From Pseudomonadota bacterium (GTDB taxonomy: Bacteria; Pseudomonadota; Gammaproteobacteria; Steroidobacterales; Woeseiaceae), in assembly GCA_022567295.1 (NCBI GenBank), contig JADFHE010000007.1, positions 22,481-58,262 on the forward strand: a stretch of 35,782 bases of DNA. The letters run 5' to 3'. This document shows, piece by piece, positions 1 through 35,782 of the stretch. A program made the translations under genes and the position numbers. The notes beneath the pieces were generated by a model. It saw nothing but the letters and a program-made list of their open reading frames with translations, had not been told where the DNA came from and searched no databases. Position 1 is the stretch's first letter. The number at the start of each line of letters is the position of its first letter.

Positions 1-952
<952 letters not shown>

Positions 953-1115
953 ATAACACCAAAGAATTTTGGCATTGGTGTTGTATGCGACATGTAATGC
1001 GACACAAGGACGTCAGAATCCAAATTGTTTTTTATTCTGGGTGTTTTATACGGAATGCATATTAACTAGCGCCGATGGCGGCTAGTTCAATATGTAATTA
1101 GAACACCTAACCGTA
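953..1115 (+). other. 23S-5S intergenic spacer with two hairpins
   Basis: The spacer contains no tRNA. Two stem-loops are visible. One has arms AACACCAA (955-962) and TTGGTGTT (975-982), just after the 23S 3' end. The other has arms AACTAGC (1064-1070) and GCTAGTT (1081-1087) with an inner GCC/GGC, just before 5S. By position they are probably rRNA processing signals; that role is inferred. Confidence 0.6.
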
Positions 1116-1233
1116 TTTCTGGCGGCCATAGCGAGTGGGTACCACCCGATCCCTTTTCGAACTCGGAAGTGAAAACGCTCAGCGCCGATGGTAGTGTGGG
1201 GTCTCCCCATGTGAGAGTAGGACACCGCCAGGA
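1116..1233 (+). rRNA. rrf: 5S ribosomal RNA
   Basis: This matches the 5S consensus throughout: TCTGGCGGCCATAGCG at the 5' end, the CGAACTCGGAAGTGAAA loop, GCGCCGATGGTAGTGTGGGG in the middle, and a 3' end ending CCGCCAGGA that pairs with the 5' TCTGGCGG. At about 118 nt the length is normal. The exact ends are estimated from the helix I pairing. Confidence 0.95.
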
Positions 1234-1243
1234 TTTATTAATG

Positions 1244-1277
1244 AAAAGCCGCTGCCGCAAGGACGCGGCTTTTTTTA
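1244..1277 (+). terminator. rrn operon Rho-independent terminator
   Basis: A GC-rich hairpin with arms AAAAGCCGC and GCGGCTTTT encloses TGCCGCAAGGAC and runs into a tract of seven or more T. It lies 10 bases after the 5S 3' end. The hairpin core recurs at 4503-4532, and a left-truncated copy occurs at 1433-1446. Confidence 0.9.
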
Positions 1278-1409
1278 TGGAGGGAGACCCCACGATTGTT
1301 TTGTGTGTGTGTGGGCCCTCGCTTCGCTTAGGGTCCGGCCGCTCGGTTGCAGCCTCGCGGCGTTCGCGCGGTCGAAAGCGTTGCTTTCTCTAGTTCCGCG
1401 CTTACCCTC

Positions 1410-1447
1410 CTGTGAGAGTAGGACACCGCCAGGACGCGGCTTTTTTG
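1410..1447 (+). pseudogene. Broken second copy of 5S 3' end plus terminator
   Basis: Bases 1411-1434 repeat the 5S tail (TGTGAGAGTAGGACACCGCC followed by AGGA) and continue directly into CGCGGCTTTTTTGTG, the right half of the rrn terminator. Compared with the intact copy, the 30 bases between the two AGGA tetramers (1230-1233 and 1260-1263) are missing. This is what slippage or recombination between AGGA direct repeats would produce. No 5' part of a second 5S is present, so it is a remnant and not a gene. Confidence 0.85.
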
Positions 1448-1490
1448 TGCCCCCAAGCCCTGTCAAAATCAGCCATATGTTGGGAAATAG

Positions 1491-1519
1491 TTGACAGTAG
1501 TTGTCCCGAGGAGAATGAT
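1491..1519 (+). promoter_or_regulatory. Candidate sigma-70 promoter for the DUF3015-like gene
   Basis: TTGACA at 1491-1496 is followed after 17 bases by AATGAT (four of six matches to TATAAT). The start codon lies 41 bases downstream of the -10 element. Confidence 0.45.
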
Positions 1520-1528
1520 GTAAACGCA

Positions 1529-1542
1529 GTACGATATCGTAC
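1529..1542. promoter_or_regulatory. Perfect 14-bp palindrome in a 5' leader
   Basis: GTACGATATCGTAC is a perfect inverted repeat just downstream of the candidate promoter and 18 bases upstream of the ATG at 1561. It could be a regulator's operator. No matching regulator gene is adjacent. Confidence 0.45.
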
Positions 1543-1560
1543 AATTAGGGAGAGAACGGG

Positions 1561-2082
1561 ATGAGAATGGGAAAATCATTAATTAGTCTTGTCGCCGCCG
1601 GAGCTGTTGTTCTTGTGTCTTCAAGCGCGATCGCGGATGACGAAAAAGCCGCCGGCAGCGGCCCGAGTCCTTTCGTTGATTGCGGCATCGGTGCGGCGCT
1701 GTTCCCCAATACTAGCTGGGCAGCAGTGACATCCAACGTCATTTGGGACATCGGAACGACGGCAGTGATTTCTGCAACTTCGAGTCCAGAGACCTGTCAG
1801 GGTGCTCCGGCTCAGGCAGCATATTTCATCAATGACACCTACGATAATGTCCTCGAAGACACCGCCAGAGGCGACGGCGAGTACCTGGTAGCCCTGTTGG
1901 AAATCTATGGCTGCTCAAGTGAAGTTCAAGGTGATGTCGTCACGGCTATACGCGCAGATATTGGCGCGAACGTCGAGGCTGATGGTTACGCAACAATGTC
2001 AACGGTCGAAAAGGCTGAGTTGTACTTCAACGTGATTAATTCAGAGATTCAGAGCGAGTTTGCAGCTAGCTGCACCGCGTAA
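1561..2082 (+). CDS. Secreted DUF3015-like protein
   Basis: The product is 173 aa and starts with a signal peptide: basic MRMGKS, a hydrophobic run over residues 7-22, and a likely cleavage after SSAIA. The mature part begins with a short CGIGAALFPNT segment and has paired cysteines (e.g. in SPETCQG, GCSSE and ASCTA), the pattern I associate with DUF3015 periplasmic proteins of unknown function. GGGAGAGAACGGG before the ATG is a good ribosome-binding site. It ends 61 bases before the preferred start of the DUF4105-like gene; a hairpin in the gap may limit read-through. Family assignment is from memory of motifs; no molecular function is claimed. Confidence 0.75.
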   Translation: MRMGKSLISLVAAGAVVLVSSSAIADDEKAAGSGPSPFVDCGIGAALFPNTSWAAVTSNVIWDIGTTAVISATSSPETCQGAPAQAAYFINDTYDNVLEDTARGDGEYLVALLEIYGCSSEVQGDVVTAIRADIGANVEADGYATMSTVEKAELYFNVINSEIQSEFAASCTA

Positions 2083-2103
2083 CTGTTACGGGTACCGGAA
2101 TAT

Positions 2104-2131
2104 GGGCACGGCCGCGTTGCGGTCGGTGCCC
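2104..2131 (+). terminator. Hairpin between DUF3015-like and DUF4105-like genes
   Basis: GGGCACGGCCGC pairs with GCGGTC-G-GTGCCC around a three-base loop, with one bulged G, and is followed by a weak T-rich stretch (ATGTTTTGT). It could be an attenuator or intrinsic terminator, or could mask the start of the downstream gene, whose candidate ATGs are at 2132 and 2144. Confidence 0.45.
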
Positions 2132-2143
2132 ATGTTTTGTCTG

Positions 2144-4012
2144 ATGAATCCTGTTTTATTTTGCCGTGCGACCGCCCTCGTTCTGGCGCTGCTGCTTGCC
2201 GGACCGAGCCTCGCAGACAACCGGGAATTATCCGCTAACGAAACCTGGTTGAAGCTGGTTAACTACGAGCCAGGTGGAAATGCTCCTAGCGGTTTCTTGA
2301 GTGCCGCCCAGATCGGCGACTTCTTTCTTGCCGACGATGGCCAAAGCAACCCTGACAGCGAACTGCGTGCGACGTTGGCTGCATTGCGAGCGCCGCTGGT
2401 AGGCGACCCGAACGAGCATGCGCAGTGCCGTTATCCTGCGCGCTATATCTGGCTCAAGAAGCAATTCGCACTCGACGGCGTAGAGGGTATTTCCTGCCCG
2501 GAATTCGACGCGTGGATTTACGGCCAAGAAACCGCGTCTCTTAGCATCGTATTTGTGACGGGCTACCTCGGCAATCCAGCCTCGTATTACGGGCACACGT
2601 TACTGAAATTCAATTCGTCGAAAGGTGAACAGACGTCCGACTTGTTGGACGTAACCGTCAACTACGGTGCGATCATTCCACCGGGAACCGGGCCGCTAAA
2701 CTACATCTACAACGGCGCGACGGGAGGATTTTCGGCGGGATTCAGTCACGTCGAATACTATTTTCACGACTACAATTACGGCGAACTGGAGCTGCGCGAT
2801 CTCTGGGAATACGAGCTCAATCTTACGGCTGAAGAAGTGCGTTTTGTTGTCGCACACGCGTGGGAAGTGCTCGGCCATGAGTACGTCTATTATTTCTTTC
2901 GCAGGAATTGTGCGTATCGAATGGCCGAATTGGTCGAAATCGTCGATGGTGTAGACATCATCCCGCCACGTCGTGCCTGGACGATTCCTCAGTCAGTGGT
3001 CACTCGCGGCGCTGAGTCTGTCCATCACGGCAAGCCGCTTTTAGGCAACGTAAAGCGTTACCCGTCCAGACAATCAACATTTTATGAGAAGTTTCGTAGC
3101 TTGAACGGTGTCGAGCGTGATGCGCTTCGAGACATAGCGCGCGGCTCAGGCGAGCAAAATGACGCGACGATTTTGACTTCGCTGCCAGTTACGTCGCGGC
3201 AACGTGTCATTGACGCATTGATCGATTACTACCAATACCTGATGCCCAAGGACGAACCGCAGGATAGTGAGCTCAGCAGGAAATACCGCTCGATGCTGAC
3301 CTATCGCTTCGGACTCCCGCCCGCAGCGCATACTCCGAGCAGTACACTGGCGTTAGGGCCGGCTGACGACCGTGCTCCTGGATACATAAGCCTTGGATTT
3401 GTCGATAACGACTCGTTTGGAAGCGGCGTGTCGATTCGGATTCGCCCGGTCTACTATGACGCGTTGGATTCGTCGGTAAGTCATGTGCCCAATTCCGAAT
3501 TGTCGATGGGTGAAGTGGTACTGGAATCGATCGACGGCAAGTTCCTGGTGCGCCAGGCCAGCTTATTTCGCGTCGAGTCCGTCAATGGTTCAGTATCGGG
3601 CCTCCCCGGTGACAACGGCCGCTCCTGGACGCTTGGAATCGGCCTGATCGAGCAATCGCCCTCCTGCAATAACTGCCTGGTGGCAAGATTTGAAGGTGAT
3701 ATTGGCCGTTCGATGCCGATTGGCGGCAACTCGACCGCTGGCGTCTACATTGGCGGCGCGGTGCAGGACAATCGCAACGATAACGGCAATCTGTTTGTCC
3801 GCGGGAGCGCATATTGGAATGGGGCAATCGGCCAGCGCCTGAGACTACGCGCCCGTTACGAAAGCCGTTATCACCTCGATGGCAGGCTACGGTTCGAGGA
3901 TGTAATGTCTGTGGAGGCCAGAGTCGAACTGTCTCGCGGATGGGATACGCGCTTGCGCGTGCAGAAAAACATTACGACCGAGGTATCGCTCTCACTGGGC
4001 TATTACTGGTAG
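2144..4012 (+). CDS. DUF4105-like envelope protein
   Basis: The product is about 622 aa from the ATG at 2144, chosen because it gives an immediate signal peptide (hydrophobic ALVLALLLAGPSLA, cleavage near LADN). The frame is open from 2060, overlapping the upstream gene, but that start would bury the signal. The middle carries DUF4105 hallmarks: GYLGNPASYYGHTLLKF (near residue 145), then a Y/H-rich FSHVEYYFHDYNYGELELRD and YFFRRNCAYRM. The last 200 residues alternate polar and hydrophobic residues with many glycines and end in SLSLGYYW, suggesting C-terminal outer-membrane beta strands (inference). Pairing with a DUF3015-like gene suggests a shared envelope role. The biochemical activity is not known to me. 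Confidence 0.8.
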   Translation: MNPVLFCRATALVLALLLAGPSLADNRELSANETWLKLVNYEPGGNAPSGFLSAAQIGDFFLADDGQSNPDSELRATLAALRAPLVGDPNEHAQCRYPARYIWLKKQFALDGVEGISCPEFDAWIYGQETASLSIVFVTGYLGNPASYYGHTLLKFNSSKGEQTSDLLDVTVNYGAIIPPGTGPLNYIYNGATGGFSAGFSHVEYYFHDYNYGELELRDLWEYELNLTAEEVRFVVAHAWEVLGHEYVYYFFRRNCAYRMAELVEIVDGVDIIPPRRAWTIPQSVVTRGAESVHHGKPLLGNVKRYPSRQSTFYEKFRSLNGVERDALRDIARGSGEQNDATILTSLPVTSRQRVIDALIDYYQYLMPKDEPQDSELSRKYRSMLTYRFGLPPAAHTPSSTLALGPADDRAPGYISLGFVDNDSFGSGVSIRIRPVYYDALDSSVSHVPNSELSMGEVVLESIDGKFLVRQASLFRVESVNGSVSGLPGDNGRSWTLGIGLIEQSPSCNNCLVARFEGDIGRSMPIGGNSTAGVYIGGAVQDNRNDNGNLFVRGSAYWNGAIGQRLRLRARYESRYHLDGRLRFEDVMSVEARVELSRGWDTRLRVQKNITTEVSLSLGYYW

Positions 4013-4034
4013 CCGTCAATTCCCAGGCGCGAGT

Positions 4035-4505
4035 TACGAACGGCAGCAATTGGCTGATTCAGTTGATGACGTACTACGTGAATTCATCGCGATTTGTCTC
4101 ATTGAACATTTCGTGCCGGCCGCCGGCGTATATTTTGACCGATAATCGACCGTATCCTGTTTGCGCATCATGCATCGCCAGATTGGTAATTCCGCGGTCG
4201 CCGCCGACAGGATCGTCTGCGCCGCCGGTCAAGAGAAGTGGCAGGTCCGCCGGCACCGGCTGCAGCGCTTTATCGGAGCCAATTTTCATCAGTCCGCCCA
4301 TCAGATGCAACCACAAGCCGCAGCTATAGAGGCCTCCGCACAGCGGTTCGGCGACATAGGCATCGAGCTCGTTTTCATCGCGCGATAACCAGTCGAATTC
4401 GGTGCGGGCGGGCTCGAACGCGTTGTTGAAAGCGCCAAAGCCGAGTCTGTTGAGCAGGTCACTCTTGCCGTGAACCCCTATGCGCCAGGCTTCCAGGCGG
4501 GCAAG
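4035..4505 (-). pseudogene. C-terminal half of an alpha/beta-hydrolase (paralogue of 9261-10202)
   Basis: The reading frame matches the intact hydrolase from its residue 153 onward: EAWRIGVHGKSDLLNRLGFG and later LLTGGADDPVGG, GRHEMFNETNRDEF. The segment holding the GHSMG nucleophile is absent. An in-frame TAG (4074-4076) replaces an aspartate codon and a TGA replaces the following tryptophan codon, although alignable sequence continues past both. The 5' break is exact: homology stops at GGGCAAG (4499-4505) and continues as rrn terminator sequence. The copy is therefore truncated, stop-riddled and fused to foreign sequence. The intact gene remains nearby, so loss of function here is probably neutral. 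Confidence 0.9.
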
Positions 4506-4535
4506 CCGCTGCCGCAAGGACGCGGCTTTTTTGTG
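4502..4535 (+). terminator. Displaced copy of the rrn terminator
   Basis: The 30 bases from AAGCCGCTGCC to GCGGCTTTTTT are identical to the terminator after 5S at 1247-1276, but there is no rRNA upstream. Downstream, TGTGGGCC...AGGGTCCG (4543-4568) also resembles the sequence after the first terminator (TGTGGGCC...AGGGTCCG, 1307-1337), so the copied segment extends beyond the hairpin. It sits at the truncation point of the hydrolase pseudogene. Confidence 0.85.
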
Positions 4536-4698
4536 GATGCTCTGTGGGCCGCAAAAAATCAGGGTCCGTGCGAAGGGAAAAGACCAGCGCGTACGGCTGT
4601 GCGCCCATCTAAATGTCAATCTCGACGAAATCGCACGTACACTCGATAACGTTCACACGCTGGCAAAAGCGTGAGCAGGAGTTATTCAACGGCGGTGG

Positions 4699-7056
4699 CT
4701 AGCGCATAATCTGACTGAGCGAGCGATCAAGCGCGTCGATGAATTGATCGACGTGTTCCCGTTGCAAGACGAGTGCCGGACGCAACTTCAGCACGTTTCC
4801 GAACCGACCTTCGCTTCCGACCAGCACCTGGCGTTGGCGCATCAATTCTAGCAATTGCTCCGTTTCGGCGGTTGCCGGTGTTTTCGCCTCACGATCAGTG
4901 ACCAGTTCCAGCCCTACCAGCATGCCATGTCCACGAATGTCGCCAATGAGGGCCTGGGTGTTTGCCAGTTCGCCTAGCTGGTCGCGAAGATAGCCGCCAA
5001 CGACGCGCCCATTCTCGATTAGCTCTTCGCGTTCGATAACGTCGAGAACAGCGTTACCTGCCGCACACGCGACGGTGTTGCCACCAAAAGTACTAAAGAA
5101 ACCGGTGCGATCAATAAAGCGGTTCAGCATGTCGCTCGACGTAACGACGACACCCAGCGGGTGACCATTACCGGCTGGCTTGCCCATCGTCACAATGTCG
5201 GCTTTAACGCCATGATGTTCGTGACCCCACCACTGGCCCATACGCCCGAACCCTGACTGAACCTCATCGCAAATCATCAGGCCCCCAGCCGCGCGCACGC
5301 GTTTTTCGACGCCGCGGAGGTAACCGTCAGGCACATCGGGAACGCCGCTGGAACAAAATGCCGAGTCAATCATGAAGGCTGCCAATGGATGTCCTGAGGC
5401 TTCCAACTCACCAATAGCGCGATCAGCGTCAAGCGCATATTTTTCTGCGATATCGGGCGCGGGATCGTGGTACGGGTCAGGAACAATAAGTCCCTTAAGG
5501 AAATCCGGCAATTTCGTGTCTGGGTGCCCTGGTGAAAACAGGCGAATGGTTTCGGTAATGCCGTGATAACCGTCCTCCATCAACAAGCCACCGCAGTGGC
5601 CGGTTATAAATCGTGCCATTTGCCAGGCGACATCATTCGCTTCACTGCCCGAGTTCACGAAAATGCAGGCGTCAAGGTGTGGAGCGAGTCTTTCAGTCAG
5701 GCGCTCGGCGTATTCGAGCACGCTGCTGTAAAGGTAACGCGTGTTCGTGTTCAATGCCGCCGCCTGCCTGGAGATGGCACTGACTACGTGTGGGTGGCAG
5801 TGTCCAACCTGTGGAACATTATTGTAGAAATCCAGATAGCCGCGCCCATCCGTGCCATACAAATAGGTGCCTTTCGCACGCTCGAAGTGTTGCGGCCTGT
5901 CGTAGAAATGTGTGGTCCGAAGCCCGAGGACCTTATGGCGCGCCTCAATCAGGGCACTTTCTTTTGCCTCGCTGATAGCATCGATTGAGGAGGTTGGACA
6001 CCAGACCGGAAATCGACAGGCTTTGCGCAGCGCCGTCGTCGTCGGTACGCGGCCGATCGACTGCAATTCGTCGAGTACTGCGAGATAGTGGGCAACGTAC
6101 TCGATGCCTTCAGCTTCATCGCATTTCAAATCCGCACGAATGGCGATGATAGCCGCACATATGGCGTGTCGAATGCAGATAAGATCAAAGACAAGGTCTA
6201 TCTCGCCCTCGCTGAGTGGCAAGACTGCGTCGAAACCGTGAACAACATCGCATAGGGCGTCGAGCGAGGCGTCGGGCTTCTCGATCACGCTGTAACCGGC
6301 AACCGCAACCTCCGCGGCGATTGATCCGTAAAGCATGTCGCCAAAATCGATAAGACCGCAGACTTGTGTTGAATCGTCCGCGCTTACCAAGACGTTGCCA
6401 TCATGGGCATCCTGGTGGATGACCTGATGTCGCAAGCGGCTTAACGCTGGAATGACCTCCGCTTCAGCATGCTGCAGTACGCCCTCTATCAGTTTTCGAC
6501 CCGGGCCATCGTCAATGTGATGTATTAGCGATGCAAAGCGTGCGCATTTCGCCACGCCCCACGGATGGTCCTGGTCGGCTGCAGGGTGGAAAAATCCACG
6601 CAGCGCTATATCAGTGTTGGCAATCAACTGGCCGATCCGGCGTCGCGTTGCCGCCGAAGGTGGGTTATCCAGGTCGCCGACCGGGACGCCCGCTACATAC
6701 CGCAACATATGTACTATGTGCTGCTGGCCACCTCGAAACGTAGCGTTCGAATAGTCTTGATCAAGCTTATTGGGAACGATCTGAGGTATGGGCAAGCCGG
6801 GATTTTGCGTCAGGATATGGCTCATAGCCGAAACCTGAAAATCGATCGAACCGGCCAGTTCGCTCACATTCGATATTTTGAATACGAACCTGTTCTCGCC
6901 ACCGACCGCAATGCCGAAATTCTGATCTCGTTCGCTATTCAGGGCATCAAAATCTCCCTCGATTCCGTATTGCGCAAGCACCAACTCCTTCACATCATCG
7001 ACGTCGAGTTTCGGCCGGACACAGTTGAGAAATTGTATCTCGTCTATTGCTGACAT
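4699..7056 (-). CDS. Fused APH-type kinase / class III PLP enzyme (amino-alcohol kinase-phospholyase candidate)
   Basis: A 785-aa fusion. Residues 1-340 form an aminoglycoside-phosphotransferase/hydroxylysine-kinase-like fold with the catalytic loop HQDAHDGN (214-221) and metal-binding IDFGD (236-240). Residues 360-785 form a class III aminotransferase-type PLP domain with NSGSEAND (468-475), DEVQSGFGR (597-605) and Schiff-base lysine K626 in MGKPAGNG. In animals 5-hydroxylysine kinase (APH family) and 5-phosphohydroxylysine phospho-lyase (class III PLP fold) act in sequence; ethanolamine kinase and phosphoethanolamine phospho-lyase form a parallel pair. The fusion suggests one protein doing both steps, with ammonia and phosphate released. 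The substrate is inferred. Its ATG directly abuts the stop of the upstream aminotransferase (TAGATG), implying coupling. A plain aminotransferase activity is the alternative. Confidence 0.88.
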   Translation of the reverse strand: MSAIDEIQFLNCVRPKLDVDDVKELVLAQYGIEGDFDALNSERDQNFGIAVGGENRFVFKISNVSELAGSIDFQVSAMSHILTQNPGLPIPQIVPNKLDQDYSNATFRGGQQHIVHMLRYVAGVPVGDLDNPPSAATRRRIGQLIANTDIALRGFFHPAADQDHPWGVAKCARFASLIHHIDDGPGRKLIEGVLQHAEAEVIPALSRLRHQVIHQDAHDGNVLVSADDSTQVCGLIDFGDMLYGSIAAEVAVAGYSVIEKPDASLDALCDVVHGFDAVLPLSEGEIDLVFDLICIRHAICAAIIAIRADLKCDEAEGIEYVAHYLAVLDELQSIGRVPTTTALRKACRFPVWCPTSSIDAISEAKESALIEARHKVLGLRTTHFYDRPQHFERAKGTYLYGTDGRGYLDFYNNVPQVGHCHPHVVSAISRQAAALNTNTRYLYSSVLEYAERLTERLAPHLDACIFVNSGSEANDVAWQMARFITGHCGGLLMEDGYHGITETIRLFSPGHPDTKLPDFLKGLIVPDPYHDPAPDIAEKYALDADRAIGELEASGHPLAAFMIDSAFCSSGVPDVPDGYLRGVEKRVRAAGGLMICDEVQSGFGRMGQWWGHEHHGVKADIVTMGKPAGNGHPLGVVVTSSDMLNRFIDRTGFFSTFGGNTVACAAGNAVLDVIEREELIENGRVVGGYLRDQLGELANTQALIGDIRGHGMLVGLELVTDREAKTPATAETEQLLELMRQRQVLVGSEGRFGNVLKLRPALVLQREHVDQFIDALDRSLSQIMR

Positions 7057-8463
7057 CTAGCCTTGCCAGAGGCCTTCGCACCGAAGGTCATCCACGGTTA
7101 ACTCAATGGCCTTACGCAATGTTGATACGACGAAGTCGACGTCAGCTCTGCTCATGGTCAGGGGAGGCGACATGATATTGAGATCGACGATCGGTCGAAC
7201 GATCAGTCCCAGCGCTTCGGCGTGATTAGAAATTCGCTTGCTGATATTTACTTCTGGCGGGAAGAACTCCTTGCTTGTCTTGTCCTGAACATTGACCACA
7301 CACATCATGAACTTCTTTCCGCGTACGTCGCCGACAATGGGTAAATCGAGCAATGTGTGAAGTTGTTCTTCGAAATAGGGCCCAACATCGTTGACGTTTT
7401 CGAACAACTTCTCGCGTTCCATGATTTCGATATTCTTGAGTGCCGCGGCACACGAAACCGGATGCCCCGAGTACGTCAATCCGGCGGCAAAAAAGCGATC
7501 TTCATCATTCGACATGGCGTCGTACATCTTTGCCGAAAAGATCGTCGCGCCAAGCGGCAGATAACCGGACGAGAGGCCTTTGGCACAGGTAATCATGTCC
7601 GGTTGAACGTCGTACATGTCTTTAGAAACAAACCAGTGCCCGAGACGACCAAATGCCGTTACCACTTCGTCGGCGACATAAAGAATGTCGTGTTTTTGAC
7701 AAACTTCCCAAGTGCGCCTGTTGTAGTTGCCCGGTGGGACAATGACGCCACCACAACCCATTATTGGCTCGGCATAAAAGGCTGCTAAATTTTCGGCCCC
7801 AACCTTGAGTATCTTTTGCTCCATTTCGTCGATGAGGTAGTCGCAAAAATCCTCGTCCGTCGTAATGTGATCCGGCGCGCGATACATATTTGGGCTAGAC
7901 AGGTGGTGGACCCAGTCGGTGATGTAATCAAATTCCGCAATACGGTCACCTGGTTTGCCGCCGATCGACGCAGCAAGATAGGTGCCACCATGGTAAGAAT
8001 CAATCTGCGACAGAATATGGCGTTTTTTCGGTTTTCCGCGTGCGTTCTGATACATGCGAATGATGCGGTAACCGAGATCGTTCGCTGTTGAGCCTCCGCA
8101 AGTGAATAGCACGTGATTCAGGTCGCCCGGCGCCAGTTCAGCGATCTTTGCTGCAAGATTCGCTGCCGGCACATTGGTCATGTCGACAAACGGATTGGCG
8201 TACGCCATTTCGCGAACCTGCTGCGCAATCACGTCCGCCATTTCATCACGGCCCAGCCCGATGTTCGTACACCACATGCCGCCAACAGCGTCGAAGTATT
8301 CTTTGCCGTTTTCATCTGTGATGTAACAGCCCCGCCCCTTGGTCATGACGAGCGAACCTTCAGTGTCAAAGCTCGCGAAGTGCTGATAAGGGTGCAGTTG
8401 GTGCTTGCGATCCCGCTGCCAGGCCTCGCTTTTGCTCTCGTTGGTTTCTGGTTCTGCGCGCAT
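7057..8463 (-). CDS. Class III PLP-dependent aminotransferase
   Basis: The 468-aa product has the usual length for omega-amino-acid or polyamine aminotransferases (SpuC / taurine-pyruvate type). Motifs: CGGSTAND phosphate cup (122-129), SYHGGTYLA (156-164), AEPIMGCGG (231-239), ADEVVTAFGR with PLP-ring aspartate D265, and K295 in CAKGLSSG. The start is preceded by AAAGAAG. It is the first gene of a two-gene operon with the kinase/PLP fusion, with no gap between them, and is divergent from a TetR-type regulator across about 120 bases. The likely role is amino-group transfer from a substrate or product of the same catabolic route; the substrate cannot be read from sequence. Confidence 0.9.
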   Translation of the reverse strand: MRAEPETNESKSEAWQRDRKHQLHPYQHFASFDTEGSLVMTKGRGCYITDENGKEYFDAVGGMWCTNIGLGRDEMADVIAQQVREMAYANPFVDMTNVPAANLAAKIAELAPGDLNHVLFTCGGSTANDLGYRIIRMYQNARGKPKKRHILSQIDSYHGGTYLAASIGGKPGDRIAEFDYITDWVHHLSSPNMYRAPDHITTDEDFCDYLIDEMEQKILKVGAENLAAFYAEPIMGCGGVIVPPGNYNRRTWEVCQKHDILYVADEVVTAFGRLGHWFVSKDMYDVQPDMITCAKGLSSGYLPLGATIFSAKMYDAMSNDEDRFFAAGLTYSGHPVSCAAALKNIEIMEREKLFENVNDVGPYFEEQLHTLLDLPIVGDVRGKKFMMCVVNVQDKTSKEFFPPEVNISKRISNHAEALGLIVRPIVDLNIMSPPLTMSRADVDFVVSTLRKAIELTVDDLRCEGLWQG

Positions 8464-8536
8464 TTATTGTTCTTCTTTCCGGTTCTTCGTGACGCCGAAT
8501 ATTAGCACTCTCTATCGAGCATTCGTCGTTGGCACG

Positions 8537-8565
8537 TTGACAATATGAAACAAAAGTTGCATAAC
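8537..8565 (+). promoter_or_regulatory. Candidate promoter of the TetR-type regulator
   Basis: TTGACA (8537-8542), 17 bases, then CATAAC (8560-8565, four of six matches). If used, transcription starts after 8565, which excludes the ATG at 8545 and favours ATGs at 8584-8593. It lies in the divergent region shared with the aminotransferase operon, where an autoregulatory site would be expected. Confidence 0.4.
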
Positions 8566-8583
8566 TTGAGCGTCGAAAAGCGG

Positions 8584-9258
8584 ATGATTATGATGCCAGG
8601 TGGCCATTCAACATTAGCTGGTTCGCGGTCAGATCAACGCATACCCAAACTGCGGACACGCGGACGTGCAAATCGACAGAAGCTGCTAGCCGAGGCGCAG
8701 CGACTGATTGAGGAACTGGGTGGCCGGCCGATTCGGTTCAACGAAGTCTTCGAAGCGGCGGGTGTGTCGCGCGGATCGGCCTACAGAATTTACAATAGCA
8801 TCGACGATGTGATGCAGGACCTGGCCAGTTCCTGGCTCAATAATTTTGTCGCGTATGTAAACGACGCAGAACAAATTAGCCAGCCGGAGTCGTGGATGCA
8901 GGTTTCCGATCATCTGCTGGCGCGAGCGGCGGCGTTCTGGGTTGAGAAGGCCCAGACGCTGTGTAGTTTGCCGCGCGTTCGGTCGAACGCTCCCGAGAGC
9001 TACCGAGGGGCGGTAAAAGATCTGACAAAAGCTATTGCCGACACGTTCGATCGTTATTTTGTGATACCAGAAATTTCCGACTGGCCGTTGATTCTGGGCA
9101 TGTATACATCGCTCGGCGACACGATATTTGCTGACGCAGTGCGTCGCGACGGTTACATTTCCGAACAACGCCTGGCCGAAGCTCAGAAGATCTGCAGTAC
9201 CTACCTGGCTTTCCACTTACCAACCTCGCTTCAAGCCAGGGGCGGTCACTCTAAATAG
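8584..9258 (+). CDS. TetR/AcrR-family transcriptional regulator
   Basis: The product is about 224 aa from the ATG at 8584 (237 aa from 8545; the start is uncertain). After a short basic tail (LRTRGRANRQ) comes a TetR-type helix-turn-helix: LLAEAQRLIEELGG, then FNEVFEAAGVSRGSAYRIYNS, where the recognition helix VSRGSAYRIY stands in for the usual VSKGTLYHHF pattern. The C-terminal part is helical with no clear ligand signature. Divergence from the aminotransferase/kinase-lyase operon suggests it controls that operon in response to its substrate. It ends two bases before the convergent hydrolase gene. Confidence 0.85.
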   Translation: MIMMPGGHSTLAGSRSDQRIPKLRTRGRANRQKLLAEAQRLIEELGGRPIRFNEVFEAAGVSRGSAYRIYNSIDDVMQDLASSWLNNFVAYVNDAEQISQPESWMQVSDHLLARAAAFWVEKAQTLCSLPRVRSNAPESYRGAVKDLTKAIADTFDRYFVIPEISDWPLILGMYTSLGDTIFADAVRRDGYISEQRLAEAQKICSTYLAFHLPTSLQARGGHSK

Positions 9259-9260
9259 AT

Positions 9261-10202
9261 TCACCCGATGTTGTTGTTCGCTGGCAGCTGCTTTTCGATC
9301 CATTCCAGTACGTCGTCCGAAAATTCGTCACGATTGATCTCATTGAACATTTCGTGGCGGCCTTTGCGATATATTTTGACCGAGAGGCGGCTGTGTCCGG
9401 TTTGTGCATAGTGCATGGCCAGCTCGGCAATACCGTTCCCGCCGCCGACGGGATCATCAGCGCCGCCGGTTAGCAGAATAGGTAGGTCATGTCGTATCTG
9501 CTGCAGTGCCTGGTTAGTTGCAATCGTCCGTAGTCCGCCCATGAGATCGAGCCACAATCCGCAGCTGTATGGCCCGCCACAAAGCGGGTCGCGGACGTAA
9601 GCGTCGACCTCTGCGTCGTCGCGTGACAGCCAGTCGAAGTCAGTACGCGCAGGCGCGAACCGCTTATTGAAAGCGCCGAAGCCCAGCCGATCCAGCAACC
9701 CGCTCTTGCCACGAATCCCAATACGCCAGGCCTCGGCGCGGGCAAGGATCTGTCCGGGGATGAGTTTCGCTCGCGGCGGCCAGGTCGACGCGGACAGAAC
9801 GAGTGCTGTGAGGCGTTCGCTATGCCGCATTGAAAAGTGCTGCGCAATGTACGAGCCCATACTGTGGCCGAGTAACACGATCGGAATGCCGGCGTGCCGC
9901 TCGCGAATCATATCGTTAACACGCAGTCCGTCATCGATCAGGAGTTGCCAACCGTTGTCATCTGAGAAATATCCGAGCATCTCGCTGTGTGCCCCGTGAC
10001 CGCGGTGGTCATGTGCCACGACAGCCAAACTCCGCGCGACTGCCAAACGCGCAAACCGCTCGTACCGTCGATGATGTTCGCCGAGGCCATGGAATAGCTG
10101 GATCACACCGACAACAGGACCCCGGGGCCGCCAGTGCGATCCGTGAATCGTCTGCTGATCGGGTGTCGAAATCCCGATCGGCGCAACTTGCATCTCGGTC
10201 AT
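9261..10202 (-). CDS. Alpha/beta-hydrolase, monoacylglycerol lipase / lysophospholipase type
   Basis: The 313-aa serine hydrolase has a complete triad: nucleophile S114 in LLGHSMGSY, acid D249/D250 in LLTGGADDPVGG, and base H283 in YRKGRHEMF. The oxyanion region FHGLGEHHRRY (37-47) and VAHDHRGHG (62-70) are typical of the Hydrolase_4 (MGL/lysophospholipase L2) family, so the expected activity is hydrolysis of monoacyl lipids. There is no signal peptide, so it is probably cytoplasmic. A degraded partial paralogue lies at 4035-4505. It is divergent from a GST gene across about 40 bases. Confidence 0.92.
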   Translation of the reverse strand: MTEMQVAPIGISTPDQQTIHGSHWRPRGPVVGVIQLFHGLGEHHRRYERFARLAVARSLAVVAHDHRGHGAHSEMLGYFSDDNGWQLLIDDGLRVNDMIRERHAGIPIVLLGHSMGSYIAQHFSMRHSERLTALVLSASTWPPRAKLIPGQILARAEAWRIGIRGKSGLLDRLGFGAFNKRFAPARTDFDWLSRDDAEVDAYVRDPLCGGPYSCGLWLDLMGGLRTIATNQALQQIRHDLPILLTGGADDPVGGGNGIAELAMHYAQTGHSRLSVKIYRKGRHEMFNEINRDEFSDDVLEWIEKQLPANNNIG

Positions 10203-10244
10203 GCCGGTACCACGTAGCTAATGCTTCGCCTTATACTGCAAGAC

Positions 10245-10949
10245 ATGATTGATCTTTACTACTGGCCGACTCCGAACGGTCGCAAGATATCGATCATGCT
10301 CGAAGAGTGTGGTCTTCCCTACAATGTGATTCCGGTGAGCATCGGCGAAGGCGATCAGTTTGCGCCCGAGTTTCTGAAAATCGCGCCTAACAACCGCATG
10401 CCGGCGATCGTTGATCACGATACCGGCGTATCCGTTTTCGAAGGCGGTGCCATATTAATGTACCTCGCGGAAAAGGCGGGCGCTCTGCTACCCGACGATC
10501 AAGCCGAACGATATGACGTATTGCAGTGGTTATTCTGGCAGGCGGGCGGTCTTGGCCCGATGGCAGGACAGCTCAGTCATTTCGTCAATTACACGAGTGA
10601 AGACGTGCCCTACGCACATAAGCGATACGCGAACGAATACGACAGATTGTTCGCTGTAATGGACGTGCGCTTAAGAGATCGCAAGTTTCTTGCGCGCGAG
10701 TATTCCATTGCCGATATCGCCAGCTTCCCTTGGGTGATGCCCTATGAGCGCCTCGGTAACGACCTGGGCAAATTCAGCAATCTGCGGCGTTGGTTTGATG
10801 TATTAAAAGAGCGCCCGGCCGTTCGCAAAGGCGTTGATCTCGGCAGCGATTGGAAGACTGATGAGCGGCGCAGTGATGCGGCGAAATCTATTATGTTCGG
10901 CCAGAACTCGCAGACGGTATTCGATGCAGCGAACGCTCTGGACAAGTGA
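10245..10949 (+). CDS. Glutathione S-transferase family, YfcG/Nu-class-like
   Basis: The product is 234 aa from MIDLYYWPTPNGRK (ATG 10245; an in-frame ATG at 10221 adds eight residues). The N-terminus, IAPNNRMPAIVDHD, FEGGAILMYLAEK and LQWLFWQAGGLGPM follow E. coli YfcG closely. YfcG is a glutathione-dependent disulfide-bond reductase lacking a redox cysteine of its own. The thioredoxin fold covers residues 1-80 and the helical domain 85-210. Its TGA overlaps the GTG of the second GST gene (GTGA), so the two are translationally coupled. Confidence 0.9.
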   Translation: MIDLYYWPTPNGRKISIMLEECGLPYNVIPVSIGEGDQFAPEFLKIAPNNRMPAIVDHDTGVSVFEGGAILMYLAEKAGALLPDDQAERYDVLQWLFWQAGGLGPMAGQLSHFVNYTSEDVPYAHKRYANEYDRLFAVMDVRLRDRKFLAREYSIADIASFPWVMPYERLGNDLGKFSNLRRWFDVLKERPAVRKGVDLGSDWKTDERRSDAAKSIMFGQNSQTVFDAANALDK

Positions 10950-11575
10950 AATTCTACGATTGCAAGACCGCTCCCAGCCCCAGGCGGGTACGAATTTTCA
11001 TGGCCGAGAAGGGACTCGACATTGAAACGGTGCAGGTCGATCTTGCCGCGGGAGAGCAATTTGGCGACGCCTACCGGATGATTAACCCCGATTGCGTCGT
11101 GCCGGCGCTGCAACTGGACGACGGCAGCTGTCTCAGCGAGGTGCTGGCAATTTGTCATTATCTCGAGGCGCTGCACCCCGAGCCCGCGTTGCTGGGCAAC
11201 GAGGATGAAGAATGCGCCCGGATTCTCATGTGGAATACGAAGGTCGAACAACAGGGCTTATGGCCGATGGCCGATGCCTTTCGCAATACAGCGAAAGGAT
11301 TCGTCGATCGCGCGACGACAGGTCCCGTCGCATACCCGCAGATTCCCGCGCTCGCTGAGCGTGGTCGCAAGCGCGTGGAGCAGTTCTTTTACAGACTCGA
11401 CGGGCGACTGGCGGCAGTTGAATACATCGCCGGCGACAGTTATTCATTGGCCGATATATCTGCGATGGTTGTGGTGGACTTCGCGGACTGGATCAAAATG
11501 TCGCTGCCTGAGGATGCGCAGCATACCCGGCGCTGGTATGAGTCGGTATCAAGCCGTCCCAGTGCGGCCGCCTGA
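10946..11575 (+). CDS. Glutathione S-transferase family protein
   Basis: The 209-aa product starts at a GTG overlapping the stop of the preceding GST gene. The N-terminal thioredoxin-like half reads MKFYDCKTAPSPRRVRIFMA, with the cis-proline region CVVPALQLDDG and LSEVLAICHYLE (residues 55-75) forming the glutathione gamma-glutamyl site. The helical half contains YSLADISAMVVVDFADW, the conserved N-capping box region. It is divergent in sequence from its neighbour, so not a recent duplication. The substrate is unknown. Confidence 0.88.
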   Translation: MKFYDCKTAPSPRRVRIFMAEKGLDIETVQVDLAAGEQFGDAYRMINPDCVVPALQLDDGSCLSEVLAICHYLEALHPEPALLGNEDEECARILMWNTKVEQQGLWPMADAFRNTAKGFVDRATTGPVAYPQIPALAERGRKRVEQFFYRLDGRLAAVEYIAGDSYSLADISAMVVVDFADWIKMSLPEDAQHTRRWYESVSSRPSAAA

Positions 11576-12022
11576 GCGGTTGCTGCCGAGCGAGGTAAAA
11601 CCCAGGAACAGCAGCAACCCGAACTTCAGCAATTCAAGCGACGAGTATATTGCGTGTGCATAGGACTTCGGTGGTTCGACGCCATTGATAATCATCTGTG
11701 CCCGCTCTGCGAGCTCCGGTGTCAGCCATACGGATTGCGCGACAACGATGAGGGCCAGAACGCCGCAGTAAGACCACAACCTGACGGCGTGTCCTGAAGC
11801 CCGAACAACAATCAGCATGATCACCAGCGCAATGAGTTCTGCTTTATTCAGAGCAGCGAAAACGCCGCGTCCGACATCCAGCGCAATTGGGCGCGTAATG
11901 GTCGCTGCGGAGAAGCGCGCCGGTGTCTCGATGACTGCAATGCCCATGTTCATTCCGGCCCAGAGGAAACAAACCCATGCAGGATTCGACAGAGCATTGC
12001 GAAATCGGTTCATCACGGCCAT
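11549..12022 (-). CDS. Small integral membrane protein, unknown function
   Basis: About 157 aa from ATG 12022 (ATG 12013 is also possible; the longer frame to 12085 would run into the divergent CtlX-like gene). Four hydrophobic segments are visible: ALSNPAWVCFLWAGMNMGIAVI, AELIALVIMLIVV, SYCGVLALIVVAQSVWL, and LLKFGLLLFLGFTSL. A loop with RFSAATITRPIALDVGRGVF is distinctive and looks conserved, but I cannot assign a family. It overlaps the end of the second GST gene by 27 bases, tail to tail. The two divergent start codons are only ten bases apart. Confidence 0.7.
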   Translation of the reverse strand: MAVMNRFRNALSNPAWVCFLWAGMNMGIAVIETPARFSAATITRPIALDVGRGVFAALNKAELIALVIMLIVVRASGHAVRLWSYCGVLALIVVAQSVWLTPELAERAQMIINGVEPPKSYAHAIYSSLELLKFGLLLFLGFTSLGSNRSGGRTGTA

Positions 12023-12032
12023 ATAATGCACG

Positions 12033-12968
12033 ATGTCCACGCCGGAATCACAACTAGCATCCGCAGTCCTGATGATCCGTCCCACACGATTCGAGAGTAA
12101 TCCGATGACGGCCCAGTCGAATCTTTTTCAGGGTCGATCGACCGCTACGCCGGAAGAACAACAGAAAGCAGCCCTGCACGAGTTTGACGCGCTCGTCGAC
12201 GTGTTACGCGCCGCAGAAATAAATGTTGTCGTTATCGATGATACGCCGGATCCGCATACGCCCGACTCGATATTCCCAAATAACTGGGTGAGTTTTCACG
12301 GCGACGGTCGCGTTGTGCTGTATCCGATGGAAGCACCCAACAGGCGCACGGAACGGCGCGCCGATATTATTGAAAAACTCAACGACGAATTGGGATTCCA
12401 GATCACAGAAGTTCTGGATTTGAGTGGGCACGAAGAATCCGGGCATTACCTGGAGGGCACGGGTAGCATGGTTCTCGATCGTGCCAATAAAGTTGCTTAC
12501 GCGTGCCTGTCATCGCGCACGCAGCTCGATCCGCTTGGGGACTTCGCGCAACGAATGGATTACGACGTTATCGCATTCGACGCCGTGGATCGCAACGGCG
12601 TGCCGATCTACCACACCAATGTCTTAATGAATGTTGGCGAGACCGTGGCCGTCATTTGCGACGCAGCGATCGTGCGCGAAGAGCAACGTGCTGCCGTGCT
12701 GGCGCGGCTCAAAGAGACGGGTCACGAGCTTGTGAGTCTCAGCTATGATCAACTGGACGCGTTCGCGGGCAACATGCTGGAGCTTAGAAATGCGAGCGGG
12801 GAGCGAGTTGTGGCGATGTCCAGTCAGGCTTGGGACTCGTTGAACATGGCGCAACGCGAGACGCTGCACGCCAACGGCAAAGTCGTTAGTTGCCCGATAG
12901 ACAACATAGAGCGATCGGCCGGTGGCAGCGTCCGCTGCATGCTGGCGGAGATACACCTGCCGCATTAA
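12033..12968 (+). CDS. ctlX: CtlX-like citrulline/arginine-type hydrolase (amidinotransferase superfamily)
   Basis: The 311-aa product has the superfamily's five-bladed propeller motifs: SIFPNNWVSFH (79-89), GHYLEGTGSMVLDR (137-150), YHTNVLMNVG with H194, and catalytic C302 in GGSVRCMLAEIHLP. This pattern is that of CtlX, the citrulline-utilisation hydrolase, an arginine-deiminase relative. Its stop overlaps the ATG of the SPFH pseudogene (TAATG), and a DDAH-like enzyme follows, so the locus was probably one operon handling guanidino or ureido amino acids. The precise substrate is inferred from family only. Confidence 0.85.
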   Translation: MSTPESQLASAVLMIRPTRFESNPMTAQSNLFQGRSTATPEEQQKAALHEFDALVDVLRAAEINVVVIDDTPDPHTPDSIFPNNWVSFHGDGRVVLYPMEAPNRRTERRADIIEKLNDELGFQITEVLDLSGHEESGHYLEGTGSMVLDRANKVAYACLSSRTQLDPLGDFAQRMDYDVIAFDAVDRNGVPIYHTNVLMNVGETVAVICDAAIVREEQRAAVLARLKETGHELVSLSYDQLDAFAGNMLELRNASGERVVAMSSQAWDSLNMAQRETLHANGKVVSCPIDNIERSAGGSVRCMLAEIHLPH

Positions 12969-13489
12969 TGGTAGCCCCACCGCTCAACGCAGTTTCGTCG
13001 TCTACAGTGTTGGCGCAGTATTTCTGCTATTCATTGGTCTGCAGTTCGTCAAGACCATCCCTCCCGGACGCGTTGGCGTCGCTACGCTATTTGGTAGCGT
13101 AGTGACCACAGGATACAATCAGGGAATTCATATTCCGGTCAATCCGTTGTATCGCTGGACTATGTATGATGCGCGGCAAAAGACACACTTAGAGACAGCC
13201 AACGTTCCGAGCCAGGATCAACTGCAAACCAAGCTCGATGTCAGCGTGCAATATTGTATTGATGGAACGATGGCATCCAGGATTCTGGAACAAACCGGCA
13301 ATGCGCAAGCCTTTGAAATCGCTCAAATCAATAATGCGATTTCGAGTAATCCGGCGTATATTCAACTGCAGTCACTCGAGGCGTTAAAAGCCATCTCCAA
13401 GGACCCGGCGAGCAAGGTGTATTTCCTTTGACGGTTCGAGCCCGAAGCCGTTACCGCGGATGCACCTGGGGGACCTGCAGGGTCCTTAA
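12968..13489 (+). pseudogene. SPFH/prohibitin-family membrane protein, degraded
   Basis: Three lesions are visible. (1) The natural ATG (12968, overlapping the CtlX-like stop) reads MVAPPLNA and then needs a frameshift near 12990 to enter FVVYSVGAVFLLFIGLQFVK, the membrane anchor. (2) After the SPFH core start (TIPPGRVGVATLFG to RILEQTGNA) the frame jumps to AQAFEIAQINNAISSNPAYI, which in relatives lies far downstream; roughly a hundred or more codons are gone. (3) After SKVYFL a one-base loss creates TGA, while the next frame continues as SSPKPLPRMHLGD to TAA at 13487. The gene cannot make the normal membrane scaffold protein. Confidence 0.85.
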
Positions 13490-13572
13490 CGCCAGGACTC
13501 ATCGACATCATATTGCGGGACGGGAATCGGGTAACCGGTACCCGTCTTGCTATTAAGGGAAATATAAGACCC

Positions 13573-14400
13573 ATGGCAGCGAGCAAACACAGAATCCTGA
13601 TGTGTCCGCCCGATTTCTTCACGGTGGAGTACGTGATCAACCCCTGGATGGCGGGACAAGAAGATTCGCTGAGTCTCGAGCGTGCGCAACACCAGTGGCA
13701 AGTATTGCGCGACAAGCTGTCCGAGTATGCCGACATCGTGACGATGGATGCGCAACCGGAATTGCCGGACATGGTGTTCACGGCGAATGCCGGCGTCGTC
13801 TACGGCGACAAGGCGATTGCGAGTCATTTCATGCCTCACGAACGGCGGCCCGAAGAGCAACACTTTAAGAAGTGGTTCAGTGACAACGGTTTCCAGTTGC
13901 TCGACCTGGATGAGAAAATTGGTTTTGAAGGAGCTGGAGACTGTCTCGTTGATCGCGGCGGTCCGTGGCTTTGGACTGGCCATGGTTTTCGTACTGAGAT
14001 CGAAGCACATGCTGAGATTCGCACGTTTTTTGATACCGAAGTGGTTTCGATTCGATTGACCGACGAGCGCTTTTATCACATCGATACTTGTTTCTGTCCG
14101 CTTGAGGACGGTTTCCTGATGTACCATCCGCCCGCGTTCGACTACGAATCGCGCATGGCGATTGAGAGTCGCGTGCCACCGCATAAGCGGATCGTCGTCG
14201 ATACTGCTGATGCCGGTAATTTCGCGTGCAACGCTGTGAATATCGATGATCAGGTCATTCTGAATAAAGCGTCCGATCCGTTGCGGTCCCGGTTGATGCT
14301 CGCTGGATTCAACGTGCACGAAGTCGAATTGTCTGAATTCCTGAAAGCCGGTGGCTCGGCCAAGTGTCTGACGCTTAAATTAACTGAACCCGTCCGTTAA
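13573..14400 (+). CDS. Amidinotransferase-superfamily hydrolase, dimethylargininase (DDAH)-like
   Basis: 275 aa from ATG 13573, preceded by AAGGGAAATAT; the frame is open from 13513 but the shorter start matches the fold's first strand (KHRILMCPPDFF). Motifs: PDMVFTANAGVV (65-76), GFEGAGDCLVD (117-127), H169 in YHIDTCFCPLEDG, and C265 in GGSAKCLTLKL. These fit the DDAH/arginine-deiminase-related group, which cleaves methylated arginines or arginine to citrulline. With the CtlX-like gene it makes two different guanidine/ureido-cleaving enzymes within 2.4 kb. Ornithine-forming or amidinotransferase activity cannot be excluded. Confidence 0.85.
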   Translation: MAASKHRILMCPPDFFTVEYVINPWMAGQEDSLSLERAQHQWQVLRDKLSEYADIVTMDAQPELPDMVFTANAGVVYGDKAIASHFMPHERRPEEQHFKKWFSDNGFQLLDLDEKIGFEGAGDCLVDRGGPWLWTGHGFRTEIEAHAEIRTFFDTEVVSIRLTDERFYHIDTCFCPLEDGFLMYHPPAFDYESRMAIESRVPPHKRIVVDTADAGNFACNAVNIDDQVILNKASDPLRSRLMLAGFNVHEVELSEFLKAGGSAKCLTLKLTEPVR

Positions 14401-14409
14401 TTGACGATA

Positions 14410-16221
14410 ATGAGCGATGCGCACCAATACAGTATTCGGCCGATGGATCCCGCCGCCCATCTGTTTGAGGTGCGGCTAACCGTCACCAGTCCGGACGCAG
14501 CGGGTCAGGTTTTCGCGATGCCGGCCTGGATACCCGGCAGCTACATGATTCGCGATTACGCCCGCCATGTTGTCGCTATCCGCGCTGAGGCAGGCGGTGT
14601 GGGGGTTGCGGTATCCAAGCTCGACAATAATCGCTGGCGCACCGATCCTACCGATCGCGCGATCACGTTGGTACTCGAGATATACGCGCATGACGACAGT
14701 GTTCGCGGCGCGCATCTCGATAATACCCATGCTTACTTTAATGGCCCTTGCGTATTTCCGGCTGTCGCCGGGCAGGAAGACATTGCGTGCAATATCGAAA
14801 TCGCGGCTGCCGATACACCCGAGGCAAAAAACTGGCGAGTAGCCACGTCGATGAACAGGGATGGCGCGGATCGGTATGGATTCGGTGCTTACATTGCAGA
14901 CGACTATGCCGAATTGATCGATCATCCGGTGGAAATCGGCAACCTGTCGATCGGGGAATTCGAGGCGGGCGGCATTCCTCACATCATCGCAATTCGCGGC
15001 AATATTCGAGCCGATATGGCGCGCCTGTGCCATGACCTGCAGACACTGTGCACGTATCATCTGAGCAGGCTTGGCGCACCGCGTGATCTGGATCGTTACG
15101 TGTTCTTGTTGCATGCTCCAGGCACTGGCTATGGCGGCCTGGAACATCGTTGGTCGTCAAGCCTGGTGTCCGACCGGGACAGTCTTCCGATTCGTGGTGA
15201 CCATGGGGTGTCGACTGAGTACCGCACCTTACTGGGCCTGGTGAGTCACGAGTATTTTCATCTCTGGAACGTTAAGCGGATGAAGCCAGAGGTGTTCACG
15301 CCCTATGACCTGTCGCAGGAATCGCATACGGAACTGTTGTGGGTATTCGAGGGCATAACATCCTATTACGACGATTTGGCACTGGTACGTTCCGGACTCA
15401 TTTCCGGCTCGGAGTACCTCGAATTACTGGGCCAGAAAATTACGCGGGTCATTCGTGGCGAGGGTCGTCGCCGACAGAGCGTTGCAGAATCCAGTTTCGA
15501 CGCTTGGACTAAGTTCTACAAACAAGACGCCAATGCCGGAAACGCAATTGTCAGTTACTACGCGAAAGGATCCTTGATCGCTCTGGCTTTGGACATGAAG
15601 CTCCGCGTCGAGACGGAAGGTCGCGTTTCACTGGATAACGTCATGCGCGCCAGTTGGGAGAAATGGGGCGAGACCGGTGAGGGTATGCCCGAGGGTGGGT
15701 TCGAAGCAGTCAGCTCGGAAGTGTCGGGCCTCGATCTTGGCGATTTCTTCGATGCCGCCGTTCGAGGAACTGGCGAGTTGGCATTGGAACAACTGTTGCA
15801 TGACCACGGCGTGGATTACTGCCTGCGCAAATCGCAAGGCCGCAAGGACAAGGGCGGCGACAGCGTTGGCGATGACAAATTGCCGGCGGTCTGGCTGGGC
15901 GCTAATCTTGTGATGTGCGGCGGTAAGCCTGTTTTCGCTAATCTCACCAACGGTGGCCCGGCAGAGCGCGCCGGAATTTCGCCTGGGGATGAGCTCGTTG
16001 CTCTCGACGGTGTGCGCGCGAACGTTTCCGGCAGTGATTCACGCATTCGTCGCTATCGACCGGGCGACAAATCGGAGCTGACGGTGTTTCGCGGCGATGA
16101 GTTACTGACGATGAAACTGACATGGGCCGAAGCGCCTGCGGATACCTGTTACCTGCAGAATGATGACGACGCTGACACCGATGCGGCCGAGCGTCGCGAT
16201 ATCTGGCTGAGCACTCAGTGA
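14410..16221 (+). CDS. M61 family peptidase (glycyl-aminopeptidase type) with PDZ domain
   Basis: About 603 aa from ATG 14410, nine bases after the DDAH-like stop (a TTG at 14401 is also in frame). The N-terminal beta domain begins with YSIRPMDPAAHLFEVRL and includes PAWIPGSYMIRDYARHV, a hallmark of M61 peptidases. The zinc site is HEYFH (280-284) in LVSHEYFHLWNVKRMKP, with the third ligand glutamate at 314 in WVFEGITSYY. GGLEHRWSS precedes it. Residues 495-590 form a PDZ-like module (GPAERAGISPGDELVALDG). No signal peptide is seen. M61 enzymes release N-terminal residues, typically glycine. Its TGA overlaps the GTG of the next gene. Confidence 0.92.
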   Translation: MSDAHQYSIRPMDPAAHLFEVRLTVTSPDAAGQVFAMPAWIPGSYMIRDYARHVVAIRAEAGGVGVAVSKLDNNRWRTDPTDRAITLVLEIYAHDDSVRGAHLDNTHAYFNGPCVFPAVAGQEDIACNIEIAAADTPEAKNWRVATSMNRDGADRYGFGAYIADDYAELIDHPVEIGNLSIGEFEAGGIPHIIAIRGNIRADMARLCHDLQTLCTYHLSRLGAPRDLDRYVFLLHAPGTGYGGLEHRWSSSLVSDRDSLPIRGDHGVSTEYRTLLGLVSHEYFHLWNVKRMKPEVFTPYDLSQESHTELLWVFEGITSYYDDLALVRSGLISGSEYLELLGQKITRVIRGEGRRRQSVAESSFDAWTKFYKQDANAGNAIVSYYAKGSLIALALDMKLRVETEGRVSLDNVMRASWEKWGETGEGMPEGGFEAVSSEVSGLDLGDFFDAAVRGTGELALEQLLHDHGVDYCLRKSQGRKDKGGDSVGDDKLPAVWLGANLVMCGGKPVFANLTNGGPAERAGISPGDELVALDGVRANVSGSDSRIRRYRPGDKSELTVFRGDELLTMKLTWAEAPADTCYLQNDDDADTDAAERRDIWLSTQ

Positions 16222-17099
16222 CATTGTTAGAAAGCCCCCGGCTACGCCTGTTCATCGGTGCGGCATTGATCAGCCTGTCGCCAGTCTGGGTGCGCCTGGT
16301 TGACGTGTCACCGTCGACGAGCGCCTTTTATAGAGTGCTGTTTGGCGGTGCCGCATTGGTCATCTACTTACTCGTCACTCGCAGGCGATTGCACCTGTCG
16401 ACGCGTGCCTGGTGGCTACTGATTGTTGCGTCAGTGTTTTTCACACTCGATCTCTGGTTCTGGCATCGCAGCATTCTATACGTCGGTCCCGGTCTGGCCA
16501 CGCTGCTGGCAAACTTCCAGGTCTTCATCATGATGATCGCGGGCTTCGTCCTGTTGCGACAAATTCCACGCGCGCCGCAGTTGCTTGCCGTCCCGATGGC
16601 ACTGTTTGGCCTCGCTCTGATCGTCGGGTTCGACTGGAGCGGGCTGGCGGACGACTATCAGCTCGGTGTGATCTTTGGATTGCTAACAGCCGTTGTCTAT
16701 GCCGGCTACCTGTTGAGTTTGCGCCAGGCGCGCGCGGGATCGCGGTACCGGGTGCCAACGCGTGAAATGGCCGTCGTATCGGTTATTACTGCGCTAATGC
16801 TGGCCGTGGCAATCTTCGCGGACCGAGAGTCGCTGACCATTCCGACCTACGAAGACCTGGGATGGCTGGTGGCCTACGGCGTATTGTCACATTGCTTAGG
16901 TTGGCTGTTCATCGCGAGCAGCTTGTCCGAGGTCACGGCAGTAGAAACGGGGCTGGCACTGTTGTTGCAACCGACGTTGAGCTTTGCCTGGGATGTGCTG
17001 TTTTTTGACCGGCCGATGACAGCGATCGAATTGACGGGTGCCGGCATCGCGCTGGTCGCAATTTATCTTGGCTCCCGGCCCGCGTCACAGCAAATCTAG
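16218..17099 (+). CDS. EamA/DMT-family transporter
   Basis: The 293-aa membrane protein starts at a GTG overlapping the preceding stop (GTGA). About ten hydrophobic segments in two EamA repeats are visible. Repeat one starts with FIGAALISLSPVWVRLVDVSP and has STSAFYRVLFGGAALVIYLL; repeat two starts near GVIFGLLTAVVYAGYLLSLRQAR. The family exports or exchanges metabolites such as amino acids. Following an M61 peptidase, export of amino acids released by peptide cleavage is conceivable (inference). Its last 15 bases overlap the convergent lipid-kinase gene. Confidence 0.9.
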   Translation: MTLLESPRLRLFIGAALISLSPVWVRLVDVSPSTSAFYRVLFGGAALVIYLLVTRRRLHLSTRAWWLLIVASVFFTLDLWFWHRSILYVGPGLATLLANFQVFIMMIAGFVLLRQIPRAPQLLAVPMALFGLALIVGFDWSGLADDYQLGVIFGLLTAVVYAGYLLSLRQARAGSRYRVPTREMAVVSVITALMLAVAIFADRESLTIPTYEDLGWLVAYGVLSHCLGWLFIASSLSEVTAVETGLALLLQPTLSFAWDVLFFDRPMTAIELTGAGIALVAIYLGSRPASQQI

Positions 17100-17984
17100 T
17101 GCGCCCGGTAAGACAGTAATCTCAAAATTCGTCTGTAAGGGCTGAACCTCCCCATCGAGTTGTGACGGAATGGGTTCGTTCGCCTCGATGCTTAACGATG
17201 TGACGGAATGGTGAAATATTTCCGGTTCCTGCATGTGACCGGCGCTCATGAGTTTGGGCAGCAAAGTCAGGACCCGGCGCCTGGTTACTGGTTGCACAAT
17301 GAGTAGCTCGAGAATGTTGTCCGAATTATCAGCCATCGGTGCGATGTGAAACATGCCCCCGACCCACGGCCCGTTACTGATGACAGCCAGAGTGAGTGGC
17401 CCGTTCCAAGCGTAGTCATCAGCCGTAATTCGCATTCGCGGGCTCACAATGCCACCGATCATGGTTTTGAATATCGCGAGCAGATAGACAAGGTCGCCTA
17501 TTGGCAACCGAATCGATTGCGCGACGCGAGTCACCTTGGCATCAAAGCCGATGCCTGCGCCGTTCGCGAAATACCGGTCGTTGCACCGCCCGACATCGAT
17601 TTTTCTTGGCACCTCAGAGGCGTTGATGCGGTCGGCGAGTAGCCGCGTTGCGTGTTCCCAGTTGAGGGGAATGTCACACGCTTTCGCAAAGTCGTTTCCG
17701 GTGCCGGTTGGAATGACGCCCAGCGCCGCGGAATTATCGGCACGTAGAATCCCGTTGACTGCTTCATGAACGCTGCCATCGCCGCCCGCAACAACTATGC
17801 ATGCCGCACCGGCATTGACGCTTTGCAGCACCTGTGCCTCGAGATCGCCCGCGAATCGGCTTGTATGAATTTCCATTTCGAGACCACAGCCTGCAAGTAT
17901 TCTGAAAATATGTGCTTGCCGTCGACCTGCACGACCACGTCCGGCGGTCGGATTGACAAACACGTGCATCGTTTCTGCTGCCAT
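17085..17984 (-). CDS. Diacylglycerol/sphingosine-kinase-like lipid kinase (YegS/DgkB type)
   Basis: 299 aa, the usual length. The nucleotide-binding motif VVAGGDGSVHEAVNGI (residues 64-79) and PTGTGNDFAKA (91-101) define the DAGK catalytic domain. A beta-sandwich C-terminal domain contains FANGAGIGFDAKV and ends with LDGEVQP, the conserved second substrate/metal site. Expected reaction: ATP-dependent phosphorylation of a lipid such as diacylglycerol or phosphatidylglycerol. It is divergent from plsY across about 50 bases, putting two membrane-phospholipid genes back to back. Confidence 0.92.
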   Translation of the reverse strand: MAAETMHVFVNPTAGRGRAGRRQAHIFRILAGCGLEMEIHTSRFAGDLEAQVLQSVNAGAACIVVAGGDGSVHEAVNGILRADNSAALGVIPTGTGNDFAKACDIPLNWEHATRLLADRINASEVPRKIDVGRCNDRYFANGAGIGFDAKVTRVAQSIRLPIGDLVYLLAIFKTMIGGIVSPRMRITADDYAWNGPLTLAVISNGPWVGGMFHIAPMADNSDNILELLIVQPVTRRRVLTLLPKLMSAGHMQEPEIFHHSVTSLSIEANEPIPSQLDGEVQPLQTNFEITVLPGALDLL

Positions 17985-18036
17985 ATCCCAATGCTACAAT
18001 GCACGCGACTGTTCTCGCAAAAATGGATTTGCGGCA

Positions 18037-18708
18037 ATGCTGGAATTGGGTGTCAAATTTCTAATCAGCTATTTCATCGGCTCTTTGATGGGTGCGATGA
18101 TAATGGGCAAATTGCGAGGTGGCGTTGATATCCGCACGATGGGAAGCGGCAATGCGGGCGGCACGAATGCGCTGCGCACTCAGGGGATACTTTTTGCACT
18201 TGGCGTTGTAATTATCGACATCGGAAAGGGAGTCATCGGAGCGGGTATCGTACCCGGAATAAATGTGCCGTTTGTTGCAGAAGACCCGATGCTTTCAAGA
18301 ACCTGGCTGACCCTCTGTTGCTCATCAGCCGCCGTGCTCGGCCACGTCTGGCCGATCTACTACGGATTCAAGGGCGGCAAAGGCGCGAGTACGTTTGCCG
18401 GTACGCTGGTCATCCTCGGCCCAAACCTGATCATCGGCGGCTTATTTGTCTGGGCATGGGTGCTGGTCGTATCCGGTTTCGTCGGGCTCGCCACGATGAG
18501 CGCAGCAACGGCTTTACCCGTGTATCTCGGCGCTGTCGTTCTGCCCGCGGAGCAGCCGCTTTTTATTTACACCGTTGTCATGGCGATGTGCATCATCTTC
18601 TGGCATCGTTCCAACATTCAGCGCATGCGAGATGGCGCGGAACACCGCAATACCGGCTTGATGATCTTTCGTCGAAAGGGCTCCGGTTCGAGCAATGATC
18701 AGTCTTGA
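18037..18708 (+). CDS. plsY: Acyl-phosphate:glycerol-3-phosphate acyltransferase PlsY
   Basis: 223 aa from ATG 18037; the frame is open from 17953 but the shorter start places the first membrane helix directly at the N-terminus (LELGVKFLISYFIGSLMGAMIMGKL). Three conserved PlsY loops are present: DIRTMGSGNAGGTNALR, YYGFKGGKGASTFAG, and WHRSNIQRMRDGAEHR. Multiple membrane segments alternate with these. It catalyses the first acylation in phospholipid synthesis at the inner membrane. The C-terminus overlaps the birA start by 14 bases. Confidence 0.95.
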   Translation: MLELGVKFLISYFIGSLMGAMIMGKLRGGVDIRTMGSGNAGGTNALRTQGILFALGVVIIDIGKGVIGAGIVPGINVPFVAEDPMLSRTWLTLCCSSAAVLGHVWPIYYGFKGGKGASTFAGTLVILGPNLIIGGLFVWAWVLVVSGFVGLATMSAATALPVYLGAVVLPAEQPLFIYTVVMAMCIIFWHRSNIQRMRDGAEHRNTGLMIFRRKGSGSSNDQS

Positions 18709-19519
18709 CGCTGAGGCTATTCGCCGGTTCACAACCGGCGCAGCCGGCAGCAAGCTCGCACAACTCGACGTATTCGCTGAAATCGACTCAACCAACAGCT
18801 ACCTGATGCGAATGCCCGGCCCGGTGCCGGGAGCGATAAATATTGCGGCAACCAACAACCAGACCGCAGGTCGCGGACGTCACGGCAAGACCTGGCAGTC
18901 ACCGCCAGGAACCGGTTTGTGCTTGTCGGCCGCCTACACGTTTGCATCGCGGGTCGAGAATCTTCCGGCGTTGACCTTGGCACTGGGGCTCGGCGCCATT
19001 ACTGCATTGGAAGAATTAGGCGCCGTCAATGTGAAACTTAAGTGGCCGAACGATCTTGTTGCTCTGGACGGTAAGCTCGGCGGAATCCTGACTGAGGTGC
19101 AGCCGCAATCGACCAGTGCCGTTACGGTTGTCACCGGTATCGGCGTCAACGTGGACCTGAATGACAGGCACGACTTCGTCACAGAATCGGATTGGGCGCG
19201 GCACGTGGTGGATATGAAAAGTATTTGCGACTCGTTGCCTCGGACTGAGGAAATCGCAGGCAGATTGGCCACCTGTCTGCTGCAGGCATTTGTGGAATAC
19301 GAGACGTCGGGGTTCGCGGCGATCGCCGATCGCTGGTCGCGCTACGACTGGCTGCTGGGCAGGGAAATCGTTGTCGATACCGCGCGCGCTCAGATCAGCG
19401 GTGCCGGTGCCGGAATTGCCGATGATGGGGCGCTGTTGGTCGACACACTCGAATCGGGCGTTCAACGCGTGACATCCGGAACTGTCTCCGTAGCCGTCTC
19501 CACGGGTGGGCCGGTATGA
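18695..19519 (+). CDS. birA: Biotin-[acetyl-CoA-carboxylase] ligase, catalytic-only form
   Basis: The 274-aa product begins close to the catalytic domain: IDSTNSYLM (30-38), biotin/ATP loop GRGRHGKTW (59-67), KWPNDLVALDGKLGGIL (116-132), and GIGVNVDL. The C-terminal SH3-like domain ends with a DGALLVDTLESGVQRVTSGTVSV segment. The N-terminal winged-helix repressor domain of E. coli BirA (321 aa) is absent, so this is a ligase without direct operator binding. It biotinylates acetyl-CoA carboxylase carrier protein. Its ATGA overlap with coaX and position after plsY indicate one operon. Confidence 0.93.
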   Translation: MISLDAEAIRRFTTGAAGSKLAQLDVFAEIDSTNSYLMRMPGPVPGAINIAATNNQTAGRGRHGKTWQSPPGTGLCLSAAYTFASRVENLPALTLALGLGAITALEELGAVNVKLKWPNDLVALDGKLGGILTEVQPQSTSAVTVVTGIGVNVDLNDRHDFVTESDWARHVVDMKSICDSLPRTEEIAGRLATCLLQAFVEYETSGFAAIADRWSRYDWLLGREIVVDTARAQISGAGAGIADDGALLVDTLESGVQRVTSGTVSVAVSTGGPV

Positions 19520-20277
19520 GCGTGTTGTTAATGGATGTCGGCAACTTCCGCGTGAAGTGGGGTGTTCTCGATGACGGTGACATTCGCCGCACCGGTCATA
19601 TTTCGCAGGAAAAAATTCGCGAGGAAGGATTAACAGTACTAACGACGAAACTACCTCGTCACGTCGATGCGGTCCGCGCCTGTAACGTTGCTGGCACCAG
19701 TTTTGGCACCCGTTTGTCCGGTGTCATTGGCATGCATTGCAACGCCGACGTGCATTTCGCCCGCAGTGAAAGGCGTGGATGGGGCGTCACGAACAGGTAC
19801 CGGCAACCGAGACGTCTTGGTGTGGATCGCTGGGTTGCAATGATAGGGGCATGGGCTGAAACGCAATGTTCCTGTCTGATCGTCGACGCCGGTACCGCAG
19901 TCACACTGGACGCGATCGACGACGACGGCAATCATCTCGGCGGCCAGATCATTCCCGGTGTTGAAACCATGCTGCATTCATTGTCCGTGGCGACGAGTGA
20001 TGTTCCGCTCGTAAAAGGGCAACCGAAACAGTCTGCCGGGGATTTGAAGATGTTTGGGCGCAATACCGCTTCCGCTGTCCGGGAGGGCGCGCAAAATGCG
20101 ATTGCTGGTGCCGTTGATCGTGCATATCGAACTCTGCAATCAAACGGTTACGAACCCACTATCATCTTGACCGGTGGTGGCGCGTCACGCATTCTTAATG
20201 CGCTTGACGAGGCTTCGCTGCATCGGCCAAACCTGGTTCTGCATGGACTTGCACACATGCTGGAAAGTGCTCAATGA
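19516..20277 (+). CDS. coaX: Type III pantothenate kinase
   Basis: 253 aa with CoaX motifs in order: DVGNFRVKWG (7-16, ATP phosphate loop), GVDRWVAMIGAW (102-113), DAGTAVTLDAIDDDGNHLGGQIIPG (124-148) and LTGGGASRIL near the C-terminus. It catalyses the first step of coenzyme A synthesis. One oddity: the residue after DxGN is F11 where threonine or serine is usual. The start overlaps the birA stop (ATGA), and its own TGA overlaps the next start. The birA-coaX-SPOR order before tRNA genes is common in gammaproteobacteria. Confidence 0.94.
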   Translation: MSVLLMDVGNFRVKWGVLDDGDIRRTGHISQEKIREEGLTVLTTKLPRHVDAVRACNVAGTSFGTRLSGVIGMHCNADVHFARSERRGWGVTNRYRQPRRLGVDRWVAMIGAWAETQCSCLIVDAGTAVTLDAIDDDGNHLGGQIIPGVETMLHSLSVATSDVPLVKGQPKQSAGDLKMFGRNTASAVREGAQNAIAGAVDRAYRTLQSNGYEPTIILTGGGASRILNALDEASLHRPNLVLHGLAHMLESAQ

Positions 20278-20954
20278 AAAATATTCTGCTCGTTCTCCTG
20301 CTCGCCAACATTCTCTATTTTATGTGGGGTCTGCTGACCGAAGAAGAATCTCAACCAGGTGTAGCATTTGTTAAGGAATCAGACCTTGGACCGCCGCTGG
20401 ATGTCACGACCGGACGCGACAGCGACGGGGTGGATAGTGTAGGTGCTGTCCTTGGCTCGGGCGAACCGTCGGCGTTGCAGGCCATTGTTGGCCAGTCGTG
20501 TGTGACGATCGGTCCGTTCAAGGATAAACCTGATGCCGATTCCGCCGTCCTTGAGTATTCAAACGAGAGCATGAAAGCCGTGCTGCGACCGACGAGGGGA
20601 CAGATATTCGTAGGACACTGGGTGCAGATTCGCAATATCGCCGACGAAGTGACAGCCAAAGCGATGCTGGCCAAGTTAAAAACGGGTGGGTTGTCCGATG
20701 CCTACCTGGTGCGTACCGAAGATGAGGGTTTGAAGATATCGTTGGGGCTGTTTGGTGACATCAGCGGCGCCGAAAAAATCGAGCTTCAGGCGCGGTCGCT
20801 GGACCTGCCGGCTGAAATAACCGCGAGAACCCGTGAAGACAATGTGTTCTTTGTTGATATTGGACTGCCGCCGGGCAGAGGCGCTAGCGCGATCATTGAA
20901 AAATACGGTCAGGAACGCGTCCTGCTCCGCGGTGCGGCCACGTGCCCGCAATAG
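20274..20954 (+). CDS. SPOR-like membrane-anchored protein
   Basis: The 226-aa product has an N-terminal anchor (ILLVLLLANILYFMWGLL, residues 4-21) and a periplasmic remainder. Residues 78-160 (CVTIGPFKDKPDADSAV to DAYLVRTEDEGLKISLGLFG) resemble a SPOR-type domain, which in other proteins binds denuded peptidoglycan glycan strands. Its ATG overlaps the coaX stop (ATGA). Position after birA-coaX is typical for a SPOR-domain gene of this neighbourhood; the family assignment rests on pattern and context. It is the last protein gene before tRNA-Thr. Confidence 0.75.
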   Translation: MKNILLVLLLANILYFMWGLLTEEESQPGVAFVKESDLGPPLDVTTGRDSDGVDSVGAVLGSGEPSALQAIVGQSCVTIGPFKDKPDADSAVLEYSNESMKAVLRPTRGQIFVGHWVQIRNIADEVTAKAMLAKLKTGGLSDAYLVRTEDEGLKISLGLFGDISGAEKIELQARSLDLPAEITARTREDNVFFVDIGLPPGRGASAIIEKYGQERVLLRGAATCPQ

Positions 20955-21025
20955 GTGGGCAAAGTCCTTGTCAGATCGGATCGAAAAGAGAATAATCCGC
21001 TGCCCGCGCCAGAAGCGCGGCCAAA

Positions 21026-21101
21026 GCCGGCGTAGCTCAGTTGGTAGAGCAACTGATTTGTAATCAGTAGGTCCGTGGTTCGATTCCTCGTGCCGGCACC
21101 A
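21026..21101 (+). tRNA. tRNA-Thr (anticodon TGT)
   Basis: A 76-base cloverleaf with encoded CCA. Acceptor arms are GCCGGCG/TGCCGGC-A, the D arm is GCTCAGTTGGTAGAGC, the anticodon arm is CTGATTTGTAATCAG with anticodon TGT, and the T arm contains GGTTCGATTCC. In many gammaproteobacteria this gene is followed by tRNA-Tyr, tRNA-Gly and tuf. Here none follow; accessory sequence begins instead. Confidence 0.97.
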
Positions 21102-21666
21102 TATAAAACAAAAGTTTACGGGCCTATAGCGGGCCTGTTTTCTTTTAGGGTAGCAACTGGGGTAGCGTTTGGGGCAAAATTAGCACTTATTTGCTTTCAT
21201 CCACGAGTAGGCTAGATCGGCTGTCAGCCCATCAATCTGACCCTCCAAATATGACCGCTCGATCAAGTCCACCAGTTCAGGATCAGGTGGCCTGATCTAC
21301 TCAAGTATTTCGGCTAGTTCACAATGAATGCACGGCATGATCTCAGCTTGATCGACCGATGAATCACTTCCAAGTCCAGAAACTAATCAATTCCTATTGA
21401 AATGGGTCCCATCCAAGAGGGGGGGTGGGGCAATTCTTCACATCTCGAATATCGTAATGAGGGCGTCTGTCACGCCGCCGCAAAACAAAAGAGCCTCTTT
21501 CTGATTTTTCTTGAAAAACGAAAGAAGCAAATCCACGCGGCCTACGGGGGTTGGTTTCTACAATAGCAAGTTGTAAGGGAAAATCCTTCCGGTCCTAGTT
21601 CGGTTCATCGCCGAATCAGGAGAACCGCTGATACGCTCTGGCAAAGTAGAATAAGACCCTCGAGAA
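21102..21666. other. Gene-poor junction downstream of tRNA-Thr
   Basis: There is no convincing intact gene. A weak hairpin (GGGCC TATAGC GGGCC) followed by TGTTTTCTTTT at 21119-21150 may terminate the tRNA transcript. GGGTAGCAACTGGGGTAGCGTTTGGGG at 21150-21175 contains short direct repeats. On the minus strand 21198-21296 is open (for example RSYLEGQIDGLTADLAYSWM) and ends in a stop, looking like the tail of a lost gene that I cannot name. A GGGGGTGGGG run is at 21421. GC content is lower than to the left. Confidence 0.5.
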
Positions 21667-21834
21667 ATGGGAACGAACATGAAAAGCAATACAGGAAGAA
21701 TTGGCTTTACGCTCGGGACTTTGATCGCCGTGGCACTGTCATGGAGCGTCAATCACTCAATATTGTGGGCGATACTGCATGGCTTTTTGTCGTGGATTTA
21801 CGTGATCTACTACGTGCTAGGAGGTGGGCATTAG
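21667..21834 (+). CDS. 55-aa small hydrophobic membrane protein
   Basis: A short ORF with a candidate SD (GGGAACGAAC) before the internal ATG at 21679, giving 51 aa; the ATG at 21667 gives 55 aa. Two membrane segments are plausible: IGFTLGTLIAVALSW and ILWAILHGFLSWIYVIYYVL, linked by SVNHS. The NHSILWAILHGxLxWxYVIYY pattern is one I have seen in short conserved proteins of unknown function, which supports a real gene. It stands alone, with a composite repeat starting at its stop codon. Confidence 0.65.
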   Translation: MGTNMKSNTGRIGFTLGTLIAVALSWSVNHSILWAILHGFLSWIYVIYYVLGGGH

Positions 21835-21835
21835 T

Positions 21836-21977
21836 GAATGACTGCTATTGATAAAAGCGGACGTTCAAATTGCAGCCTTTGAAAACCGGCCATCCAGTGT
21901 CCGCTATACGCTCGAAAGCAGACATTAGGCTAAACTCGTCCTGAATGACCGCTAATGACCCAAAGCGGACATTCGTG
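21836..21977 (+). repeat. Composite hairpin repeat, copy a
   Basis: Contains three of the four units of the family: unit 2 (GACTGCTATTGATAAAAGCGGACGTT), unit 3 (GTCCGCTATACGCTCGAAAGCAGACATT, then the tail AGGCTAAACTCGTC), and unit 4 (GACCGCTAATGACCCAAAGCGGACATTCG). Each unit is an imperfect CCGCT...AGCGG inverted repeat. Confidence 0.85.
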
Positions 21978-22027
21978 ATCGCAGCAACTATCCTCTCTTA
22001 GAGGAATTTTTGGGGAGATTTAGCGTC

Positions 22028-22540
22028 ATGATTAAGGATTGGAAGAGTTTTGCCGAGTTGCTGGGTATTACGGCAATTGTTGCTTCTCTTATTTTTGTGG
22101 GCTTGCAGTTAAAACAGTCCCAGGCCATTGCGATATCCGAAATGGATGCGAGTCAGGTCGCAAGTTTGATCGAAGAGAACAATGCGGTAATCGGGAACAT
22201 GGATATTTGGATTCGAGGAAACGCGGATGAGAATCTGAGTCCGGCCGACGCAGAAATATACGCTCGACTGGTCACCAATATGAATAACCGATTCTATTTC
22301 ATAGTGCACCAACAGATACTTCTGGGGTTGGGTGATAACGCACTTCTGGACGTCGCTGAGTTTGCGAGTTATCTGTATGAAAATCCCCGCGCTAAACGTG
22401 TTTGGCGAGCTCGTGAGGAGCGGCTCGGGAAGTACAGAGGTATGATCAGGTCGAGTGAGACAGTGACGTCTGATTGGATCACTCTTGTTGAATCGAATAT
22501 TGCCGTCTTTGAACGACAGTCGGCAACCGCAGTTCAGTAG
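22028..22540 (+). CDS. Membrane-anchored hypothetical protein
   Basis: 170 aa from ATG 22028 (a TTG at 22010 is in frame), with GGGGAG 11 bases upstream. One N-terminal membrane segment (LLGITAIVASLIFVGLQLK, residues 12-30) is followed by QSQAIAISEMDASQ and a helical soluble domain. This layout, a short cytosolic lead, one helix ending in VGLQLKQS and a region predicted alpha-helical, is common in marine-bacterial proteins of unknown function. No catalytic motif is seen. It is flanked on both sides by composite repeats, so it forms a single-gene module. Confidence 0.75.
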   Translation: MIKDWKSFAELLGITAIVASLIFVGLQLKQSQAIAISEMDASQVASLIEENNAVIGNMDIWIRGNADENLSPADAEIYARLVTNMNNRFYFIVHQQILLGLGDNALLDVAEFASYLYENPRAKRVWRAREERLGKYRGMIRSSETVTSDWITLVESNIAVFERQSATAVQ

Positions 22541-22550
22541 TACGCATTCG

Positions 22551-22752
22551 CTCAACGACCGCTTCTGGCCGTAAGCGGCCCCTCAAAACAGGGTTTTCCA
22601 GCAGTTTGAACGTCCGCTTTCGGGAAAAGCAGACATTCACATTCATGTTTTTTGAAGTCGTTCCGGCTGATGTGAAAGAGTGATCCCGAACGACCGCTAT
22701 ACACCCGAAAGCGGTCATTACGCTAGTATTGCCCTAAAGGTCTGCTAATGAC
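22551..22752 (+). repeat. Composite hairpin repeat, copy b
   Basis: Unit 1 (GACCGCTTCTGGCCGTAAGCGGCC, near 22557), unit 2 (GTCCGCTTTCGGGAAAAGCAGACATTC), unit 3 (GACCGCTATACACCCGAAAGCGGTCATT with the tail ACGCTAGTATTGCC), and the left half of unit 4 (GGTCTGCTAATGAC), which is interrupted at about 22752 by the IS30-family element. Confidence 0.85.
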
Positions 22753-23985
22753 GGTGACCTCAACTGATCGACGCAACACTATCATCTTAACCGGAATAGA
22801 TGGAGTGATTGCAGATGAGAAGAAAATACCATCGGGTTGGTTTCACGACCGCACAGAAGACGGAGCTGTGGGACCGCTGGCAAAAGGGTGAAGGGCTTAA
22901 GTCGATTGGCAGAGCGTTCGGCAAGGGCTCGTCGTCTATTTACAGTCATTTATCACCTTATGGCGGTATTCGACCGCGGCCGCGACGACGTTCTCGGTTG
23001 TCACTGACACTGTCCGAGCGTGAAGAGATCTCCAGGGGGATTGTTGCGGCGCGCTCGATACGGTCGATTGCAAGCTCACTGCGCCGAGCACCATCGACAG
23101 TGAGTCGTGAGATTAACCGCAATGGTGGTTATAGGCAGTATCGTGCGGCGGTAGCGGATAAGCGCGCCTGGAGCGAGGCGTTACGACCCAAGCGGTGTAA
23201 GCTGGCGCGACACCCATGCTTGAGGCTCGCTGTTGAGAGAAAACTCAGACACAACTGGGCGCCGGAGCAGATCGCAGGCTGGCTGAAGCGCCGTTACCCA
23301 GACAATGAGGCGTACCACGTGTCTCACGAGACCATTTATCGCAGTTTATTTGTTCAAGCCCGCGGTGTGCTTAAGAAAGAGCTGATGAAGCATCTACGCA
23401 CGGGACGACCGATTCGTCGCTCCCGGCACGCCACAGCGAAGGCCGACCGTCGCGGGCAAATCCCCGACATGGTCTCGATCCGTGAGCGTCCAGCCTCGGT
23501 GGAGGATCGGGCGGTGCCGGGGCACTGGGAAGGGGATCTCGTCGCAGGTTCCAATAACAGTTATATGGCGACCTTAGTGGAGCGGCACACACGTTACGTG
23601 ATGTTGGCGAAGATACCGAGTCGCGACACCGAGACCGTTATCAATGCGCTCATCAAGCAGGCGAATAAACTACCGAGAGAACTCTATCGATCATTGACCT
23701 GGGATCGAGGCAAAGAGCTCACCGATCACAAACGCTTCACCCTGGCTACGGACATCAAGGTTTACTTCTGCGATCCACAAAGTCCCTGGCAACGCGGCTC
23801 AAACGAAAACACCAATCGACTATTGAGACAATACTTTCCGAAGCGTACGGACCTGTCAGTTCACTCGCAGGCGCACCTGAATTGGGTCGCCAGAGAACTT
23901 AACGAACGACCGAGAAAAACGTTAGACTTTGAAACACCGGCAGAACGATTTGCCGCATGTGTTGCATCGACCGGTTGAAATGGCA
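22753..23985 (+). mobile_element. IS30-family insertion sequence
   Basis: The element is bounded by imperfect inverted repeats: left core at 22761-22779 (CAACTGATCGACGCAACAC) and right core at 23959-23977 (GTGTTGCATCGACCGGTTG), 16 of 19 positions complementary, with weaker similarity extending outward. It contains one intact transposase. The left flank ends in half of a repeat unit (GGTCTGCTAATGAC) and the right flank begins with CCGAAAGCGG, which looks like the missing half, so it inserted into the repeat tract. The exact outer ends and target duplication cannot be fixed. Confidence 0.8.
22809..23978 (+). CDS. IS30-family transposase
   Basis: The 389-aa product has normal length and appears intact. 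The N-terminus has two helix-turn-helix regions: FTTAQKTELWDRWQKGEGLKSIGRAFGKG and SLTLSEREEISRGIVAARSIRSIASSLRRAPSTVSREINRN, the second being the typical IS30 motif. The DDE catalytic core shows GHWEGDLV (first Asp), LTWDRGKEL (second Asp) and SPWQRGSNENTNRLLRQY (Glu). The start could be ATG 22815. It probably remains functional by sequence. The 3' end overlaps the right inverted repeat, as is common in IS30 elements. Confidence 0.93.
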   Translation: MQMRRKYHRVGFTTAQKTELWDRWQKGEGLKSIGRAFGKGSSSIYSHLSPYGGIRPRPRRRSRLSLTLSEREEISRGIVAARSIRSIASSLRRAPSTVSREINRNGGYRQYRAAVADKRAWSEALRPKRCKLARHPCLRLAVERKLRHNWAPEQIAGWLKRRYPDNEAYHVSHETIYRSLFVQARGVLKKELMKHLRTGRPIRRSRHATAKADRRGQIPDMVSIRERPASVEDRAVPGHWEGDLVAGSNNSYMATLVERHTRYVMLAKIPSRDTETVINALIKQANKLPRELYRSLTWDRGKELTDHKRFTLATDIKVYFCDPQSPWQRGSNENTNRLLRQYFPKRTDLSVHSQAHLNWVARELNERPRKTLDFETPAERFAACVASTG

Positions 23986-24165
23986 GCCGAAAGCGGCCCC
24001 TCAAAACAGTGGATTTCGGGCATTCTGAACGACCGCTATTGGGAAAAGCGGCCGTTCAGCCAGGGACTTCTGAAAAATTGTTTCCGAGTGGCTGCTTTCC
24101 CCCCGGAAGCAGACATTAAGCTAGTATTGGTCCGAAGGGCCGCTACCGACCCAAAGCGGGCATGC
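23984..24165 (+). repeat. Composite hairpin repeat, copy c
   Basis: Unit 1 right part (CCGAAAGCGGCCCCTCAAAACAG, nearly the same continuation as copy b), unit 2 (GACCGCTATTGGGAAAAGCGGCCGTT), unit 3 (GGCTGCTTTCCCCCCGGAAGCAGACATT with the tail AAGCTAGTATTGGTC), unit 4 (GGCCGCTACCGACCCAAAGCGGGCAT). It directly follows the IS30-family element. Confidence 0.85.
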
Positions 24166-24225
24166 CACTTGTAAGGCGTTATCCTGTCCAAAGCCTATTA
24201 GGTAAGGAGGCGGCAACACCCTTTA

Positions 24226-24924
24226 TTGCTGCAGAGTATGCTGACCGCTATGGAAGTTCGCGCATCCGAGCCTCTTGATCGAGTGAACGCCAGGGAGATG
24301 CCCAACCTCTATTATATTCACGACCCCATGTGCAGCTGGTGCTACGCGTTCGCACCAGTGTGGAAGCACGTGCGTGAGGCGGTGGCCGGAAGGGTCACCG
24401 TGAAGACGGTACTTGGCGGCCTCGCACCAGACAGCAACGAGCCCATGCCGGAAAAAACGCAGCGTTACGTCAGGCGGGTGTGGCGACGCATCGAGAGCGT
24501 CGTACCCGGCACTGTGTTCAATTACGAATTCTGGGAGCGTTGTGAGCCGCGGCGCTCGACCTATCCTGCGTGTCGAGCAGTCATCGCCGCGCGGGATCAG
24601 GGACTGGAACACGAGAAGGCGATGATCGCCGCGATCCAGCACGCCTATTACCGCGAGGCCAGAAACCCTTCCCTCCCAGATACCCTGACGGAGATCGCCG
24701 GCGAGATCGGTCTTGATGCTCCGAGATTCGCGAACTACCTCGCAAGCGACGTCTGCGAGCAAACGCTGCAGAAAGAGATCGGACTTGCGCGCTCACTGGA
24801 TGGTCGCGGGTTCCCGAGCTTGGTCCTCGTAAGCGGGCAAGCCGGGAAGCAGTTGCACCACGACTATAACGATGCCGACCTTACCGCCCAGCGCATCGAC
24901 GAAGGCATCGCGGCACTAACTTGA
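24226..24924 (+). CDS. DsbA-family thioredoxin-fold oxidoreductase
   Basis: 232 aa from TTG 24226; in-frame ATGs at 24238, 24250 and 24298 are alternatives and the start is uncertain. An AGGAGG lies at 24205-24210. The fold starts at MPNLYYIHDPMCSWCYAFAP: the redox centre is C36-S-W-C39 (numbering from the TTG), followed by a helical insertion and the cis-proline region GRGFPSLVLVSG. The CSWC motif and lack of a clear signal peptide point to a cytoplasmic DsbA/FrnE-like thiol oxidoreductase or GST-kappa relative and not to the periplasmic folding catalyst. GC content is higher than in neighbouring accessory genes, so it probably came from a different source. Repeats lie on both sides. Confidence 0.8.
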   Translation: MLQSMLTAMEVRASEPLDRVNAREMPNLYYIHDPMCSWCYAFAPVWKHVREAVAGRVTVKTVLGGLAPDSNEPMPEKTQRYVRRVWRRIESVVPGTVFNYEFWERCEPRRSTYPACRAVIAARDQGLEHEKAMIAAIQHAYYREARNPSLPDTLTEIAGEIGLDAPRFANYLASDVCEQTLQKEIGLARSLDGRGFPSLVLVSGQAGKQLHHDYNDADLTAQRIDEGIAALT

Positions 24925-25028
24925 CAGTTACGACGGTGATGTCGGGAAGTCGGCGTCACCCTGTTTGACGCGGCCCGCGTTACTGATCACTAATGGATTG
25001 GCGGAGTTTCTTTTTGCGTTCTCGGTTG

Positions 25029-25122
25029 TGACGAACGTCCGCTTATGGTCGAAAGCAGCCGTTGAGAAACTCCATATTTCAACGTTTTGAACGACCGCTA
25101 TCGGAAAAAGCGGACGTTTGTG
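25029..25122 (+). repeat. Composite hairpin repeat, copy d (short)
   Basis: Only two units: unit 1 (GTCCGCTTATGGTCGAAAGCAGCC) and unit 2 (GACCGCTATCGGAAAAAGCGGACGTTT). Read on the minus strand, downstream of the gene at 25136-25450, it forms a strong hairpin with an internal T run (GTCCGCTTTTTCCGATAGCGGTC), so it may serve as that gene's transcript end. Confidence 0.8.
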
Positions 25123-25135
25123 GGTTCATGTCGAA

Positions 25136-25450
25136 TTATCGCTCTTCAATCGTAATGTCTTTGACTCCACCGTGGGTATTCGTCAAGCAGTTGACCTTTG
25201 CGGTACTACCCTTAGCTAATGTGACCGTTGCACGAACGGTGTAGCCGTTACTATTTTCATTGACCGCGTATACTCTAGCCGTCGATACATTGTATCGGTG
25301 GCCGATTTCAGTAATGCAGGCTTGCTCAGCAAATCCCCTGACATCATCATCATCTACCTTATCAACGTCTCGCCAATTCACCACCGCATAGATCAATCCA
25401 ACCAAGAGCGCAGCCTTAACGATGCCTTCAATAGTCTTACCGATTTTCAT
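25136..25450 (-). CDS. Small membrane-anchored hypothetical protein
   Basis: A 104-aa protein with an N-terminal helix (IVKAALLVGLIYAVVNW, residues 10-26) and an acidic linker (DVDKVDDDDVRG). A mixed alpha/beta domain with two cysteines (EQACITEIG, KVNCLTN) spaced for a disulfide follows. The composition and alternating VRATVTLAKGSTAKV strand suggest a small exported domain similar in size to a PepSY or DUF-type module, but I do not recognise it. It is a single-gene module between repeat copies d and e. Confidence 0.6.
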   Translation of the reverse strand: MKIGKTIEGIVKAALLVGLIYAVVNWRDVDKVDDDDVRGFAEQACITEIGHRYNVSTARVYAVNENSNGYTVRATVTLAKGSTAKVNCLTNTHGGVKDITIEER

Positions 25451-25892
25451 ATGATCCTAGGCCCCTTACGTGCTTTTCCTCAGGGTATTGGGACCGCGAA
25501 ACACTTGCAATAAAAAGGCCGCTACGAGAGCGGCCGCTATGCGCCCGGAAGCGGACATTGGGCTAGAATAGGCCAAAGGGTCCGCTAATGACCCTTTGCA
25601 GACGTTCAATTTTCTGACGAAATAAATATCTGCGTTTCGGGAGGGCAGACCATCGCCCAATGAGGCCACTCCGCCAGGCGAGCTGCAATTATCCCTGCAA
25701 CCCACCGTCCCCACATCAGATCGACTTGCTCCAGGTCAGCGAGTTGTCACGGCGGCACGTATATCGTTGAAACACGTCAAAAACCCGAATCCAACAAGAA
25801 AATCGAGTGGCTTCGTTCCAGGGGAGGCGGCTTACTATGTTAAGTCGAATATAGGTCCTCGAATTAACTTGATTTCCTCGATCGTCCCTTGA
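25451..25892. other. Intergenic stretch around repeat copy e
   Basis: Apart from repeat copy e there is no convincing gene. Minus-strand translations such as ADPLAYSSPMSASGRIAAALVAAF are readings of the repeat itself. 25620-25890 holds no recognisable feature. Confidence 0.5.
25516..25610 (+). repeat. Composite hairpin repeat, copy e
   Basis: A partial copy: GGCCGCTACGAGAGCGGCC, then unit 3 (CCGCTATGCGCCCGGAAGCGGACATT with the tail GGGCTAGAATAGGCC), then unit 4 (GGTCCGCTAATGACCCTTTGCAGACGTTC). It has the same orientation as all others, although it lies between genes pointing away from each other. Confidence 0.85.
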
Positions 25893-25920
25893 TTGACAAA
25901 CAATAGGAAATAAGTATACT
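25893..25920 (+). promoter_or_regulatory. Near-consensus sigma-70 promoter
   Basis: TTGACA at 25893-25898, a 16-base spacer, and TATACT at 25915-25920. Transcription would begin near 25927, giving a short leader containing AAAGGAG before the ATG at 25955. It is the strongest promoter seen in the window. Confidence 0.75.
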
Positions 25921-25954
25921 TGTTACCTCACCTTAGAGGAAAGGAGTAATTCTA

Positions 25955-26419
25955 ATGAAGCTGACGCTATCACATGCGGATGTCGCCACACTCAGCGATG
26001 CAACCAGACACGAGCTGGGTAACTTGCTAGGGCTGAATATAGGTTTGGACATCAAATCATCCGATTTTCCAGCGGATAACGAGGAGCAAAACGACGAAGC
26101 CGAAGAAATTACGTACCAGGCTTTGAAGCGATTCATGAGTGGAGTGTCCGCTAAAACAAAAAAAGTGCTGGGACTCTTTGCCGAATACGATGGGGAAACA
26201 ACGGTAAATGAAATTGAGAAAAGAATGGGTGAAGACTTTCACTGGCCTGGGTTCATGTCTGGTGTAACACGGCGGTTAAGAAAAATGACGAGTGACACAA
26301 GTGCTAAATTCTTCCATTGGGACGAGGGATCTGATAACTGGAAGAGCTGTAAAGTTTCGGTTTCTCCGATGACATGTGAGTCATTGAAAAAATATTATTC
26401 AAGCCAGAAAGGAGGCTAA
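25955..26419 (+). CDS. Hypothetical protein, first gene of a two-gene accessory operon
   Basis: 154 aa with an excellent ribosome-binding site (AAAGGAG, 8 bases before the ATG) and a near-consensus promoter. Residues 1-25 (LTLSHADVATLSDATRHELGNLLG) are helical; residues 60-120 (KTKKVLGLFAEYDG then TVNEIEKRMGEDFHWPGFMSGVTRRLRKM) look like a winged-helix fold. No catalytic residues are evident. AT-richer than the chromosomal genes, consistent with transfer. The second gene starts two bases after its stop, with its own AAAGGAGG. I do not recognise the family; a DNA-binding role is inferred. Confidence 0.7.
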   Translation: MKLTLSHADVATLSDATRHELGNLLGLNIGLDIKSSDFPADNEEQNDEAEEITYQALKRFMSGVSAKTKKVLGLFAEYDGETTVNEIEKRMGEDFHWPGFMSGVTRRLRKMTSDTSAKFFHWDEGSDNWKSCKVSVSPMTCESLKKYYSSQKGG

Positions 26420-26421
26420 TC

Positions 26422-26991
26422 ATGAATAGGAGCAGGAGCAGGGTTAGGGAAGATTATCGGCAGCACACAATCGTGGCGGCTTGGCATGAAGGAAAGTACA
26501 AAGGACGGATCACGATAGATCAAGTCGTCGTTCATAATACGGAAGGTTCTGATATTCCGGACGTTATTGAACGCTCGAGAAAATTCATCGACGAAAAGAT
26601 AGAAGTCGAGGCTCGGAGAGCTGGAACCACGCCTGATGAAGCCCGTGTGCTGGAGGGTATGCGAACGATCCTCCCGAAATTGCACGATGGCCAGCTTGCC
26701 ATGCTGAAGGCTCATTATCACGCTGAGGGCCAAGAAATCACGACGACTGAACTAGCGGATGCTGCGGGGTACGCTAACTACAGCTCAGCAAATCTACATT
26801 ACGGGATCATCGGAAAACTCTTATACGAATTGGCACCGATCAAACTTCCGGATTATGACGACGGATCATCTCCCATATACACATTTTATTTGGCGGAGGC
26901 TGCCGCAGAGTCCGATAACGAGAGCAATTGGAAATGGAAACTGAGGCCGGAAGTGTCCAAAGCGATAAAGGAACTTGGCCTGGATGCCTGA
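26422..26991 (+). CDS. Hypothetical protein, second gene of the accessory operon
   Basis: 189 aa with the SD AAAGGAGG directly upstream. N-terminal residues 1-75 are basic, including WHEGKYKGRITIDQVVV. Residues 85-140 (MLKAHYHAEGQEITTTELADAAGYANYSSANLHYGIIGKLLYEL) resemble a helical segment I have seen in proteins linked to HNH nucleases or standing alone near restriction-type loci; that recollection is weak. The C-terminus has WKWKLRPEVSKAIKELGL. With the preceding winged-helix-like gene it forms a tightly spaced pair under one strong promoter. Defence or regulation is possible; no function is claimed. Confidence 0.7.
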   Translation: MNRSRSRVREDYRQHTIVAAWHEGKYKGRITIDQVVVHNTEGSDIPDVIERSRKFIDEKIEVEARRAGTTPDEARVLEGMRTILPKLHDGQLAMLKAHYHAEGQEITTTELADAAGYANYSSANLHYGIIGKLLYELAPIKLPDYDDGSSPIYTFYLAEAAAESDNESNWKWKLRPEVSKAIKELGLDA

Positions 26992-27064
26992 ATTTGCTTC
27001 TAAGAGGCAGTGCCGCAGTTCGATATCCTAATGGTCTATGCAGTGGCTTCCAGTCTGACCGTGA

Positions 27065-27270
27065 CTGACAGCTCTTGGCCGTAAGCGGACCCTCATTTCT
27101 CTAGATTTTCCATGATCTGAACGACTGCTTTCGGTGAAAGCGGTCATTCGAAAGGTGACCTGATTTCTTCTGCTTTCCAATCACGGACGAACGTCTGCTT
27201 TACCCCCGGAAGCAGCCGTTGGGATAATATCTGGTAAAAGGTCTGCTTGTGACCCGAAGCGGACATCATC
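27065..27270 (+). repeat. Composite hairpin repeat, copy f
   Basis: All four units are recognisable: unit 1 (CTCTTGGCCGTAAGCGGACC), unit 2 (GACTGCTTTCGGTGAAAGCGGTCATTCG), unit 3 (GTCTGCTTTACCCCCGGAAGCAGCCGTT with the tail GGGATAATATCTGGT), unit 4 (GTCTGCTTGTGACCCGAAGCGGACATC). The rest of 26992-27369 holds nothing recognisable. Confidence 0.85.
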
Positions 27271-27369
27271 ACTGAGGGATGGGAACGCGAGGCAGCTCTA
27301 TAAGCACTGAGCGGCGCTTCGCCGTGGCCCCTATATACGCAGTCGATGAAGTTGCTAATGTCGGCCGGA

Positions 27370-27576
27370 TCAATCTTCCGGATCATCGTGGGGATCAAAT
27401 ACGTCGTCGATCCTCAAGTCAAACACTTCTGCCAGCTTGAAAGCCAACGGCAGAGACGGAACGTGCTTGCCATTCTCAACAGCGTTGATCGCCTGCCGGG
27501 AGACGCCAACGTGCTTGCCAAGATCAGCTTGGCTCCAGCGGCATTCGGCGCGAAGCACACGAAGCCGGTTCTTCAT
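27370..27576 (-). CDS. Xre-family small transcriptional regulator
   Basis: 68 aa from ATG 27576, which overlaps the stop of the membrane-protein gene (ATGA). The whole protein is a single HTH_3 domain: MKNRLRVLRAECRWSQADLG, recognition helix VSRQAINAVENGKHVPS, then LAFKLAEVFDLRIDDVFD, the layout of YozG/YgzD-type regulators. As the last gene of a three-ORF operon it may bind the 18-bp palindrome at its own promoter (28137-28154). A longer upstream frame to 27726 would run through the membrane-protein gene and is rejected. Confidence 0.88.
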   Translation of the reverse strand: MKNRLRVLRAECRWSQADLGKHVGVSRQAINAVENGKHVPSLPLAFKLAEVFDLRIDDVFDPHDDPED

Positions 27577-27959
27577 TTGAACCGCAACGGCACAATGCAG
27601 GAGGCGACGCCGTAGATACCAATCAATGCTGGCAGCACCCAAAGCATCGAGATATTCGGCGCGTTGATCGAGCCTTCCAAAAAGCCGTAGCCAAAGCTGG
27701 CGAAACCGACGATGCCCGCGCCCCACAAGATCGCCTCTGAAACGATCCGCCGCTGGAACTCATCCATGGCGCGGAATCTCACCACGCAGGCGCGCAAAAC
27801 ATACAGGGCGGGCAGCATTGGGGTCAGCGAGAGCGCACCAGCTAGCCATCCCGTAATTTCCATCGTCTCAATCATCCACACCGAGGCGAACAGTGTCCCG
27901 GCATAAACGAGCATCGCGACGCCGAAATGCACGAGATAGCGTTTGTTCGGATCGCTCAT
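27573..27959 (-). CDS. Four-helix membrane protein paired with an Xre regulator
   Basis: 128 aa with four hydrophobic segments: YLVHFGVAMLVYAGTLFASVWMI, TGWLAGALSLTPMLPALYVL, AILWGAGIVGFASFGYGFL, and ISMLWVLPALIGIYGVASCIV. A conserved-looking MDEFQRRIVSEA loop lies between helices two and three. Membrane proteins of this size coupled to small Xre regulators recur in bacteria, but their role is unknown to me. Its start overlaps the stop of the mini-ORF upstream, and its stop overlaps the regulator's ATG. Confidence 0.85.
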   Translation of the reverse strand: MSDPNKRYLVHFGVAMLVYAGTLFASVWMIETMEITGWLAGALSLTPMLPALYVLRACVVRFRAMDEFQRRIVSEAILWGAGIVGFASFGYGFLEGSINAPNISMLWVLPALIGIYGVASCIVPLRFK

Positions 27960-28105
27960 CGGTCCCTCCCCCCGCGATCAGCGGTCAGCACTCCGCCAAG
28001 CGCATTGGCGAACGCATCCGGTTGGTCCAGCATAATGAAGTGGCGTGAGTTGGCGATGATGAGCCAGAATGACAACTTATAAAATTTGAAGGACTTGCAG
28101 CGCAT
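27956..28105 (-). pseudogene. 49-aa ORF made from an alpha/beta-hydrolase C-terminus
   Basis: From ATG 28105 (SD AAGGAG five bases upstream) a 49-codon frame reads MRCKSFKFYKLS, then ANSRHFIMLDQPDAFANAL and GGVLTADR. The latter part is the typical end of an alpha/beta-hydrolase, carrying the catalytic-histidine region (SRHFIMLDQPDAFA); the rest of the enzyme is gone. The first ten or so codons look unrelated, so this may be the start of one ORF joined in frame to the tail of another. Its stop overlaps the next ATG (ATGA), so translation of this remnant could still drive the membrane-protein gene. It cannot be an enzyme. Confidence 0.7.
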
Positions 28106-28136
28106 GGGAACTCCTTATCAGGTTCTGCTGACTTAT

Positions 28137-28154
28137 TGTAAGGTTAACCTTACA
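28137..28154. promoter_or_regulatory. Perfect 18-bp palindromic operator
   Basis: TGTAAGGTTAACCTTACA overlaps the -10 region of a minus-strand promoter. It is the best candidate binding site for the Xre regulator encoded at the end of the same operon. Confidence 0.7.
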
Positions 28155-28187
28155 TATGAATCTCAAGGATGTCAAGTTCTCTTGACA
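28147..28187 (-). promoter_or_regulatory. Promoter of the mini-ORF / membrane protein / Xre operon, with a second inverted repeat
   Basis: On the minus strand TTGACA (28175-28170), a 17-base spacer and TAAGGT (28152-28147) form a good promoter ahead of the SD and ATG at 28105. The -35 box is one arm of a second inverted repeat, TGTCAAG-TTCT-CTTGACA (28170-28187), which puts a TTGACA on each strand. Confidence 0.65.
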
Positions 28188-28359
28188 TTTTTTCCGGACC
28201 TGCAAACACTATTATTGTCAACGATGCGCCGGTTGAGTCCTTGCTGATTGACTCCAAAGGTCACGGCTCCATCAACCGTGAAAATCATATCGAGCCGTTT
28301 GATGGCAGGTTCAGACGTAACGACAAATACTGATCCTGTGACGATACGAGTCCATCATC

Positions 28360-28556
28360 CAATGTCCGCTTTTGGCCGAAAGCGGACTATCGGTTTCGTG
28401 GTGTCGGTTCGGTTTCAATGACCGCTATTGAGTAAAGCGGACATTCAGAAATGGCAATCTTGACCGGGCTGGTTGAACGACCGCTATACGCTCGAAAGCA
28501 GACATTGAGCTACACTTGGTCTTAACGTCCGCTAGTGACCCAAAGCAGACATTCGT
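28360..28556 (+). repeat. Composite hairpin repeat, copy g
   Basis: The most complete copy, with all four units: unit 1 (GTCCGCTTTTGGCCGAAAGCGGAC, a perfect-armed hairpin), unit 2 (GACCGCTATTGAGTAAAGCGGACATTC), unit 3 (GACCGCTATACGCTCGAAAGCAGACATT with the tail GAGCTACACTTGGTC), unit 4 (GTCCGCTAGTGACCCAAAGCAGACATTCG). Units 3 and 4 are closely similar to copy a. Confidence 0.88.
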
Positions 28557-28644
28557 GGATTCAAGAAAATCGGGGTTCAATGGCACGCCTTATTTAATAG
28601 AAAATGCCCTTTTCAAAACAACCAATTGGGAACTCTACTTATAG

Positions 28645-28981
28645 TTAGGCAATTTAGGCCGAGGAGGAGAGATGGCAGATGAAGCACACAATGAAAAGTT
28701 GATAGGCCTTTGGACAGGATTGGGAGTCGCATTCGGAGCCGCCTTCGGGGCTGCGTTCCAGAACGTGGTTATGGGCGTCGCCGGGGGCATCGTGATCGGC
28801 GCAGTAATTGGAATAATTCTTTCAGGTAGGGCGAAGTCCGATGCTAAGAGCGATGAGGAGCAAAGTGATTGAGCCTGATCTGATGGGCCCGTCTCGAGCG
28901 GCATATCCGGAGCCAGTTGCCTAACATGGCGTTCAACAGGACCTTCACAAGCTTCACTTGTTCCTGCCTGTTAACTCAGCG
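28645..28981 (+). mobile_element. Solitary integron gene cassette
   Basis: The boundaries follow the integron rule: G/TTAGGC at 28644-28650 opens the cassette, one gene follows, then an attC whose outer R'' box GCCTAAC (28919-28925) is the exact complement of GTTAGGC, and the cassette closes at G/TTAGTG (28981-28987). At 337 bases it is a typical size. No integrase gene or attI is visible in the window, and no second attC was found. Confidence 0.8.
28672..28872 (+). CDS. Cassette-borne 66-aa glycine-zipper membrane protein
   Basis: The SD GAGGAGGAGAG precedes the ATG. The protein has a short polar lead (MADEAHNEKLIG) and two hydrophobic glycine/alanine-rich stretches, GLGVAFGAAFGAAFQNVV and GVAGGIVIGAVIGIILSG, with GxxxG-type spacing, then a charged tail KSDAKSDEEQSD. 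Such glycine-zipper proteins insert into or associate with membranes; the function is unknown. It is the only gene in the cassette and has the usual orientation with attC downstream. Confidence 0.82.
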   Translation: MADEAHNEKLIGLWTGLGVAFGAAFGAAFQNVVMGVAGGIVIGAVIGIILSGRAKSDAKSDEEQSD

Positions 28982-28987
28982 TTAGTG
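28919..28987 (+). other. attC: attC (59-base-element) recombination site
   Basis: 69 bases with paired boxes: GCCTAAC (R'') with GTTAGTG (R'), and GTTCAACAGG with CCTGTTAAC, which pair fully except for one extra C, the extrahelical base that sets strand choice for integron integrases. The inner stem ACAAG/CTTGT closes a small loop. The order and spacing match attC sites such as that of aadA cassettes. Confidence 0.88.
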
Positions 28988-29004
28988 TCCGCTTGTTGAT
29001 CTTG

Positions 29005-29310
29005 TATCGGTTTCTCGGACATTACATCCGTGAACGCAATGTGCTCAGTCTCGAAGCGGGCATTCGGAAAATGACCTCGCTCTCCGCCCAGCAGGTCGGG
29101 ATCGTTGAGCGTGGCTCGATCCAGGTAGGTCACTACGCGGACCTGGTTTTGTTTGACCCCGATACGGTGGCAGACCGCTCGACGCCCGAAGCCCCTCATG
29201 TAACTTCGGTGGGTATTGAAAAGGTCTGGGTCAATGGTCAATTGGTGTTGGACGGCGGCGAAGTCACGGGCAACCGGCCCGGCAAGCCGATTCGGCGAGC
29301 CAGCCCCTGA
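29005..29310 (+). pseudogene. C-terminal fragment of N-acyl-D-amino-acid deacylase (amidohydrolase)
   Basis: The open frame reads YRFLGHYIRERNVLSLEAGI, RKMTSLSAQQVGIVERGSI, VGHYADLVLFDPDTVADRST and VNGQLVLDGGEVTGNRPGK: the conserved last hundred residues of D-aminoacylases. The metal-binding N-terminal 380 or so residues are absent. The homology starts about 20 bases after the integron attC boundary, so the truncation is associated with the cassette junction. There is no start signal; the ORF's TTG is not credible. Confidence 0.85.
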
Positions 29311-29508
29311 GTGTGACCGACACCCCGAAGAGATTTAGCGAAGGAACCATCATGGGAAACTCCTGGCAGCAACAGCTCGAAGCGCATAGGCAGTGGCGAT
29401 TTTTACTCGCCTGAAGACTATCGAGCTAACGTATACTATTCGTAGACGCAGAAAAACAATATCGGCGTCCGCACCGGGGCCCGGTCGGCGACAATCTGGA
29501 GCAACAAC
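29311..29508. other. Intergenic region ahead of the beta-propeller operon
   Basis: Contains TATACT (29431-29436) as a possible -10 without a convincing -35, and a 20-codon frame (29352-29414, MGNSWQQQLEAHRQW) with a GGAA in front that may be the beginning of a lost gene. Nothing else was recognised. Confidence 0.35.
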
Positions 29509-31596
29509 TTGAATAATCCAAGCACAGGCACTTTAGTAGTTTTTCTTTCCTTCTTGATGTCAGCAGAACTATCGGCGCAGACGTATCCGACGGTAGAGAT
29601 TGAGCCTTCGACGTTGGAGCTCAAAGTAGGGGACACTGTCCAGCTCAAAGGAGTGGTCAAAGATGCGGATGGAAAAATCGTCCCGGATGCTCAGGTGCTT
29701 TTCTTTGGGCCACGAATCAACCTGACAGTGACGCCGGGCGGCCTGGTGACGGCCATTCATCCTGGAGATCATAAGGTGACGGCGCTGTCTCCCACGGAGC
29801 GCATTGAGGGCGAACCCGATAGCTATACCCGGTCGTGGGAGGCCGGTATCCGCGGCAAGCTTGATATCGTCGTACCCGAGCCACCGCTCAGCAGCATTCA
29901 GATCGAGGGCATACCGGACGTGCTCTACGTGGGTACGACAGCGGCCCTTCGTGTTAGTGGAATCGATGAATCCGGCGCCGAGCGGCATGACCTGGCCCCG
30001 ACTTTCACGGTCAGCAGGAGCGGCACAGCCGAAACCGACGGATTTGGCACCGTCACTGGACTCAAACCGGGGGCCATCACCATTATGGCAACCGTCGATG
30101 AAGTCGAGGCAACGGCTGCGATCATCGTAAAGGCAAACCCGATTCATTTCATCGAGCTCACCGCATCTGAGACGGATGCCCGAACCGGCGATGTGATTCA
30201 TTTCAACGTCGTCGCGCGGGATAGAAAGGGCGCGATTGTTCACGATGTGCCCATTGAATATTCGCTGCGCAGTAGTCCCGACCCCGATCATCCGGAAGCA
30301 CGCGGGGCCGGAGCATCCGCAATGATTCTTGACGATGGTCGTTTCGTCGCCGAGCAACAGGGCATCTACACCGTGGTCGCGATGTCCGGCAGCGCCGTTG
30401 CTCGGGCCAGCGTCCGGATTGAGCGGCGCGATGTGATACGCGAATTCGAATTCCTTGGCCAGGCCAGACGGTCCGACCACTTGACGTCCGATTTCTGGAT
30501 CTGGGAAGGCGTGGACGGTCGGGACTACGCCATCGTTGGCAGTTGGGGCGGACCGGGAAAAATTTATTTCTACGACGTGACTGATCCCACCGAAATGGAA
30601 CTGATCGACACCGTCCAGGTGGACGCGCGCACAGTTAACGACGTCAAGATTTCCGAGGACGGCCGCATTGCTGTGATCAGCCGGGAAGGGGCATCAAATC
30701 GCAGGAACGGCATCGTCATTCTTGACGTTAGCGATCCTCGCGACGTAAAAATTCTGTCTACTTTCGACGACCAACTGACAGGGGGCGTGCACAACGTTTT
30801 CATTTACGAAAATCACGTGTACGCAGTGAACAACGGGCGCCGCTGGGATGTGATCAATATTGACGACCCGAGCAAACCGTCGCGCGTAAGCCGCTTCGAA
30901 ACCACTACTCCGGGCCGTTCGGTGCACGATGTCTGGGTTCGGGACGGCATCTTGTATCAGGCGGGCAGAACGGACGGCATCATCGTGGTCGACGTAGGTG
31001 GCGGTGGCGATGTTGGACCTGGCGGTTCTCCCGAACATCCGGTTGAAATGGGGCGTGCCGATCAAATAACCGGTTGGAATCATGCGGTGTGGCCCATGAA
31101 GAGCAGTTCCGCCGGGAAGACGTATGTCTTCGCCGGTGACGAGACGTTTTATGACAATCCCCGTGTTCCCGAAACGCTGGCGTATGATCCGGATGAGAAA
31201 ATTCCGTCTCGAGCGGGTGGCTGGGTTCACGTTATCGAATTCGATGACCCGGCACATCCGCAAGAAGTTGCTCAGTACAAAGTTGGCGATTTCGGCGTGC
31301 ACAATTACTGGATCGACTGGGAAGCCGAACTCATGTACGTCGCCTACTACCAGGGTGGACTGCGCGTCCTCGACGTGTCCGGCGAGTTGCTCGGAGACCT
31401 GTATGCGCAAGGACGGGAAGTTGGCAGCTTTTACTCGGCTGATCCCGAAGGTTTTATTCCGAATGCGGCCATGGTCTGGGGGCCACAGCCACACAAGGGG
31501 ACCATTTTCTTCACCGACCATCACAGTGGTCTCTGGGCGGTTCGCCTGAAGGAAAAAGACGAGGAAGATAAAGAGGCGGGGTCGGCGGGCCCATGA
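29509..31596 (+). CDS. Secreted protein with Ig-like domains and LVIVD-type beta-propeller
   Basis: 695 aa starting at TTG 29509, supported by GGAG eight bases upstream and an immediate signal peptide (GTLVVFLSFLMSAELSAQ). Residues 25-300 form about three bacterial Ig-like modules, each opening with a pattern such as IEPSTLELKVGDTVQLKGVV or LTASETDARTGDVIHFNVVA. Residues 310-680 form LVIVD-type repeats: KIYFYDVTDPTEMELID, GIVILDVSDPRDVKIL, WDVINIDDPSKPSRVS, GGLRVLDVSGE. It is probably an exported binding or scaffolding protein. The end overlaps the next start (ATGA). Confidence 0.82.
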   Translation: MNNPSTGTLVVFLSFLMSAELSAQTYPTVEIEPSTLELKVGDTVQLKGVVKDADGKIVPDAQVLFFGPRINLTVTPGGLVTAIHPGDHKVTALSPTERIEGEPDSYTRSWEAGIRGKLDIVVPEPPLSSIQIEGIPDVLYVGTTAALRVSGIDESGAERHDLAPTFTVSRSGTAETDGFGTVTGLKPGAITIMATVDEVEATAAIIVKANPIHFIELTASETDARTGDVIHFNVVARDRKGAIVHDVPIEYSLRSSPDPDHPEARGAGASAMILDDGRFVAEQQGIYTVVAMSGSAVARASVRIERRDVIREFEFLGQARRSDHLTSDFWIWEGVDGRDYAIVGSWGGPGKIYFYDVTDPTEMELIDTVQVDARTVNDVKISEDGRIAVISREGASNRRNGIVILDVSDPRDVKILSTFDDQLTGGVHNVFIYENHVYAVNNGRRWDVINIDDPSKPSRVSRFETTTPGRSVHDVWVRDGILYQAGRTDGIIVVDVGGGGDVGPGGSPEHPVEMGRADQITGWNHAVWPMKSSSAGKTYVFAGDETFYDNPRVPETLAYDPDEKIPSRAGGWVHVIEFDDPAHPQEVAQYKVGDFGVHNYWIDWEAELMYVAYYQGGLRVLDVSGELLGDLYAQGREVGSFYSADPEGFIPNAAMVWGPQPHKGTIFFTDHHSGLWAVRLKEKDEEDKEAGSAGP

Positions 31597-32681
31597 TGCA
31601 GCGCCGGGTCGGTGCGTTGCTCGCCGCAACATTGCTAACCGGGGCATTCTTCGTTGCGACGCCGGCGCTCGGGTCCGGCGATCCTGTAGATAAAAACTAC
31701 TACGTATACGTTGCGGCTGAGTCCGAAGACACCGTGCATTTGGTGCGCTTTGGTCCCAACGGCGGAGAAGTTCTAAAGACGATCGGAGTCGGTGCTTTTG
31801 CGACCGAGATTGAAGGGCCGCACGGTATTCGCGTATCGCCTGATGGTCGATACTGGTACGTGTCCATAGCGCACGGTCTGCCTTACGGGTCCGTCTTTAA
31901 ATACGAGACCGGAGACGATGTGTCGGTCAACGATGTGCAGGCGGGGTTGTTTCCCGCGACCATGGATATCAGCCGTTCGACCGGCTTGCTGTTTGTCGTG
32001 AACTTTAATCTCCACGGCGACATGGAGCCCAGCACCGTGTCGGTCATCGACACCGTTTCGATGATCGAGGTTGCACGGATCGAACAGGGCATTATGCCGC
32101 ATGGCTCGCGTACCAGCCCGGACGGAATGTTTCACTACTCAGTGGGCATGATGGATGATTCGCTGTACGAGATAGACGTCATGAATCTGAAGGTGGCTCG
32201 AACGCTGCATCTCACTGCCAATGACGATGACGGCCACCACATGTCGGTGGTTAAGCCAACCTGGGTACAGCCACACCCGACCAAGCCGCTGCTCTACGTC
32301 GCGCTTCAGGGCGCCGACCAGATTGTTGAAGTGAGTTTGCAGGACTGGAAAATTACGCGCCGGTTTCACACGCAGAAAGGACCCTATAACCTGGCCGTCA
32401 CAGCAGACGGCAAGATGCTCCTTGCGACCTGCAAGCCGAACAATTCAACGGCAATCTGGGATCTCGAAACAGGGAAAGAGCTGGCCAACGTTGCCGCCAG
32501 CCGCCGCATCACGCACGGCGTCACGGTGAGCCCGGATAATCGCTTCGCCTTCGTAACGGTCGAAGGCGTTGCAGACGATCCAGGAACCGTAGACGTGATC
32601 GATCTCCAAACGTTCGAAACGCGGGCGTCCATCGACGTCGGCAAGCAGGCATCCGGCATCGACTTCTGGAAAATGGAGTAG
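31593..32681 (+). CDS. Exported YncE-like (YVTN-family) beta-propeller protein
   Basis: 362 aa with a signal peptide (LLAATLLTGAFFVATPALG). Repeats across residues 35-355 have the propeller signature: YVYVAAESEDTVHLVRF, GPHGIRVSPDGRYWYVS, LLFVVNFN, YNLAVTADGKMLLATCKPN, HGVTVSPDNRFAFVTVEG, TVDVIDLQTFE. No catalytic residues are evident. Translational coupling to the 695-aa propeller protein implies the two act together, perhaps as partners outside the cell (inference). The stop at 32681 is followed by a gene-poor region. Confidence 0.88.
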   Translation: MMQRRVGALLAATLLTGAFFVATPALGSGDPVDKNYYVYVAAESEDTVHLVRFGPNGGEVLKTIGVGAFATEIEGPHGIRVSPDGRYWYVSIAHGLPYGSVFKYETGDDVSVNDVQAGLFPATMDISRSTGLLFVVNFNLHGDMEPSTVSVIDTVSMIEVARIEQGIMPHGSRTSPDGMFHYSVGMMDDSLYEIDVMNLKVARTLHLTANDDDGHHMSVVKPTWVQPHPTKPLLYVALQGADQIVEVSLQDWKITRRFHTQKGPYNLAVTADGKMLLATCKPNNSTAIWDLETGKELANVAASRRITHGVTVSPDNRFAFVTVEGVADDPGTVDVIDLQTFETRASIDVGKQASGIDFWKME

Positions 32682-33002
32682 GTCGAACCCGTGAACAAAA
32701 TGATCTTAATAACTCTTAAACTCAATACTCTCCCTCGATTTAGTTTTCTTGTATTTTAGCGTCGAAGCCTGACCGAGAGGCAGGCAATTCTTTTCGACGA
32801 AGATTGGTCGGATCGTATTTTCGATTCCAAAAGTACTTAACGGCGGCACAAGAAACCGATCTGCCATGAGAAACTGCAATTCTTGCGGCCCCGGTACGCG
32901 CTCGTACCGAGCACCTCCTCTCGTGCGCCTCTACTGCGCGTTCAGAACGACCGTTTTTCCCCAACCGCACCGTCCAATTGCGTAGGTGCCGGTATTTAGT
33001 CT
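32682..33002. other. Intergenic region without a recognisable gene
   Basis: A small hairpin GCCTG...CAGGC lies near 32767-32786 inside a larger GTCGAAG...CTTTTCGAC arrangement. The minus-strand ORF at 32740-32970 has arginine- and serine-rich, low-information sequence and no ribosome-binding site; I do not accept it. The missing start of the next gene may have lain here. Confidence 0.4.
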
Positions 33003-33458
33003 TTGGTGCAAGTGATGCCTGGCGCTGATGATTGGCGTGATTTCAGCGAGTTTCAGGAGGACTGTACCGAGGGCTCCTGGGAAGCGGGCCAGTTCGGTCC
33101 CGATGGCGAAATCATCGGCCGGGCCGGAATCGTGGTTCCCAGTGATTATCCGACAGGTCCGACAGGTGACAAACTCTCCGCGGGCACCTACTACATGCAG
33201 GAAGTTGCCGAGGGCGCCGAGGACGTCGCCAAGATTCTCAAGACGAATGCATCAGTGTCCATTGAGGATGGCCAGTTTACAGGCCACTATGAAGACTGCC
33301 GCAAAGTGAAAGAATGGACGGCGTTGGAACCTGGTGGCAGCGTTGAGCACAAGTATTACTGCCCGGGAATCGACGGCCCTGGTGGCCTGGTGTTGATCAA
33401 CGGTCTTACAGGTGGTCCGACCGAGAGTGAAATTCTTATCGAGATGACATCGAACTAG
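33003..33458 (+). pseudogene. C-terminal part of a secreted hypothetical protein, N-terminus lost
   Basis: The frame reads GSWEAGQFGPDG, GIVVPSDYPTGPTGDKLSAG, YYMQEVAEGAEDVAKIL, NASVSIEDGQF, DCRKVKEWTALEPGGSVEHK and YYCPGIDGPGGLVLI. This is the C-terminal half of a family I recall as exported proteins whose full forms carry a preceding section with DWYAQD and GNVWYFGE motifs and a signal peptide. Those parts are missing here, only a TTG (33003) or internal ATG could start it, and there is no ribosome-binding site. The function of the full family is unknown to me. Confidence 0.65.
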
Positions 33459-33528
33459 AATATTGTTCGTTCAGCTAACGTTTAATTAAATTTCATGCTG
33501 CGTTAAGCGACGTCGCGTTACCCTGCAG

Positions 33529-33551
33529 GTGAACGCTAGAGGAACGTTCAC
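33529..33551 (+). promoter_or_regulatory. Leader hairpin before the 61-aa ORF
   Basis: GTGAACG (33529-33535) pairs with CGTTCAC (33545-33551). The hairpin ends one base before the SD AAGGAG (33553-33558) and may stabilise the message or gate ribosome access. Confidence 0.4.
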
Positions 33552-33563
33552 AAGGAGAATGTA

Positions 33564-33749
33564 ATGAACATCGTATACGCAGCAGAGAAACCCAGTATCG
33601 CAAAGATACTCAGCGAGTACATGCAGCGCCGCGTAAAGGCTGAGGACATCAACGTCGCAGAAAATCCCGATGAGACGGGAAGTTTCTACATCGGCTTCGA
33701 TCTTGAGCTATATGTTATGTCGCCGGACGGTACAATTACGTCAGACTAG
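33564..33749 (+). CDS. 61-aa protein with a TOPRIM-like N-terminus
   Basis: A strong SD (AAGGAG, five bases before the ATG). The first residues, MNIVYAAEKPSIAKILSEY, closely resemble the opening strand and catalytic glutamate motif (xxAEKPSxAK) of type IA topoisomerase TOPRIM domains. The rest (RRVKAEDINVAENPDETGSFYIGFDLELYV) does not follow a topoisomerase, and all other domains are absent. It may be a truncated topoisomerase reused as a small protein, or a coincidental short match. It is convergent with the methyltransferase gene, 17 bases away. Confidence 0.55.
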   Translation: MNIVYAAEKPSIAKILSEYMQRRVKAEDINVAENPDETGSFYIGFDLELYVMSPDGTITSD

Positions 33750-33766
33750 GGCGATTGTCGTCTTGA

Positions 33767-34510
33767 TCAGGGTTTGCGGAACAACATCGTAAAGCGGTCC
33801 GTGTTGCCGCTCACTGACCGGCGACCGACTTCATACTCGAGTTCGTCGTCAGCGCGAAAGTGCAGGTCCGAGTAGTCGACGAATTCGAATCCTGCGTCTA
33901 GCAGTTCTTTGATCACCCGCACCGGGTCGATGCGACGACGATTCTCGCCGTCCGCCGCTTCCATGTGACGGCGCGTGTGATCGACGACGCCATAGAGGCC
34001 ACCGCTCCTCAACGCCTTGAACACCTGGCGAGTCATTCGAGCCCTGGAATCACTGTCAAAGTTGTGCACATTCCGAAACGTCAGGACCATATCCAGACCC
34101 GAGACCCCAAATTCGAATTCGTCCATCGCGTAAAAGCGGCTGCCCTGCAGCCGACGCATATTGTCGCTCGTCGCCAGCACCTCAACCTTTTCGAATCCCG
34201 GTGTTCCAATAATGTTCTCCTCAACCCGTCTCGTGCTCAGGCCGATATAGAGTTGGCCGTTCTCGGCAAGCACGGGCGCGAGGACCCGGGTGTACCAGCC
34301 GCCGCCAGGTATTAACTCCAGTACACGCATATCATCCTTTAAGCCGAAGAACTTCAGGGTGTCGAGCGGCTTGCGATTGTGGTCGCGGTCGCGATCGGCC
34401 TGCGGCCGCGAGTCTGCCGCCAGCGCAATTGCCACCTTCGAATCGATTTCGTTGGCGGCCTGCACAACAACGGTGAGTGAAAGTAACAGAGCAGTGATCA
34501 AGAGCTTCAT
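33767..34510 (-). CDS. Exported class I SAM-dependent methyltransferase-like protein
   Basis: 247 aa from ATG 34510, which gives a signal peptide (KLLITALLLSLTVVVQAAN); the frame is open to 34615 but that start would hide it. The domain has motif I VLELIPGGGWYTRVLAP (residues 63-79), an acidic end of strand two replaced by LYIGLSTRR, and FRNVHNF in place of motif IV. Unusually, a Rossmann methyltransferase fold is directed to the periplasm, where SAM is not expected; relatives of this kind exist in gammaproteobacteria. Activity is unproven. It is divergent from the cupin gene across about 90 bases. Confidence 0.8.
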   Translation of the reverse strand: MKLLITALLLSLTVVVQAANEIDSKVAIALAADSRPQADRDRDHNRKPLDTLKFFGLKDDMRVLELIPGGGWYTRVLAPVLAENGQLYIGLSTRRVEENIIGTPGFEKVEVLATSDNMRRLQGSRFYAMDEFEFGVSGLDMVLTFRNVHNFDSDSRARMTRQVFKALRSGGLYGVVDHTRRHMEAADGENRRRIDPVRVIKELLDAGFEFVDYSDLHFRADDELEYEVGRRSVSGNTDRFTMLFRKP

Positions 34511-34600
34511 TGGCCGGTCCTCATGCGATCCAAATTGAAGCCTACCAGTTTCTGCAGAACGTGTACTATTTCTGCTGGTTGCGGGTACAGGAAGAAGAGC

Positions 34601-35149
34601 ATGGACGTGGAGCAATTTGTTGCGGATTGCAAAGCAGCAGTTACGGACTCTGCGCCGACAAAGGCCGTTCGGGAAATTGTGGCCCGTGCTGTCGCTGATA
34701 CTGCAGCGCTAGAGAAAATGCTCGGTCAGCCGGAGCAGGGCGGTATCCAGCGAGTTCACGTCTCGGATGAGCTTACGATACTCAACGTTATTTGGGCGCC
34801 ACGCATGACGATCATGCCGCACAACCACAACATGTGGGCGGTTATCGGTGTCTACTGTGGGCGTGAAGACAACATTTTTTGGCGCCGGCTCAAAGACGAC
34901 TCACAGAATCGCATCGAGGCGGCCGGTGCCAGGTCCTTGGGACCGGCTGATGTTCGTCCTTTCGGTGACGACATCATTCACTCTGTGACCAATCCAACGT
35001 CGAAACTCACTGGAGCGATTCACGTCTATGGCGGCGACTTCTTCGCGACGCCTCGCAGCGAATGGGAGACGGAAAATTTGACGGAACGGCCATACGATGT
35101 GGACAAGGCCGTGAAGCTCTTTGAAGATGCGAACCGCTGGCTCGATTGA
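34601..35149 (+). CDS. Cupin protein of cysteine-dioxygenase type
   Basis: 182 aa from ATG 34601 with GGAAG about seven bases upstream; the open frame to 34523 is not needed. The double-stranded beta-helix metal motif is visible as PHNHNMWAVIGVYCGRED (H74, H76 and possibly E89), with the third histidine H127 in DDIIHSVTNP and a following GAIHVYGGDFF. The set fits thiol dioxygenase relatives, which oxidise cysteine or a small thiol with iron and oxygen. Substrate is uncertain; the product is likely cytosolic as no signal peptide is seen. Confidence 0.82.
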   Translation: MDVEQFVADCKAAVTDSAPTKAVREIVARAVADTAALEKMLGQPEQGGIQRVHVSDELTILNVIWAPRMTIMPHNHNMWAVIGVYCGREDNIFWRRLKDDSQNRIEAAGARSLGPADVRPFGDDIIHSVTNPTSKLTGAIHVYGGDFFATPRSEWETENLTERPYDVDKAVKLFEDANRWLD

Positions 35150-35182
35150 CAGCTGCGTGCGAAAATTCGGTCGGCTTTGGGT

Positions 35183-35779
35183 TCAGGCGAAAAGTCGTGA
35201 GAACGCCCCTGGGTCCGTCATCGCTACGAATATCAGGCCGCTGATCGCTCCGCACAGATGCGCATCGTGGTTGATGCGGCCCCTGGCTTGGATTGACGCC
35301 CAATAAGAATAGCCGACGAAACCGATGGCGAAGAGAAATGCGGGAATGGGGATGGGGATCGGAAATATAAACAACGACCGCGTCGGAAAATAGACGATGT
35401 ACGCGAATAATACGGCCGAGATTGCGCCGGAGGCGCCGAGTGATGCGTAACCCGGATTATTGCGTTGCTTGTACCAGGTACATGTATGGCTGATGACCAG
35501 ACCAAAGAAGTACAAGATGAGAAACGGAATTGTGCCAATGAACCGTTCCATCGGGAACGCGAAAAAATAAAACGTGAACATGTTGAACAATAAATGGCCG
35601 ACATCGGCGTGCACGAAACCACTTAATATCATTGTGTCGTACTGGCCTTTCCGCAAAAAATGATACGGCCGGAACAGGCACATGTCGATAATTCGCGGCG
35701 ATCGAAACAGACCGATCAGGCTGATGCCGATGGTCAGAATCATGATGAGAGGTGCCGCTATTTGTCCGGTTTGAAACAT
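35183..35779 (-). CDS. Rhomboid-family intramembrane serine protease
   Basis: 198 aa and starting at ATG 35779, three bases from the window edge, so an upstream start outside cannot be excluded. Six membrane segments are visible. Catalytic residues: S117 in SLGASGAISAV and H174 in NHDAHLCGAISG. The second helix carries the supporting pattern GFVHADVGHLLFNMF with H57, H62 and N66. The family cleaves transmembrane substrates in the inner membrane. The ends of this gene and the cupin gene are convergent, 33 bases apart. Confidence 0.92.
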   Translation of the reverse strand: MFQTGQIAAPLIMILTIGISLIGLFRSPRIIDMCLFRPYHFLRKGQYDTMILSGFVHADVGHLLFNMFTFYFFAFPMERFIGTIPFLILYFFGLVISHTCTWYKQRNNPGYASLGASGAISAVLFAYIVYFPTRSLFIFPIPIPIPAFLFAIGFVGYSYWASIQARGRINHDAHLCGAISGLIFVAMTDPGAFSRLFA

Positions 35780-35782
35780 TTG

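Follow-up and report, generated by a model that had tools for sequence, protein, structure and literature searches.

In integrons, single genes of mostly unknown function lie between co-oriented dyad sites and are moved by a tyrosine recombinase; arrays also occur without the enzyme, and they keep a fixed chromosomal place. Their attC sites carry the consensus boxes R'' (RYYYAAC) and R' (GTTRRRY) and are conserved as a fold, through compensating changes, and not as a sequence. FimB/FimE-type invertases are about 200 residues long and consist of a near-bare catalytic domain, with short inverted arms at their sites. REP/BIME elements are numerous intergenic palindromic repeats in mosaic order. 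The dif/pdif modules of Acinetobacter (XerC/XerD) hold one or a few genes, with short inverted-arm core sites and a simple tyrosine recombinase. Target-seeking insertion sequences of the IS1202 family are described for them (PMC10132070).

We analysed a window of 35,782 nucleotides (the whole stretch of DNA under study) from a Pseudomonadota bacterium (genome G000), in part of which genes alternate with composite hairpin repeats (Table 1). The dyad unit of these repeats is GNCYGCT-N(7-11)-AGCRGNC, with a core of about 9 bp in which GGCC or GACCC is frequent. A composite holds up to four units in the constant sequence u1-u2-u3-tail-u4, and the tail after u3 is conserved, as the first-pass annotation had described. 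That annotation counted seven copies, a to g, in one orientation. All seven stretches are present where it placed them and all seven lie on the plus strand; the number of composites is nevertheless six, because d and e together make up a single composite, interrupted between u2 and u3 by a minus-strand ORF. Two composites are incomplete, b without the right half of u4 and c without the left half of u1, because an IS30-like element sits there; its ends were read from the sequence and from copies elsewhere. Each interval between composites holds a gene or small operon, in agreement with the proposed separation of genes by repeats. The suggested minus-strand peptides of the MSASG(H/R) type were also recovered, as copy a reads ATGTCCGCTTTGGGTCATTAG, giving MSALGH.

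Table 1. Features of the repeat array, in positions of the window
Feature	Position	Strand	Remarks
tRNA-Thr(tgt)	21026..21101	+	conserved array edge
Composite a	21837..21977	+	u2-u3-tail-u4; u1 missing
Cassette gene, 176 aa	22010..22540	+	no Pfam family
Composite b	22554..22752	+	u1-u2-u3-tail plus left half of u4; truncated on the right by IS30-like element
IS30-like insertion sequence	22753..23982 (ends approximate)	+	between left half of u4 and right half of u1
IS30-like transposase ORF	22809-23978	+	Pfam rve and HTH_38
Composite c	23983..24166	+	right half of u1, u2-u3-tail-u4
Cassette gene, 232 aa	24226..24924	+	DsbA/thioredoxin-like
Composite d	25034..25120	+	u1-u2 half of split composite
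Cassette gene, 104 aa	25136..25450	-	between halves d and e
Composite e	25526..25610	+	u3-tail-u4 half, same composite as d
Two-gene cassette, 154 aa and 189 aa	25955..26991	+	no Pfam family
Composite f	27064..27270	+	u1-u4 complete
Cassette, HTH_3 regulator and 128-aa protein	27370..27959	-	
Composite g	28361..28557	+	u1-u4 complete

A model built from u3 and u4 recovers its own six source copies at E 3e-25 or better by construction. Independently of model building, it also detects many further copies elsewhere in this genome, with scores of a similar level, and a chance origin of the repeats is excluded. The edges of the repeats are sharp and their flanks unconserved, as judged from 52 full-length composites among 98 matches (loci from G000, G026, G034 and G013). 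In G000 and its close relatives conservation extends to the arms of the outermost units, so the crossover point cannot be read from conservation there. The arms do not covary in the 277 units that match the strict pattern (Fisher p 0.25; outer base paired in 92 versus 105 expected), and the sites are therefore probably read as duplex DNA.

The first-pass annotation had proposed a model search of the genome and its relatives, and this search returned further, mostly clustered copies. In the window's own genome, 44 BLAST matches to copy g are spread over 17 of 82 contigs and are mostly clustered; some unclustered single copies occur as weak matches on, for example, contigs C40, C41, C56 and C2. 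Many relatives carry further repeats, again mostly clustered and with single genes between them. On contig C14 of G010, 25 matches (one of them a 36-bp piece) extend from 11,967 to 31,156, all scoring best on the minus strand; with the model from the window's genome the core of this array is on the minus strand in 17 of 18 cases. Adjacent repeats in this array mostly enclose one minus-strand ORF, and 18 of the 20 ORFs scanned, from about 30, have no Pfam family. Across seven genomes, 93 of 120 adjacent repeat pairs share orientation, a count that leaves out clusters whose two strand scores are less than 3 bits apart; G018 is mixed, with two of eight pairs co-oriented. The number of dyads per array site also varies: one in G102, two in G010 and on a Pseudoalteromonas plasmid, and four in the window. 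The tRNA-Thr edge is common to G000, G010 and G018, which share no array DNA of 220 bp or more. The DsbA/thioredoxin-like gene lies within a block 99% identical to G044, a genome from another family. Apart from this IS30/DsbA block, almost none of the window cassettes were found among 60 relatives, where mainly IS30 copies were recovered, and consequently no window cassette was seen to be precisely gained or lost.

Precise exchange at a unit, which the first-pass annotation had named as support for a cassette role, was thus lacking for the window cassettes but evident on plasmids that carry a small recombinase gene, Int208. On the P. aeruginosa plasmids, Int208 occupies 737 bp between differing flanks, and the ends of this block fall at TTGGCC and GGCC; the outer left arm is unrecognisable on the two plasmids. 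Six Pantoea records join the end of a uraH module to four partners and the Int end to three, both at TGTGCCA/NWAGCG (slash at the joint), while the Int start meets three partners at GTCYGCTNNT/CGCTCAT. In eight Phaeobacter/Roseovarius records, one T4SS gene end has five right-hand partners, always at CGGCCC(A), and a metallophosphoesterase segment is joined at the same motif to T4SS, Int, two hypotheticals or RtcR. Whole modules are exchanged or absent exactly at site middles on the Pantoea and Phaeobacter plasmids. At the Phaeobacter joints nothing but the core and a loosely matching right arm is retained, and most left arms are unrecognisable as GNCYGCT, so their likeness to the window dyad is weaker than that of the Pantoea joints. 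Recombinases near the plasmid joints were judged from annotation.

Int208, an Xer-like tyrosine recombinase of 208 residues, lacks a full core-binding domain. It carries the PF00589 catalytic domain, and R59, H156-R159, H182 and Y191, which we take to be the catalytic R, H-x-x-R, H and Y, are invariant in eight sequences. An AlphaFold model was weak (mean pLDDT 64; residues 160-208 below 50). We found Int208 in at least 571 genome stretches and on 417 of 72,556 plasmid records, with a range over Gamma-, Beta- and Alphaproteobacteria according to record titles; some copies have genes for metal efflux, phosphite use and defence in their neighbourhood. Judged by their descriptions in PMC8138268, none of the simple-recombinase subgroups listed there (Xer, Rit, TnpA, integron, TnpR, IntBrujita, Arch, Cyan, Cand and IntKX) matches Int208.

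The gene is absent from the window, and it lies inside arrays elsewhere in G000 and in G026; in G000, inverted u3-tail-u4 copies stand on both sides of it. In G102, a single-contig genome, we found 21 exact site matches and none with a control pattern. Sixteen of these are no more than 8 kb from one or the other of its two Int208 genes (12 and 4), and the nearest site is 43 bp from the Int208 match at both genes. A half-site motif with at most one mismatch occurs within 150 bp downstream of Int208 at 41 of 77 loci, which are phylogenetically non-independent, versus 536 of 14,815 background windows (three of 80 loci, with less than 150 bp downstream, were dropped). Around all 80 loci a strict whole-dyad expression gave 42 matches versus 3.4 in shuffles, and a second whole-dyad pattern 56 versus 0. 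Complete dyads were few, and self-BLAST showed repeated stretches in only seven of 80 loci, some of them not arrays, because the outer arm is often unconserved; most of the 80 loci have no long array. At one locus pair (L041/L089, 91% over 740 bp) the boundary never falls exactly at a dyad, which we regard as neutral. Repeat counts are higher in genomes with Int208 (Mann-Whitney p 0.0056, all 60 genomes), and within the genus the link is unclear (p 0.14); G016 and G032, which have Int208 fragments, were counted as lacking it. We did not detect Int208 in the draft genomes of many array-bearing relatives (G010, G034, G013 and G018), whose arrays could be arrays without their enzyme.

The co-oriented clusters, the position of Int208 in arrays and the plasmid joints support the earlier suggestion of a recombination site that collects genes. 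We put at roughly 0.78 the probability that a mobile gene-cassette system other than an integron uses the composites as its recombination sites. It is also likely that this is a third natural cassette system of Proteobacteria and their plasmids, in which Int208 acts at duplex dyad sites with a central crossover, independently of IntI, attC and Xer. Int208 itself is apparently undescribed, and the insertion and removal of single genes at dyad sites seem to be its work; it is most likely the catalyst of module exchange, with double-stranded DNA as its presumed substrate. We infer that the four-unit composites of the window are used like the plasmid sites, and that Int208 encoded elsewhere in the genome would act on the window in trans. 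Each dyad unit would be a core site with two inverted, putative recombinase-binding arms, and strands would be exchanged in the middle of the unit. A cassette would then run from the middle of one site to that of its neighbour. When two sites recombine, the gene between them would be excised, inserted or swapped, and the site left behind would be whole, with each parent contributing one arm. The predicted outcome is a co-oriented array of single genes at a fixed place, here beside tRNA-Thr. We found no description of such a cassette system in the open-licence portion of the PMC literature.

The proposed system shares with integrons the general layout outlined above. Unlike integrons, it has no attC boxes in the window, its recombinase comes from another, shorter family, its arms without covariation suggest double-stranded sites, exchange falls in the dyad centre, and inverted sites flank the recombinase gene on both sides. 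It resembles dif/pdif modules in module size, in core sites with short inverted arms, in the simple tyrosine recombinase and in a target-seeking insertion sequence, IS30-like in the window. In contrast to dif/pdif, the Int208 system contains its recombinase gene, forms long co-oriented arrays and is spread over three proteobacterial classes; presumably the window sites are also unrelated in sequence to dif. Int208 is like FimB/FimE in its size, its catalytic domain standing almost alone and the short inverted arms, yet it scores only 19-35 bits against two NCBIfam invertase models with cut-offs of 221-222, and it has many sites and exchanges genes where an invertase has one pair and one switch. 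The repeats recall REP/BIME in their abundance and mosaic order but are clustered, with modules exchanged at the dyads. The first-pass annotation had set REP aside, and we rejected REP/BIME too, since no Y1 transposase (RAYT) occurs in the repeat-rich G010, G034, G044 and G018 and its presence is unlinked to repeat count. The sites could conceivably be identical with the RIME elements of Rhizobium.

Could the array be an ordinary or decayed integron whose attC sites are moved by IntI? Small, mostly Pfam-less single genes, co-oriented at a fixed locus, would fit, as would a split intI on contig C3 of the window's genome and, in the repeat-rich G044, an intI on contig C1 that passes the cut-off and lies about 57 kb from the repeats. 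Nevertheless, we consider this very improbable. The RYYYAAC...GTTRRRY pair occurs in none of the seven copies, as the first-pass annotation had held, and a divergent attC class with other boxes aside, this already refutes the reading; the absence of covariation also speaks against it. An intI (TIGR02249) passes its cut-off in 11 of 60 genomes, and the sole member of the genus among these, G027, is without repeats; intI presence is unlinked to repeats (p 0.997), and no repeats were listed on contig C3. Integron integrase was rejected as the array enzyme, as its distribution does not follow the repeats. Int208 is itself far below the 265-bit integron-integrase cut-off: of three scans, one gave 19 bits and another 22, while the third listed no match. 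A cassette system run by the host Xer or by Int223, a FimB-like recombinase of 223 residues, with Int208 as a passenger, is unlikely as well. Int223 adjoins repeats in G044 and G010, yet its link to repeat count is unclear (p 0.089), and Int208 is bounded by sites across many taxa and twice lies 43 bp from an array end in G102. That dif modules are reported to use host XerCD favours such an arrangement.

The abundance, sharp edges and unconserved flanks of the repeats would also be expected of small non-autonomous, MITE-like elements mobilised by Int208, a transposase or a RAYT, with the genes as old neighbours. This seems improbable given that whole genes come and go on plasmids while one site remains, that clusters share a strand, and that the four repeat-rich genomes lack Y1 transposases. 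Least credible is a role as terminators or RNA elements after each gene, of which the first-pass annotation had raised the terminator form. Strong dyads do lie between genes, and copies e and f each coincide in part with a terminator-like match, but the seven stem and T-run matches compare with 7.0 in shuffles and thus show no enrichment. Within 21000-29500 the tRNA alone exceeds its Rfam gathering score; an asX2 match that touches copy e (25447-25536) reaches 23.5 bits versus 70. The arms do not covary, and exchange breakpoints in dyad centres are unexpected for terminators.

Integrons are the textbook platform for gene capture, and the cassette system proposed here, if real, would be a parallel one with its own enzyme and sites. 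On plasmids of Pseudomonas, Pantoea, rhizobia and Roseobacter it would account for many insertions of a single gene whose present annotation leaves them unconnected, and it would provide a marker for locating accessory genes. It would also offer a simple model for site recognition by a recombinase without a full core-binding domain.

When we read the sequence of 21001-29500 and ran repeat finding, the repeat copies of the first-pass annotation were borne out, as was their common orientation, with the plus strand scoring best for 7/7 copies. All seven are present, and copies d and e are the halves of one composite, split by an ORF between u2 (d) and u3 (e). In the aligned window copies the composite consists of dyad unit u1 (CCGCTTTTGGCCGAAAGCGG) and a ~55 bp spacer, u2 (GACCGCTATTGGGAAAAGCGGACATTC) and a ~60-80 bp spacer, u3 (CCGCTATACGCCCGAAAGCRGACATT), a conserved tail around GGCTAGTATTGG, and u4 (GTCCGCTAATGACCCAAAGCGGACATTC). 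Composites b and c lack their adjoining site halves, and an IS30-like element lies at that place. The intervals of the array hold an unknown protein of 176 aa, an IS30 transposase, a DsbA-like protein, an unknown 104-aa protein, a unit of two genes and an HTH pair. After copy g there are degenerate dyad-like pieces (GTGTCCGCTTG... and CGAAGCGGGCATTCGG), recognized by eye only, which are perhaps a decayed further site.

A genome-wide model search, proposed earlier as a check on the cassette hypothesis, returned mostly clustered copies: by BLAST, 44 places on 17 of the 82 own-genome contigs match copy g, and a covariance model of u3+u4 added weaker copies on more contigs, some of them single. 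This model matched 39/60 genomes, own genome counted. Arrays were retrieved from seven genomes belonging to the order. The clearest is that of the relative G010 (contig C14), with 25 matches from 11,967 to 31,156, one merely a 36-bp piece; they match best on one strand, the strand on which the model used for this array was seeded, and mostly have one ORF between neighbours. The window-derived model reads '-' for 17 of 18 matches there. The G010 repeat comprises two dyads, and 18 of the 20 scanned ORFs in this array have no Pfam family. Pairs of neighbouring repeats <3 kb apart share a strand in 93 of 120 cases across these genomes (p 6e-10, assuming an independence that related arrays do not have); the relative G018 is an exception and is mixed (2/8 pairs). 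A consensus from 52 complete composites of four genomes has sharp ends and nothing conserved outside. The core genes and tRNA-Thr(tgt) next to the window array also adjoin the G010 array, and the G018 array lies there too; we found no DNA matches of >=220 bp among the three arrays and saw no shared cassettes at DNA level. Many own-genome contig ends (C72, C68, C32, C33, C11, C20, C54, C75, C61 and C81) lie <~1.5 kb from a repeat, a pattern that strain differences at these points, or assembly breaks at similar composites, would produce.

A Pfam integrase search of eight genomes found short tyrosine recombinases inside arrays, including one of 208 residues (Int208) on contig C11 of the own genome (G000) and C11 of the relative G026. 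R, H-x-x-R, H and Y are invariant in eight aligned members, and the closest solved structures are Xer-type proteins (E 1e-7), with scores far under the cut-offs of integron-integrase, XerC/D and Fim models. The XerA match begins near residue 40, suggesting that a full core-binding domain is absent. In a sample of 274 genomes from the class, Int208 occurs in 15 (the own genome among them, and some matches partial); the species-genome collection has at least 571 stretches with it, and it is in 417/72,556 plasmid records and 3/50,697 phage records. It was matched in 8 of the 60 genomes, near full length in six (G000, G026, G044, G036, G007 and G011), and the median repeat count was 32.5 with it versus 2 without (p 0.0056); within genus, counts of 13 versus 5 (p 0.14) showed no clear difference. 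Neither integron integrase nor Y1 transposase had such an association in the 60 genomes. A FimB-like recombinase of 223-245 residues inside the arrays of G044 (another family) and G010 might assist Int208, be a rival enzyme, or itself be a cassette. On a Photobacterium damselae plasmid, Drt2 and a restriction-modification cluster adjoin Int208; other neighbourhoods hold phn/ptxD, copper and cobalamin genes.

Int208 genes and sites occur together. The single-contig genome G102 has 21 matches to pattern ATGNCCGCTNTTGNGCCG and none to its reversed control. Twelve of the 21 fall in the 8 kb leading to one Int208 gene, four in the 3 kb leading to the other, four form a third cluster and one stands alone. 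At both genes 43 bp separate the nearest site end from the Int208 match, and in the array one site arm is constant while the other differs from cassette to cassette. The G102 array has two oppositely oriented halves, sites and genes alike, which diverge between ~5.7 and 7.0 kb; only one of its ends carries Int208. In G102, too, one Int208 array is flanked by 96%-alike copies of a stretch overlapping tRNA-Met, as if this array were on an island. In a sample of 80 Int208 loci of named genomes, half-site GRCCNNWAGCNGNC (<=1 mismatch) lay <=150 bp downstream of Int208 at 41/77 loci, which are not independent because many are Pseudomonas, against 3.6% of 14,815 background windows. Many Pseudomonas loci have a conserved block from GGCCGGTTAGCGACC upstream to GTCGCTAACCGGCC downstream, outside which arm-like bases and then unrelated DNA follow in many loci, not all; on P. 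aeruginosa plasmids the block is 737 bp, with 88.7% identity between plasmids whose flanks differ. Similar site halves flank Int208 on both sides in G044, and inverted u3-tail-u4 copies do so in G000. A Pseudoalteromonas spongiae plasmid carries mostly single-gene cassettes beside Int208, with a 116-nt two-dyad repeat whose right half is constant and left arm variable.

Coordinates of features in the window and in fetched loci
Feature	Location	Strand	Remark
tRNA-Thr(tgt) at array start	window 21026-21101; L099 12517-12592; L095 9319-9394		three species
IS30-like elements at dyads	window 22753-23982; L031 11158-12404; L281 ~1501-2730; L094 6713-7935		~70% alike
ORF in split composite	window 25136-25450		104 aa
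Dyad-like pieces	window 28975-29070		after copy g
FimB-like recombinase	L085 3735-4406	-	beside repeats
FimB-like recombinase	L101 8432-9169	+	beside repeats
G102 array halves	L162 815-5655, 7027-9856		oppositely oriented
tRNA-Met-overlapping copies, G102	L161 3120-3170, 10847-10897
P. spongiae plasmid array	L274 5770-15342
P. damselae plasmid stretch	L275 6182-16159
Split integron integrase genes	G000:C3:29034-29908; G031:C16:34476-35296		two frames

Precise exchanges at units, the other check proposed in the first-pass annotation, were found on plasmids that carry Int208, though not for cassettes of the window. On Pantoea plasmids, joints at TGTGCCA|NWAGCG connect a uraH module to four different next partners and the Int208 segment to three, and three different neighbours precede the Int208 start at GTCYGCTNNT|CGCTCAT. 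The VOC/YafY module has Int208 or, directly, the uraH module upstream, and its downstream DNA differs among the three records that show it. In arms and spacing, the full joint GTCCGCTTTGTGCCAGAAGCGGAC is like the window units (GTCCGCT..AAGCGGAC). On Phaeobacter/Roseovarius plasmids, one T4SS gene end (..CGGCCCA) is joined directly to a metallophosphoesterase segment (L312), to one hypothetical gene (L316), to two hypotheticals (L317), to a hydrolase plus Int208 (L311), or to other DNA (L318). Upstream of the metallophosphoesterase segment (..CGGCCCATTACGG), in turn, lies T4SS, Int208, one or the other hypothetical, or RtcR (L315), and hydrolase plus Int208 also lies between other neighbours (L313, L314). 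These joints have ~7 bp in common, probably too little for homologous recombination; their left arm is mostly unrecognisable, so that site likeness rests on the core and right arm.

Evidence from the window's own clade is weaker. By BLAST, window 22677-25131 matches the beginning of a contig of G044 at 99.0%. This near-identity starts within u4, where the IS30-like element has its left end, with different composites preceding it; the joint is also an IS end. Two G044 segment copies (L085 and L172) differ by an exact loss from u3 centre to u4 centre that leaves a hybrid dyad. Both the joint and the loss are consistent with crossover in dyad centres. The IS30-like elements in the window and L031 have a clear arm half on each side, and in L281 and L094 the halves are one-sided or weaker. 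IS30-like elements seem to target the dyad sites, as IS1202-family elements target pdif (PMC10132070).

If the dyads acted as folded strands, their arms should covary. In 277 units we found no covariation at the variable Y/R arm pair (140, 54, 54 and 29; Fisher p 0.25) or the outer arm base (92 paired versus 105 expected); such independence is expected of duplex sites with halves from different parents. The candidate system works like integrons and like dif modules. It failed our integron tests of boxes, enzyme and fold, and the repeats failed each test for REP, Rfam and terminator identities, no Rfam family exceeding its gathering score on the window repeats. Split integron integrase genes lie in G000 and the relative G031, and no repeats are listed on the G000 contig concerned (C3). 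We found no account of such a system in the open-licence literature; it is undescribed as far as that search extends, which does not make it certainly new. The cassette hypothesis of the first-pass annotation was right in kind: with a probability of roughly 0.78, the repeats belong to a site-specific cassette system that has Int208 as its enzyme.
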